From: Bryoerythrophyllum caledonicum
Taxonomy: Eukaryota > Streptophyta > Bryopsida > Pottiales > Pottiaceae
Reading direction: 5' to 3'
DNA: 64,000 bases
Assembly (NCBI GenBank): GCA_963971425.1
Contig: OZ020517.1
Coordinates: 21,462,462-21,526,461, forward strand
The notes beneath the pieces are model-generated. The model was given only the letters and a program-made list of their open reading frames with translations, did no database searches and had not been told where the DNA came from. The position numbers were made by a program, and so were the translations under genes. This document shows, piece by piece, positions 1 to 64,000 of the stretch. Positions within the stretch are counted from its first letter, which is position 1; each line of letters opens with the position of its first letter.

Positions 1-500
1 CGTGAGTGATTGAAGCGTGAACTGAAGCTCTTTCGCAGTTCTGAGAGTTAAACGAGAAGTAGCCATGATTTGAATAGAAATGTATAGGAAAGTCGTTTGA
101 ATGAATACTACAAGTGTCAGAACTGTTCAGCTATGCATTCCATGCATGAGCACTTTAGCTCGAGTCGAGCTAAAGATGAAGCTAAAACTTGAATACAACA
201 TTGATACATTGGTGTAATTGCAGTCTCCTAACTCAACTCATGTCTACTTTCCGTTCACCTCTCACAAATCGTGCAAGAGCTTCAGTCCCGCTTCAACCAC
301 TTGAGAACCTCAAAGAGTGAGGTTCGTGAGTGATTTAAGGGGGAACTAAAGCTCTCCCACATTTCTGAGAGTTGAACGAGAAGTAGGCATGAGTTGATTG
401 TAAGCGTCTAAGAGAACGTTCTAAATGACTAAATTTTGTTGTAGAGTATTACTTACATACTTGAATATCGGTACACTTTAGCTCGAGTCGAGCTAATGTG
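1..500. repeat. Tandem duplication (~325 bp) upstream of gene 1, each unit with a palindrome
   Basis: The stretch starting GTGAGTGATT at position 3 recurs from about 327 with scattered substitutions. Shared landmarks include CTGAGAGTT, ACGAGAAGTA and the palindrome TTAGCTCGAGTCGAGCTAA, seen at 151-178 and again at 474-500. The spacing of about 325 bp is the same for the flanks and the palindromes, so the palindrome was duplicated together with its flank. I see no coding sequence here. It is probably intron or 5' leader of gene 1, because a good acceptor (TTTGTGCAG) follows at 571. Confidence 0.7.
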
Positions 501-571
501 TGACCTCGCCGTCCTAATCGGATGATCAATAGAGCAATCTAATATCCTTGCTATGTTTCGTGTTTGTGCAG

Positions 572-2018
572 ATCTGAGAGGGACAGGATGGTGTCGCAGC
601 TGCTGCACTTCTTCCAGCCAAAGCCTGTCGACGTTGACGATGACGATGGAGACGACAACAACCACTTGGATTGCTGGGAGCTGAAGGACCCATCGATGAC
701 ACTGAAGTGGATGCTTCTGTGGGCGACCTATACGGATCATTTAGTGTTTGGTCAGACCTTCGCTGGTGCTATCGTCGATCCCCAGCACATCGACTTCAAG
801 ACCAAAGTTACTGATGTAGTCCACGAAGATAACGATCACGTTAAGTTGTCGTGTGAGACGACCACTGAGTCCTTAGATCCGTATTTCTTTACTATTATAG
901 TAAACAATAGTTCATCTCCCTTCTGTATCTTGGATTTGGTCGATTCTCTTAGGTCTTCCAAATTTGAGGAAATAATGACTCAGGTCGAGCATGAGATCTC
1001 CCTTAAGAAATGGGAGACTAGTAGCGGACAACCACTGAAAGCAAAGGCTATAGCTAATAAACTGCACGTCATTCTCTCTAGAATGAGTACCTTTGCCGCT
1101 CTAGATAAGGCCAAGAATATCGCGGCAAGACGCCCGATAGAACTTTCAACGGTTTCGGGGGCCGTGACCGGTAGCCAGGACATGAGTCAAGCGTCGGTAC
1201 CGGTTAGAACTCCAGGTGCGAGAACAAGTCGAAGCACTCTGCGCACCACGCTGTCTGCTTCCCTCGTCAAGAAGCGCTCAGCTGCCAAGAAGCCGGAGAC
1301 CTCTTCAAAAAAGAAGTCGAAGCTCGTATCGGAGGAGGAGCCAGCCAATTCGATGGCCTCTGCACTCTCGGAGCTCCCCAAGGCGCTCGGATACGAAGAG
1401 ACAATTGACTACAACAACGTCCAACAGATTTACCAGAAATTCTGGACGGAGTGTCAGAGCTGCTTTTTCAAAGGCGACAGAGAGATGAAGATCGAGCTTG
1501 ACCTGATGAGGTTGCATAATGCACCGCCGGAGTGGACGATCCGTGCGTTCGAGCCTCGGGGCATGGAGGAGTTGAAGCATTACTACCTCCAAATGCCAGA
1601 CAAGACGCAGAAGCAGACTCTCTGCGTCATGCCGAAGCTCGACACTATGCCGACGACTGTGGAGGAGCTCAGCGACTGCGACTTCTACATCATCAACGGC
1701 CAGCATAGCGTTGCTGCCTCGAAGGAGATGATTAACGGCAACGTTCCGGAGGTGATGAGAAGGCACTTCCGAACATGGCAATGTTACATTGTCTGGACGC
1801 AAGATCCGGAGAAGCTGAGGAAGATTTCCGCGTACTATAATCGCGTGAATCATTTGGTCCAATTCAAGCCAACGTGGGCAACAAATATCCTCGGCTCCCG
1901 TGCTTTGTGGATCCAAGCTGGGAGACCAATGCCGAAGCACTCCGCCACAGGCGTTCGCGGGTCTCACAAGTCAGGTCGGAGAACGGTAGCGGAGATTGCA
2001 AATGACAAGAAGTTTGAG
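572..2018 (+). CDS. Gene 1, exon 1: acidic/basic leader and ParB-like domain (INGQHS motif)
   Basis: The exon starts after TTTGTGCAG and ends at a donor (GAG|GTAATA) in phase 0; the first ATG in frame is at 588. The roughly 480 encoded residues begin with an acidic tract, then a Ser/Thr/Lys-rich linker (about 1200-1330). A compact domain follows with LCVMPKLDTMP, then FYIINGQHSVAASKEM near 1690, then YYNRVNHLVQFKPTWATNI. A loop with NGQH or DGxHR followed by a helix of the AASKEM type is the signature of the ParB/sulfiredoxin-like fold, where it binds nucleotide or forms a nuclease-like site. That is family knowledge; the assignment is mine by eye. No stop interrupts this exon. The partner gene at 39-45.6 kb has DGNHR at the matching place. 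Confidence 0.6.
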
Positions 2019-2243
2019 GTAATATATCATAACCAAGGTCATGCACTTTAACTCGACTCGAGCCAAAGTGCAAATGCGCTCTGTATCTGTACAGTCATAT
2101 GTATAGATAAGAAATCGTCATTGTCTGCTCATGGGTTGCAAGTTAGCTCGACTCGAGGTAACTTGCAGTATTTGGATCCTACTGGACATGTTTATATTCC
2201 TGCTTTATTGTATACTCAAACGACCCTTTTATGTTCTGCGCAG
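2019..2243 (+). repeat. Gene 1 intron 1 with two palindromes
   Basis: The intron runs from GTAATA to GTTCTGCGCAG. It holds two hairpins, at 2043-2071 (outer arms GCACTTT / AAAGTGC) and 2136-2167 (outer arms TGCAAGTTA / TAACTTGCA), each around the shared core CTCGACTCGAG. The outer arms differ between the two copies but stay self-complementary within each copy. The second hairpin has a single mismatch over about 14 pairs. Confidence 0.7.
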
Positions 2244-3611
2244 CCATTTCTTAATGCGGTTCGTGAGCGCTTCGCAATGATCGACGTTGCGAAGAGCTAG
2301 GCGGCGCTCAAGAAAGCCGGGAAGGCGAAGGAGCTTTCAATTACTAACGAGGTGAAGATCATCACCGCGACAGATGAAACCTTCGAGCTCTGGTCCGATG
2401 TCATCTCTTCTGCGGCGCATGGCGACCTCATCAACGTCGATTCAACTTTGACGCCCTTGGCAAAGTTCAAGGACGGGAAGTCTTGGGTTCCTGAGAAGGA
2501 TGGGGTTCTGACGCGCGAGTTCTTCAAGTTTCTCGGCAACATGACCGAAGCCGATCACGCGAAAATGTGCAAGCACATTCTCAATCGATCAGGGCCATCT
2601 CGGAAACTGCCATACCCTAAGGTGGTCATCAAGCTGCCAAATTCTGCGCTGGAGGATTGCTATACAGCCCGGGACTGGATGGATCGGAGGAAGAGGAAGG
2701 AGGTCGCTCAGATGGAGCTTCAACTGATCAGGCCGGAGCTGGCCTTCTTCAACAGCACTGGAGCGTACAAACGTTCAAACTCGCGGACGTTCAAGAAGAA
2801 CTACAACGTCAGCAAGGCCTCCAAGCGTGCCCTCTTTGATTGGGGTCCACCGGATTCGTACTACGCCAACTCGAGGCAGACGTAGTTTCGCAACTACAAA
2901 TGTGAAGATCTCTCTCCGTACGCGAAGGAGTTCTTCAGAGTCTTCATCGATGTGCGGTCGCGGTTCGTTTCACCAGTGGGAGCGCTGCACTTCCGTTCTT
3001 ACAAGGCGGCAACGAATTCGCTCGGTACGTGGCCTTCGGATTCGTGGCGCAACCTGGGCTGCAATGTGAAGCTCGGCATCATCGACTTCCGGAACATCCC
3101 TGGGTTCTCTGGGACGTCATCGTCGTCGTTGGAGAGGCCCTTCTTCGACGAGTTCATGACGATGTTCGCATCGAAAGGGCAGCCTCCCCTCACCGATCTT
3201 CCAGCCTGGCTCTTCATTTGCGGCAACGAGCAGTCACACCTTCAAGTGACAGCATTTGATGAGGGCCCGTCGTTGTGCCATGCATACGATGTGCTGCAAT
3301 CGAAGTATCTTCCCTTCGAGAACGAGCGCCTCAGAGGATTCGCGGCGAAGACCAACAACGCTCTAGACCCGGTTCGGCTCCTCTTTCTCTTCAAGAAGGA
3401 GCTTACGGTGATCCCGGCCGTAAAGAAGATCTACGCAGCTCCAGAGCATGTGTTGTACACGAAGCTACGCAAGTACAACGAGTTGGCGTACTCCATGAAT
3501 TTGAACGAGCTGAGGATGGAGTTCTTCATCAAGGTCCTGGAGCTGTTCTGCAAGAGGGGGGAGTCTGTTGTCCAGCTGTTTGGCGGGACGAAATTACTGA
3601 CAGCGAGTGTG
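2244..3611 (+). pseudogene. Gene 1, exon 2: methyltransferase-like region with two in-frame TAG stops
   Basis: The exon joins exon 1 in phase 0 and keeps one frame throughout, except for TAG stops at 2298-2300 and 2883-2885. The later part contains FFDEFMTMFASKG, then DLPAWLFICGNEQSHLQV, and ends with ELRMEFFIKVLELFCKRGE followed by SVVQLFGGTKLLTASV. This order (hydrophobic strand motif, then F-x-x-V-L-x-x-F, then GxxVxxxFGGTxxxxA) matches the end of beta-class N6/N4 DNA methyltransferases, where the last motif is the SAM-binding FxGxG loop. I see no intact DPPY catalytic motif, so it is probably inactive even without the stops. It may be a recent pseudogene, or this allele may be broken. The donor is GTG|GTAAGC. 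Confidence 0.5.
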
Positions 3612-3888
3612 GTAAGCATCCCTGCAGTTTAGCTCGACTTGAGCTAAACTGTTTATTCCCTTTTTGACCTCTTAGTTTCAAAGAGGTCTTGCCTATGCTC
3701 ATTTGGTGTCACTTTAGCTCGACCCGAGCTAAAGTGTCGACTTTTACTTGTACGATTTTATGGATTTCATTTACTTCGTTCGTATGATTTGAAGTTATAA
3801 TAGCTGAGTTTTCATACCAGCAATTGTTTGTAGTGAGTTTAGCTCGACTCGACCTAAATTGAATCTTGTTCAATCCATTGGTGTGCAG
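3612..3888 (+). repeat. Gene 1 intron 2 with three palindromes
   Basis: The intron runs from GTAAGC to GGTGTGCAG. Hairpins lie at 3625-3651 (arms CAGTTTAGCTC / GAGCTAAACTG, 11 perfect pairs), at 3710-3736 (arms CACTTTAGCTCG / CGAGCTAAAGTG, 12 perfect pairs around ACC) and, more decayed, at 3836-3861. The first two differ by a G/C swap that is matched on both arms, which is a compensatory change. Between them lies a second small inverted repeat, AAGACCTC-like, around 3666-3690. Confidence 0.75.
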
Positions 3889-4846
3889 ATGCTGGACCTG
3901 GAGGCATTCTGCATTTCTCACGACACCGATGAGCAGGATCTCGACGACGCCTTCGAGGTCGCCTTGACGTTGGATCGGGCCGATTTCGATATATCTGCGT
4001 ATCACGTTAGCTCGGAGATCTTCCCCGAGCTTGGAGATGCCGTTGGAAAGGGGAAGGGGAAAGCCACTTTTGACCTCGGCGATGAGGAGGAAGATGCGGA
4101 GCGGAGCGCTGTGGTTGCGTGCCCGATCTCGAGCACCGTCACTCCGGATAATGAGTCCCATGACGACTTCGTTGACGCTACTCCGCCTGAGTTTCAGAGT
4201 GCCTCTCAATCTGAAGCAGGAGACACAATCGCATCCTCGCGACAACGACTCGACTTCCCGGAGTTGGACTCGTTGGAGATTTCCGACAGGCCTCATTCAG
4301 CTCCCACCTTGGGCGCTTCAACCGCTCGCCCGGCGGCCAAGAAGAGGAAGGTTGCTAGCACGAGCACGCGCTCTCCGTTGGCTATCGCGAGCAGCGCTCA
4401 GGATGACAGCAGGTTGATCTCCCTTGAGAAGAAGCTCGAAGAGGAGGCCACCCGGATGAGGTTGATGGAGCAGCGGCTTGCGGAGCGCGACGACGAGCTC
4501 AGGGATCTACAGCGGAGGCGTGACGATGAAATGAAGAGAGACCAAGATCAGAGGCATGCCGAGATGATGCTCATGATGCAGAGATTCATGTCGGCTAATT
4601 TGCCTACTGCCGCCACAGCACCGCCCGTTGTTATTGCTGCAATCCCCCAGCCTCCCGCATCACCGGACGGCGGGTCTGCGAGTCCATCTCGCGATTTGCA
4701 GCTACCATATCCGTCGGATACCTCCCCCGTCTCCAGTGGGGCTCAATTGCTTCTTGTTCTCCCTTCCGCATCGGCCCGCCCCTCTTTCCCTCCGAAGTCG
4801 CCCGATCCGGACGAATCTATCACAGATGTCCCCAGGTCATCGTCAG
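3889..4846 (+). CDS. Gene 1, exon 3: end of methyltransferase-like fold, nuclear signal, coiled coil
   Basis: The exon joins exon 2 in phase 0 (LLTASV + MLDLEAFCISHDTDEQ) and ends at CAG|GTTAGT in phase 1. The first 40 residues fit the strand and acidic residue that follow the SAM loop in N6/N4 methyltransferases. An acidic linker follows, then PAAKKRKV (about 4330-4350), a plain SV40-type nuclear localisation signal. A charged coiled coil (LEKKLEEEATRMRLMEQRLAER and onward, 4420-4590) comes next, then a Pro/Ser-rich tail. No stops occur. Together this suggests a nuclear protein that may dimerise; function unknown. Confidence 0.55.
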
Positions 4847-5056
4847 GTTAGTATAACGTAGTTGCGAGTGTATAGAGGCAGAACATTTTGTAAATGTCCA
4901 ATTTTGTACTCCAGTATTTATTTTGTTAATATTACAATGCACGGCGAGCACTTCAGCTCGACTCGAGCTAAACTGCTTGACATCTAACCATTGTGACTTG
5001 TATCCGTGTCCTCTGTGCCCATCCGCTGATAGGTTGAAGTTGTTGAATTTTTCCAG
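4847..5056 (+). repeat. Gene 1 intron 3 with one palindrome
   Basis: The intron runs from GTTAGT to TTTTTCCAG. One palindrome, at 4949-4975, has the core AGCTCGACTCGAGCT and partly mismatched outer arms. The rest is ordinary T-rich intron sequence. Confidence 0.65.
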
Positions 5057-5319
5057 ATCTAAGTTTCGGTGATGACGCGATTGCTCAACCAGTCATAGAA
5101 GAGGTCGTCCAAACTGCAGTCCCAGTTATAGAAGAGGTCGTCCAAGTTTCAGCCGTGCTCGTAGACGAGATCAATCATGATTCTGAGCCACCTCTTCTTG
5201 TCCCAGAACCGTGCCCCCAAATGGATGTCGGGCACTCCGGGCCCCTTGACAGCATGCAGGGTTCGTTGGGATCGATGGGTGCCTGAGACGAAATGTTGCA
5301 GGACGATGAAGTTCTCGAG
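5057..5319 (+). CDS. Gene 1, exon 4: acidic linker with repeated PVIEEVVQ, in-frame TGA
   Basis: Read in the phase set by exon 3, the exon gives DLSFGDDAIAQ followed by two copies of PVIEEVVQ and an acidic, Pro-rich linker. TGA at 5284-5286 stops that frame; the frame then continues from ATG 5293 (MLQDDEVLE) to a donor GAG|GTATTC in phase 0. Either the upstream protein ends at 5286 and the phosphatase-like protein starts at 5293, or the TGA is a third disabling stop in one long gene. The sequence alone does not decide this. Confidence 0.45.
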
Positions 5320-5463
5320 GTATTCTTCTAACTCTTTTCGAACTCCACTCATTCCCCCATCACTCCTCCCCCCATTTATCTCTTTCATTCTACGTATTGT
5401 TGATTCGTCGTTGTTAATGAATCTGTAGTAATATTGGTCGTTCTCCTGGCGTTTCCGAACCAG

Positions 5464-6258
5464 GTCGGCGAGGCATCAATTAATGATGCCAATAATCTAG
5501 AAGAAATACCTAGAGTCCATTCAGATATCGAGGGCAGGTGGTTGAACATTGTGCTGGACCTCAATGGGATTCTATGCACGTGTGAGCCGTCGTGGCAGGC
5601 CAGAGGATCCAGGGGCTCTATCCCGTCCATTCACTCGGCTTCGCTGCCGGCCGAAGTAGGCCCTAAACTAGTTCGAGTGCGCCCTGGTTGTGCTGAATTT
5701 GTTACGAAGTTGTCTAAGATTGCCACCATCACGATCTGGAGTTCGATGATGGAATCTACAACGCGTCAGATATGTAATTATCTTTTTCAGCATAGTTCTT
5801 CGTACCCTCTCAGGATCTTTGCTCAAGAGAGTTGCGATAGGGTTCCCGAGCGTAGAGTCGGTAGCAGAACATTCTACATGAAGGAATGTGGCACTCAGAA
5901 GGACATCTTCTTGAAGACCTTATCGAGCCATCTCTTCAATAGGTTGGGTCGTGAGTATACTCCGGCAAATACGCTTGTCATTGACGACAGTCCGATTAAG
6001 CACATGCTCAATTTGCCGAAGAACGTCCTTCTTCTTCCATCATGGTCGCACAAACATGTTGGCGCGAGAGACGACTCTGTATTGTTGGAGGAATTGCTGC
6101 CATATCTCTCTGACCTTCATCAGTTTCCGGGTGGTCTAGCGCAGTACCGGGCCGAACATCCCTCTGGCCGGGAGATGTTTTATAATGATCAGAAGACGTG
6201 TGGTCAGTCTACGAGTATCTGGAACGCAATCCAAGCATTTCAAAATCTCCGCTCTTAA
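5464..6258 (+). CDS. Gene 1, exon 5: FCP1/SCP-like HAD phosphatase domain, catalytic Asp replaced
   Basis: Acceptor GAACCAG at 5463 joins exon 4 in phase 0. The 264 codons read as an FCP1/NIF-type HAD domain: motif I is WLNIVLDLNGILCTC (about 5540-5585), then FVTKLSKIATITIWSS (motif II region), RTFYMKECGTQKDI, and motif III LVIDDSPIKHM near 5970. FCP1/SCP enzymes remove phosphate from phosphoserine, classically in the RNA polymerase II tail, using DxDxT/V. Here the second Asp is Asn (DLNG), which should abolish the general acid, so a binding or pseudo-enzyme role is likely. No suitable ATG precedes motif I inside this exon, so upstream exons must supply the start. The stop is TAA at 6256-6258. 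Confidence 0.65.
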   Translation, partial: VGEASINDANNLEEIPRVHSDIEGRWLNIVLDLNGILCTCEPSWQARGSRGSIPSIHSASLPAEVGPKLVRVRPGCAEFVTKLSKIATITIWSSMMESTTRQICNYLFQHSSSYPLRIFAQESCDRVPERRVGSRTFYMKECGTQKDIFLKTLSSHLFNRLGREYTPANTLVIDDSPIKHMLNLPKNVLLLPSWSHKHVGARDDSVLLEELLPYLSDLHQFPGGLAQYRAEHPSGREMFYNDQKTCGQSTSIWNAIQAFQNLRS

Positions 6259-6286
6259 TGCCGTTGGGAACGCTTAGATGCCTTTT

Positions 6287-7102
6287 ACACTTTAGGTCGC
6301 ATAGCGCTAAACTGTATCGATTGACTGCAGCTCGATGTTGTAAATTTTGTTGGGCCATTTTTTGTGAATATTTTTTTTACAAATGAAACTGAGATGTTTC
6401 ACCGCTTTGATTGTTGTGGGAATTGGATATCTATTGCTGATGGAATGTCGTGCTATTTTGAATGATTGGAATTTTCATCTATTGTTCTAAGGTATGTGAG
6501 TGTCGCTGTGGTTGAAATTTCTACAGGACTGTGATTGTCGGGCGTCCGTGGATTCCTTGCTAGGGCCAGAGGAGTTCGTCCTTTTTCTTCGGAGTAAAGG
6601 GCTTTTGTTGCACTCTGCTGCAACCGCGCAATCAACCATGGATTATTCGACCATGGCAGTGGACGACGGAGTTGTTGAAAGCCCTATTGCGCGGGAGCCA
6701 ATTCATGATAGGAACAACTCGCCTTCGCCGCAGTGGCCTCGTTTAGTTCCTGGGTCCTCGCCTTTAAATCCGGATAATTGTACTCCAGCAAAGTGTATTC
6801 TCTACGACGGTTTAAGGGATGGTACTTCCCAACGCTCGCTTGCGGTGCGTGTTATGATGACCTCCAATTTATTGCACTATTGCGATGTTTTGGCCTAGAC
6901 AATTTTGGTTTGTTGTTGAGCTACATTGCACTAATGTAGTTTTGGTTCATTTGAGCTTGTTTTTTTGTTTGGGGTTAAATGTGCTCTATGGATCTTTCCT
7001 TTTGCATTTTAGCTCCATCCGACCTAATGTGCACTAGGATGGATCTCAATGATTAAATTTTCATGTGTGTTGTGTAGCAGCATTCGACCTAAAGTGTATT
7101 TC
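6287..7102. repeat. Decayed gene-1-type palindromes in 3' flank
   Basis: Three diverged copies follow the FCP1-like exon: 6287-6315 (CACTTTAGGTCG .. GCTAAACTG), 7003-7032 (GCATTTTAGCTC .. GACCTAATGTGC) and a half copy near 7080-7102 (TTCGACCTAAAGTG). They show where the palindrome-bearing gene body probably ends. No copy of this family is seen after 7.1 kb. Confidence 0.55.
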
Positions 7103-7375
7103 TTTGGATTGTGTGTGGCGCCTATTGTGCAAGAACCATTCGGTAAATGTCTTCGTCCCCGAACTTTGTCAGGAGATGCTGCTAGAGGCAAATGCTCTCC
7201 TTCCCCCTCCCGCCAGCACTCGCTGCCCAAATCAAACAGTGACGAGGTGCATAGGCGGGGTTTGCAGCGTCTTCTAGAGAGTCCATTAATGCAAGAGAAT
7301 GGCGCAACATGGACAAGGCAACGTCAGAGGGCTTTTTTGAAGACGCGTATAGAAGCTTATGGTGGAACTCCGTAG
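6500..7375 (+). other. Possible further exons or a small unknown gene
   Basis: Two open stretches on the + strand, 6500-6898 and 7100-7375, have coding-like composition compared with their AT-rich flanks. The second encodes a basic, Ser/Arg-rich tail (SPSPSRQHSLPKSNSDEVHR, then LQRLLESPLM, then TWTRQRQRAFLKTRIEAYGGTP) and ends in TAG. I recognise no domain. The decayed palindromes lie before each stretch, as in gene 1 introns, so they may be terminal exons of the gene 1 transcript or an alternative 3' end. No firm splice pair could be chosen. Confidence 0.3.
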
Positions 7376-7379
7376 ACCA

Positions 7380-8085
7380 TTTGATTAGTGATAGGACGAT
7401 TGTGTTTTGCCTCGGGGTGAATGAGTGTTGTTTGTGATTTTTTTCATGAAGTTTTTAATAAAGCTTGGAATAATGGTACATGCTTCTTTTAGCGTTACCA
7501 TTTTTTGGGACATTCGGCTAATTTGGTCCATCCATGTAATGAAATATAGTATTCTTGGTGCATTGTTGATATGCTTTGCACCTACAATTGTCTATATATA
7601 TTGATACTTTAAAGATCATATATCTTCAAAATCATGGAAATCTCCCATTATAACGAATATGGTGTTTACATACTTGGGATACTTTTCATGTTCATAAACC
7701 ACTTTCACGACCTTGTCTATCGTGATCACTCCAAAACAATGCCAGAACACAACAACAAATTCATGCAAATTATCGCTCTGCAAATTCTCACGACCATGCA
7801 ACAATTCATGCAAATCATGACTCTGCAAATTCTCACAACCAGGAAAAACCAAATTCTAACGATGAGCAAACCCTGACATCAGCTCACCAACAAAGAAGAT
7901 AATGAACAACACCTCTTAAACCCTAAAGTTCGAGAAATCCTACCCATCTTGAGGTTCTTCACCTTCTTCAGCGGAGGTGGAAAAACACAGGTTTCAACCC
8001 TATTCTGTTCAATTTTTTTCAAATTTAACCGAAATGGTTCCTGGAAGAAAACAAAAATAAATTCAAATGACTTCACAAAACGTAC
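7380..8085. other. Non-coding stretch with a 38-40 bp tandem duplication
   Basis: No gene is supported here. Within 7765-7850 a unit of about 39 bp (containing CAAATTNTCGCTCTGCAAATT or close variants) is repeated twice. The rest is AT-rich, and 7879-8085 looks like the intron that follows the VPS13 exon fragment on the - strand. Confidence 0.4.
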
Positions 8086-8200
8086 CTTGAGCTTCACCGA
8101 ACCAAGGGATTCCTTCTTGACTTTGATTGGGAGCTTGAGCGCATGGAGCGCCTCTGGCTTGAGCTGCATGTTAGTGAGGTCCACATTTCCAGCGCGCAAG
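8086..8200 (-). pseudogene. VPS13 N-terminal (chorein) exon fragment
   Basis: The - strand reads GNVDLTNMQLKPEALHALKL then PIKVKKESLGSVKLK, ending exactly at a donor (AAG|GTACGT). VPS13 proteins begin with a chorein domain whose second exon reads like xVxLxNxxLKxEALxxLxLPIxVKxGxLGxxxLK, so the match is close. VPS13 is a very large lipid-transfer protein at membrane contact sites, and only this exon and its following intron are present. It sits next to a PRP17 fragment on the same strand, which suggests gene pieces captured and moved by a transposon. Confidence 0.7.
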
Positions 8201-8234
8201 AAGATTAGGTCATGACTCATTAGCACATGTGATA

Positions 8235-8545
8235 ATGATTGTGACCTACATCATGGGATAAGAGGATGCGCGATACTTTGTCTTGGTATTCCACAGCTTG
8301 ATCTTCTTGTCGTAGGAAGCCGTTAAAAACTTGGAACCTTAGTTGTCGAAGGCAATGTCACGAACTGCTCTTGAGTGGCCCATGTATGTCCGCATGCACT
8401 TGCCACTTCCATGCACATCCCAGATCTTCACATTGGTATCCATACTCCCAGATACGCGTAGACTAAAGAAGATGGGCATACTCGGGGAAAAATTGGATTG
8501 CAGAAACGCCATCAGGATTCGGCACGCGTTACACTTCCCGCACGG
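8235..8545 (-). pseudogene. PRP17/CDC40 WD40 fragment
   Basis: The - strand encodes [15 protein letters not shown] in one frame. Then, after a frame change, it reads [37 protein letters not shown], a stop, and GSKFLTASYDKKIKLWNTKT. This matches two WD40 blades of the splicing factor PRP17/CDC40 (typical text: [27 protein letters not shown]). There is no intron, a frameshift near 8475 and an in-frame stop near 8343, so it cannot be functional. A Mutator-type MITE begins 9 bp after its upstream end. Confidence 0.75.
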
Positions 8546-8553
8546 TTTTGGGC

Positions 8554-8812
8554 GGATCTCTTTGAACCATATAGACCGATGGTAAGGGAAGGGCGGTGTG
8601 GACAAAACATGGCCCCTATTTTTATGTTGGAAGGGGGCCCTATTTAGATCAAGGTGGGCCCTCTATGGTTATTTTGAGGCCGTAGCCCTCAAATTTGGCA
8701 AAAAAAAATTCCCGAAAAAACCCATGGACCTCCAAAATTAAAAAGCAAGAAAAAAAAGGCCTCCACTTGGCCCAACGTCCGTGACATCCATCTACATGAA
8801 ATAAAGAGATCC
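8554..8812. mobile_element. Mutator-type MITE, copy 1 (9-bp target duplication)
   Basis: This 259-bp element has terminal inverted repeats that begin GGATCTCTTT and continue imperfectly for about 30 bp (CATRTAGA..GATG). The flanks are GTTTTGGGC (8545-8553) and GTTTCGGGC (8813-8821), a 9-bp target-site duplication with one change, which is the Mutator hallmark. It holds no coding sequence and has A-rich interior runs. A second copy lies about 1.1 kb downstream in the same orientation. Confidence 0.75.
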
Positions 8813-8859
8813 GTTTCGGGCCGCCCATCATAGCTTCTCTGCGCCCATTGCATTTGCCC

Positions 8860-9205
8860 ATAGCCCGTTATGTGGCATCACTTGCGCGCTCCCAGAAGCT
8901 GAGTTGGCCTTACGCCAAAGCCCGTCTCCAATTTTTTGGCACACACAAGTTGTTATGTTGGCATCTTGTGGCAATCCTGTTAGAGAAGATTTTACGGCAA
9001 AGGATTGAACTTGCAACCATTCCATTTGGAGATATAGGACTTTGGATATCTCCCACCACCAATCAGGTAGTTTTAGGGTCATCATAGACCAAAAAAATGA
9101 GACATTTATAAGTTGGATGCTTTCCACCAGATAAAGAAGTTACATGTGCTTCTTGCTCAAAACTTTTGCATATTTTCAATTGAAACGGGATCACTAAGAA
9201 GAAGA
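8860..9205. other. Unrecognised stretch, possibly another gene fragment
   Basis: Both strands stay open here for 80-100 codons (for example - strand 8828-9127), but I recognise no family. Its closeness to PRP17 and VPS13 pieces makes another captured fragment possible, though nothing in the sequence proves it. Confidence 0.2.
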
Positions 9206-9206
9206 A

Positions 9207-9345
9207 GAACCCCGGTCTCCAAAGGAATCCGGTGTGAATAAAATGTGTTTGTTCCACCACTAAATCAATGCTCATTGGACAAAAGATTAGTAGTATGGAA
9301 CAATTTCCTCTCTCGAGGATAGACACAAGGAATCACTACTTTGCA
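9207..9345 (-). mobile_element. Truncated 3' end of the window's LINE family (old copy)
   Basis: AAGAAGAAGAACCCCGGTCT is followed by CACTACTAAG-like and GGACAAAAGATTAGTA text. On the - strand this is the 3' terminus and (CTT)n tail of the LINEs at 51-64 kb. It is clearly diverged from them, so it is an older, strongly 5'-truncated insertion. Confidence 0.65.
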
Positions 9346-9640
9346 TCACTACATCTTGACCATTGAGTGTCAAATCTACACCTAAAAGTGTTGGTGTATT
9401 CAAAGAGTTTTGAAAAAATAATTCTAATATTAAAAAATAAAAAATCAATAAGTAGAATCAATGAGTTAAAAATTGACTAATACTTATGGATTGAAACTAA
9501 GAAACTAGAAAGTGGGATGGATTATGCAATCAACTCTACTTGTTATTCTCTTTTTCAATATATAATGCCTGGGCCTGTTTGGATCCTATTCACTTCCACG
9601 ACCCTCATCTTGGAGAACAACCTCCAAAGTGGACGCTCAA

Positions 9641-9894
9641 GGATCTCTTTAAACCATGTAGATGGTGGACAGGAAGGGGGGTGTAGACAAAACCTAGCCC
9701 ATATTTTAATATTGAAGGGGACCCTATTTAGACCAAGGTGGGGCCTTCGGATGAAAATTGAGGTCGCAAACCCCAATTATGGCAAAAAAAAATCCATTTT
9801 TTTTCCTAGACCCCCAAAATTAAAAAAAGCCGAAAAAATATGCCTTCTGCAGGCCACCCTCCCGTCACATCCGTCCACATGAAATAAAGAGGTT
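9641..9894. mobile_element. Mutator-type MITE, copy 2
   Basis: It begins GGATCTCTTTAAACCATGTA and ends in ACATGAAATAAAGAG. It is collinear with the copy at 8554-8812 at roughly three-quarters identity by eye, including GGGGACCCTATTTAGA and the A-rich runs. The right tip is eroded and no target duplication is visible. Confidence 0.65.
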
Positions 9895-11057
9895 TGGGAT
9901 TCACGGTTCCTTACACCCAGAAACGTGCACAATTAAAAGCCTTATAGGCTCAAAAGCAATGGAAGACACTTCAAAATTTACAGAAGTCCCATATTGTCTC
10001 CATTCACACTGACTGCCAATAAATTATAGCATATTCTTCTTGATTGTTGTGTTTGTGCACTCACCAAGTAGCATCACGAGGAATACCCCCTTCCACGCTT
10101 ATAATATATAGCTTCATTATAACAAGCGCATACACAAAATAAAGCAAATGCACATGAGTGTGGTGGGCGTAGCTTATGACCCCCATTTGGGCCTGGACTT
10201 GGACCCTTTGAGTCTGTCGGGTTGAACCCATATGGTCACCCGGGTCCCAATCTGGGATTCTAGGGAGCACATGGGGATTGAAAGCCACCCCTACCGCACT
10301 CATGTGCGTTTGCTTATGGAGAGATGCTGAGCTGAGTCTTTCATTTGGTTAGAGTTAATGAGGTAAATTATATAATTCCACTCTTAGCTGCAAATTGTCA
10401 GGCGTTTTTACTGCAGAAGTTTCATGTGAAGATAACCTAAAGTAAAGTGAACATTGGAAGCCGGGAAACCAATTATCATTGGAACTGGATCAATATTCAG
10501 CAATACTGAAATCCACATGAATCATCCCAGTCCAGTCAGACAAAAATATTGAAATTAGAATAATTAAATCATAATTACTGGAGAGGATGGACTATAATCT
10601 TGCCCCAGCCTAAGAATAGAGTACTGACTCTAATCTTGATAGGGCCCTTATCATCTGTTTGTATATTGTTTTCGACTTGGCACATACAGTGGATGAATGT
10701 CGCTGCGTTTTTTCATCCTTATTCAGTTATCCAATTGAGACATGTTTACACTAGTGTTGGAATAATATCGGAATTTGATGATACCTGCCTACTACCAACA
10801 TTAGAATTTTAATAAAATGTGAGCCAGGTTGGATCCTAAGTATCACATGGATCAAATTCTTACTGACCTAATATGAGTTTTAATATTAATATTTCCAGGG
10901 TGCCTAACTAGAATTTAACCCCCTAAAAACTGCAATAAGGATTAAGGTATGTTGACACCCGGGCTTGGTTGACACTAACATACTTAAGCAAAGACCAAAA
11001 AAGTTGTTACTAATGCGTCATTTTCACATCATATGGCTCCAAACGTGGCTTCAAAAG
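9895..11057. other. No gene seen
   Basis: AT-rich DNA with only short random ORFs. I see no splice-linked coding text and no clear repeat. Confidence 0.5.
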
Positions 11058-13711
11058 GCGTAAGCGTTCGAAGCACCTAACAAGTGGATGAACTGGATGA
11101 GGATGGATCCCTGTCTCCGTCGCCCATAGATCCCTAATCATGTGAATCCCGAACGTGTTTATTGGGTATTGACAGAGTGTTGACCCAAACCCCCTCTTCA
11201 TTCACTTGCTCTCGCTCTCTAACTACTTGGTGAGGGTGGCTGTTGCTGCTCCTGGGAGCTGCTCGGTGTTGGGTGGATGTTGGGTGATTTGGAGATGGGT
11301 GCTAGGTGCTGGGTGATCTGGAAGTGGCTGCGAGGCTGCGATCGGTGATCTACTCCAAAGATCGTTTAGGTGATCAGCTGCGATGAGTGATCGGCTGCCA
11401 CTGTGGGTGCTGCGATCTGGGTGGGAGGTGGTTGCAGGGCGCGGCTACTCAGTGATCTGCGGGGCGCGGGGGGCTGATCTCGGGCCACTGCTCCGAGGCT
11501 GCTGTGGGGTTACTGCTGCGCTTTAAGATCTCACGGGCGCGGTGTGACTGTTGCGGGGCACGGGGCTGATCTTAGATTTAGAGTCGAGGCTGCTGTGATT
11601 GTGATTGTGGTCGTCTTAAATCTTGTTGTTTTTGTGACTTCCCTGTGATTTTCTCTTAAGTTTTGTAAATTTCTTGGATTTGGTGTTTGAGGCAATTTAT
11701 GTGGTTTTATAGGTTCTTATTGCGGTGGTTTAGGGTGTTTAGGGGTGCTCCAGGTGTGTGCATTTAACTTCCTTTGTTGTTTCGGCGTCCGATTGTAGTT
11801 CTGGGGTTTCAGGTACGGTTTTGTGGGATAGGGTATTGACAGGTCTAGGTCTCGGTTTCTGGTTTGTTGTTTAGGGTGATGGTGTGATGGTCTAGGGTGT
11901 CGGGTTCATGTTTGGGTGGATTATTATTGTTGTTGATGGTTGATGGGTGGATCTTGATGGTTGCTTAAGTCGGATAGGGAATTGTTATTCATGTCCTCCA
12001 TATTTGAATATTTCATACCTTTCTTTTTGGTTTCCGATGGGATGTGTAGGACTTGTAGTAATGTGATCATAGACTTCTGAGATTACTGAAATTGAAGGGT
12101 TCATGTTGATTGTCTTCATAGGCGGAGTAATTGCTTTTTTAGAGCGTCAACATGGACAACATGGACGGCATTTCTGCTTCAGCGCTCACTGATACGAAGT
12201 TCCATTCCGACTCCTATGCTGTGATGCCGCATTTGTGGCATCACAACTTTTTTTTGGCTTCATTTTTCTTTAACGATATCCTATCCGCCGATTAATTACA
12301 TGTGCATTTGTTTTTTGCCTACAGCCATGGTGGTTCCGGACCTGCATGACGAAATGGGGCTTCGGCAGGACATTCCATCACCCTCCTAGGAGCAATTTCG
12401 GGTTGATTACCATGGGGGTGACCGTAGTGGTTTAAAGTGTGGAGGGCCAAATGAAGATGATGTTGAAGTTTTGCATCCTTTGCCTACTACTTTGATGATA
12501 CTAGATGTTAAAGGGAAGGTTATGAGCGACCATGGTGCTCAAAAAGACCGTGAGGAGAATGTGATGAGTAAAGGTGGCAATTTGATGGATGGAGAGGAGG
12601 GGAGGATAGTAGAGGTTGTCGACAATGCAGACAATGACGTGGAGGAAGAGAAGAACGACAATGAGAGAGATGATGCGGAGGAGGAGGACGACAACGAGGA
12701 GGACGAAGACGAGGACAATGAGGATGGGGATGAGGACGACGATGGTGATGACGATGAAGACGATGAGGATGGCGAGGATGAAGACGACATGGGCATGCCA
12801 TTTGATGGCCAGGGTGGTCAGAATTTTATTTCTTTTCCTATTGTAGGGTAAGGGTTCCCAACTCAATTATGTGATAGGGTATTGACAGGGCGAATATAAA
12901 TCTACTATCAACACCGTATCCGAGTATACTGTAGTCTCTTGTAGAAATTCAGCGACCTTCGGGACTTCTGCTTCCCTGTGACTTGCACCATATGGAATGT
13001 AAATTATGAGATTACATCTAAATGATTTGTTTTTTTGAACTTAAGCAATGTCATCTTGGATTTCATTCCCATTAATTTTAAATAGTTTGAACATTTGATT
13101 TTATCTATCTACAAGTTCATTATTCAAATATGGAATTGAGTAAATCTGAGATTAGCCCCGCGCCCCGCAGTAGTCACACCGCGCCCGTGAGATCTTAAAG
13201 CGTAGCAGTAACCCCACAGCAGCCTCGCAACAATGGCCCGAGATCAGCCCTTCCACGCCCTACAGTAGCCCCCCCCCGCGCACCACAGCCTAAGCCCCCC
13301 GCCCCGTAGATCACTAAGTAGCCGCGCCCCGCAGCCACCTCCCACCCAGATCGTAGCACCCACAATGGCAACCGATCGCCGAGTAGCCAATCACTAATCG
13401 CAGTTGGAGCAGATCACCGATCGCAGCCTTACAGCCACTCTAGATCACCCAGCACCCAGCACCCACCCAACACCCATCCAACACCGAACAACTCCCACCA
13501 GCAGTAGCAACCACCCTCACCGAGCAGCAGCAGCCAGAGAGCGAGAGCAAGTGAATGAGCAAGTGATTGAAGAGGGGGTTTGGGTCAACACCCTGTCAAT
13601 ACCCTATCCACAGGTTCGGGATTCACATGGTTTGGGATCTATGGGGCGACGGAGACAATTATCCATCCTCATCCAGTTCATCCCCTTGTTAGGTGCTGCG
13701 AACGCTTATGC
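11058..13711. mobile_element. Long-terminal-inverted-repeat (foldback/MULE-like) element, ~2.65 kb
   Basis: The left arm (about 11058-11584) and right arm (about 13141-13711) are inverted copies more than 500 bp long with small indels. Shared text includes TAAGCGTTCGNAGCACCTAA, TGTTGACCCAAACCCCCTC, GGGTGCTGGGTGATCT, CTGCGATCGGTGATCT and TTTAAGATCTCACGGGCGCG. The arms are GC-rich against an AT-rich background. Plant Mutator-like elements and foldback elements have arms of this size. The interior carries an acidic ORF and no visible transposase, so it is probably non-autonomous. I could not fix a target-site duplication. Confidence 0.75.
12393..12851 (+). CDS. Very acidic ORF inside the long-TIR element
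   Basis: The frame stays open from just after a TAG at 12388-12390 to TAA at 12849-12851, and a likely acceptor (TTTGCCTACAG) lies upstream at 12323. The product has a short mixed N-terminal part (VDYHGGDRSG, then MILDVKGKVMSDHGAQKD) and then about 60 residues made almost only of Asp, Glu and Asn, coded by GAN-rich triplets, ending in FISFPIVG. An upstream piece at 12152-12240 (MDNMDGISASALTDTKFH) may be a first exon. Such acidic tails occur in histone chaperones and nucleolar proteins, but no domain identifies this one. It may be a captured fragment. Confidence 0.35.
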   Translation, partial: QFRVDYHGGDRSGLKCGGPNEDDVEVLHPLPTTLMILDVKGKVMSDHGAQKDREENVMSKGGNLMDGEEGRIVEVVDNADNDVEEEKNDNERDDAEEEDDNEEDEDEDNEDGDEDDDGDDDEDDEDGEDEDDMGMPFDGQGGQNFISFPIVG

Positions 13712-13713
13712 AC

Positions 13714-13795
13714 ATTTCGAAGTATCCAGTACTTGATGCCATTTTCTTCGCCCCACCCCCAAACGTTGACTACATGGTTCTGATGTGCTTCATCC
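13714..13795 (-). pseudogene. Cathepsin X/Z-like papain protease exon fragment
   Basis: Just outside the right arm, the - strand has an acceptor (AATTTTGCAG) followed by DEAHQNHVVNVWGWGEENGI KYWILRN, where the reading stops matching at the arm. Papain-family proteases of the cathepsin X type carry INHVVSVxGWGxxxGxxYWIVRNSWG around the catalytic His and Asn. The His and Asn are present here, but the following NSWG is lost at the arm boundary. It is a single captured exon, not a gene. Confidence 0.6.
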
Positions 13796-14069
13796 CTGCA
13801 AAATTTAGGGAATATTATGACAATGACCAATATGCTACTCTGAGAATTCAACACAAATTGCGAGATTACTACACAGAAATCTGAAACATCTTCTATGTAA
13901 ACAGACATAATAGAAGCATGAGTTCCAGGTCCTCGAACCCTAGCTTGCAAAAAAGGAATCTCGCAATCCAATCTCGTAAGAGTCATGGCCGTGGAACTCT
14001 GCTCCTCAACGTCAAGCAGGCCGGAAATTATGTGAAAAATGAACGAACATCAGCCATGTCCTCGGAACT

Positions 14070-14270
14070 TCTCCTCCATCCGTTACTGCTGCTCCACGAG
14101 AACGAGCGCCGGAACAATCGCCGCGATAGCGAAGTGCGCGCGCCGTGCACCAGGGACGTGAGCGAGCACAGCACGGACCGCGCTATGGCGGCCTTCACTT
14201 GCCCGCGCCGGGGCCTGCTTCGTCCAGGACAACATCGCTCCGTGATTGGTTGCCATCGTTGATGCGCAAC
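14070..14270. other. GC-rich island of unknown origin
   Basis: About 200 bp with many CG dinucleotides (GCGCGCGCCGTGCACC, CGCGCCGGGGCC) sit in AT-rich DNA. It is open in more than one frame on the - strand and could be a further captured exon. No family is recognisable. Confidence 0.3.
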
Positions 14271-14639
14271 CCGAGACCAAAACAGGCAGCTGCAAATAAA
14301 TCAACTGCAAAACGAATTCACGATTCAAGAGTTCATAGTGTGAAGTCCCATAGGCCCAGTCGAAAGGCCAAACCCCGTACCATTTGCAAACATACCTACC
14401 ATTTCTTACTATGTGAATGGATCAATTTTTTGAAATTTTCCTCTCAATCTTTTACCATGGAGTCCAGAATGGAACGTATTATTGTTCTATATTTTCTTTT
14501 CATGGTAATGATGTATGTTATAGTGGGCATTTTGGCATTGCAAAAACTTCCAATATTCCAACAAAATGTGCAAATGATGATGATGGTTGTATTTATTGCT
14601 CAAAGATGGAGGGTGGATTTTGGGAGGTCTTGTTGGCAA

Positions 14640-16406
14640 TTTGAAAGGTATGGAGGATTTTTGGAGCATAGTTTTATGGGGTCTTATTCAAAGAGAGAGT
14701 TTCAAAAGCAAATGAGGGTGAGCCCATCTACTTTCAGTAATTATATAATCTTTTAGGGCCTATTTTGAGAACAAATGATACATTTCTTGGAAAAAGTATT
14801 ACCATTGAATGTAGGTTTGATGTAACACTATCTTGATTAGCAATTGGAAATACTTTAGTGATGATTGGTGATTTATTTGGGAAAGGTTTGAGTACTACTT
14901 TGGTGATTGTGAGGGAATATTGTGAGGCAATTAAGAATCATTTACAACCATTGGATTTAAAAAGACGATACTTACGAGGATAAGCCATATTCCTTTGAGG
15001 TTTGAAGCATTGTACGACATTCCCCTCATATTAAGGTAGAGGCACCCAATCCCAATCACTTAAGCCAGTTGGGGACTCAAATGAAGTTGTATGTTCAAAA
15101 CATTTATGTACAAAGATGCGGAATCACGACTGCAATTCAACAAAAAAAAATTCAAATTTAATCACAAAGATTTGGAATTGATATAGAATTTAAAAGCCCA
15201 TAAACCACTGGAGCCTATAATCAAACTCTAGAGTAGGTGAGATTTGGTGCCCTCCTTTGCCCAATGCCAATAAGTGAGAGTGAGTACAAGAGACATGCCA
15301 TGGATTACCAACTCATGGAGGGTACCCAATGTCGATCGGCCTTGTTCAACTTTTTAGGCAAGGCCACCAATGAGAGGTCAAATGAGGTGGAGCAATCCAA
15401 AATTACACATTTCATGATCCAATGCTGATCATGACTGGCGTTTTCAGATTTGAGTTATCTATTTTGGGTCACCTCATGTCCCATTTCAAACATTTACGAT
15501 TTTCATGCACCATTCCGTGCATATTCTACTGATTGGAATTGGGTGCCTCTACCTTAGGTGCAATAGATCTAAGTCATATTTCTATCATAACACTATTTCA
15601 CAATCCTATAGCATATTATTGTAGAAAATGTTTTTATTCTTGTTTACTTCAAGGGGTTGTAGATGAGGAATGTAAGTTTTGGGACCATGACTTTGGAGGG
15701 GCCGGAAGAATTCATGATTAGGCATGATTGGACATGAGATTTCAGAAATATGAAAGAAGACCATGAGGGGTTCATTTTTATCCTTTAGATTTACAAGTAA
15801 TCCTCTAGTTTTATTCACCATTCAAAGGAGAAGGATGGTTTACCTAGGAAAAAAGCTCATTGGAATTTCATCCAATCAAACACTTGAATGGTGGTTTAAA
15901 GGGCTTTTGGCATTCTCAAGGATAGATGGCGTATATTATTTAAGCCAATTGACATGCCACTTTAAAATGTACCAGATGTGGTTACTACTACATTATGCCT
16001 CCATAATCTATTTATTGTGGAAAAATATAAATTCAACATAGATTGGGTGAAGGATGTAGAAGTGGAGTTGCAAGAAGAAGCTAATAGAGCTCTAGGAAAT
16101 TTGCAAGAAGTAGACATATTCAAAGCACTTGAGTCTTCATCGAGGGAAATGAAAGAATCACAAAAAGGCAATCGTGAAGGTGAGGAGACACCATTCATGG
16201 AACTGGGAGAAGAAGAAATGGAAGAAGCTAATGAAGAACATGAAGAAACAAAGGAGCGAGCTAAAAAAACAAAGAACATTTTGGCCGAAGCAACTTGGGT
16301 CCATTTAGTATTAGCAAGCACCTTTTACAAGGCTCATTTAGCTCATAAATCAAAACTCCAATTCCAAAATTATACCTACTGTGGTTTCAATTCTAAATTA
16401 AAGTAA
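14640..16406 (+). pseudogene. PIF/Harbinger transposase, decayed
   Basis: Broken frames still read as a DDE_4-type Harbinger transposase in order: FKERVSKANEGEP, LLGPILRTNDTFLGKSITIE CRFDVTLS, LAIGNTLVMIGDLFGKGLST TLVIVREYCEAIKNHLQPL, FEALYDIP then GAIDLSHI (first Asp, about 15570), YYCRKCFYSCLLQGVVDEEC KFWD (second Asp), and near the end VVTTTLCLHNLF. The last part (EEEMEEANEEHEETKERAKK) is acidic. At least four frameshifts or stops and a nested MITE (15034-15553) show it is dead. No intron is seen. Terminal repeats of this element were not found. Confidence 0.75.
15034..15553. mobile_element. Tourist-like MITE nested in the Harbinger transposase
   Basis: The left end AGGTAGAGGCACCCAATCCC and right end GATTGGAATTGGGTGCCTCT ACC are inverted copies. 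Host transposase text continues across it (FEALYDIPLI .. GAIDLSHI). TTA is present on both sides (15031-15033 and 15554-15556), the 3-bp duplication used by PIF/Harbinger elements. It is 520 bp long and non-coding. Confidence 0.75.
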
Positions 16407-17350
16407 ATCTAGAGCTTGTTAATTAGACGATCAAATTGTTGATCTACTCTCCCTAATAGCTGATTTGTTCTCTCAAATTTTTTCATTCATCTTACACTAG
16501 TTTTTGCCATCCTCGCAAAAATCTCTAGAGATCTGTCCTAAAAACTTGATTCAACAGTCACAACTATACAATTTCTATAGCAATCCTAAGCTGAGTCACT
16601 AGACTTGGACTATGTCTTAACAAGCTCTACCTTAGCCTTTACTAATTAGGGCCAATGACCAACACAAACTCATATTAACCCTTTTTAGGACAACAAGCAC
16701 CTATGACCAACCAAGACAATAGTTGAATTGTACATAGCAACTCAATTCAACCAGCAAAAACCAAATCAAGAAAGGCAAATGTAGACACAAGGAAATCAGG
16801 ACAGCCCTTTGACCAAACATTTGCTACTGCTATCCAAAAATAGCATCTCTAAACCAATAAGATTGCTATATCCACATGAAAATGCACACATTACGTCTTA
16901 AAAATCAGCTGAATGCACATAAGCTATGATTGACGAGAGCAGAACCAAAGCAGTTACCAAAGTAGGTATTTTCAGTCAAAAGAGAAGAGGAAAGGGATCC
17001 GTTATCTAGCAAATATTCCATATCGCAGAGACCACAATGTGTCTGCATGCATAGAGAAGTCTGTTTACAAGCACAGATACCATTTCAGGAGGATGCACAG
17101 TCGAGACTCTACTAGGTTTCTCACCAGTATGACAACCAACAAAGCACTTGCACACCTCATAGACCTTTCTTCCTGTACAGCACCCAAGCTTTATTCCGAA
17201 ACACACATCTCGTACAGCCTCAAGGTCAGCAGGATGCACCTAATCTATCATAACCAAAGCACTCATCGAAGTAAGCATTTCAGTCAAAGCGAAGCATGAA
17301 AGGCAGGCAATTTTCTATATAAAAACAGATCACAATGTATCTGCATGCAA
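16407..17350. repeat. Gene-free stretch with a diverged ~310-bp tandem duplication
   Basis: 16407-16940 shows nothing recognisable. ACCAAAGCAGTTACC..GTCAAAAG..CACAATGTGTCTGCATGC at about 16945-17050 recurs as ACCAAAGCACTCATC..GTCAAAGC..CACAATGTATCTGCATGC at about 17255-17350. This duplicated segment lies just downstream of the first HVA22-like gene, so it is probably 3' flank or UTR copied in place. Confidence 0.5.
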
Positions 17351-17385
17351 TTCAGGAAAAGTTTGGGTTTACAGGGACATGAAGT

Positions 17386-17901
17386 TCACTCGGTTTTGGG
17401 ATTCTGGCCCAATCCGGGGTTGTTCTTCCGGGTTTCCTCGAGCGCGAGCTGCACGAACTTCTCGAAGGCCTCGGGCCCATTCACCTGCACGTACTGAGCA
17501 ACGCGAGAACGCGTGTCGGGGCTAATGGACGCCAACCACTTGCGCTGCGCGTCGGAGAGCTTGGAGCGATTCTCCGGCGAGGCGCCGCTGACGGCGTAGA
17601 AGTGGGGCCGGACGAACTTCTCGTACAGGATGATCCCGCCGCGGAACTGCGGGAGCACGAGCCACGCGGCCACGGCCAGCTTGATGGTGGAGTAGAGCGG
17701 GATCCAGGCGAACACGGGCGCCGCCGCCATCTCCAGCAGGGAGACGAAGGAGTAAAGCACCCAGTAGGTGAGCCACTGCTGGTCGTCCTCCTTGAACGGG
17801 CTCTCGATCGCCATCACGGACGCGTACAGCGGGTACAGCAACATCACGATCGGCGCCGCCAGGGCATTCGACCTCGCCACTAGCGCCCAAAACCACCCCA
17901 T
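17386..17901 (-). CDS. HVA22/TB2/DP1-family ER membrane protein (171 aa)
   Basis: The CDS starts at MGWFWALVARSN, chosen because the tandem neighbour starts MGWLWAAALR at the same place; an open reading upstream is leader, with a likely 5'-UTR intron acceptor (TTGCAG) near 17940. The protein has the TB2/DP1/HVA22 core: PIVMLLYPLYASVMAIESP, then DDQQWLTYWVLYSFVSLLE, two hairpin-forming hydrophobic stretches, and FRGGIILYEKFVRP. This family (yeast Yop1, human REEP, barley HVA22) bends tubular ER and in plants is often induced by abscisic acid and stress. The C-terminal half (RKWLASISPDTRSRVAQYVQ) is a predicted helical tail. No introns interrupt the coding part, and it is much richer in GC than its flanks. 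Confidence 0.92.
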   Translation of the reverse strand: MGWFWALVARSNALAAPIVMLLYPLYASVMAIESPFKEDDQQWLTYWVLYSFVSLLEMAAAPVFAWIPLYSTIKLAVAAWLVLPQFRGGIILYEKFVRPHFYAVSGASPENRSKLSDAQRKWLASISPDTRSRVAQYVQVNGPEAFEKFVQLALEETRKNNPGLGQNPKTE

Positions 17902-18009
17902 GATGTCGAAGAATCCCGAAACTTCACCTAGACTCGCCCCTGCAACTGCAATAGAAACCAAACAACTCACACTCAAAACACACTCCACAAGAACAAGGAC
18001 GACTCCAAA

Positions 18010-18600
18010 ATCTGACAAGTTGCGAAAATGAAACTCAAACTCAAAACATACCGTCATGTACAGGGTTTGTTCATCCAACACTCAAAATACAAACACCATC
18101 TCCAAAACACCAACTTGGGTTAACTCACTAATGTGGAAGGAGAATCATGACTCTAACTTTATCAAACTCAAACTCAGAAACACGGCAAGAAGAAGGGTGA
18201 CTCCAAGTTTACCATCAAAAAAATGTTGTCAAGGGTTTGCTCATCCCAAAAAAATCACTCAAAACACACAGAACACAAACAAGAATAACTCAATAGAAGC
18301 TTAACCAGATGCAGAAACGAAACTCAACCTCAAAAACCACATGAGCTTCACTATTACAAGCTGATGACAAACAATACAAAACCCTCAACTGATGGGTTAT
18401 CCGGGATGCACTACTACCTTGAGGAAGAAAATAACGACTCCAATTTTATCTGAAACAGACAACTGAAACTCAGAAACACAGCAACAAGAAGAAGGAGAAG
18501 AAGAAGAACGACCCCAAATTTAGTATCAAAGCATGAAGGGTTTGCTCATCCAAGACACAAACAACACAAACCCCAACTTGGAGCAAGTATCCACTACCTT
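18010..18600. repeat. Degenerate repeats in the leader of the HVA22-like gene
   Basis: GGGTTTGYTCATCC followed by CACAAACANC and CCAACTTGG-type text occurs at about 18062-18120, 18232-18280 and 18538-18590. A second block (GAAACTCAGAAACACNGCAA then GAAGAAG) occurs at 18170 and 18465. The pattern is three diverged units of roughly 150-300 bp in what should be 5' leader or promoter of the - strand gene. Confidence 0.5.
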
Positions 18601-19982
18601 GAAATCTGGACGAAGAAAGACTCCAACTTTCTTAATCAAAACTGGCCCAAACTGATGGAAACCAAACCCCAGCTCCAGAGTTGGATGCATTACCTTGAAA
18701 CCTGGAAGTAAAATGATGTGGAAGCAAGCGTAGGGTTAGGAAAGGTCCAAGCTGCTGCTATGGGTTTGGTGAGCTAGGAAAAGTGGGCAGTGACTGAAAG
18801 TAGTGTCTAGTACCATGGTGAGGGTGCCGCGTGGGATTGTGATTGGACAGGTGGACATGAGGTGTGAACCTGTCCGAACTTTGTTGACATGAATCTGCCA
18901 GATTCTTCTTCGAGGACGGTGAGTACTCAGCGGTTTACTATTGTAACTAAGTTGCATGCAACATTATTCGTTGTGTTAGCCATCTGGTGCATGGAAACCA
19001 CCTCGGGAAACACTCCCTGGTCACTTTACCAACTGGCCTTCGTTCGGGTGGACTTGGCTTCCACATTTCGACAGCCATTTCGAGGTCGTTTATTATATGT
19101 GTGCTGGGTTTGGGTGTGAGATCTTAGGATTCATGCCACACCAATTTCATGTGAACTTTCTAATGACAGGTGAATCTGGTCCAGGAGCTAGCGCTTTCCA
19201 GGTGCTAATTGTCTGCAGGGATTCTTTCCCATTTTACAGGTGCTAATTGTTTTGGTTGCTTTCGAACTAATTCATGTGTTAGTGTGTGCTTTAGGGAAGC
19301 CACACTCACGCTCTCACTTTTTGGCAGTGTCTTCACGTACGGACGACAAGTTCAAATGGCAGACGGATGCTCTAAATCATGGGAATGAAAAAGTTGGCAG
19401 ACCGATACAAGCCAGAAATCCATCTAAGAGTTGAGAAGACAAAGCAGACTGAGCTGCTGTTTGTCCGATGTCTAGCATTTGGAATTCAGGAAAACTACCA
19501 AGTTAATTTTGATACACCTTCAGAACTGAATAGGTTTGAAGTGGGAGGACAACAGATACCATTCTGAATCTCCAGGTATCTTGCACTGATTCAAATGGTT
19601 CACAGAGAACTCACCAGATTGAAACCAGAAGCAGGCACAACGAAAACAGCTCTTGAGTTTTCTGCGGGCTAATGTACACACATAAGCACGGGATAGAGAA
19701 CAACACAACGTGCAACCAAAAAGAAGAGAACCGTTCACAAGAGCAGTGAAAAACCCTAGCACCAAATTAACCAGGCTCAATTCCAATGTCAGACATGCAT
19801 GGTCACATGGTAAACACGACAGACAGTGAGATCTGGCAAGGAAACGATAGCAGCCTCGTCATAATCGAATGTTAGTAAGTCAATAATATTACAAGAGTGT
19901 TCAAGAGAGCGACATGACGCTATGATCATATACATAAGAGCATCTACAGAAGCACGGCCACAAGGAGAACAACAAGCCTGTT
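18601..19982. other. Intergenic DNA between the two HVA22-like genes
   Basis: This holds the promoter of the first gene and the 3' region of the second. A short direct repeat (CAGGTGCTAATTGT) occurs at 19198 and 19239. I see no extra gene. Confidence 0.45.
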
Positions 19983-20501
19983 CTAATCTGAGTCGGAGCT
20001 AGAGCCATCGTCTTTCTTCTCCACCTTCTCCTCCTGCTTGATGTCCACGGTGGCCAATTTCATAAGATGGTCGAAGGCGCCGGCGCCGTTCTCCCGGATG
20101 TAGGCCGCGACAGCCGCCTGCGCGTCGGGGCTAATGGACCCGAGCCACTTGCGCTGCTGGTCGGTGAGCTTCTGGTCGGTCAAACCCGTGGCCGCGTTCA
20201 GATACGGGCGCACGCACTTCTCATACAGGATAATCCCGCCGCGGAACTGCGGGAGGACGAGCCACGACGCGATGAGGAGCTTGACTGTGCCGTAGAACGG
20301 GATCCACGCGATCACGCGCCATGCCGCCAGCTCCAAGAGGGAAACCAGCGAGTACAGCACCCAGTACGTGAGCCACTGCTGATCGTCCTCCTTGTAGGGG
20401 CTCTCGATCGCCATGATCGACGCGTAGAGCGGGTACAGAAGCATCATCACCGGGCCCGAGAGCGCGTAAATCCGCAGCGCCGCTGCCCATAACCACCCCA
20501 T
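19983..20501 (-). CDS. HVA22/TB2/DP1-family ER membrane protein, tandem paralogue (172 aa)
   Basis: It starts at MGWLWAAALRIYALSGPVMM and shares most of the core with the 17.4-kb gene: LLYPLYASIMAIESPYKEDD, then QQWLTYWVLYSLVSLLELA, FYGTVKLLIASWLVLPQFRG and GIILYEKCVRPY. The tail differs, ending in a charged KQEEKVEKKDDGSSSDSD that could be a phosphorylation or binding site. Same strand, same length and about 2 kb apart, so the pair is a tandem duplication. It is intronless in the CDS and GC-rich. The role is as for the neighbour: shaping ER tubules, possibly under stress control. Confidence 0.93.
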   Translation of the reverse strand: MGWLWAAALRIYALSGPVMMLLYPLYASIMAIESPYKEDDQQWLTYWVLYSLVSLLELAAWRVIAWIPFYGTVKLLIASWLVLPQFRGGIILYEKCVRPYLNAATGLTDQKLTDQQRKWLGSISPDAQAAVAAYIRENGAGAFDHLMKLATVDIKQEEKVEKKDDGSSSDSD

Positions 20502-21000
20502 CGCGACAAAACCCTACAAAGTTTTCCTTCCTGTTACCTGTGCTGCTATCGAGCGCGTTACTGGCGCAAATGCAAACAACGGTGAAGTACCGGAGCGAGC
20601 AGTGGAGAAGCAGATTGCTAGTGAAGACCAGTCTGTAGAAGCAGGAAAGCGATCGAGGGAAAGGAGGAGGTGCTCACACGAGGCCGCAGGCGACCATTAC
20701 GAAGGAGGCCGCGGTGCCAAACCCCGTTACGGGACCCCAAAAACCCACACGACTACCTTCATAGACTTCAAGACGGCAGAACTAGTTCTCACGTTGTTTA
20801 TGGGACACGAAAAGCCGTTATTTCAGAACCCGGAACGTTCTGGACATTGGTTTCCAAAGCCGTTACTGCGCCGAAAGCCGACTAGGTTTTAAGGAATGCG
20901 TAGTTTTGGAGGGTGCGAGTTCTAGGAAGTGTAGATGATAATTCAGTGATGGTTCTAGGTACGGTGGTGGGTTTTGGGGTTCGGAGTCCGGAGGTTAGGT
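20502..21000 (-). promoter_or_regulatory. Probable leader/promoter of the second HVA22-like gene
   Basis: The GC content stays high up to about 20.9 kb and then drops sharply, as expected for a 5' leader and core promoter. A clear TATA box or intron could not be assigned. Confidence 0.3.
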
Positions 21001-24000
21001 TGGGAGTTTACTGAGTCATCATGCCTACGTGGCGCGGTGCCATGCGTCTAAGTGGCAGATTCGATGGTTCCCTGCGCGACACGTCATCACGGGAGGAGAT
21101 CTGATTGGGTGATTCTGACGTCACTTGATGCAGGGCTTGGTTTGGTTCTGGAAGAGGGGAGGTGCTGCTTTTTGAGTTTTAAACACTTAATAAATCATAT
21201 CAAAATGAAATCTTGTGTTTATGCATTATTTTTTTTTTTAAATTTCCATGTGTAACAAAACTGACGTACTTAAAAACGATGTTAACACTTTTCTGTATGT
21301 TTATGATGAAAGGCCTACAAGTATCATGTGATACCGGTATGTAGGTGATACCTGCCATATGAGACGATGACACGCGACATTTACTTTTACTATTTTTTAC
21401 TTTTATGTTTATTTTTACAATTTTATTTAACTTACTTGAACTTGCATGTTGGGGATAACGGATAAGTATATTGGTCTATCATAAAAACGAATTTGTGTAT
21501 CCGCATATCCGCCACCACAAACCAATAATACATATGATGCCAATTTAAATATGATTTTAAACTTTAAAATTAAGAATAAACGAGATCCATAATTTTGTAA
21601 ATCATAATTATTCTTTCATATTTAACAATTTTTAAACACCACTACATTTCTCAAATATACCATGATAGCCTTCTCAGCTAAATTTACAATTTTTAAGGCC
21701 TTAATGTTTATACTTTTAAATAATAAACACTTAGTTTAGAATTTTAAAAGTTGTACTTATGATATTTTGAAATCTTTCAAAGTTGGATATTAGGCATTTA
21801 ATAAATAAGTATGATTTGCATTTTAATAAATATACATTGAATATTTGGATACAAAAGTGTTCACAATTATAATGTTGAATAAATTCTTATGGTACATAGT
21901 AAGGGGTTTGGTAGTGAAAACTTATCCTTCTCTCCTTTTGTAAGCAAAAGGTTGTATGTATTGTGCGCCTAGAACTTAGAAGGTACATTTCTAACCTTGG
22001 GCAAAACATCGTTGCCTACGAATGGAGGGGTGTCTTTGGTTTGTCACTACTTTTTAAATTTCTTGCTAGAGTTCAGAGGTTGTTGTTACCCCGTTAGATA
22101 TATCACGAGATTGGCATTTCGTGCGTATTTATTTTTTGAGGTTGTCATTTCTGTTACATGATCTTTGAAGCAAATTAAGCATATACGATCAATGAGTAGA
22201 GAATAGTATTGCGCTTTGTGCACAAAGTAGATAACTACTGTGAGCTTTGTTTTGCGTGGTGCTCTGCGCTTTGATGTGGATGGTTCAACGACTTAATAGG
22301 GTGTACATGTGCGGACATGGCTTCAGGAGCCAGTGAGATCTCGAATTTCAGACAACAAAATAATGGGTTTCAAGAAAGGATGGTAATTTTATGTGGAGGT
22401 CTCAAATTCTAATAGAGGTTCCATTAAGCAAAAATATGAAGGTATTATAATCTATTTTATTTTATTTTCCATTTTCCCTTGAAGCTAAGATAATTTAAAA
22501 CTCATATAATATTTGGTTAATATTAGAGAATACTTTGGTGATGACTTGTTCGTGTTGACCTTGATAAGTTTTTGGTATTTGGTTTTGTTTTTTCTTCAAA
22601 TCTTGAACATTTCTTATTAAAATTAGCCACCTAGTTTTATGTGCAACCAATTGTGTCCACTTTTTCTCTTCTTCCTTGCTCATTTTCTTGACTTTCGTCA
22701 CGAGCTTGCGTATTGGATGCGAGATTTTTGAGGCGGCGTTCTTCTTGCACCATAGCTGACGCTCACGAGCGCAAGCTGTCGGTGTTTATCTTTCACGTTG
22801 CTCTTGTGGCTACTTATGTTTTGCATTTTGTCACAAGCTTGAATGAGGGCACCTTAATTTAATTAGTGATCAGCCCTAAAGATTGAGCTAAAGCCTAAAG
22901 ACAATGTCCTTTGTGCGCCATCATTGATGCTTGCACTCTCCATCATTTGATATTTGTTTCTCTTGCGTTTGGTTCATTCCTTGCACTCTAGAGACCACCT
23001 ATTATTCATTCCTTGCAGATTTGTTTGCATTCTGTCACCAGCTTAAGCTCTTGTGGGTTTCATTACAGACTTGTGTGAGCGCACCTAAGTGAAAGAATTT
23101 CATCCGTCTTTGAAACAAATGGACGACTCTGCACATGTTTTACAATATTCTTGCGCAATGCAACGCTTTTTATAGGATAATGCAACATTAGTATTATTCA
23201 TATCACATTACCTTAGATAGGATAATTCAACAGCAATGTAATCAATTAATGTAATTCATTAACTAATTTTGTGTGCAACTAATTGAGTCTAATTGTAGTT
23301 AAAATTTTCATTGTCAAATTCTTTCAAGTAAAATTTTTAAAGGAAACAAATGAAATTGTGCACTATCGTATCCAAAAGTCAAGTTTGGCACAACAAGAGT
23401 TCAAAATTATCTTGCCCAATTTTTTGGATTCTTTAAAAAAAAATTATGATAATAAAGTGTAATAAAACAATTAAAAAAAAATCTTTTTCACTACAACATT
23501 AAATGATAAATTTTCCATCAAACATTTATATACATATTTATAATAAAAAATTTCAAATTAAAATCAAACTATTATCTCTTATTAATGGATTAAACTTATT
23601 ATTAATTATTTATGTTATCTTTCTGCCATTGCACTATATTGTCCAAACCAATCTTGATGTATTAGAAAAATTCATTTAGCCACAAAAATTAGCATTTTAT
23701 CACAAAATATTGTTAAATCCTACAATTATAAATATATTTTCCTGATTCAATATAATATTTAAAATATTAATTACTTGTTGACTATCAATAGACAAAAGAA
23801 CTTAGAAGTAGCAAAAATTTGATAAAATATAAAAAATAAAATCTCATAATAATGCATTAAAAATTGTATATATTTTGTAATTTACATTTTTCAACAAAAT
23901 TGATGCACTTAATATAAAGATCACCTAATTCTTCCATCTATGATAGCTACTAGAATTTTTCTCAATGTCTCTCTAGAAGAGGTAAGAGAAGAGAGAGTGA

Positions 24001-25219
24001 GGGTGGGATTCAAATATGGATAGAAATAGAGCAAATTTGGATTTCATGATTTGTTTTCTACACCTATGATATGCATGAGTAGGAGGAGGTACCAATGTTC
24101 TTGGGCCCTACCCAATGCAAGCTAAAACTCCCATATAATATCCCAAGTTCCCAAAAAGTTGATTGGTAGTTCCCCCACACCTTTCTCAACCAAGTCACCT
24201 TCTCCATATAGTTTGGGTTACTAACATAAGATCACAAAGTAGGGGTGACATATAAGAAAACTCCATTAATCTCCAAAGGACCATCTTTGCCTAATGAATG
24301 CTTTCTATTTAGGGCAAGTTCATATAATCTCAAATTTGGTCTTGGTTTTTTAAACTTTTTATGAAGATACGGCATAGTAGTAGCTCTATAGGAATATAGT
24401 TTTTTTTTCACAGTAGACCATTAGAAAAAATGTTATGCTATTCTAAATGCAAAATCAAGGATTGCGGGCAACTCCAAAATTTTATGAGAGAAATTCACGA
24501 TCTTGGATATTGTAAGAAGTATCACTTTCTTGAATATTGTCAAAAGAAAATATTGTATTTAGTGGTAAAATGCATTTTAACCCAAGTCAAACATTTCCAC
24601 ACATGTTGGGCAAGGTACCAATGAAAAACCTCCTTCTCCACATCAAAACTAGAGATCTCAATGCTTTTAACTTTTTATCCTTCCTTCTACAAGAGGTGTT
24701 TTTAACCTTCTTATTGACCATTTGGATTCTCATCCTACAACATGTATAGTTCACAAAAAATATAACGTGAATTGACAACTAGTGAACCTCCACTCCTAAC
24801 ACTAATGTTTTGGATATGTTGACCAGGCCAGAGAAAAGGTAACACCCACATAGAAGTCACCATCATTAAAATCAAAAGCACATTTTTGACACCACAACTA
24901 CGAGATGATGTAAAGATGAAAGGCCTCCCACCGTCGTTTGTCGTTAATTAAGGGGTGTGAGGTTGCACTCCAATATCCACAAGACTGACAATAAAATTGT
25001 TTTGAATATGCTACACCTCTTTTCTACCTCTAAAATTCATTACACGTAAATTTTATTATGCTTAACATTATGACAATGCCTTTAGACCTTGTGTAGTGCA
25101 AAAATTGGACACCAAATGAAGTCAGAGTTTGTTGAACCTCTAAACAATGAGTGACACAAGGACATAAATGAACTTATTTTTCAACTTCAAACACTATAAT
25201 CTTTCAATTTGTGTAGTCA
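21001..25219. other. Long AT-rich gene-free stretch
   Basis: There are no ORFs with coding character, no splice-linked exons and no recognised element. Poly-A/T runs are frequent. A weak inverted pair, GAGCTTGCG / CGCAAGCT, lies near 22703-22770. Confidence 0.5.
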
Positions 25220-25310
25220 AAATTTGTGAGCATGTTAAATAAGAAATCTTATCACTACGTAATAATTGTGCTTGATATTATCATAAGAAATCTTATCACT
25301 ACGTAGAAAT
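25220..25310. repeat. 44-bp tandem duplication
   Basis: AAGAAATCTTATCACTACGT followed by AATAATTGTGCTTGATATTA is present once and then the first 20 bases again (about 25240-25305). It is a short local duplication with no coding content. Confidence 0.65.
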
Positions 25311-25329
25311 CAAGGCATTAATAACTGGC

Positions 25330-25620
25330 ACTTTGCCTCTTTGTTTGGTTATAGATGGACATTCTATAGCCAAACAAAGATGTAAAACCTTAAAATAACT
25401 ACAATTTTTATGAAAACGGGCGCAATTATTGTTGCAAGTAATTGATTTTTGTAGTTATTCTTTTTTCCCACATGGGTTTCTCATCCATTTGCCAACACAT
25501 CATCCTCGTGAAATAATGAGGTGGCTAGTGATGTAGATTTTAATGTGACGTGGAATTTGAGGTCGCGGTTGACATGGATGATGACGTGTTTCTGATCTTG
25601 ACGGGTATTCCTATGCGGCA
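25330..25620. repeat. Unknown repeat shared with 46.48-46.70 kb
   Basis: CAAACAAAG..AAAACGGGCGCA..ATTATTGTTGCAAG..TTTCCCACATGG..GCCAACA matches, with gaps, CTAAACAAAGGGG..GAAACGTGCACA..ATTATTGTTGTAAG..TTCCCACTCATG..GCCAACATC at about 46480-46700. A local hairpin (CTTTGTTTGGYTATAG inverted) marks its left part. It is an old dispersed element of unknown class. Confidence 0.45.
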
Positions 25621-26547
25621 ATTTACGTGTCACCTCTTTTGGAACCCACTTATTATTACATGGAGGCTTTTGATTGGATGAATTCAATAAGCGCATTGTA
25701 TAGTTATTTTGTAGTTATTATGCAATGTTACCATAGTCATTTATAACCTGTTTTTATAATACATATTAATTTATTAGAGCTTACATGCACTTGTAAAGTT
25801 AGGTCACAATTATTCTCTTGTTACAATATAGTTATTTTAAAGGACTTACAATGTGTGAAGAGTAGCTCCGTAAAATCTGGTGAGGAAGGACTTTGGTGTT
25901 AGACACAAGAGCAATCATGTTGTAGTAAGAGGTGTTGGGCTTTACTGAAACCCTCCAACATACATTGCTTTGTGTTGAATGGTACTCTTAGATTTATGAT
26001 TGTGTTGGAAGGGGAAGATAAAACTCATATCTGATGCTTGAAACTAGCAAAGATGGTGTTGGATTCAAACTCTTCACTGGGAAAGAACAGATCTGTAGCG
26101 GGGCTCAATGTGTTGGTCCAGTTCCGAGTTTGATTCAACTTCTTGGCTGGTCATATAGCATAGATCTAGATCCAGAATAGAAAATAGCTAAGAGTTCTTT
26201 CACCCAATCTTCTCAAGCCGGGTTTAGAGAGAAGGAGATGAGAGAAGACTATAGAGTTTGGGAGTGGCAAACACAACAACTCTGTCAATGCAAACAACAC
26301 TTTGCAACATCAAATACACACTACAGTCGGCTCTCTATAAACGTTACCTCTATAAGTGTTAGAATCGCATAAGTATTATCAAAAATCTCGCTCCCGAAAA
26401 AAACCTCAAAATTAACACTAGTAAGTGTTATATGTTAAGTGTTATAACATGTTCTGCTCCCCCCATTGTTAAAATGATTCTATAAGTGTTACATTTGGCA
26501 AAAACATCATAATAGAACTTGTTTTTAAAAAATTTAATTACTTCAGA

Positions 26548-26550
<3 letters not shown>

Positions 26551-26612
<62 letters not shown>
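26551..26612. repeat. (AT)n microsatellite
   Basis: A run of about 31 AT units lies inside the pogo-type element. Open frames over it on both strands are artefacts. Confidence 0.98.
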
Positions 26613-26614
<2 letters not shown>

Positions 26615-26689
26615 TATCTTTTGTGGAACTTGAGAAGATTTGTTCTTTTAAAAAAAATTGTCAGGATTCTTCCAACAGTATTTGGAGGG

Positions 26690-26757
26690 GCATTGCAGGC
26701 CATATTCGAGAAAGGTATCGCAGGCCATATTCGAGAAGGGTATCGCAGGCCATGTAG
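26690..26757. repeat. Threefold 26-bp tandem repeat
   Basis: GCAGGCCATATTCGAGAAAG GTATC recurs about three times within the pogo-type element. Confidence 0.7.
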
Positions 26758-26983
26758 TGAGTTTTTATTTTTATTTATCTATTTGTTTTTAAATTTTTGG
26801 TATGGTTGTTTGCCAAATGCAAGAGGCATGCCGTCCACCCGATCATGGATGCATCGCCTGTCAGGCTGAGGTTTGATTGATGGCTGTGACTATTTTTTTA
26901 TTTTTTTATTTAAAAAAAAAAAACTTCCAAATGGATGCATGCCTCATCGGCTTTCACTTTTATCTTCAGACCTAAAAGATAGC

Positions 26984-27316
26984 GATGTTATGGACTCTCA
27001 TGAGTTCATAAACTATGAGGTAGACTTTGATGTAAATAATCCCTATGAACCTACTGAGGAGGATATCCTAAAAAAACTTCCTTCTGAAGACTTGGAGATT
27101 GCTGCAGATGAGGTTATAAATGATGCGGTAGACGAGGTGGTTGGATTTGACACTATTGAAGGTGCACTTCATATTGTGAAGAAATTCCTTCAGCAAAGAC
27201 CACGTGGTGTTTCATCACGCATCAACTTGGTTCAAACTCTTCTGCAAGATGTGGCAATTGCTCGTATGGAAGATACCCATCAATCCACTATGGATTCTTT
27301 CTTCGATAAAGCTTAG
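26984..27316 (+). pseudogene. C-terminal remnant of a pogo-type transposase
   Basis: The open frame reads VMDSHEFINYEVDFDV, then PTEEDILKKLPSEDLEIAAD, GFDTIEGALHIVKKFLQQRP and RINLVQTLLQDVAIARM, ending QSTMDSFFDKA. Acidic text plus a helix of the ALxxVKxFLxQR type and a terminal short QSTMDxFF-like motif is typical of the tails of plant pogo/jerky transposases. The CENP-B-like DNA-binding and DDE parts are absent, so it is inactive. Confidence 0.6.
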
Positions 27317-27899
27317 TTTAGTTAAATTTAGTGGAGTTTAGTTGAGTTTAGTTGAGTTTAGATGAGTTGAATTTAGTTGCATAATGGTTTATATTTTTGT
27401 ATTTTGAGCTTTCATATTCTCTATATGTTATGGATTTTTCTTTGAAGTTTTACAAGTGTTATTTCATTAAATGTTATTAATCATCACTATCAAGTTTCAC
27501 ATGTGTTATTTCTTTAAATGTTACTAACCATCGGTATTGTATTTCATTAGTGTTATTTTTGTAAGTGTTACTAATCATCGGTATCTAGTTCTATAAATGT
27601 TATATGTTATAACTTCATAAGTGTTACCAAAAATCCCGCTCCCGAGGAGTAACATTTAAAGAGAGCCGACTGTACCCTCTTTTCAATTCTTTTGCAGTTA
27701 TAAAATCACAAAACATTTTTGCCTTTATTCATGTCAATATCGTTGCTTGACACCACAATATACATGGTAACCATAGGGATAGGCAACGTGGAGATTGGCC
27801 AAGGAATTGGCAACAAAGTTGCCTAAGGCGATTAAAGATGGGATTCACATTGCACCCGACCTATCCTCTCTTTGTTACTTCTTCATATACTTATTGATT

Positions 27900-28478
27900 C
27901 GGCGACGGACAACATCTTCAACTGGATGCGTACACTTGTTGTAACATCACCATGGCGTTTAGTCTTGTTAGTGTTGTTTAGTCCTAGCTAGATAGAGGGT
28001 CTCTTTATCCGCTAAAGGGGACACTTGAGGATGTACTACATACACTTGTTTTAGTGTATGTTTTTTGATGTTGGTTAGGACTCTCAATCTGTTGTGGTTA
28101 TCAATCTCTCTTTACATGACAGCTGTCATGGGACGTGACCTTGAGGACCTCTCCGCATCGTAGTATTTTAACGTAGATTTGTTTGTTATTAATCTACGGG
28201 TTTAGGGACGTACGACGGTGCACCACATTCATCCGTGGATGTTTTGCATCCACTTAGGATTGTGTCTGTGTGTGTGTGTATAACACCGCACACGTCTTTG
28301 ACTTGACGTCTTTGTTAAGCCAAACTTTGTAAGTATGTTAGAGAGTGTTTAGTGATTACCTTTGCTTGTAAGTGATTGTTTATCATTAAGAAAGGCTCCG
28401 CATTCTCTTACACTACTTGCACTTGTTGATTCTTCCTTTGTGGAGTGCAAGACGCTAGACTACCCTAGTGATTTACAG
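27900..28478. mobile_element. Possible solo LTR-like fragment
   Basis: The text has the feel of a plant copia-type LTR (T-rich, a GT microsatellite, a CA-ending tip near 28476) but I found no target duplication and no internal region. About 100 bp inside it (28030-28120) also resembles the start of the next repeat block (28485-28600). This is a fossil at best; the family call is weak. Confidence 0.25.
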
Positions 28479-29211
28479 AGTTATTCTTTGAGGATGTACT
28501 ACGTATACTTGTTTTAGTGTATGTTTTTTGTTTATTTGATATTGGTTAGGACTCTTGATTTGTTGTGGTTATTGATCTTTCTATACACAATACGGAGTTC
28601 TTTATATATTTATTGTTTTAAAGTTGTTTTATAAATATTCCAATGTTATTTTCTAGTGATTGTTTAGGTATTACACAATTATTGAATAGTTATTATGATA
28701 ATTTTTTAGTTATTATCATCATGATTCATTAGTTTTTACACAGTGATTACCGAGTTCTTTAATACTTTTTAAATCATTATTGAATAGGTGTATTGTAGAT
28801 GTTGTATAGTTAATTTCCAGATATAGTTTGGCTATTAAGCAATTATTTTTGAGTTGATAAGACCTAATTATTAGTTATTAAATAAGTGATTGTGGAGTAA
28901 ATATCTAGTAATTACATAGTTACTTGCTAGTGATTACATAGTGATAAGGAGTTATTTTGAAGTGAATTTATTAGTTATTTAATACTTATGTAAAAGGCTT
29001 GGGTACACGATATGCGCCCAAAAACCCATACATGCATAGTGATTTGTTTACAAGTACTATAGTAAATTATTAGTGATGTATTGTCTGGTTCAACAAAAAG
29101 CTCCAAAGTCCAAGTCGGAACAAAGTACCAAACTTCTTACCAATACCAAAAAATACATGCCTAATGAAAAACTAACCTTCAATTATGATTGAGCTTCAAG
29201 ACTTGGGTATC

Positions 29212-29430
29212 TCAAAGTGCATTTCCACCAATAGCATCACCAACCTTGTATTGATCAGTGTCGAAATTTGCGTGGATGAGGTCCACATTTGCAGTGAATA
29301 CACCTTTCATGCCCACATTTTTTGAAATATTTTTATTGTGCCACTCGTGTTCCTCTGAGATGTTGCTAACCCTGGCCCAAGCCACTTTCTCCCGCTTGTT
29401 TATTGGATTCATAAGAGTTGCCAAATCTCC
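29212..29430 (-). pseudogene. Exon piece resembling plant Transposase_24 (CACTA/Spm-associated)
   Basis: After an acceptor (AATTCCATCAG) the - strand reads GDLATLMNPINKREKVAWAR, then NVGMKGVFTANVDLIHANFD and QYKVGDAIGGNAL, then a stop. The pattern (LxNPxNxxxxVAxAxV .. GxxxVxVDxIxxxxxL .. VGDAIGxxxxW) recalls the Ptta/En/Spm or Transposase_24 family carried by plant CACTA elements, but the end is truncated. It has an identical twin bar one residue at 60.6 kb. Confidence 0.4.
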
Positions 29431-29520
29431 CTGATGGAATTGCTAGAACACCAAACACAATTGCAATTGAACAATTCATGCAGAAGATTACAATACAATG
29501 ACTATATATTTATAACATTG

Positions 29521-29628
29521 TAGAAGAAGAACGCCGGTTCCCAAAGGAGACGAGCGTGAATATAGTGTTTGTTTGTTCCACTACTAAGACCATGTCCATC
29601 GGACAAGGAATTAGTAAGCTGGAACTAC
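29521..29628 (-). mobile_element. LINE 3' end, 5'-truncated
   Basis: GAAGAAGAACGCCGGTTCCC and what follows matches base for base the 3' tip of the LINE at 60.94 kb and is close to that of the LINE ending at 59.9 kb. Only the last ~108 bp are present. Confidence 0.85.
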
Positions 29629-30180
29629 ATTCGAAATTGGAATGGATAGCTAAAACACTCCAGGTTTTCAAGTGAGGGGGAGTGAGGAGTTAGTCACAAA
29701 AATAAGCATTAGAGTTGCCAAGAGGTGTTGGGCTTGGTAAATGTCCTCTCTTTTGTAACGTTTCTGTGTATGTGGAGATGCTGAAATGCCCATGTGTTGA
29801 CTGGATAAAAATGATACAGATCTGAGTTGAGTTATGCGCTAAGTGGTCACATTGTGTCTAGATCTTTAGAGGTACACTGAAAGGCAGGGAACCTATGTGT
29901 TGGCTATCGAGATCCGTCACCATTGTACTTACTATGCACACATACTAGCCAGATCCAATCTCAGGAGTTGGATTAAGGTGGCACAGATCTACCCACTCCT
30001 ACCTCCCCTACTCCCTGAAAACCATAGAAAACATCACCGTGGTAGTCCGAAAAAATCCTGCGCAGCTGCGCTATACTAGTAGATCGATAGAAAAAACAAA
30101 AACAGCAGTAGATACAACACTAGATCCTCCACGCACAATCACGTACAACACTTACACACAGGTAGATACAACATTCAGTA
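29629..30180. other. No gene seen
   Basis: Short random ORFs only. The + strand becomes A/C-rich from about 30.0 kb, which marks the start of the next retroelement region. Confidence 0.4.
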
Positions 30181-31934
30181 TGAGCAAGACGCCGGAAATA
30201 GCTCGTGACACCCAAGATCTCGTGAGGCAGATTACTCCGAAGAGGCCAGCTCGTGACACCGCAAACCTGCTCCGACGAATTGCCCCGCTGTGCCAAACTG
30301 CCCGGCCGGAGCCAGTGCGACCCCCTCCAGATCAACTCCAACAACTTCACCAACCACAGCCATAGGGATCAGAAGAAACGACACCAGAAGCATACAAAGC
30401 AAGCACGCCACAAGGACAACAGGAACACACCCTTGAGACATAGCTGAAGGACAAAGACATCTCCAAAATCAGGCTCACTCTAAACCTAATCACTCTACTC
30501 CATCTCATTTCGTTTTCTCTTTACACTTGCTGTTATTTTCACCACCACTCACATGCTCCACACACTTTACACCACCACACCGCACAACACAATGAACTAG
30601 AGAGAATACCCTACACCACACGAATTCCAAAAGTAGAATTAAAAAATTGAAAAGTATCACTTAACCAACACACACATTGCTCTAAAAGTGAGAAATCTCA
30701 TACCTCGTGGAAGTGTTATATGCCCCTTGCAGAAACCGAAACAAGAATCGAGGAAACAGCCTCCAGTAGACAAATCCATGCACACAGTTTTACAAAAGAA
30801 CAGCTTCAGGGCATCACCTACCACACGCAAGTTACTCATACTACAGTAGGAGCAGAACAAGGACAAAGGAACTGGGCCAACACGCTCCACACGAAGATCA
30901 TCTACCAGGCTTGCTCCTCTCCCAAAACTTGTCCTGTTTTAATACATTGCATTCCCACTCTTAATAACTACTTAAACAATCAAATAGATAGCACACATAA
31001 AGCTACAAGAAAACAAACTAACAAATTCAGTGAGGGTATAGCGAAATTACCAGATACAAGTTACCCCCAAGAGCGGAAGCGCTGGAGAAATCATCATAGG
31101 AGTTATGAAGACATAACCCTGCGGAGCGGCACTCACAACTCCAACAAGAGAAGAAAACAAAAGACATACGCACACACAGACCTACAACAGGGAGATATAG
31201 TTCAACACCATCAACCAGGAGCAAGACGCCCCTCCCGAGCGATACTCTCCACCGACCGCAATCAATACGCTCTCAGCACCAAGCAACCGCCCGTTACCCA
31301 ACAGAAGCTCTCCGACACCTCCAGTAGGGTACCCCAAGGAGAGCATAACAGGAGCACGAGGAACCAGCACCCACTCCGCGAACCGCCCACCCTTGCAAGA
31401 GTACCGCTCGGAGCAGGCAGAGAAGCCAGAAGAGGAGTGCACCTCTTCAAAAAGGAAGAACACCACAGGACGAAGGCACAATCTGCAACAAACGCCGCAA
31501 GGAGTCAGACGGTCAGACCACACCAACACCGACCTGTTATCCCTCCTACCTAAACCCACCTGCCCGGCAACACACATGAAGAAATCAACCCCTACAAGAC
31601 GGACCAGGAATGCACGCATGAGATTGGAACCCGAACAGACTCTCCCGGCAAAAAAGAAAACCCTCAAAACAAACCCTGGAACTTCCCCACCAACTACAAC
31701 AGCCCCGGAGCCTCCCAGAAGATGAACAAGCCCAAAGACAAAGCACTACACAGTCACCACAACAAGAACAAGTAGAAGACTTATTGAAGAGAGACTTACA
31801 AGGTGACTGGAGGACCCCCCGGAAAGCCCACCAACACAATCAACCAATCATCAACCTCCCTCTCGAACGAAGCACCCCAGGCCGAAGAAGAAGATCCAAC
31901 TCCCTGACTCGGCACATGTACACAGCAGGCACCA

Positions 31935-32335
31935 GCTTTCGCCCCTCCTCGAGCCTCGAGACAAGAAAACTGCCGCTCCCCGCCTACTCTGACTGAAGAA
32001 GACGACGTCCCTAGAACCCCAGCCATCGCCCCTCCTGAGCTTCACAATAGAAGCGTCGCCCTCCCCAGCCGACTCCGATTGGAAGAAAAAGCTCAGCCAT
32101 CGCCCCTCCCCAAGCCCGGTAGCAAGCACGCGGTTCCCCACCGCCTACTCGGACTGCGGAGGAAGACATATACAGAACCCCGGCCATCGCCCCCTCCCGA
32201 GCCTTGCAGCAAGGACGCTGCTTCTCCTAACCCACGCCGGCCGAAGAGAAAGGCGCAGCCCGTACCCCAGGCATCACCCCCCTCCAAGCTCCGTAAGAGA
32301 AACGTTGCTCCGCCTCGTCGCTCCTCATACAGCTG
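31935..32335 (+). repeat. Degenerate ~80-bp tandem repeat encoding a Pro/Lys/Arg-rich motif
   Basis: Five units begin with ATCGCCCCTCC-like text near 31937, 32025, 32098, 32184 and 32270. In one frame they encode a repeated PSPxPxPxSKxAxPxRxxxxKR pattern. A second short duplication (GGTCACATCA..AACACTAACTCTGA) follows at 32370-32440. Confidence 0.6.
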
Positions 32336-32826
32336 AACTCTGACTCTGACTCGGAGACATCTTACCTTGGTCACATCAGACGTGAGGGGACAAACACTAA
32401 CTCTGACCCGCAGCTGGTCCTCCCTGGTCACATCAAAAGTTAGGGAAGAGATACTACAGGCAGTACAACACTCGAGAAGATGTCGGACAACGCACCCCAA
32501 GCATCACAGGCAACCCGCAGAGACTTCTCCAACATCCAGCTCAAGCTTATCCAAGAATCCAGAGTAGTAGACATGGAGGTGGAGAGTATTTCAGAACCTC
32601 CCAGAAGGTCCACAGAAGCAAAGAAGGACAGTCCATCCATTGGAGAAGCCCCAACCCCCACGAAGAAAGCCAGAGTTAACTCCACACCCCCCTTCAAGTC
32701 TCTATTCCAGACTTCTCCTCCTTTCGTTTTTGGTTGGGTTTCTCTACCATGGAGAATCTAGCAATAGATGAGGGGCAAGAGCCCTTGTTTAGTGGAGAAA
32801 GCGTTACGGACATGATTCCTTGAAGA

Positions 32827-33495
32827 ATGCCCAAGGAAGAAGCAGAGGAGGCTATTGGCGCCAACGTGGCTTACCCAAGAGTCCCACAACTCTTATACTC
32901 CCCTATACGGAGTGACAACATCGAGGGACAACATTATAATCTGACACAGGTACCATTTGACATCCCCACCTCCCCTGAGACTGGTCTCTCCTTTGATTTT
33001 CAAGTTGCAATACACTCTGAACTACCACAACACCCTTTATATCATGAGGATGTGAGGAAGCTCACCATTGCTAGACTCGAACACATGGAGATACCCCTTG
33101 GCAAGAGTTTGATAGACCCAGTTGCAATTCTATGTAAGGGAGTCAAAAAACATGGCAAAAACATATGGTCAGGAATTATCAAGCTCCACCTCCTCAGGCC
33201 AGAGGTGGATGCCATTGCATTACTCAGGGGCACGAGATATTTCATCTTGCACTTAGACCCATTAGGACCAGCCTCCAGGGGGAAGGTATGCAAGGCTTTT
33301 CATGTAGTAGCAAGGAAGAACTTGTCCGTAAAAATCAAGAGTGACAATCTTAAGGGGGTGACTGCACACTCCCTCTTTCAAGATATAGTTACCAATGGTT
33401 TTTCAAGGAAGTTAGAGTTTGAGGTTACAGAAAAACCCAAACGACTTCCATGCCTTTATTGTGGCCCCTACTCCACAGCAGGCCAAGAAGTTTGA
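32827..33495 (+). CDS. ORF1-like protein of the retroelement, first part
   Basis: Unrecognised protein of about 220 codons. It has coherent globular text: RVPQLLYSPIRSDNIEGQHY, LTIARLEHMEIPLGKSLIDP, WSGIIKLHLLRPEVDAIALL and FILHLDPLGPASRGKVCKAF. The pattern of a basic, mixed alpha/beta domain before a coiled coil is what LINE ORF1 RNA-binding proteins look like, but no RRM or zinc knuckle can be confirmed. The surrounding frame is interrupted. Confidence 0.35.
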   Translation: MPKEEAEEAIGANVAYPRVPQLLYSPIRSDNIEGQHYNLTQVPFDIPTSPETGLSFDFQVAIHSELPQHPLYHEDVRKLTIARLEHMEIPLGKSLIDPVAILCKGVKKHGKNIWSGIIKLHLLRPEVDAIALLRGTRYFILHLDPLGPASRGKVCKAFHVVARKNLSVKIKSDNLKGVTAHSLFQDIVTNGFSRKLEFEVTEKPKRLPCLYCGPYSTAGQEV

Positions 33496-33639
33496 AGTTC
33501 ATAGCATCACCACACGCCATCACGCCATCAGGAGATATTATCAGCAAAAGCTTCGAGCTCTGACACCCCATCAACTATCGATAGAGCAAATAAGGACGCC
33601 CTCACGGTCACACTCTCTCACCTCCCCATATTAACCAGC

Positions 33640-34263
33640 GTGGCAGAAACCAGGAAAGCCATACAGAAAGTATTTGGGGAGAAAATGGTGTCATTATGGT
33701 TCCATAAGCAGGAAGGGGGGAAACATAACGGAGTAGCCAACATACAACTCCTAAACCCCATCACTTATAGGCAATTCTTGAACAAAACCTTCATCATAGG
33801 GAGGCACCAGGTGGAAATCTCATCTCACCATCGTAGTCTGGATGGCGTAGATCCCCCATCCCTCACCATGGTGGAGAAATGGGGATTTAATGACATTATC
33901 AAGGCCCTTGTGAATACAGTGGCCTCCATCCAAGCCTCCTCCGCCCCCTCTAGCATCACTAGATCGGAGATGGCCTCCATTATGGAAGCAGGAAACCAGA
34001 GATTAAGACATGAGCTCACCACCTTACGCGAAGACATCATCAGAGAAACTAAGGCCTACACCGACAACAACACTCGTGAACTCGACGACAAGCTTGCCAA
34101 CGTAGAAAGCTTGATGACCTCCACATTACTTGCAATGCAAGACATCACTAGATCCAAAGCCCCAGCACTTGGAGACTCGTCAAACGTGGATAGACCACGG
34201 AATATAGACAAACCTCTCAAAGCCATGGAGTTCCATGGGAGGTGTCTTGTATGTGAGCAGTGA
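33640..34263 (+). CDS. ORF1-like protein of the retroelement, second part
   Basis: About 200 codons. An RRM-like stretch (GVANIQLLNPITYRQFLNKT, FIIGRHQVEISSHHRSLDG) precedes a long amphipathic helix (ITRSEMASIMEAGNQRLRHE, LTTLREDIIRETKAYTDNNT, RELDDKLANVESLMTSTLLA) that should form a coiled coil. This supports an ORF1p-type oligomeric RNA-binding protein. The reading is lost at 34.26 kb, next to the palindrome-bearing DNA. Confidence 0.4.
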   Translation: MAETRKAIQKVFGEKMVSLWFHKQEGGKHNGVANIQLLNPITYRQFLNKTFIIGRHQVEISSHHRSLDGVDPPSLTMVEKWGFNDIIKALVNTVASIQASSAPSSITRSEMASIMEAGNQRLRHELTTLREDIIRETKAYTDNNTRELDDKLANVESLMTSTLLAMQDITRSKAPALGDSSNVDRPRNIDKPLKAMEFHGRCLVCEQ

Positions 34264-34580
34264 GCAGAAAATTGTGTCGTAGAGAGCAGAAAATATTCGA
34301 ATATTCTCTGAATAATCTAATAATAATAGAATATTCTTTGAATATGGCGAAGTTATTTTTAGAGGGGGTTTCATTTTTCGAACAAATGTATTTTTGGGAC
34401 CTAAGACCGTGGAATTATTTTATCTAAATTTACAAAGTTTCCAGTACTTCTTCCCCTTTATGTCTTAAATGCAAATTTTGGAAGGCATAAGTGACTACTT
34501 TTTTAAAATTTGAAAACTCATAATGATTTTCTCAATCTCTCAAAATAGTGGTTTTGGTTATAGATAACCGCGTCGATGAT

Positions 34581-34827
34581 GTACCCTCTCGTTTCCAAGA
34601 GGGTACATCACATCAATTCCATAAAAACTAATATTTTGTAGAACGCTGAGGGTAAAAATGAGCAACTATACTCTCGAACACCGCAAGGATATATTTCTAA
34701 TAATAGGTATAATGCTTTGTCGGGAGACAATATAATGGTAACGATTATAGATATTCCTCATTTAAAATTATTTCAGTATAGTCTCTGAAAATGACAATCA
34801 AGTACCCTCTCGGAAACAAGAGCGTAC
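34581..34827. repeat. Inverted pair of GTACCCTCTC hairpins
   Basis: 34581-34606 has arms GTACCCTCTC / AAGAGGGTAC around GTTTCC. 34802-34827 has GTACCCTCTC / AAGAGCGTAC around GGAAAC. The second is the reverse complement of the first apart from one or two bases, so two hairpins face each other 220 bp apart. The same inverted pair with the same GAGCGTAC variant is found at 50.29 and 50.45 kb. Confidence 0.8.
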
Positions 34828-34861
34828 GCATTACAAAAATAATAGAAGTAGGTATTCTATT

Positions 34862-36325
34862 CTAAACTCCAGAATGTGCCAGAATGCCACTTTCAAGGAC
34901 TAGTTTCACCTCGTTGAAGCTGAAAGAGGGTGCATGAATGAAGAAGTGGACGTCGGGTTGAAGTTTATAAATCTTCAAGAATATGAAGTACAGATGCTTG
35001 CAATATGTGAACGGACTCCGTCCACGAAATTCGTTCATGGTCTTCGTAAAGGCTCGACATGTACAGTGGGGAAACGTGCTCACCGTGATCGTATATGATG
35101 TCTCATGAGGGGGGCTATGCGAGTTTAGTGTGATGATGCACCCAAAGCCAGGCTGAGGAACCATGCGCACCGAAGTAATTGATGCAGTGAGGAGTTCGGC
35201 TGATCCCATTGACCATCTTTGATTCGTATTGGGCTTGGCGGAAGAGCGCTTTAAATTCTTTCCACTCCTTTTCGCAGGATACTTGTCAGGATGGTCAGGG
35301 ACGGAAACGGAGTTCAGGTCCAATGGTAGACTACCTGTTGAGAAGAGGCGCCTCGGGGATATTGGTTCCTTCTGAGGGAGTTGAAATCCGGCTAGTTGTA
35401 AGTCTACAATCTCACCGTGAGTGAGATTCGTGCCAATCATAACAGGCCAAACTTCTGGAATAGGAGGCTTTTCCCCGCACACCCATGGACGTCTTAGACC
35501 CTTCACACAACGGTTGATATCATCGTTGCACAAGTAGAAGTCAGTGTCTTCATAGGTGCTCTTTGCTCTACATTCGAATTTGCCAGTGTAGGTAGATGTA
35601 GGAGTTGGCTTTCCTCGTCCCACAATCCTCTCCATGCATTTCTTTCTAGCTCCCCCACGTTGCGCCCAACATTTCTTAGCCGAGTTTGTCGGCACACGAG
35701 CAATATGCCACTGGGTTAGATTGGCATGGGTCTCTTGAACTGCCGTTACAGGGCGAATTCCAGCCCTGCACACTAGAGACGCAGTCGGGATTGGATTCGG
35801 CGGTTGTGATGGTGAAACCTCGTCATGGGAAAGACCATCATCTTCGTCAATAATGGGCAAAGGAATTGACGAAGACCGAAGTCGTCTAGAGGAGTATCGG
35901 GGATGGGAATAGTTTACCCTATCGGGACGATGTGATTCGTCATCGGCTCCAAGAGGTAAATTTGCTTTGCGCTTGTGTGTGCCAAACACCTCCGCGCCTT
36001 GCATATAAGAATCACGCGTGCAAAATTCATCTGCCCCCGGCATATCCATCATAGAATCCCCTAGAACGCGTGGATCGCCCGTCTTTTGGGCTTTTCGTTC
36101 GGCAGCACGAAGCTTCAACTCTTCTTTGCTCAGACCTGTCCCTCCAGCACTACCTTTCAAAAATTGATAATAATTAACTACCTGAAGAAAGGCCCGAACA
36201 TAATCGTCTGCGATTGCGACATACAAATCTCCACCGTTATTGCCCGAAGCTTGCTTCCATTTGTTGTGGATGGATTCAGCAAGATTACAAGAGGGCATTT
36301 CCGCGAGTTCATCTTCGGACATGCT
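34862..36325 (-). CDS. Mutator-like transposase gene, 3' exon with SWIM zinc finger
   Basis: This exon resumes after an acceptor (TGTATACAG) and starts SMSEDELAEMPSCNLAESIH NKWKQASG, the usual MULE text after the catalytic core. A long basic linker follows, then HCTCRAFTK and SPFTYCKHLYFIFLKIYKL near 34960-35060, which is the CxCx(n)CxH SWIM zinc finger found at the C-terminus of MuDR-type and FAR1-type proteins. Intron 36326-36403 (GTATTT..ATACAG, 78 bp) has no stop and so hides in the open frame. Confidence 0.75.
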   Translation of the reverse strand, partial: SMSEDELAEMPSCNLAESIHNKWKQASGNNGGDLYVAIADDYVRAFLQVVNYYQFLKGSAGGTGLSKEELKLRAAERKAQKTGDPRVLGDSMMDMPGADEFCTRDSYMQGAEVFGTHKRKANLPLGADDESHRPDRVNYSHPRYSSRRLRSSSIPLPIIDEDDGLSHDEVSPSQPPNPIPTASLVCRAGIRPVTAVQETHANLTQWHIARVPTNSAKKCWAQRGGARKKCMERIVGRGKPTPTSTYTGKFECRAKSTYEDTDFYLCNDDINRCVKGLRRPWVCGEKPPIPEVWPVMIGTNLTHGEIVDLQLAGFQLPQKEPISPRRLFSTGSLPLDLNSVSVPDHPDKYPAKRSGKNLKRSSAKPNTNQRWSMGSAELLTASITSVRMVPQPGFGCIITLNSHSPPHETSYTITVSTFPHCTCRAFTKTMNEFRGRSPFTYCKHLYFIFLKIYKLQPDVHFFIHAPSFSFNEVKLVLESGILAHSGV

Positions 36326-36403
36326 CTGTATACAAACAAGCACGTTTATAAGTGAAACTATAAATGAAAGCACCGAAAATTTACATAAACAATGAAGAAA
36401 TAC

Positions 36404-38574
36404 TTGAGTCATGAATCCACCCCATTGTCGATAACGGAAGTGCCAGAATGCCAACCATAGATCAAGGTGTTGAAATCCACTTTCTGACACTCCCCCGACG
36501 AAGCCCACCATGCACGAATAGATTGGTATAATCTATCAGCCTCTTCCATTGTGCTTGCCTTCATGTACTGGTGGCACAGTGCCTTGTGTTGCTCTCGTAA
36601 AGGTCCTTCCGTGATGAACTTGTCAGAATGCTTCACCTTTGATTGTGCCCAGTGGAATTGGCACGTGCGTTCTTTATCGACCATCACTTCGTCCTTGTTG
36701 CCGCTACCATAAATAATCGGAACAACATTCCAATTAGCTTGGGCACTGTCTGCCATGAAACCTTTGAACTGAGGTGATGGAAGTCCATATCGAGCCATTA
36801 CAGCGTTGAGATTTTTCCAGAATAACATCTGCGCTGCCGCATCCTCCGATTGCATATCGCAGCATGCAATGCTTATGACACGACAATAGGTGGCGTCATA
36901 CACATGACATGCCATAGTTGTCCACTGCTTCACATGTTTAACATGATCAAACATCAACCATGCGTGTTCCAGGTCACCGCCTTTTTGCATACGCTTCACC
37001 AATTCCACGCCAGAGCCCGGTCCAACTTCTGACATCTTAAAGACAAATACCTTTTCTGAATCATCACCATGTCCTCGAAACATGTTCTTCTGAATAAATG
37101 CCCAATTGCTCAGTCCCCGTAACCTCGTGATGCTATCTAATACGCCATACTTCTTAAGGTATCGGAAAGAGACCACTTTGTTGCGAATACTTGGAGATCC
37201 CATGTCCTTGCACTTATCTAACATTGGAACTAACTCCTCAAAACTAAATTGTCTCTCTGGATTGTCCTCTTCGCGCAGCAAGAACTCTCCCACGAGGTCC
37301 TTACTCGCCTCTAAAACTATTGAACTTTTAGTAGCAAGAGGGGTTCTTTGAATTTGATCACTAATTAAGGAGTTGATACGCTCCTTGACATCCCGATAAT
37401 CCCCTACTCTTATGGGATGGTTGTATGACCCTAGATGAATACAAGCACATGTGATATTGTGCTTGCTCGAAACATAATAAACTATAGCAGGGCATGGTGC
37501 AAGACATGACGGAGGCATGCGACATATTTTGCAGACCAATGTCGAGCCCATGGGAGGTACCTCACCTGGAGTGAATGGATGCGGCGTAACTCCTTCGAAT
37601 TCTGTAACATTAAACGGTGTCGTTCGAAGGTCTCTTCGAAGAAATTCACAATCAAGATTGTTGCATCGTAGGTGCCCGACACACTTGGAAGTCCGAAAAT
37701 GTAGTCCGTCGTCATTGATGATATTCGTTGTGATAGTCTTCGTCCACACGTGTCCATCGTATCTCTTGTCCATACCATGCATGAACTTTGTTTGTGTAGA
37801 TGACGCCGACGGTTGCGTAGGAGGAAGCTCAAAAATAACATCGCCATTAAATTGGTGGAGAAGATAGTCCACTTTCACATGGCGCATTCTATCAAAATCT
37901 AGAAGTTTCAAGGGATTCTTACAACCTGGACGTTGACGCAGCTGTCTCAAGCACGATAAAACACTAAATACAGAGGAGCCCATTGAACGATCAGGAGGGC
38001 ATGACAGTGGTGTACGAGATGTAGGAGGATACGATGTCGGTGTGGTAGTCCTAGGTGGACACGATATAGGAGTGGTAACCGGAGGGGGACAAGACGATGG
38101 GGTAGAATACTTTAGCTGACAACTTGTCTGAGAGCGGGACTCATCATCCGAGGACAGGATCACTACGCTCTCCGTACCAGGTTCAACCTTGACTCTAACT
38201 CCAGCTGAGAGTGGAGTGTGCATGCTGCATGACGATGATCTATGATGAGTGTGGACATGGGATGGGGTAGAGATTGCAGACTCTAAGAGTCCATATACCC
38301 GATACTGTTCTAGGGAAAGTTTCCACATTCTCTGCGATCCCACGTCCAAAACGTGCTGCATAGCGATAGTATGAGTAAGCTCCGAGGTTGCCTCGTCGTA
38401 GACTTCTTCCTCAATGTAGATACTGTCCTGCAAGAAAGAGAATCTGAGACTCAATAACAAGGAAGTCACCGATGCAACGCCGTCACTATCTAAACGACAA
38501 GTAAGTGGCACACCTACGCCACTGGCACGAAGGAAGACAAGTGAAGACGTTGGAGATTGAGATGAAGAAGCCAT
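36404..38574 (-). pseudogene. Mutator-like transposase gene, 5' exon with GCM-like zinc motif and DDE core
   Basis: It starts at MASSSQSPTSSLVFLRASG (ATG at 38574). In order, it has a Ser/Thr/Pro-rich region with repeats of SCPPxTTTP; a GCM-like zinc motif (TKTITTNIINDDGLHF, then SKCVGHLRCNNLDCEFLRR); a further Cys/His cluster (VCKICRMPPSC..HNITCACIHLG); and the MULE core DATYCRVISIACCDMQSEDA, FKGFMADSAQANWN, RTCQFHWAQSKVKHSDKFI, ending in WLAFWHFRYRQWGGFM. One -1 type frameshift lies near 36490 between WWASSGE and SESGFQ. With that break it is probably a recently dead copy. Terminal inverted repeats were not located. Confidence 0.75.
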
Positions 38575-39107
38575 GACAAGGGAATGAGAGAATGTGAGTG
38601 TGTGTAATACAAGCGAAATTGGTTGGCTCAAATACTGACCTTGGCAGTGTTGTGGCAAGATTAAACAAATTAAAAGAGTTTGTAGAGAACGGCGCACGCA
38701 TAAAATTAGAGAGAACTGTAAATACAATTTTGGAGAATAGTCATTCTAATGCAATGGAATTAGTAGATGGCGTGATATATATATAAAGTTTAGCAACGAG
38801 GCATAGCCTAAATACTGCACGATTTGAATTGTTTAATAGAAGTGGGTGGTGAAAGTTGTGGGGTAGTGTCAGATAATTCAACCACAGATTAGAGTCCTAT
38901 TAAAGAAGGCCGCCGTCTTGACGTAAATTTGACTAAAACTAGTGTATGGAGCGTTGTGCTTTTTAGAGCGGCCAAGTTGTATTCGGCGCACGATATCTAC
39001 ACCCGAGGCAAGGAGAAAGGCTGTAAATCGCGTGCCAAGAGTTTGGAAGACTACACTATAATGCTAATGCTAGGAACGAGTTGTAGAGGAATGTCCATTT
39101 AGATCAG
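38575..39107. other. Intergenic DNA between Mutator-like gene and gene 2
   Basis: This probably holds the 5' flank of both divergent genes. No coding text or clear element end was seen. Confidence 0.4.
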
Positions 39108-39341
39108 ATGCCAAAGAGAAAGAAACGGGCGGCCCAATTCTCTACCTCGAAACAACTGAAGGCGTCACAAGAGTTGCGAATGCGGAGGTACGCGGGCTTA
39201 GAGGGTACAACTAGAATATTAGGTCTGGAGTTTGCGAAGCTCGACATAGTGACCACGTCGAGGTGGAGAGGGAAAGCAACAGCTGTTGAGGAGCAGGAGG
39301 TTCAAGTTTCGATGGACGATGCGCATGTTTCAGAAACGCAG
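39108..39341 (+). CDS. Gene 2, candidate exon 1: basic N-terminus
   Basis: The ATG context opens MPKRKKRAAQFSTSKQLKAS, a likely nuclear localisation signal, and the exon ends VSETQ at a donor CAG|GTACAC in phase 0. The next exon (40236) starts in the same phase after GAATTGCAG. This linkage is plausible but unproven; the intervening 0.9 kb shows no coding text. Confidence 0.4.
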
Positions 39342-40235
39342 GTACACGCTTGTTATGTAGCGAGGGAGTGATTGAAAATGCATCTTCTGAGAGGGTCAAA
39401 CGTGTCCCGTGAGTTCTTTTTTGAAAAGCTATCATTCGAGACGATGCATTTGATTGAGGGTGACTTAATTGAAATGAAAAGAGTCCTCTTGATGGGGGAG
39501 GGGATTAGACTTTGGCGGCTTTAGTAGAGGATAATTATGATGAATGGTGGACTACAAGGTCGATGCGATTGGTAATGAGTAATATGATGTTAAGGTGAGG
39601 ACGGTGGTAAAGTATGATTAGGGACAAGTTGGGTAGTGGCCGAAATGATGCTGAAGTGAAAAGTTATGTCGATTGCTTGACTTGCAAGCGAAGTCGAAAT
39701 GATGATTTTAGACATCATGGAGACGTGTACTCTCTAGTGACGGCTAAAGTCGCGGCCGATGCAGACGGCTTTCTCATGGTACGTCTAATTAGAAGCCATG
39801 AGAAATGAGGGTTGTGTGAGATGGGTTGTGAAATTAATTATTGGGTTGTTGATGGAAGGGTTGTGGTCATAATGAGTTGAATTGGACGAGTTGGGTAGTG
39901 GCGGAGGTTGACGGCTCACCCCAACCATAGTTATAAGTAGAGCGACTTCTAATGTATATCTTCTTTAATTTGTGCAACCTTGGAGGTCTTATGTTTTCCA
40001 GTCGATAGTTTTCGTTAGCAAGTTCCAGCGTTCTAGTGCAGAGCGATGCCAAGAGGTTCTGTGATAGAGGGGGCGCCGGAGCGTTCTATACCGGTAATTG
40101 TAGACAAGGTTTGGAGAGATGGAATGATTAGGGTTTGGTGGGAACTGCGAGTGAAAGAACTGTGAGGTGTTTCGGAGAGAACTCTTATGAAGAGGGTACG
40201 ATATGTTGCTGACATTAGATTGAATGGAATTGCAG

Positions 40236-41347
40236 ATGGATGGAGAAGAAGCTCCCGGCGATCCGGAATTGCGCACAGCAAGTGGCCGCGAGATGGTGCA
40301 AGTCGGTGGAGAGGACGCGCGTGAAGTCGGTGTGGAAGTCACGCACGAAGGTGGAAGAGAGGGATTGGCGATTGCCATGCTCGACGCTGAAGAAGTCCGA
40401 GATAGAGGCGGCAGAGACGAGGCGGGACCTGAAAGCGGTAACGAAGTGGAGAAAGATGCTTTACAGACATTGACCGAGAGTGGAGGCGAAGATGAGCCAG
40501 AGCCCGGCGAGGGACGTGATGATTCAGAAAAAGGCGATGAAGAGGAGAGCGAAGAAGATGACGATCTCGACAGGATAGACGAGGAGGTAGAGAGCGAGGA
40601 GAGATTGGGAAGTGAAGCGGAGGCAGATAGCGATGCAGCCGCTGCCGGCGAGGCCCTTGTCGACCTGGGTTTATCCGACTCAAGCAAGGACATCGATGCC
40701 GGGAGAGGGTCAACAAAGAAGGGCAAACGCAAGAGCAAGAAGAGGAAGAAGAAGGAGGCTACGCCAGACCTTGACGACGACCTAGGCCAGGATCCGGATG
40801 CCTCTATAGAGCAAGTAACGGAGCGAATTGGTATCGTGTACCACCCTGATGCATTTGCCGCGATCAACCTAATGCGGCGACTTCCGATGGGTAAATTCTC
40901 ACATATTCGAATTCCATTGTGCCGCATGATTCCAATGCAGGAGCTTCAAAAAGTGCACTAAATCGAGAAGCAGAAGATGATGGCGGGGTTTGCTGATGGT
41001 TATCGAGATGGTGACACCTACTTCTACCTTGCGGTGACTGGCAAGGAAGGAATTGAGCGGCCTATTGATGACACGATTACGAATTCCTGGTCCTCAGACT
41101 GGAAAACCTCGAACGAAGAATTCGAGTCCGAGTTGGCTGACGACGAAGACCTGAAGCTTCTGAGTGGGAAGATATTGTTCATCTACGATGGCAACCACCG
41201 GTACGAGGCGTGGAAAGAGTACATCGACACGAAGAAAGCTGGTAACAAAGAATTTGTTAAGAAGAACAGGAGGCCGTTTTGCATTATACTTGACATTACA
41301 CCGAATGGGTATCCACGAATTCTTTCAGCGATGCACGCCTTCAACAA
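40236..41347 (+). pseudogene. Gene 2, exon 2: acidic region and ParB-like domain (DGNHR), one in-frame TAA
   Basis: A long Glu/Asp-rich segment and a KKGKRKSKKRKKK basic stretch precede the ParB-like domain: ERIGIVYHPDAFAAINLMRR, FSHIRIPLCRMIPMQELQKV, then ILFIYDGNHRYEAWKEYI near 41183, then RPFCIILDITPNGY and MHAFNK. IPLxxIxPxxEL followed by DGxHR is the classic ParB/Srx signature. One TAA (40959-40961) breaks the frame right after the first motif; reading resumes in the same frame. The donor is AA|GTAAGT in phase 2. It is homologous in layout to gene 1 exon 1, but the motif is closer to the ParB consensus here. Confidence 0.65.
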
Positions 41348-41420
41348 GTAAGTGTCATTCAAATGTTGCAAGGTTTGCAAGCTTATTAGGTTTTTCTGCT
41401 AATGACCGCTGTTTTGTTAG

Positions 41421-41610
41421 GGCAAACAAGACAAACCATGTCGTTACGAATGTCATGCACCAACTTGACCGGGTGCATTTATACGGCACTCGGCCACTAG
41501 AGTACTACAGGGACTTGATTCCGCCCCATCGCTATGAAATGTGCGTGAAGAAGCCAAGCACTACGTGGTACCCGATTCCCGCGTCTCAGATGGTGAAAGT
41601 GCTATTCCAG
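41421..41610 (+). CDS. Gene 2, exon 3
   Basis: It is spliced in phase (K + ANKTNHVVTNVMHQLDRVHL, then YGTRPLEYYRDLIPP), with acceptor TTTTGTTAG and donor CAG|GTATTT. The text parallels YYNRVNHLVQFKPTWATNIL after the NGQHS motif of gene 1, so it is the continuation of the ParB-like domain. No stops occur. Confidence 0.65.
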
Positions 41611-41685
41611 GTATTTCTCGTTCCTTAGTCTTGCATATTACAAATTTCAATTAGATGCTCATTCTTCCTTACGGCGTTCTTGCAG

Positions 41686-41880
41686 GACGAGTTACATGAA
41701 ACCGCAGTAAAAGAGCGACTCACGTATCTAGCACAGACTCCAGAGGATGAACAGACTGGACGAGGTATGCAAGAATATATGGAAGGCCAGATCCGTCTGA
41801 AGCGTGATAAGCTGACGAAGAGGTTTGGCAAGCTTGCTGGAGTCGCAAACCCAGCTAACGGAGATAGCTTTCTTGACGAG
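41686..41880 (+). CDS. Gene 2, exon 4
   Basis: 65 codons, phase 0 at both ends (CTTGCAG | .. GACGAG|GTAACC), reading DELHETAVKERLTYLAQTPE and QIRLKRDKLTKRFGKLAGVA. It is helical and charged, with no known domain. It is followed by the 1.3-kb hairpin-array intron. Confidence 0.6.
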
Positions 41881-42086
41881 GTAACCATACAAACAACCGT
41901 TAATCATCATTATTGAATGTAATATTGAATCAAATTAGTCAATAAATAGTTCTAATAGTTTACAACAAACTAGGACCCATAGTACATTATTAGGCTTTCA
42001 ATTAGACTACTAGGCTTTATCTGAAACGAATTCCACGTTTAGTGAACTGCCGGGACCACCCCTTGCTAACATCCACTTCGATCCTG

Positions 42087-43017
42087 TGAGGGTACCCAGA
42101 GTCGCCCGAGTACCACCAGGAGTACCCTCTCGTAACGAGAGGGTACTCTCAGTGGTACCCGGGCGACTCCGGGTACCCTCTCGGAACCGCGGGGGGACCA
42201 ATCCGAGGAGTCCCCCTCCGGTCCCGAGAGGGCACCCGGCGTCGCCTGGGTACTACTTGGTGTACCCTCTCGTTACGAGAGGGTACTCCTGGTGGTATTA
42301 GGGTGACACTAAGTACCCTCTTAGGATCGGCTGGATGACTTTGTATAATATTACCTAGTTCCGAGAGGGTACCTGGCGTCACCCGGATACTACTGGGAGT
42401 ACCCTCTCGTAACAAGAGGGTACTTTACGTGGGATTCGGGTGACGCCGGGTACCCTCTCGAAATTGGATGTGACAATTTCACGTCATCGTTGCTGAAATT
42501 TAAGTGGGTCTCTATTGTCTACCGGGTATCATCGAACATACCCTCTCGTTACGAGAGGGTATGCTGAGTGGTACCAGGGCTACTCCCGGTACCCTCTCTG
42601 AATGGAGAGAGGTCCACTTGTTCGAGTCTCTTTTTGATCCTCAGAGGGTACCTTGTGTCACCCGGGTACCACCGGGAGTACCCTCTCGTTACGAGAAGGT
42701 ACTCTCAATATTACGCGGGCGACACCGGGTTCCCTTTTGGGATTAGTGGGGGACTCGACCGGGTGGACCCCCCTCGCATTTGAGAGGGTGCTCGGTGTCG
42801 CCCGGGTACAGCTGATAGTACCCTCTCGTTACGAGAGGGTACTGTCGGTGTTACTCGGTCGACGCCGGGTACCTTCACGGGATCGTGAAAAGACCACCTA
42901 GACGAGTCCCCTTCGATTCCGAGAGGGTACCCGGCGTGGACTGGGTACCACCCAGCATACCCTCTCGTTACGAGAGGGTATGCTGGGTGGTACCCAGTCC
43001 ACGCCGGGTATCACCAA
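42087..43017. repeat. Array of seven long hairpins, ~139-bp period, in a gene 2 intron
   Basis: Seven palindromes are centred near 42135, 42272, 42411, 42550, 42690, 42830 and 42969, giving spacings of 137-140 bp. Each has the core TACCCTCTCG / CGAGAGGGTA around TTA or TAA and outer arms with GGTAC and CCCGG text. The last (about 42929-43009) has roughly 39 base pairs per arm with no mismatch. Units differ in sequence (AGTACCC / GGGTACT against CATACCC / GGGTATG) yet remain self-complementary. The intron is bounded by GAG|GTAACC (41881) and AACGAAACAG (43190). Confidence 0.9.
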
Positions 43018-43190
43018 TGTGCCTAGAGAACATCTAATCGTATTGTCTGGATCCGAGTATTAGCTGCTTGTGACGTCCGAAAATTTACTTCTCTTAATAT
43101 GACTTTAATATTTTTCTTTTTTCGTTGGTGGAGTGACATAGTTATAAACAAGACAGTACTAATCTTGTGTTCATTTGAATAACGAAACAG

Positions 43191-43412
43191 GTTCGAAAGA
43201 ACTACGACCGGCATAACTTAGACCGAGTGGAGATGGGGCTTGAGAAGCTTCAACTCGTGGCCACAACAGCTGTTCCCTCCAAGTATAAGGTCATGTGGCT
43301 GAGGATGTGGAACGAGTCGGACTTCCGGCGAAAACAGAATCACTTTCCTGAGTATCCTTGCTCAGAAGCGGACCTTAAGAAGTTCCTGGCTCGAGCGGTC
43401 TTCTATGCTTGG
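43191..43412 (+). CDS. Gene 2, exon 5
   Basis: 74 codons, phase 0 at both ends: VRKNYDRHNLDRVEMGLEKL, then KVMWLRMWNESDFRRKQNHF, ending FLARAVFYAW at donor TGG|GTACGT. Coding is clean. No domain is recognised; the position corresponds to the spacer between the ParB-like and methyltransferase-like parts. Confidence 0.65.
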
Positions 43413-43489
43413 GTACGTCTAGTTTCTGCTCCTGTTTATCTTCTTGAATTCTCATGTACTCATCACGAATTCTTGTTCAACTATTTCAG

Positions 43490-44340
43490 CTTCAGGAGGA
43501 TCTCGGGCCAAAGATGGATGATCTCCTAGGCAATCTGGAGCTGAACCCCCATCTGAGAGAGCAGCCACTTTCCTGGATGGAGTACTTGGCGATGTGGAAG
43601 CTCCACTTGTGGGACCATGCGTACAACAGCCACTTTCTGGCAGAGTCTCCATTCACTCGACTGTCGAAATGGGAGGACGTCAAGGATCGCGAAGATATCG
43701 CAACCCGGTTTGCCTACCGATACATCAAGCATGAGCTCCTTGAAAAAGATGCAATATCCTCTCTACACTCTGGATGCACACGGCGTACTCAACGTCGTCC
43801 AGCTCTTGCATGTACTCTCCGTATCAACTGTCGTTGTTTCCGTTGGATCATCGCAAGGACTGCCACTGGTATGTTGAATGTCACAAGAACTACTGTCATG
43901 AGGAGGAGCTATTCATGAAGGAGGGGCACGGTCCTCTAAATAACATCAAGGAGGACGTCCCGGAGAAGGTTGACACAGCGAAGGAGAAGAAGAAACGCTC
44001 GAAGCCAATGAGCCCAAATACGAGACGTCTGCAAGCCAAGAAGAAAGCTAAGGAGCGACGTGCTAAGATGAGGAAGGCGAAAGGCAAGTCTGCTGCAGAC
44101 GAGGACTTGGAAGAGGAGGATGATCTTCAGGTAATAGAGGAATCAAGATTTTCCGAGTCCTCCGTCCGGGATCATGGAGTCGCTAGCGTTGCTCTAGGCG
44201 TCTCGACACCAGCTCCCGTCACTCTGTCGGATGATAGGCCTATGGAGGTTGAAGTCTCATTACAGAAGGAGATCCATGTACGCCCTAGGACGGAGCCAAC
44301 ACCAGCGGAGGATTTAGATGTTGCTCCCTTAATATTTTGA
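43490..44340 (+). pseudogene. Gene 2, exon 6: linker with frame changes and Lys-rich stretch
   Basis: After acceptor CTATTTCAG the frame reads LQEDLGPKMDDLLGNLELNP .. SWMEYLAMWKLHLWDHAYNS. Near 43745-43790 coding text passes through three frames (IKHELLEKD; MQYPLYTLDAHGVLN; LSLFPLDHRKDCHWYVECHK), so two small indels or an unseen splice are present. It then continues YCHEEELFMKEGHG and a Lys/Arg/Glu-rich segment (AKKKAKERRAKMRKAKGKSA), ending near 44338. HWYVECHKNYCHEEE could be a small zinc-binding cluster. Confidence 0.45.
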
Positions 44341-44388
44341 CGTGTGTAGCCTCTTCGATCTCTCAAGTCACCCGCTGCAATTCCTACA

Positions 44389-45220
44389 GTGTCCGTTATG
44401 CACTCCCACTTCACGTCCACGAGGGTGCCGCTCAACGATCCGACCCCGAGTCTCAACATCACCCCCTCGAGTCACACGAACCCTGGTGGCACAGAACCAA
44501 CGTCGACACAGCTTATCATGAACGAGTCAATGTCACGTGATGTTTGGAACGAGATCTCAGACTTTGTCACTTATTGCAATGACGGTAAGACTTGCCTACT
44601 GCGAGGGAATGTCGTTCCAAAGGGGCAGAGGGTGGACCTCCTCCCTGCACAAGTACCGAACAATCTTCCAGTGCCCGATGTGTCGGTACTCCCAGATGAA
44701 GTCCCCGGTTGGAACATGCTTTCCACTGGCTGGATGAAGATGCTCTTTGGTTTTGCCAACGTCTTCTTGCATGACGATGGCGATCTGTTTTTGACGTTTT
44801 TTGATGACAAGGACAAGACGATGCAGATCTTTAAGGCGCCCTTCCAGGGATTCGGATTCAAGATCATGAAGGAGTGGGTCGGTGTGAACAGGCTGCCAGA
44901 AAGATCCGCTGCTGTGGCTTCTGGGACCACCAACTTGTTCAAGGTTGTGCTTCTTGTGCGTGCTAACTCTCTTCAAGGTCCAGTCAAAGCGTACCGCAAA
45001 TCAAACTTCCGTTTTCGAAAGCATTCGGCGCTTGAAGAGCTCTCACTGGATATTACTGGGAGTGATGCCATCCTCAATTTTGTGAGTAAGGAGACACTCA
45101 TTCGGACTGCTGATCAAGTGTGGCGTGGAGCAAAAGAACGTGGTCAGCACTTCTACACGTCGCTGATTCTATCTGCATCAGACGAAGGGGACGTCGTAGT
45201 TGACATTACTGCCACTACAG
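44389..45220 (+). CDS. Gene 2, exon 7: N6/N4-methyltransferase-like domain
   Basis: The exon probably starts at acceptor TTCCTACAG (about 44394). It has KGQRVDLLPAQVPNNLPVPD where family members have IDLIxxDPPYN, then MLSTGWMKMLFGFANVFLHD followed by DGDLFLTFFDD (strand and loop around the catalytic site), EELSLD.., then QHFYTSLILSASDEGDVVVD ITATT|G. The last part is the helix-GDxVxDxxxGxG block of beta-class N6/N4 DNA methyltransferases. The catalytic DPPY motif is not preserved, so activity is doubtful. The donor at 45220/45221 splits the glycine codon of motif I. Confidence 0.55.
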
Positions 45221-45296
45221 GTGCGCCTAAGAATTCCTCCGTATTTTTTTTTTCATTTTAGTCCAGCGCGTGTTCACTATGTCTGCTCTTTTTTCA

Positions 45297-45551
45297 GGAA
45301 ACTCTATTCGAGTCTGCAAGGATCACGGTCGTCACATCGTTGCGTTGGAGACCGATGCGAAGGTGTTTGAGGCCGTTCTGAAGCCTCTCACTATCCAAGT
45401 CCCTGCAATGCGCGTCGAAGACCACATGGATGTATCTAACGACGAGTCTGACCAGTTGACTCTACCCTCCGATATACCAAGTGTCATTCCAAATGCTGCC
45501 GACATGGACTTCGAGCCCCCCCCAAAGCGTGCCAAACAATCGAAGCCATAA
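45297..45551 (+). CDS. Gene 2, exon 8: end of methyltransferase-like domain
   Basis: Acceptor TTTTTTCAG joins in phase: TATTG + NSIRVCKDHGRHIVALETDA KVFEAVLKPL. GNSxRxCxxxGRHxVALExD is the SAM-binding loop plus the acidic residue at the end of strand 2 in N6/N4 methyltransferases (compare GSGTTxxAAxxxGRxxIGIExD). A tail PPPKRAKQSKP with a nuclear-type basic patch ends at TAA 45549-45551. GTAGGT right after the stop could be a 3'-UTR intron donor. Confidence 0.6.
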   Translation, partial: GNSIRVCKDHGRHIVALETDAKVFEAVLKPLTIQVPAMRVEDHMDVSNDESDQLTLPSDIPSVIPNAADMDFEPPPKRAKQSKP

Positions 45552-45649
45552 GTAGGTGAAACTCAACAGTACCTTTAGCAAGAACGTTATTGCTGTCATA
45601 ATTTTCTTCTTTATCTCGGCATCGGTTTTCATAGACTCTTCTTTTGACT

Positions 45650-45880
45650 GCAGACGTCATTTCTCTGTAACTCAAAGTCCCGAACGTTTTCCTATCTTGC
45701 CCGTATACGCGCGGGATATGGCCAATGCATTAGCAGCTTTCAATTCTTCACCTGCTTCTCGTCATAGAAGGCAGCGTTTTAATCCAGAAGTATATAAATT
45801 TCTAGACATTCAGGGTGAGGAAGACAATGACTTGGACACTCTCTTTGGATCAGATAAATGCTCTGCAAGCGGTTCTTAGC
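45650..45880 (+). other. Small open stretch after gene 2
   Basis: An acceptor-like TTTGACTGCAG at 45653 is followed by an open frame (RFPILPVYARDMANALAAFN, then HRRQRFNPEVYKFLDIQGEE, then LDTLFGSDKCSASGS) and TAG. It may be a 3'-UTR or alternative last exon of gene 2. No domain is seen. Confidence 0.3.
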
Positions 45881-47341
45881 GTCGTGGTTATTAAAAACAT
45901 ACTAGCGTTGCATCATTAAGAGATTTCATAGATTTTTGGGAGATTGCAACAACAGTCTATAATTTTTGGACAAAACATAGTCCATATTTTCTTAATTATG
46001 GAATCAAAACAATTTTGCGTCAAGGAGGTGTTTAAAATCACACAAGTAACACTCTAATTTTTTGAAATCTTCATTTCATATAGAAAGTTCATTGGAAATG
46101 GTGAACATAAAGATGATCATTATTTCTATACGTAGGATGAATGAATTAACAAAATAGTGCAAAAAGTTGTAAAAATTTCTTTCTAATTTAGGTGGATGAA
46201 TATGCAATCGCAACAGGCACCCGACCCAATTACACACCAAACCTTAAATTTCATTCAGTGTCTTGTCCACGTCGATGCTTATCCGAGGTTTAGGGTGGAA
46301 TCATAAGATATAATAGTTCAACCCTAACCTGATATCCAAAAACTTAAGCTCGAAGACTTCTAAATGCGCAACACTAATTGTGTATCAACCATTAACAACC
46401 ATGTTGCACCTATGACATCACTACTAGAAGTTCAAGAATAATCAATTGGCCGTTTGCTTCTATGATTAGTTGTAGATTGGCAATTTATAACTAAACAAAG
46501 GGGCAATACCAAAGCTCTCCAACTCTAATTTTGGAAACGTGCACACTTAGTATTATTGTTGTAAGATTTGAATTATTGTCAATGTTCTAATTTCCCACTC
46601 ATGTTTCTGATCATTCTGCCAACATCAACTGTCATCATAGGAGAATGCCATGGTGGCTGATGACATGGAATTCAATATACACGGAATTTGATTACAGAGA
46701 GATAGCATTCTGTACGAAAGTGCAGCAAGAGAGGTTCTAGGTTTGTTAAATAATCGGGCTTGACTAGTCAATTGGCGGATTTGGCTCTGCTTCAAATGAT
46801 TAAGGTGACGCTATACCATCGATTTATAGTTTCCCCACGCCGTCAATCTCCCCACACTCGAGTCATGGCTTTTAATTAAGCCCACCATAACCATCTAATT
46901 CACCATTAATTGTACCTTTCTAGCTCGCGGCCAAAGTCCCTACTCATGACCGGCTTGATTATCAATTGACGCCCCATGATTGTGTACAACCGTGATGGAA
47001 TTTTTCGTGCACGCGGCATTTGCCATGACACACTTAGAGCACTTCTAATGATTCATGTACAACGTTGATGGGATGTCTCAAGCTCGCGGCCATTGCCCTC
47101 ACACACGTTAGTACAATCATGATGAAGTTTTTCAAGCACGCCGTCACTCTTGCTTTGAAGGGGATGTTCTAGTGAGAAATTATGAGAGCTTAGATTAATT
47201 ATGACTGGTTTGCATGTCGGTGTGTATAAATTGAAAGATCGGAATGGCTAATTCATCTTTTAATTTGCGAGGAGTTTTGAGTTGTTAGTGAAGATGATAG
47301 AGACTCGCCATATGGCTCGTGTTCGTTGAGAGAGAGAGGCT
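45881..47341. repeat. Gene-free stretch with diverged repeats
   Basis: 46480-46700 shares an unknown repeat with 25.33-25.62 kb. At 46985-47150 a unit of about 60 bp (GTACAACNNTGATGG..TTTNNCAAGCNCGCNG..CAT/ACT..GCC) occurs three times in degenerate form. No gene is seen until 47342. Confidence 0.45.
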
Positions 47342-47800
47342 ATGGATTTGCAGCTTCAAGCCGAGGACTTTAGCAATGTGGGTGGTGTGAAGGAGGAAGG
47401 GGACAACATATCGACAACCAACGTTGATGTAGTTTCTGCCGGATTCCGTAGTCACAAGGACTTGATGGCTCCCGGATTCGATTGCACCGACATGTTTGAC
47501 GTTTTTAACGACAAGGGTGTAGATTACTTTGGTTACTGTCGTGAGTATTCCAACGACGAGTGTGTCGGTGGCAGTGTTATGCGCGAAGCAGAGGACCACT
47601 GGCGATCGGAGATGGATGTGGTGGAGTCTTCCAACGTGGAGTTTGGCGATGTCAATGCGAATCTCGAAGAGGACCTGACATTCGATTCGGATCAAGCAGA
47701 GTCATCTGACGATGGGCGTGCATTCACGTGTGGTGGTTGCGATACTGGCTCTGATGTAGACTCTGATATGTATGCGCCGTCTTTCTTGAAGGACCACTAG
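47342..47800 (+). CDS. Small acidic protein of unknown function (152 aa)
   Basis: The ATG at 47342 opens MDLQLQAEDFSNVGGVKEEG and the frame ends SDMYAPSFLKDH at TAG. It is rich in Asp and Glu with several Cys (YFGYCREYSNDECVGG; FTCGGCDTGSDVDSD), and has no signal peptide or membrane segment. A promoter-like TATAAA-type motif (GTATAAATTG at 47223) lies 120 bp upstream. I recognise no family; the codon texture looks real, so it may be a lineage-specific gene or an acidic transposon accessory protein. Confidence 0.4.
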   Translation: MDLQLQAEDFSNVGGVKEEGDNISTTNVDVVSAGFRSHKDLMAPGFDCTDMFDVFNDKGVDYFGYCREYSNDECVGGSVMREAEDHWRSEMDVVESSNVEFGDVNANLEEDLTFDSDQAESSDDGRAFTCGGCDTGSDVDSDMYAPSFLKDH

Positions 47801-48187
47801 ATAGTTTGCAGAGTACTCTATCATCTGAGTAAAGATGTTTATAGTTGCCTTCCAGACCTGTATATGATTCGTATATGGCAATTTGAAATTTGTTCGTTCT
47901 TTGCTACTTGATGTTTTCAAATTTTCAATTGCACTTGAGATCATGATGGTGCAGCTATTTTATTGCCCCGGACTCACCTTTTAGAGTCATGAGTTGATAG
48001 CCGCAACTCACCTTTCAAATGCTTGTTGGATCAATCACTAGTCCACTTAGTTTCGTGGAGAGGTATATTTGCCGCTAGTTCGTTGAGAGGTGTATTTGTC
48101 ATAAGTTGATGTGCCGCTAGTTCTCGTGTTCTACCGATCGCGGCGGTGGACACTTCTTTTCGTTTGTTGGTGAAGCTCTTGGACGAC

Positions 48188-48224
48188 ATGCCTTCTACCG
48201 CCATGGAAGCTCTCGCAAACCGAG
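48188..48224 (+). CDS. Gene 3, exon 1
   Basis: ATG at 48188 gives MPSTAMEALANR and a donor GAG|GTGAGT in phase 1. Joined to 50602 it continues DPSVDSRLNALLISGLEDD without a break, which supports the model. The following intron (about 2.38 kb) is packed with palindromes and a CACTA insertion. Confidence 0.55.
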
Positions 48225-48361
48225 GTGAGTTTCAGGAGTTGCACTTTGTGGTCTTGAAAATCTTGTTTTTTGTTGTAATCTTGTTCGCCGTTGTTTTTTT
48301 TTTTTTTTGGTGGTTTGCGGCATTGTCTTTGGAGATGCATCTTTGCCATGGAGTTCGATGA

Positions 48362-48387
48362 GTACCCTCTCGTTTCCGAGAGGGTAC
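48362..48387. repeat. GTACCCTCTC hairpin in gene 3 intron
   Basis: Arms GTACCCTCTC / GAGAGGGTAC, ten perfect pairs, around GTTTCC. It is the same hairpin as at 34581 and the core of the gene 2 array. Confidence 0.85.
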
Positions 48388-48407
48388 ACATTGAAGCTCC
48401 AGAACAA

Positions 48408-48568
48408 GTGCTCTTGACGCAACTCCGTCGATGGAGTTGCATCCAAAGCATGGCTTGCCCTGAATGCAACGCCATTGACGGAGTTGCTTCGAGAACGCCT
48501 GCCCTAGAACTCATGGAAGTTCCAGGGCAAGCATCCCGAATGCACTCCGTCAGTGGAGTTGCATCCAG
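48408..48568. repeat. TTGCATCC/GGATGCAA palindrome array, left part
   Basis: Repeats of GGAGTTGCATCCA and TGCCCTGAATGCAA alternate in both orientations (for example GATGGAGTTGCATCCAAAGC then CTTGCCCTGAATGCAACGCC). The array is cut at CAG 48566-48568 by the CACTA element and resumes at 49848. Confidence 0.75.
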
Positions 48569-49847
48569 CACTATAAGAAACCCGTGTTTTTTGTGACAGG
48601 GCAAGTAACGTGCAATTATGTTTTGTGCAGCATTCGGCACGTCAACGTTGACGTCCAAAAAAATCCGTTATAATTGACATGCGAAAAATATGCCAAAATC
48701 TCAAAAAACAGGCCCACGTTTTTTAAAACGTCACAAAAACTTGGGGGTTGAAGGTGTTAAAAATCTGCCATGTGGCTGCCACGTCGCGTCCACGTCATCG
48801 CCACATGGACGGGCAGTGCCACATCCCCAACTTTTTCATCCGGGCCCTTGGTAATGTGGCCCATGATGTGGCACATGACGTGGCATACGATTGTGACTAG
48901 GCTTGCATACGTGGACCCGCCATTTTATGACGTGGCACCTTTAAAATATGACGTGTCACTTTTTTAAATATGACGTGGCATGACCAATCAGCATAGTTTA
49001 ATACAATAATTAATTGTGGACAGTGTAAATTGGGACGTCATTTCTAACGCGGAATGTTTTTTGTGACATTCGTTGTGACGTTTTCTGTGACGTTCATTGA
49101 GATGGAGGTCACCAAAAGCAAGTGCCATGTCACCAAAAAGAAGCGCCATGTCATCAAAAAGTACCGTATCACTTTAAGTTTCAAGGGTAATTCAAATTCA
49201 TCCAAATAGATGGATGAAAGTGAATCACTCTTGATTCAAGTGTGATGAGATAGGAGAGAAGGCCTTACATATATATACAATGGGATGCACAAGTGGTGAC
49301 AATCCATATGGGATTATTGGATTTGTCATGGTGTTAGCCTCGTGTTAGCATAAACATTAAAATGTCACAGTAGACGTCCATCCGGACGTCTGTTCCAACA
49401 TCCTCTTTGCCTACGTGGCTCAAACATGTTTTTTGTGATGTCAGTAACGACATCCACGTTTTTTGTGATGTCAGTAACTACATCCACGTTTTTATTTTTG
49501 TAGGGGTCAGCCGATCTCCACTGTGTTTTAACCGTTGGGTAGTGTTTTACGGGAGGTTGCAGTAACAATCTCGAAATTACTCACAGTGAAGCTGAAACCC
49601 CCCTGTCGACGTGGCATTGTCACCTTTCTGAGGACGTTGTCTAAAACATGACTATGTTCACTAGGACGTCCCACAAAACAAATACGTTTATACTAACATC
49701 TCTGCGTTTTTCCGCCAATTTTTCCATGTTTGGTGCAACATCCACCAGAATCCGAGAGCCCAAGGCTCGGCCCGTTCGCAAAAACATGTTTTGAAAAACA
49801 CACTTGATCACAGCTAACGTCACAAAAATCACGGGTTTCTTATAGTG
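48569..49847. mobile_element. Non-autonomous CACTA (En/Spm) element, 1,279 bp
   Basis: The ends are CACTATAAGAAACCCGTG and its inverted copy, the canonical CACTA terminus of plant En/Spm elements. The 3-bp target duplication CAG flanks it (48566-48568 and 49848-49850). The interior has no transposase; it holds repeated TTTTTTGTGATGTCAGTAAC and GTGACGTTN-type subterminal motifs in both orientations. It inserted into the middle of a palindrome array, so it is younger than the array. Confidence 0.93.
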
Positions 49848-50430
49848 CAGGGCAAGCCATTCCTTGGATGCAAGTCTATGGAGTTGCATCCAGGGCATGC
49901 CTTTCCCTGAATGCAACTCCATTGACGGAGTTGCTTCAAGAGCGCTTGCCTTGGAAGTCATGGAAGTTCCAGGGCAAGCGCCCTGAAAGCAAGTCCATGG
50001 AGTTGCATCCACGGCATGGCTTGCCCTGGATCCAACTCCCTGGACTTGCTTTCAGGGCGCTTGCCCTGGATGCAACTCCTTGGAGTTGGATTCTGGGCAC
50101 GGCTTGCCCTGGAGGCAACTCCATGAACTTGCATCCAAGGCATGGCTTGCCCTGGATGCAACTCCATGGAGTTGCATTTTTGGCAAGCACCTCGAATGCC
50201 ACTCCAAGAAGTTGCATTCAGGGCATGGCTTGCCCTGAATGCAACTTCATTGTCAGTGTTGTTTTCGGGATGTTTGCCCTGGATCTTAGTTGAGTACCTT
50301 CTCGTTTCCGAGAGGGTACTTACTGTACCTCCAAAGCATGGGCCTGGAGAAACTGTCAATGTTGTTGCATTCAGGGCATTGCTTGCCCTGAATGCAACCT
50401 CAGTGATACAGTTTCTCCACGACTCTTGAC
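49848..50430. repeat. TTGCATCC/GGATGCAA palindrome array, right part
   Basis: About a dozen units of 35-42 bp alternate GGAGTTGCATCCAGGGCA and its complement, giving two kinds of dyad centre (ACTCCATGGAGT and GGCATGGCTTGCC). Substitutions are often matched on the partner arm. The array ends near GAATGCAACCTCAGTG at 50405. Confidence 0.8.
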
Positions 50431-50471
50431 CTGTAGCTACAGTGAGTACCCTCTCGGAAACGAGAGCGTAC
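50294..50471. repeat. Inverted pair of GTACCCTCTC hairpins at the end of the gene 3 intron array
   Basis: 50294-50319 has arms GTACCTTCTC / GAGAGGGTAC around GTTTCC. 50446-50471 has GTACCCTCTC / GAGAGCGTAC around GGAAAC. The pair faces each other, as at 34.58 and 34.80 kb, and the right member carries the same GAGCGTAC variant. Confidence 0.8.
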
Positions 50472-50601
50472 TCTCTCATTCATTGCAATCACCTTGGATG
50501 TGACTCTTGTTATTTCTTTTTAATTTCAAAGTTTCTGTTCAGTTCCTAATTGTTTTGAGTTCTCATAGTGCTGAACTGTCTCTAATGTTTTTGTTTGTCA
50601 G

Positions 50602-51146
50602 ACCCTAGCGTGGATTCCAGGTTGAATGCCTTGCTGATCTCGGGCTTGGAGGACGATGTTGTCTTCGGATGCATTTGGCCACGCATCGCTAGGTCAGTGC
50701 ACATGATCAACCACCGCACTCCTGATTCGGGCATCCGCGATGTTGTTGATTGCATTTACTCCATTCGGCAGCTCAGTGCCCGATGGTGGTCACTGGTTGA
50801 GGGTTCTTTGGAGGTCACAACGGTGAGAGCTTCGCTACACATGGCTCTGGTTTATGGTGGCCGTGGACATGGCCCTGGATCTCGAGACATTTGGATTCCT
50901 CACTTTCGGCGGAGTTTTAATCGCAATCTTCTATTGTTGGGTGCACGGACGGTTATTCCATTGCCTTTTGATGCAGCGCTGCTTCGACCAGTGCGGACGC
51001 TGTCGGCATTTCAGCTTCACCAATTGATCGTCATGTTACGGAGGGCTGTTCGTCGCAACGAACGGAACGGCCAGCCGCCAGTTTTATTTGGCAGCACAAA
51101 TGTATGGCAACCACTTATGCGTTTGGACATTGATGTTGAGTACTAG
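50602..51146 (+). CDS. Gene 3, exon 2: unknown protein (193 aa in all)
   Basis: Acceptor TTTGTTTGTCAG joins exon 1 in phase. The protein reads DPSVDSRLNALLISGLEDDV, VFGCIWPRIARSVHMINHRT, DCIYSIRQLSARWWSLVEGS and ends NVWQPLMRLDIDVEY at TAG 51144-51146. The N-terminal L-x-x-L-x-D-D-V-x-x-x-C-I-W-P-R part faintly resembles an F-box helix, which would make it a ubiquitin-ligase adaptor, but the second half has no kelch or LRR repeats. The frame is clean and the splice phase agrees, so I believe it is a real gene. Confidence 0.6.
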
Positions 51147-52512
51147 TCTTAGTGCCAAGTTAGAGTGAATTTTGACATTCCATTTTTGTTTACTGGTTTC
51201 AGAACTTCATATTTTTTATAACGGCTTTTTATTTTTCGTTAACAATGACGTCAGCACTTTTTTTTGCACTCAGTTCTTTTGATAATAGTTCACGATGACA
51301 TCAGCCCTAATTTTTATATAGTAACCGAAAAAAAAAATATTGGCCTATATAAAGATTTTTTTTTAAAAAGACCACGGTAATAGGGCCCCTTTAATGCAAT
51401 TTGTGCACATGGAATGTATGATTCTCCGGTCTCTTTTTCTGCTCACCGCTCTCCGCTCACATACGAGCTTTTTCCCACCTCCTACTCTCATAGTACACCT
51501 CGCCCATCCTCCCATCTCTTGCTATTTTCTCCCCAGTCTCCTAGTATACTTCCTATCCACACTAACGTACACATTTCCACTCACCTCACCATACTACAAT
51601 ACTATAGTCGAGACCTCCTATAGTATAGTAAATTTTGTTCACCTTCCACCCTACATTTGTTTTTATTACAAGTTTATACTACCCTATTCACTAAGATACA
51701 TGTTGTCAAATATTTCTACTACTATACCAATATCTATCTCCTCCCATACATATTGCACTATCCCATTCTATATCTTACTAAACATCTATTGCCTAAATAC
51801 CTTGAATAGAGTAGTTATATTCCTCTTATCTCTAAAACCTCAAATTGCTATTAGACACTTTATTGACTACATATTTGCTACAAACACATCTAGAAACGAA
51901 CTAAGAGAGGCACATATTACTCACAATCTATGGATTAATGTACACCTCCACTGTTTAGGCTATTACACTACAATTACGTACATGTATGCCTATTACAAAA
52001 ACTCTTGTAACACACACTTCCTTCGGGAGAATACATACCAACCACATAAACCACAGATCAATACAAAACAAACACATAGAATCTGGAAAGATATCTCTAC
52101 TTCAAACATATACAATACAAACAAAAAATCATACCACTCCACATTTACCAACAACATACAACCACTTACATCTCCTTTGCTACAAACAAATCCCTCTACA
52201 AACAAAAACAAAAAAATATATACACATAAACATGCACAATGACATACAAGAACCTACCAACCCAAAATACCACATACACAAATACACCACAAATACATAC
52301 AACATTCGAGATAATTGCACCATAACCACTAAAACAATAATGAACATAACAAATAACAAAAAATTTACTATCCACATACAAAACACAAACATCCACCCCC
52401 CCAAAACAAAAAAGAAGATAATAACACAATAAAGTTCCAAAAAAATACACAAATTACAAACACTTTAAAATACAACACTAAACACACATATCACAAATTA
52501 CTACTACTCCTA

Positions 52513-52542
52513 GGAGGAGACATCGAAACCAACCCAGGACCC
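52513..52542 (+). other. 2A-like ribosome-skipping motif (GGDIETNPGP)
   Basis: In the frame of the ORF that follows, the codons read LLLLLGGDIETNPGP and then Met at 52543. D-x-E-x-N-P-G-P preceded by a Leu-rich helix is the full 2A consensus, at which ribosomes release the upstream chain at Gly-Pro and go on translating. The same frame is open for about 50 codons upstream (from 52357). So in the intact ancestor the upstream part and the endonuclease/RT part may have been made from one frame and separated here. Confidence 0.8.
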
Positions 52543-53151
52543 ATGCCTAATATATTAAAAAGACACCCTACATCACAGAAGAAAAATGCCAAAATATACT
52601 TCATACCGAACATCATAAAACTCCAACCGAAATACACACACATTACAAAATCCTTCGCACCTCTCCTCAAAAACACACATATACTACACCATATACAAAA
52701 CACTATATACCCAAACATTGCCCAATACATACAACAACAAAATATGCACCCACGACCTCACATCCTATATGCCCTAGTAGTCACTACTCATCCACACATA
52801 AATGAATGCAACCATCTCCTAAATCCACAAAACTTAGACACAATCACATGGACAAATACACTACTACAAACCCTACTAAACTTACAAAACCCACCAGAAA
52901 GACATATTCACACTACGCACCCTTATATAAAGTTCCTTGAAGACAACCAAAACATTATAAACCATGAGAACTCAATACACAAGACCCTATATGACTTCTT
53001 ACATAGTCAACTCACGCCTCCCTCTAATGAAACAATAAAACTCAAATTCCCTTACCTCCCTAACAAACTTATCAACGAACTACAAAAATGCCTAGACCCT
53101 ATACCAGAATACACTCGCCCACCACCACCACCTCCCTACATCCCCCCATAA
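52543..53151 (+). CDS. LINE A segment between 2A and endonuclease
   Basis: 202 codons begin MPNILKRHPTSQKKNAKIYF and end in EYTRPPPPPPYIPP. The text is helical with many Asn, Ile, Thr and His codons forced by the A/C-rich composition. No domain is recognised. It is in the same frame as the endonuclease, separated from it by a stop and about 90 bp. Confidence 0.6.
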   Translation: MPNILKRHPTSQKKNAKIYFIPNIIKLQPKYTHITKSFAPLLKNTHILHHIQNTIYPNIAQYIQQQNMHPRPHILYALVVTTHPHINECNHLLNPQNLDTITWTNTLLQTLLNLQNPPERHIHTTHPYIKFLEDNQNIINHENSIHKTLYDFLHSQLTPPSNETIKLKFPYLPNKLINELQKCLDPIPEYTRPPPPPPYIPP

Positions 53152-53189
53152 AATCAAAACATCAGATTAAATCAAGAAGATACATACAT

Positions 53190-54279
53190 AATCACATAGA
53201 ATGCCTCCTCTCTAAACACTGCCCTACCTAGCTTACAAACTTTGGTCACACACACAGCCACACCACCGGCCCTCATAGTTATACAAGAAACAAAATTATC
53301 CGCCACAAAGTCTACAAAATATATACAAAATATATTTCCAAACAACAAACTCATCTTTAACAATACACATGCACTTACAAGATGTATTCAACAACGAAGG
53401 CCATACACACCGGACCGAGGAGGCCTACTTACACTAATACACAAGAAATATGCCTTCCCGGGCAACATCAACAAAATCCCCACCCCAATGCACATATCAC
53501 CTTATATTCAAATAATAAAAATCACTAACCATCCACTACAACCATGGCTAATCTTTCACATGTATATGCCATCCCATCCCGAAGACACTAGATATGTCAT
53601 TGACATACAAAACACTATTACATCTCAAATTAATAATAACCCCAACCATATATACCTATTATGTGGAGACTTCAACAGAGACATAGCACTAATCGGTCGC
53701 CAAAATGGAAATCACAACACCCCACCTCAAAACATTGATTACCAATGGCGCCGCTTCATAGAAAACCTAAAGTTCTCTTACATCAATACTGATACACAAT
53801 TCTCTAGACAAGGAGGCTATAATTATAGTGATTGGAGCCTAATAGATGGATTCTATATAAATACCAACAACAACACACAATACACCTCTACAACAAACAA
53901 AGATGATATTCTCAACTCAGACTACTCACCTATTCGATTGCACATCCCTAACAACACATTAATTAATAGAACTCCCACACCACCAAACAATGACACTATA
54001 CGCATACTCAACCCTATACCAAAAGATAATATAGAAAATTTCAACACAAATTTTTTTGAAGAAAACTCCATACAAATAGACTCCCTCACAAATACTCTTG
54101 AAAATAATAATCAACTATCACAAATACAATGGCAAGAAGCATGCCACACCCTAAACAAACTCATCAATAAAATCTCCAACACAATAGAACAAACCTATAA
54201 AGCCCACCCAATACCTCAAATGACAAATAGAACCTCTCAACAAGGTGGTTATTTACCCCGCAAACTTTCTAAAGCTTAG
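53190..54279 (+). pseudogene. LINE A AP-like endonuclease (EEP family)
   Basis: Motifs are in order: NASSLNTALPSL, ALIVIQETKLS (catalytic Glu, 53284), FHMYMPSHPED, IYLLCGDFNRDI (about 53650), SLIDGFYI and NSDYSPIRLHIP (about 53917). In active LINE endonucleases the last is SDHxP; here His is Tyr. A TAG replaces the Trp expected before NASS. The enzyme nicks target DNA for target-primed reverse transcription. The C-terminal 100 codons lead towards the RT. Confidence 0.8.
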
Positions 54280-54849
54280 AAACAACACCTAACTACATAC
54301 CATATTATACGAAAAACCATTAGAATTGTTAAAAATAACCCTCAATGGTGTAATCACCCCATATGCAACGAACTACTAACTATACAACACACCTAAATCC
54401 CTAACCCACCACCTTCGGACCTACCTCACGATACGTGGATAAAAGATATAGCAATTATTGCAAAAAATGCCAACATACAAGCCCGCAAAATTACCTCAAA
54501 ACACACCAAAGATAACATTAGAAAAGCCACTTCAAAATATAGACAACTACACAAAATTAGCCCCAAAAAAATTAACAGGAAAGTCTTTAAAAACCTTGAG
54601 TTTCCACCACTAGATTGTATCAAAGATCAATACAACAATATTCTAACTAGCCGAGAAGACATTGCGAATGAAATATTCAACCAGCAAACAAAAAGTAATA
54701 GACCAACAGTACCAACATGTAATTACCAACCACAACACTCACTTGAATGTGCATGTGCAATACGCTAATATCCATGGCATGACCTTGATGGATTCACCCT
54801 TGACAAACGAGGCGAGCCAGAAATCTCACTACATAAATACTTTAATACA

Positions 54850-55960
54850 ACCACATACGATACATGTCTTTGCAACCTTGGTAACAACAAAGCCCCAGGC
54901 CCAGACCACATTCCAAACTCAATACTCAAAAACATGCCCCCAAGATTCCATAAACTATTATTCCTATTCTTCTATGACTGTTACAAACAAAAACAAATAC
55001 CTAGAGCATGGAAATCAAGTACAACAATTCTACTATACAAAAAAGGCGATCCATCTATACTACCCAACCATAGGCCAATTGCACTAGCCAACACAATATA
55101 CAAACTCTTCACTAGTACACTCACCTCTCTACTATCCTCATACTATTCTCATACGGTGAAAAATTCAAAATCCTACATGATAGCCAAGAAGGATTTAGAG
55201 CAAAAAGAAGTACCACTAGACAAATACAAACTATATAGCCGCACTAGAAGACGCAAGATTCACAAACCAAGATGTATACATACTGTACGTCGACTTCAAA
55301 AACGCCTTTGGCTCAATAGACCATGGCCGACTACTAGCAATAATGTTGGACCTTGGTTACCTAAAAGATGCAACTACATTGGTTGGAAACATATACTCTC
55401 AATCATCTACTTGCTATGCCGGTGACACTTTGGGAAATCAAAACCTATACCCATCCTAAGAGGAACCATACAAGGGGATACCCTTAGCCCATACCTATTC
55501 ATTATATTCTTAGAACCACTACTCAGATGGCTAGAACGAGGCAACAATGGATACACTTTTGGCACTTCACAAGTCACAATAAACTCTGTCGCATACGCGG
55601 ATGACCTCGCCACCACAACTAAAAATATTAAATCTATTCAAATACAACTCAACAAAATTGATAGATATTGCAAATGGACCGGAATGGATGTAGGTGTCCC
55701 AAAATGTGCCGCTACCGGGTGCCCAAACAAATCCAAACTGAACCCTACCACCTTCAAAGCCCTAATGCAAACTTCCAACATCAATTACCGAAATCAACCG
55801 ATCCCCATACTATATCAAAATGAATCATACATATACTTGGGTACAAATCTTGTTCCCTCACTTAAATGGAAAATCCAAATCCACACCACAACGACGAAAC
55901 TCATCAAACAATGCAATGAACTAACAACATGCCCGGCCACCATGAAACAAAAAAATTAAA
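54850..55960 (+). pseudogene. LINE A reverse transcriptase
   Basis: The RT reads over more than one frame: NNKAPGPDHIPNSILKNMP, WKSSTTILLYKKGDPSILPN HRPIALANTIYKLF, then YVDFKNAFGSIDH (in another frame), ILRGTIQGDTLSPYLFIIFL, and SVAYADDLATTT with the catalytic YADD at about 55594. KCAATGCPN and YIYLGTNLVPSLKW complete the palm and thumb region. Several frameshifts mean no full enzyme can be made. Confidence 0.85.
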
Positions 55961-58140
55961 ATGATTGATACAGTACTACGCCGAGGTGTGGCATACAGTT
56001 TCTATGGTGTACCATGCTCTATGCCTGCTATCAAAAAACTTGATAAAAAAATAATAGCCGTACAAAAAACCGTATGTGGATTACCAAAATGTATGTCAAA
56101 TGCAATAACCCAACTCCTACATAACTTATTTGGGCTAGAAGCTTTCTCCCTCAAAAACGCATACCTCCGATGTATAGGTGAACAACTACAAAATGCCTTA
56201 AATGATACAGGAAGACTTGGAAAAATATATTATGGACTAACTCATTATGTCCTTGCCCAATTTGGTGGCGCCAGAAACATACCAAGAATTAAAACAAGTG
56301 ACAGCATAAGATCACCGATAACAAGAACATTCTTCTTATTAAAACACATAGCTAAAGTCCACCTCAAAAGTACACTTCCAAACTTCCTCATTAATCCTAC
56401 ACCACAAGAAATGTTATGGCGCCAAGAAATACTAAATCACAACACACTCAATGCTAATCTCTCCCAAAAACTTCTTAAAAAACTCCTCACAAAAAACATC
56501 TATGAACTGAAACAAATCACTCTACCTAACGGCACACACATCATGAAGGATGAGGATTTCAAAGCCCACCACTTCACCCCATCCAAACTAGTAAAGAGTG
56601 CTCTAAATATTGCTAAACAATTTTTTTGCCACCCAACATGCCCCACCACATGCCAGACCCCTTGTAACATACACCCATCCTCCTATATACTTCAAGATTC
56701 ATACATCACCATCAACAACAACATCACTCCTAGAAATATTCCCCTACCAATCTTCCCCTCTAACCCCCCACATCCGCACCATCCCCGGCCCCCAACATAC
56801 ATCCTCAAAAGCCCTACCACATATCCCATTAATAACATCATACACCATAAACATATCCAACACACATAAAAAATAATATACAAAATACCTACACAAAATA
56901 CCTATGCCAATGGCAACACAATGATAATACATACAACAAATGGCTTCCCCAAAGAGCCCTTTTTCCACGACACGACACCAATACCTCCACGCACAACATC
57001 GAAAAATTAAAACAATACTACCAAAAAGCTCAAAACAAAATCTACTCGGACATCATCTAAGCCCACCACCCCCAAGAACAATTCCCAGACTCAAGATCTG
57101 TAACACCACCCATAATTATCCCACTCTTAAAAATCCAAACATTAGAATGTAACCCCGAAAATGATATCCTTACATTCTCAAATACAATGGATAACAATCA
57201 AGCACATCTATATAAAATGGATAACAATCAAGCACATCTATATGAAGAAAATGGCCGACATTTACACACTATCCCCATTACTCGACTCCAATGGCTATGA
57301 AACCAATACAGTACTAAACTACAAACTCCTACTAACATTGAACCAACGACCCAACCCTTTGAAACCGAACTAATTTGGCTATACCAAAGGTATAAATACC
57401 GAATACCTAAAAAAAACCCTCTCAAAAATGCGCAATACACAATATCCACCCCCATTTTAAACTCACTAATCTCATCCTTTAACATCGAACAATCATACTT
57501 TTCTTCCCTGGTCACATGTTCTACCAAACTAAAAAAATTCTACTTACCCTTTGAAAGGGACAAAATATTCGGATCCTTGGGAAAAGCCTATGACAACAAA
57601 TGGACCGGTAAAGGAATAGCTCACCCCCACAACAAGAAGGAAATGGAACAAGCAGTACATTGGGCCCGACTTGCTTCCAAACATGACCCGCATAACACAG
57701 GTACAATCATCATCACACCAAACAACAATTGGTACCAAAACAACAACCAATACTCAGACCCATTTCCAGACTCCCATATCATTGCAATATTTGAGGCAGA
57801 CTCAATACCATACGAAGAACCTACGATCCCACCCGAGCTAAAAAAACCCCGAATCGAGCTATCTACATTACAAATACTATATATCCACCACCAGAACCAA
57901 ACCATTGGCACCCTAGAGCAATTTGCTGAACTTACCTCCATATCGGACAATTTAAACATACGCCGATTATACACAAAATTGGCCCCACCAACACCGATAC
58001 AAATCCCCGTAAACCGAAGCAAAAACTGGTCAAAACTGGTCAAAACTAAAATATGTCAACAATACACTAAACTACTTTGTCACACCCCCCCTCTTCCAAA
58101 CTATCCAACTCATACCACACCAAAATTTAACCCCAACACA
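55961..58140 (+). pseudogene. LINE A region between RT and RNase H
   Basis: The open frame 55961-56869 continues the thumb/connection (MIDTVLRRGVAYSFYGVPCS, LLHNLFGLEAFSLKNAYLRC). Beyond it, 56.9-58.1 kb contains shorter frames with no known domain (for example KFYLPFERDKIFGSLGKAYD in 57.54-58.14). A 33-bp direct repeat (ATGGATAACAATCAAGCACA TCTATATAA) lies at about 57187-57245. Confidence 0.55.
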
Positions 58141-58146
58141 TAGCTA

Positions 58147-58759
58147 TTACACCGATGGCTCCTTTAAACCACGAGAACAAATTAGCCCAGGATCTTGGCG
58201 CAGAGAAAAAGCTGGCTATGGCATTTATGATTCTACCAAGGAAATTAAGCTGGCCAAAAGACTCCATGGACTACAAAATATCCTTAGAGCAGAACTCATG
58301 GCCATTCACAAAACACTACAAGTCATCACAACAAAATACAATAATGAACCCGCACATATATTCACCGATTGTATAAATGCACTCTACCTACTAAACACCC
58401 AAATAACACACCCTACTCTTCACAATAGTCACCCCGACCAAACCATATTAATGTCAATGGTCCAAATGTTACAAAATCGAACACAAATCACAACCCTCCA
58501 CAAAGTAAGAGCCCATGCCAATATTGATGGCAACGAACAAGCAGACAAACTAGCAAAAGAGGCCGAGAAAAAGCACACAAAAATGCCAAAGACTCACACG
58601 AACATGCCCATGCCACCCCATACTACTTTCAAAAAGAAGATTGGCCTTCCAAAGAAGACACCCCCGACAAAGGCCCGATCAAATTTCTGGGCAAATATCT
58701 CAAAAAACAAGACCTCTACAACAACCTTGATACAATCTCAGATAACTTCCCTAACATAG
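58147..58759 (+). pseudogene. LINE A RNase H domain
   Basis: HSYYTDGSFKPREQ carries the first Asp, ILRAELMAIHKTL the Glu, AHIFTDCINALYLL the second Asp, and KVRAHANIDGNEQADKLAKE the His/Asp end. This is the complete DEDD set of a type I RNase H, in one frame from the first Asp to the end. It would remove the RNA strand during second-strand synthesis. The same domain is found in LINE B with near-identical text. Confidence 0.85.
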
Positions 58760-58799
58760 AAAAATGGACTAACAACAACGACATAGACAATGAACTCTC

Positions 58800-59608
58800 T
58801 ACAAATTTTTGGAAAAAACCCATCATAACCGATTCACAAATCACATGCCTTATCAAATTCCGCACCGGTCAATACATGGGAAATGCTCGCAAACAACTCT
58901 TCTTTGGAATAGAAAGATTCCCATCCATAACATGCCCCATATGCTCTTCAACGGACCCCGACACATGGCTTCATGTTCTTCTCAAATGCCAAAACCACCA
59001 CATACACTCTCTAATTGTTAAAAGACATAATAAAGTGATATGGGAAGTCCGAAAACTAATCACCTCCTACAATAAATCGAGATGTTTTATAACTAATGAA
59101 CGCTGGCACTTTTAATAACAATCCACAAGAAAATACGGTCCCCCCTTGGCTACTCTCATGTTCATGTATGACTCAAAGATGTCATTGCAACGCTAGGCTC
59201 AAACCGGACATCCTTTGTGTTAAAGGTATACCATATAATGACCCACCACCCAATAACATCAACCAAGACTACACCATTCAATTCATTGAATTCACATATT
59301 GCAACGATAGATTTTCCCCCAAAACAATTCAAAATAAAATAGATAAATACCAACCCCTTATTGACGACATCATTGCCCTCGGATGGAAGGTGGACCCCTT
59401 GATTGTAATCACATCTGGCGCTCGTGCCACCACCTTTATCCCATCTATGAAAACTCTAGAAGATACATTCAAAATTCCCATTGAAACAATCAAAAACACC
59501 TTTCAAAACATCAACACCATCGCTACTCAATATGCCATGTCCATTTTACTACATAAACGCAAAATTGAAAACAACCAAGCCCTTCCCGATACACAAGACC
59601 CCCCTTAA
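58800..59608 (+). pseudogene. LINE A zinc knuckle and PD-(D/E)XK-like C-terminal domain
   Basis: SFPSITCPICSSTDPDTWLH then VLLKC (58932-58989) is a CCHC knuckle of the kind next to restriction-like endonucleases. After a short break, RLKPDILCVKGIPYN (about 59195), FIEFTYCND (59278) and KIDKYQPLIDDIIALGWKVD (59338) form a PD..ExT..K pattern typical of PD-(D/E)XK nucleases; VITSGARATTFIPSM fits the last strand. The ORF ends at TAA 59606-59608. Having both AP-type and restriction-like endonucleases is known from Dualen/RandI LINEs; here the assignment is by eye only. Confidence 0.6.
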
Positions 59609-59898
59609 TTTCTTTCCCCCGCTTCGATTTGTTTTGATTGGTTGGTATTGTGGTTCTTGGCTACTCGCTTGGTTGGTTTGTGGTTTCTGGCTACTTGCTT
59701 GATTAGTTGGATGTTTAGTTGGTTGGGTGTTTTGCTTGGCGGACTTCTAGCTACCCGTTACATAGTGTCTACCCTCGAAAGGGGGAAGTAGTTCCAACTT
59801 ATTAATTCCTTGTCCGGTGGGCATGGTCTTAGTAGTGGAACAAACAGACACTATATTCACGCCGGTCCCCTTCCGGGAGCCGGCGTTCTTCTTCTTCT

Positions 59899-61048
59899 AG
59901 TTATTCTTTGAGGATGTACTACGTATACTTGTTTTAGTGTATGTTTTTTGTTTATTTGATATTGGTTAGGACTCTTGATTTGTTGTGGTTATTGATCTTT
60001 CTATACACAATACGGAGTTCTTTATATATTTATTGTTTTAAAGTTGTTTTATAAATATTCCAATGTTATTTTCTAGTGATTGTTTAGGTATTACACAATT
60101 ATTCAATAGTTATTATGATAATTTTTTAGTTATTATCATCATGATTCATTAGTTTTTACACAGTGATTACCGAGTTCTTTAATACTTTTTAAATCATTAT
60201 TGAATAGGTGTATTGTAGATGTTGTATAGTTAATTTCCAGATATAGTTTGGCTATTAAGCAGTTATTTTTGAGTTGATAAGACCTAATTATTAGTTATTA
60301 AATAAGTGATTGTGGAGTAAATATCTAGTAATTACATAGTTACTTGCTAGTGATTACATAGTGATAAGGAGTTATTTTGAAGTGAATTTATTAGTTATTT
60401 AATACTTATGTAAAAGGCTTGGGTACACGATATGCGCCCAAAAACCCATACATGCATAGTGATTTGTTTACAAGTACTATAGTAAATTATTAGTGATGTA
60501 TTGTCTGGTTCAACAAAAAGCTCCAAAGTCCAAGTCGGAACAAAGTACCAAACTTCTTACCAATACCAAAAAATACATGCCTAATGAAAAACTAACCTTC
60601 AATTATGATTGAGCTTCAAGACTTGGGTATCTCAAAGTGCATTTCCACCAATAGCATCACCAACCTTGTATTGATCAGTGTCGAAATTTGCGTGGATGAG
60701 GTCCACATTTGCAGTGAATACACCTTTCATGCCCACATTTTTTGAAATATTTTTATTGTGCCACTCGTGTTCCTCTGGGATGTTGCTAACCCTGGCCCAA
60801 GCCACTTTCTCCCGCTTGTTTATTGGATTCATAAGAGTTGCCAAATCTCCCTGATGGAATTGCTAGAACACCAAACACAATTGCAATTAAACAATTCATG
60901 CAAAAGATTACAATACAATGACTATATATTTATAACATTGTAGAAGAAGAACGCCGGTTCCCAAAGGAGACGAGCGTGAATATAGTGTTTGTTTGTTCCA
61001 CTACTAAGACCATGTCCATCGGACAAGGAATTAGTAAGCTGGAACTAC
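59899..61048. repeat. 1,150-bp duplicated block, copy 2
   Basis: It is the same as 28479-29628 in length and order with about five base changes. It starts directly at the (CTT)n tail of LINE A and ends inside LINE B, so it is bracketed by two LINE 3' ends. Confidence 0.95.
60632..60850 (-). pseudogene. Exon piece resembling plant Transposase_24, copy 2
   Basis: Identical to the - strand exon at 29212-29430 except Ser to Pro (VSNIPEEHEW). It has the same acceptor and the same stop. It is too short to be functional alone. Confidence 0.4.
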
Positions 61049-61196
61049 TTGCCCCTTTCGAGGGTAGACACTATGTAACGGGTAGCGAGAAACCAACCAA
61101 GCAAACAACCAACCGACCAACCAACCAACTAACCAAGCAAGTAGCCAAAAAACCACAAAACCAACCAATCAAGATAAATCAAGGCGCAAGGAGTAT

Positions 61197-62117
61197 TTAA
61201 GGGGAGTCTTGTGTATCGGGAAGGGCTTGGTTGTTTTCAATTTTGCGTTTATGTAGTAAAATGGACATAGCATATTGAATAGCGATGGTGTTAATGTTTT
61301 TAAAGGTGGTTTTAATTGTTTTGATGGGTATTTTGAAGGTAACTTCTAGAGTTTTCATAGATGGGATAAAGGTGGTGGCACAAGCACCAAATGTGATTAC
61401 AATAAAGGGGTCCACCTTCCATCTAAGGGCAATGATGTCGTCAATGAGGGGTTGGTATTTATCTATTTTGTTTTGAATTGTTTCCGGGAAAAATCTATCG
61501 TTGCAATATGTAAATTCAAAGAATTGAATGGTGTAGTCTTGGTTAATGTGATCAAGTGGTGGATCATTATATGGTAAACCTCTAACACAAAGTATGTCCG
61601 GTTTTAACCTAGCATTGCAATGACAACGTTGAGTCTCACATGAACATGGGAGTAACCAAGGAGGGACCGTATTTTCTTGTGGCTTGTTATTAAAGGTGTC
61701 GGCCTTCATTAATATAAAACATCTCGATTTGTTGTAGGAGGTGATTAGTTTTCGGACTTCCCATATCACTTTATTATGTCTTTTAACAATTAGAGAGTGT
61801 ATGTGGTGGTTTTGGCATTTGAGAAGAACATGAAGCCATGTGTCGGGGTCCGTTGAAGAGCATATGGGGCATGTTATGGATGGGAATCTTTCTATTCCAA
61901 AGAAGAGTTGTTTGCGAGCATTTCCCATATATTGACCAGTACGGAATTTGATGAGGCATTTCATTTGTGAGTCTGAAATGATGGGGTTTTTCCAAAAATT
62001 TGTAAAGAGTTCATTGTCTATGTTGTTATTGTTAGTCCATTTTTCTATGTTGTGAATATTTTCTGAGATTGTGTCAAGGTTGTTGAAGAGGTCTTGCTTT
62101 TTGAGATATTTGCCCAA
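61197..62117 (-). CDS. LINE B zinc knuckle and PD-(D/E)XK-like domain (306 codons open)
   Basis: The frame reads MGKYLKKQDLFNNLDTISEN, then CLIKFRTGQYMGNARKQLFF, CPICSSTDPDTWLHVLLKC, RLKPDILCVRGLPYNDPP, IQFFEFTYCNDRFFPETIQN and KIDKYQPLIDDIIALRWKVD, ending ALPDTQDSP. It shows the true continuous order of RNase H end, knuckle and nuclease-like domain. PD, E-x-T and K are all kept, so the family was recently under selection for this domain. Confidence 0.65.
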   Translation of the reverse strand: MGKYLKKQDLFNNLDTISENIHNIEKWTNNNNIDNELFTNFWKNPIISDSQMKCLIKFRTGQYMGNARKQLFFGIERFPSITCPICSSTDPDTWLHVLLKCQNHHIHSLIVKRHNKVIWEVRKLITSYNKSRCFILMKADTFNNKPQENTVPPWLLPCSCETQRCHCNARLKPDILCVRGLPYNDPPLDHINQDYTIQFFEFTYCNDRFFPETIQNKIDKYQPLIDDIIALRWKVDPFIVITFGACATTFIPSMKTLEVTFKIPIKTIKTTFKNINTIAIQYAMSILLHKRKIENNQALPDTQDSP

Positions 62118-62121
62118 AAAT

Positions 62122-62750
62122 CTAATCGGGCCTTTGTCGGAGATATCTTCTTTGGAAGGCTAATCTTCTTTTTGAAAGTAGTATGGGATAGCATGGGCAT
62201 GTTCGTGTGGGTCTTTGGCCTTTTCGTGTTTTTTCTCGGCCTTCTTTTGCTAATATATTTGCTTGTTCGTTGCCATCAATATTGGCATGGGCTCTCACTT
62301 TGTGGAGGGTTGTGATTTGTGTTCGATTTTGTAACATTTGGACCATTGACATTAATATGGTTTGGTTGGGGTGGCTATTGTGAAGAGTAGGGTGTGATAT
62401 TTGAGTGTTTAGTAGGTAGAGTGCATTTATACAATCGGTGAATATATGTGCGGGTTCATTATTGTATTTTGTTGTGATGACTTGTAGTGTTTTGTGAATG
62501 GCCATGAGTTCTGCTCTAAGGATATTTTGTAGTCCATGGAGTCTTTTGGCTAGCTTAATTTCCTTGGTAGAATTATAAATGCCATAGCCAGCTTTTTCTC
62601 TGCGCCAAGATCCTGGGCTAATTTGTTCTCGTGGTTTAAAGGAGCCATCGGTGTAATAGCTATGTGTAGGGTTAAATTTTGGTGTGGTATGAGTTGGATA
62701 GTTTGAGAGAGGGGGCGGTGTGACAAAGTAGTTTGATGTATTGTTGACAT
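62122..62750 (-). pseudogene. LINE B RNase H domain
   Basis: MAIHKTLQVITTKYNNEPAH followed by IFTDCINALYLLNTQ and KVRAHANIDGNEQA match LINE A closely. HSYYTDGSF, which holds the first Asp, lies upstream near 62660, in another frame from the following text. Compared with LINE A, the end of the domain (ILAKEGREKTRKGQR) has shifted frame. Confidence 0.75.
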
Positions 62751-64000
62751 AGTTTAGTTTTGACCAGTTTTGACCAGTTTTTGCTTCGGTTTACGGGGAT
62801 TTGTATCGGTGTTGGTGGGGTCAATTTTGTGTATAATCGGCGTATGTTTAAATTGTCTGTTATGGAGGTAAGTTCAACAAGTTGTTCTAGGGTGCCAAGG
62901 GTTTGATTTTGATGATGGACACATAGTATTTGTAATGTAGATGGCTCTATTCAGGGTTTTCTTAGCTGAGATGGAATAGTAGGTTCTTCGTATGGTATTG
63001 CCTCAAATATTTCCATATCTGCCTCAAATAATGCAATGATATGGGAATCTGGAAATGGATTTGAGTGTTGGTTACTGTTTTGGTACCAATTGTTGTTCGG
63101 TGTGATTATGATTGTGTTTGTGTTATTTGGATCATGTTTGGCGGCAAGTCGAGCCCAATGTACTGCTTGTTCCATTTCCTTCTCGTTGTGGGGGTGAGCT
63201 ATACCATTACCGATCCATTTGTAGTCAAAGCCCTTTCCCAAGGATCCAAATATTTTGTCTCTGTCATAGGGTGAGTAGAATTTTTTTAGTTTGGTAGAAC
63301 ATGTGACCGGGGAAGAAAAGTATGATTGTTCGATGTTAAAGGATGAGATTAGTGAGTCTAAAATGGGAGTGGGTATTGTGTATTGCGCATTTTTGAGGGG
63401 GTCATTTTTTGGTATTCGGTATTTATATCTTTGGTATAGCCAAATTAATTCGGTTTCAAAGGGTTGGGTCGTTGGTTCGATGTTTGTAGGAGTTTGTAGT
63501 TTTGTATGGTATTGATTCCATAGCCATTGGAGTCGCGTAATGGGGATAGTGTGTAAATGTTGGCCATTTTTTTCATATAGATGTGCTTGATTGTTATTTA
63601 TTTTTATTGTGTTCGCGAGTGTAAGTATATCATTTTCGGGATTGCATTCTATTGCATAGATATTTAAGAGTGGAATAATTATGGGTGGTGTTACGGATCT
63701 TGAGTCTGATAATTATTCTTGGGGGTGGTGGTTTTGGATGATATCCGAGTACGTTATGTTTTGAGCTTTTTGGTAGTATTGTTTTAAATTTTCAATGTTA
63801 AGTGTGGAGGTTTTGGTGTCGTGACGTGGGAGAAGGTCTCTTTGGGGAAGCCATTTATTGTATGTATTCTTGTTGTGTTGCCATTGGCATAAATATTTTG
63901 TATAGGTATTTTGTATATTATTTGTGTCTGTGTGTTGTATATGTTTATGGTGTGAGATGTTATTAATGGGATATGTGGTAGGGTTTTTGGGATATATGTT

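What the first reader, a model, noticed from the sequence alone, without database searches (positions are those of the whole stretch)
42087..43017. Seven intronic hairpins phased at ~139 bp
Centres at about 42135, 42272, 42411, 42550, 42690, 42830 and 42969 give spacings of 137-140 bp. Each unit is an 80-95 bp palindrome, the last with about 39 perfect pairs per arm. Units have diverged from each other but within each unit the arms match, so arms are corrected against each other faster than units are copied. The period is slightly below one nucleosome repeat. In RNA this intron would fold into seven long stems.
Basis: seen in the sequence. Interest (0 to 1): 0.88.

Follow-up and report, generated by a model that had tools for sequence, protein, structure and literature searches.

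The report
Intronic tandem array of decaying palindromes
A eukaryotic intron holds seven tandem copies of a roughly 139-base palindromic repeat whose short hairpin tip also turns up at five other places nearby, which looks like decaying repeat DNA and not a row of stems kept perfect by repair.

Summary
The array is real: seven dyads, 42134 to 42969, spacings 137-140, in a predicted phase-0 intron, 41881-43190; folding z -30.

In units 1-6 an arm matches its own partner no better than another unit's partner (30.3 against 30.5 of 41). Only unit 7 is perfect (41/41), and the array ends at its outer edge, which suggests one recent fold-back copy. Seven separate stems are possible, but the minimum-energy fold pairs unit 1 with 2 and 4 with 6.

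Two things were missed. The inner 11 bases of the arms hardly vary (2 of 154 letters changed, against 81 of 350 mid-arm). The same 11-bp stem with a 4-nt loop recurs at 34581, 34802, 48362, 50294 and 50446, three of them in or beside a second palindromic array.

Best reading: a nuclear palindromic repeat, like MITE- or foldback-derived satellites and selfish hairpin elements in kind, amplified in tandem and decaying around a conserved tip. No relative was found in the collections searched; the window's own genome is not held.

The parts
41881..43190 (+). predicted phase-0 spliceosomal intron that holds the array
   Evidence: GT...AG; exons open in frame 0 on both sides; no transcript data
42040..43011 (.). 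seven-unit palindromic tandem array, period 137-140 bp
42087..42182 (.). unit 1, dyad 42134, 36/41 arm match, loop base A
42226..42322 (.). unit 2, dyad 42274, 27/41 arm match
42363..42459 (.). unit 3, dyad 42411, 32/41 arm match, loop base A
42502..42598 (.). unit 4, dyad 42550, 26/41 arm match, the most diverged
42642..42738 (.). unit 5, dyad 42690, 30/41 arm match
42782..42878 (.). unit 6, dyad 42830, 31/41 arm match
42928..43010 (.). unit 7, dyad 42969, perfect palindrome 41/41; right end of the array
   Evidence: DNA hairpin -56.5 kcal/mol, z -17.5
42179..42228 (.). linker with second dyad at 42204
34581..34606 (+). dispersed core hairpin, loop TTTC, 1 mismatch to the 26-bp pattern
34802..34827 (-). 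dispersed core hairpin, inverted (loop GAAA on +), 2 mismatches; folds no better than many shuffles (z -1.1)
48362..48387 (+). dispersed core hairpin, loop TTTC, exact match to the pattern, at the left of the second palindromic array
50294..50319 (+). dispersed core hairpin, loop TTTC, 1 mismatch
50446..50471 (-). dispersed core hairpin, inverted (loop GAAA on +), 1 mismatch, at the right of the second array

Best explanation
A palindromic, satellite-like repeat of selfish or neutral origin. A repeat of about 139 bp, built from a hairpin with the 11-bp stem GTACCCTCTCG, was amplified in tandem inside an intron and has since decayed unit by unit. The hairpin core is a dispersed nuclear family: its copies elsewhere in the window share the core, while their flanks differ from this array. 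Shown: array, phasing, independent decay of arms in units 1-6, slow change of the core, dispersed copies. Inferred: that the copies spread as a mobile or template-switch-generated hairpin; that unit 7's perfect right arm was made by one recent fold-back (template-switch) copy of its left arm; that the core stays constant because a protein recognises it or because short-tract conversion acts at the hairpin tip. The array is probably carried passively by the gene, though its transcript could form long double strands.
For: Within-unit arm match equals between-unit match for units 1-6. Units near each other are no more alike than distant ones (direct mean 0.73 for neighbours, 0.77 for the single pair six apart). 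Core 2/154 changed letters, mid-arm 81/350, outer word 21/161; 5 of 100000 random sets of 11 columns are as constant. CpG letters in the core changed 1 of 28, elsewhere 44 of 140 (Fisher p 0.002; 22 of 98 and p 0.025 without three ambiguous columns). Five further core hairpins in the window, none in 100 shuffles. Unit 7 is 41/41 and the array stops at the edge of that palindrome.
Against: No target-site duplication or outer terminal inverted repeat found around the array. No copy of the unit outside the window in any collection searched, though none of these holds eukaryote genomes as such. Linkers are so diverged that only 3 of 21 pairs exceed the 95% point of shuffled linkers. One of the five dispersed hairpins folds weakly. 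The fold-back event in unit 7 rests on one unit and no relative.
Confidence: 0.6

Rival explanations
1. One reading: within-unit arm correction keeps each hairpin perfect while units diverge.
For: Unit 7 is 41/41. Both arms of units 4 and 7 share a CA variant. With all seven units the inner 12 bases give 4.8% of permutations as good.
Against: Units 1-6 show no excess of own-partner matching by identity, RNA pairs or energy.
Confidence: 0.12
2. A selected RNA: the intron makes long hairpins that are processed to small RNAs (microRNA or hairpin-siRNA cluster).
For: Very stable folding on both strands (-669.7 plus, -621.7 minus).
Against: No covariation in units 1-6. Changes on the transcribed strand that keep a G-U wobble (C to T, 33) do not significantly exceed those that break a pair (G to A, 23; p 0.23). 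No Rfam match at gathering threshold.
Confidence: 0.12
3. A non-autonomous DNA transposon of foldback type inserted as a whole, with the array as its internally repetitive inverted ends.
For: Whole array is nearly its own reverse complement (inverted pairs I1-I13). Core hairpins lie in inverted pairs at 34581/34802 and 50294/50446.
Against: No target-site duplication, no outer inverted repeat of 7 or more bases in 90 bp on each side.
Confidence: 0.2
4. Organelle-type selfish palindromes that reached the nucleus.
For: Stem, loop length of 3-4 nt and loop inversions resemble the palindromic repeats of Volvox organelles (PMC2670323, passages read).
Against: The organelle genomes of this species are not known here; the phased 139-bp tandem order is not described in the passages that I read.
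Confidence: 0.06

Closest known systems
Tetris foldback transposon and TIR-220 satellite of Drosophila virilis (PMC4079207; abstract and one results section read)
   Same: Tandem repeats tied to inverted-repeat DNA, amplified into satellite-like arrays.
   Different: Tetris copies have 8-10-bp target-site duplications and long TIRs; here no duplication and no outer TIR was found, and the unit itself is a palindrome.
MITE-derived satellites in other eukaryotes (review PMC9659126; passages read)
   Same: Short non-coding inverted-repeat units turned into tandem arrays.
   Different: No parent MITE identified here.
Short palindromic repeats of Volvox carteri organelles, with copies in nuclear DNA (PMC2670323; passages read)
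   Same: Dispersed hairpins with a shared core, loops of 3-5 nt in both orientations, in introns and intergenic DNA.
   Different: Core sequence differs as far as the passages show; here nuclear-type introns and a phased tandem array.
Repetitive hairpin-forming elements of sponge mitochondria (PMC2800124; passages read)
   Same: Conserved stem with variable loop, sometimes tandem.
   Different: Mitochondrial; stems of about 10-18 bp, no 139-bp phasing in the passages read.
Dyad-symmetric satellites of Tribolium (PMC13081366; passages read)
   Same: Satellite monomers that contain a long palindrome.
   Different: About 600-bp dyads in megabase (peri)centromeric arrays; here under 1 kb in an intron.

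Membership tests
Palindromic tandem (satellite-like) array | Head-to-tail copies with constant period | tested here: met
   7 copies, spacing 137-140
Palindromic tandem (satellite-like) array | Each unit has dyad symmetry beyond chance | tested here: met
   26-41 of 41 arm positions match; z -30 for the array
Satellite DNA proper | Many arrays across the genome | not testable with these tools
   No genome held for the window
MITE / foldback transposon | Target-site duplication at the ends | tested here: not met
   Only two unrelated 6-mers shared between 90 bp left and right, neither at the edges
MITE / foldback transposon | Outer terminal inverted repeats | tested here: not met
   No inverted match of 7-14 bases between the flanks examined
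MITE / foldback transposon | Dispersed copies | tested here: inconclusive
   The core hairpin is dispersed, five copies; the 139-bp unit is not seen elsewhere in the window
Selfish hairpin element (organelle type) | Dispersed hairpins sharing a stem, differing in flanks | tested here: met
   one of five folds weakly
Selfish hairpin element (organelle type) | Copies in the organelle genomes | not testable with these tools
   Species and organelle genomes not available
microRNA / hairpin-RNA cluster | Stem kept by covariation | tested here: not met
   Own-partner pairing no better than permuted in units 1-6
microRNA / hairpin-RNA cluster | Small RNAs from the stems | not testable with these tools
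   No reads available

The most novel reading that the evidence does not exclude
The core hairpin is a mobile nuclear 'seed': a hairpin of about 26 bp that spreads through introns and intergenic DNA by fold-back copying or by a protein that recognises its tip, and that sets off tandem palindrome arrays where it lands. The near-constancy of the inner 11 bases against strong decay of the rest of the arms, and its presence at the edges of a second, unrelated palindromic array, would be its marks.
Probability: 0.15. Interest if true: 0.7.

Novelty: new member of a known kind. Interest (0 to 1): 0.38.

Why it matters
It corrects an attractive claim: a row of hairpins in an intron can be old, independently decaying repeat DNA, with only the last unit recently made perfect. 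If the dispersed core is a mobile hairpin family, its copies would let one test directly whether template switching or a tip-binding protein builds palindromic arrays in nuclear genomes.

Tried and rejected
Rejected: general arm-to-arm correction; selection for RNA pairing; higher-order or neighbour homogenisation (no decline of similarity with distance); a known RNA family (none at gathering threshold); a plain insertion with target-site duplication.

Methylation decay: a first count seemed to show CHG and CpG enrichment of C-to-T and G-to-A changes. It used a consensus that I had typed and that differs from the computed one in one column. Recounted with the computed consensus, C-to-T and G-to-A make up 56 of 104 changes, but the CpG plus CHG excess over other C/G sites is not significant (p 0.063; 0.42 without three ambiguous columns). 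(strand counts) and 52 used the same typed consensus; the strand counts are superseded, and the core-CpG test came out the same. A control on two LINE copies shows only a mild CpG excess and is unpolarised.

Led nowhere: pattern scans of viral contigs and of prokaryote genomes, blastn against phages, protein scans for the LINE and HVA22-like proteins in viral contigs (16 and 1 stretches matched a pattern, none confirmed). A literature search for the literal 11-base word gave 4 papers, seen as a listing only, none on repeats by title. A search on Chara braunii, a guess at the taxon from memory, gave nothing that I used. The species remains unidentified.

Full report
Observation. The window is eukaryotic in look (introns, LINE elements, an HVA22-family protein by Pfam), and no genome is held for it. 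The array has seven dyads at 42134, 42274, 42411, 42550, 42690, 42830 and 42969, spaced 140, 137, 139, 140, 140 and 139. The repeat finder gives the same seven copies at 65-80% identity to the first. Folding is far beyond chance (z -30.4, 0 of 20 shuffles). The exons on both sides are open in frame 0 with a GT donor and an AG acceptor, so the array lies in a predicted intron, 41881-43190; no transcript data exist here.

Arm matching. Comparing left arm i with right arm j over 41 positions, the own-partner values are 36, 27, 32, 26, 30, 31 and 41. For units 1-6 the mean within a unit is 30.3 and between units 30.5; 67% of permutations do as well. With G-U pairs allowed it is 34.5 against 34.4 on the plus strand (49% of permutations) and 33.2 against 32.8 on the minus strand (26%), and by folding energy -61.5 against -60.7 (35%). 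So in six of seven units the stem is no better than shared ancestry gives. With unit 7 in, the figures against my reading are 12% of permutations over 41 positions and 4.8% over the inner 12, and 10%, 3.8% and 5.1% for plus-strand pairs, minus-strand pairs and energy. A CA variant is shared by both arms of units 4 and 7 only, so at least one earlier event put the same change on both arms, or the two units share an ancestor.

Unit 7. Its arms match at 41 of 41 positions and similarity to the repeat ends at the edge of that palindrome. One fold-back copy of the left arm would give both facts. This is inference: template switching at imperfect inverted repeats is known to make arms identical and to invert spacers (PMC8604942, abstract and outline read). 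Units 1 and 3 carry A where the others carry T at the centre, which a spacer inversion or a single change would explain equally well.

The conserved tip. Columns 1-11 from the centre hold 2 changes in 154 letters, columns 12-36 hold 81 in 350, columns 37-48 hold 21 in 161; 5 of 100000 random sets of 11 columns are as constant. This control ignores that the 11 columns are neighbours. CpG letters changed 1 of 28 in the core and 44 of 140 elsewhere (p 0.002; without three ambiguous columns 22 of 98, p 0.025). Linkers are nearly saturated: 3 of 21 pairs clearly exceed the 95% point of shuffles. So constancy is centred on the dyad.

Dispersed copies. The pattern GTACCCTCTCG-NNNN-CGAGAGGGTAC with up to 3 mismatches has six matches and none in 100 shuffles: one is a 3-mismatch match inside the array, and five are elsewhere (34581, 34802, 48362, 50294, 50446). 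Three read TTTC and two GAAA in the loop, as inverted copies would. Four of the five fold well beyond shuffles as DNA (z -4.4 to -8.8); the one at 34797-34832 does not (z -1.1, 31 of 200 shuffles as good). A profile of the whole unit finds the same five, four of them above and one below its inclusion threshold, matched over the tip only. The last three lie in or beside a second array of another palindrome (period about 43, 49980-50250), itself apparently in an intron (48225-50601, read by eye) and split by a 1.28-kb element.

RNA folding. The minimum-energy fold (-669.7) puts 92 pairs between units 1 and 2 and 89 between 4 and 6; units 3, 5 and 7 fold mostly alone. With spans of at most 105 nt, seven local stems form (-579.6). 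Both are predictions.

Change spectrum. Of 104 changes from the arm consensus, 64 are transitions; C to T is 33 and G to A 23 on the plus strand (p 0.23); the CpG plus CHG excess is not significant (p 0.063, or 0.42 without three ambiguous columns). An earlier count that looked stronger rested on a mistyped consensus column.

Comparison. In kind this is a palindromic tandem array plus a dispersed hairpin. MITE- and foldback-derived satellites (PMC9659126 passages; PMC4079207 abstract and one section; Galileo, PMC3573991, abstract and outline) and selfish hairpins in organelles (PMC2670323 and PMC2800124, passages) are the closest that I saw. The defining ends of a MITE or foldback element were looked for and not found, so I do not file it there. 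No copy was found in viral contigs, prokaryote genomes or phages, collections that would not be expected to hold a eukaryote's repeat. I make no claim that the repeat is absent from print beyond the searches.

Verdict. Real, ordinary in kind, with one unexplained feature (the constant tip) that deserves a genome-wide look.

Noticed in passing
48395-48568 and 49848-50290: Second palindromic array (period about 43 bp, unit like GCCCTGGATGCAACTCCATGGAGTTGCATTCAGGGC), apparently in another intron, with core hairpins at both sides.
   Followed up: partly
48569-49847: Element of 1.28 kb with inverted ends starting CACTATAAGAAACCCGTG and CAG on both sides, splitting that array; the name CACTA (En/Spm) type is recalled, not searched.
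   Followed up: no
52357-53151: ORF upstream of LINE ORFs contains GDIETNPGP, which fits the 2A peptide motif as I recall it; Pfam finds endonuclease (weak) and RNase H in the ORFs downstream.
   Followed up: no
56794-59904 and 60932-64000; 28479-29628 and 59899-61048: Inverted LINE copies at 89% identity, and a 1150-bp stretch repeated at 99.6% identity.
   Followed up: no
17386-18081 and 19983-20513, minus strand: Two related ORFs; the first matches TB2_DP1_HVA22 in Pfam, and the DNA of the two is 76% identical over 394 bp.
   Followed up: no
34862-38745, minus strand: Large ORFs that look like a transposase with a SWIM-like CxC...CxH stretch (by eye); no Pfam match at E 0.01. Two core hairpins lie just beyond its stop.
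   Followed up: no
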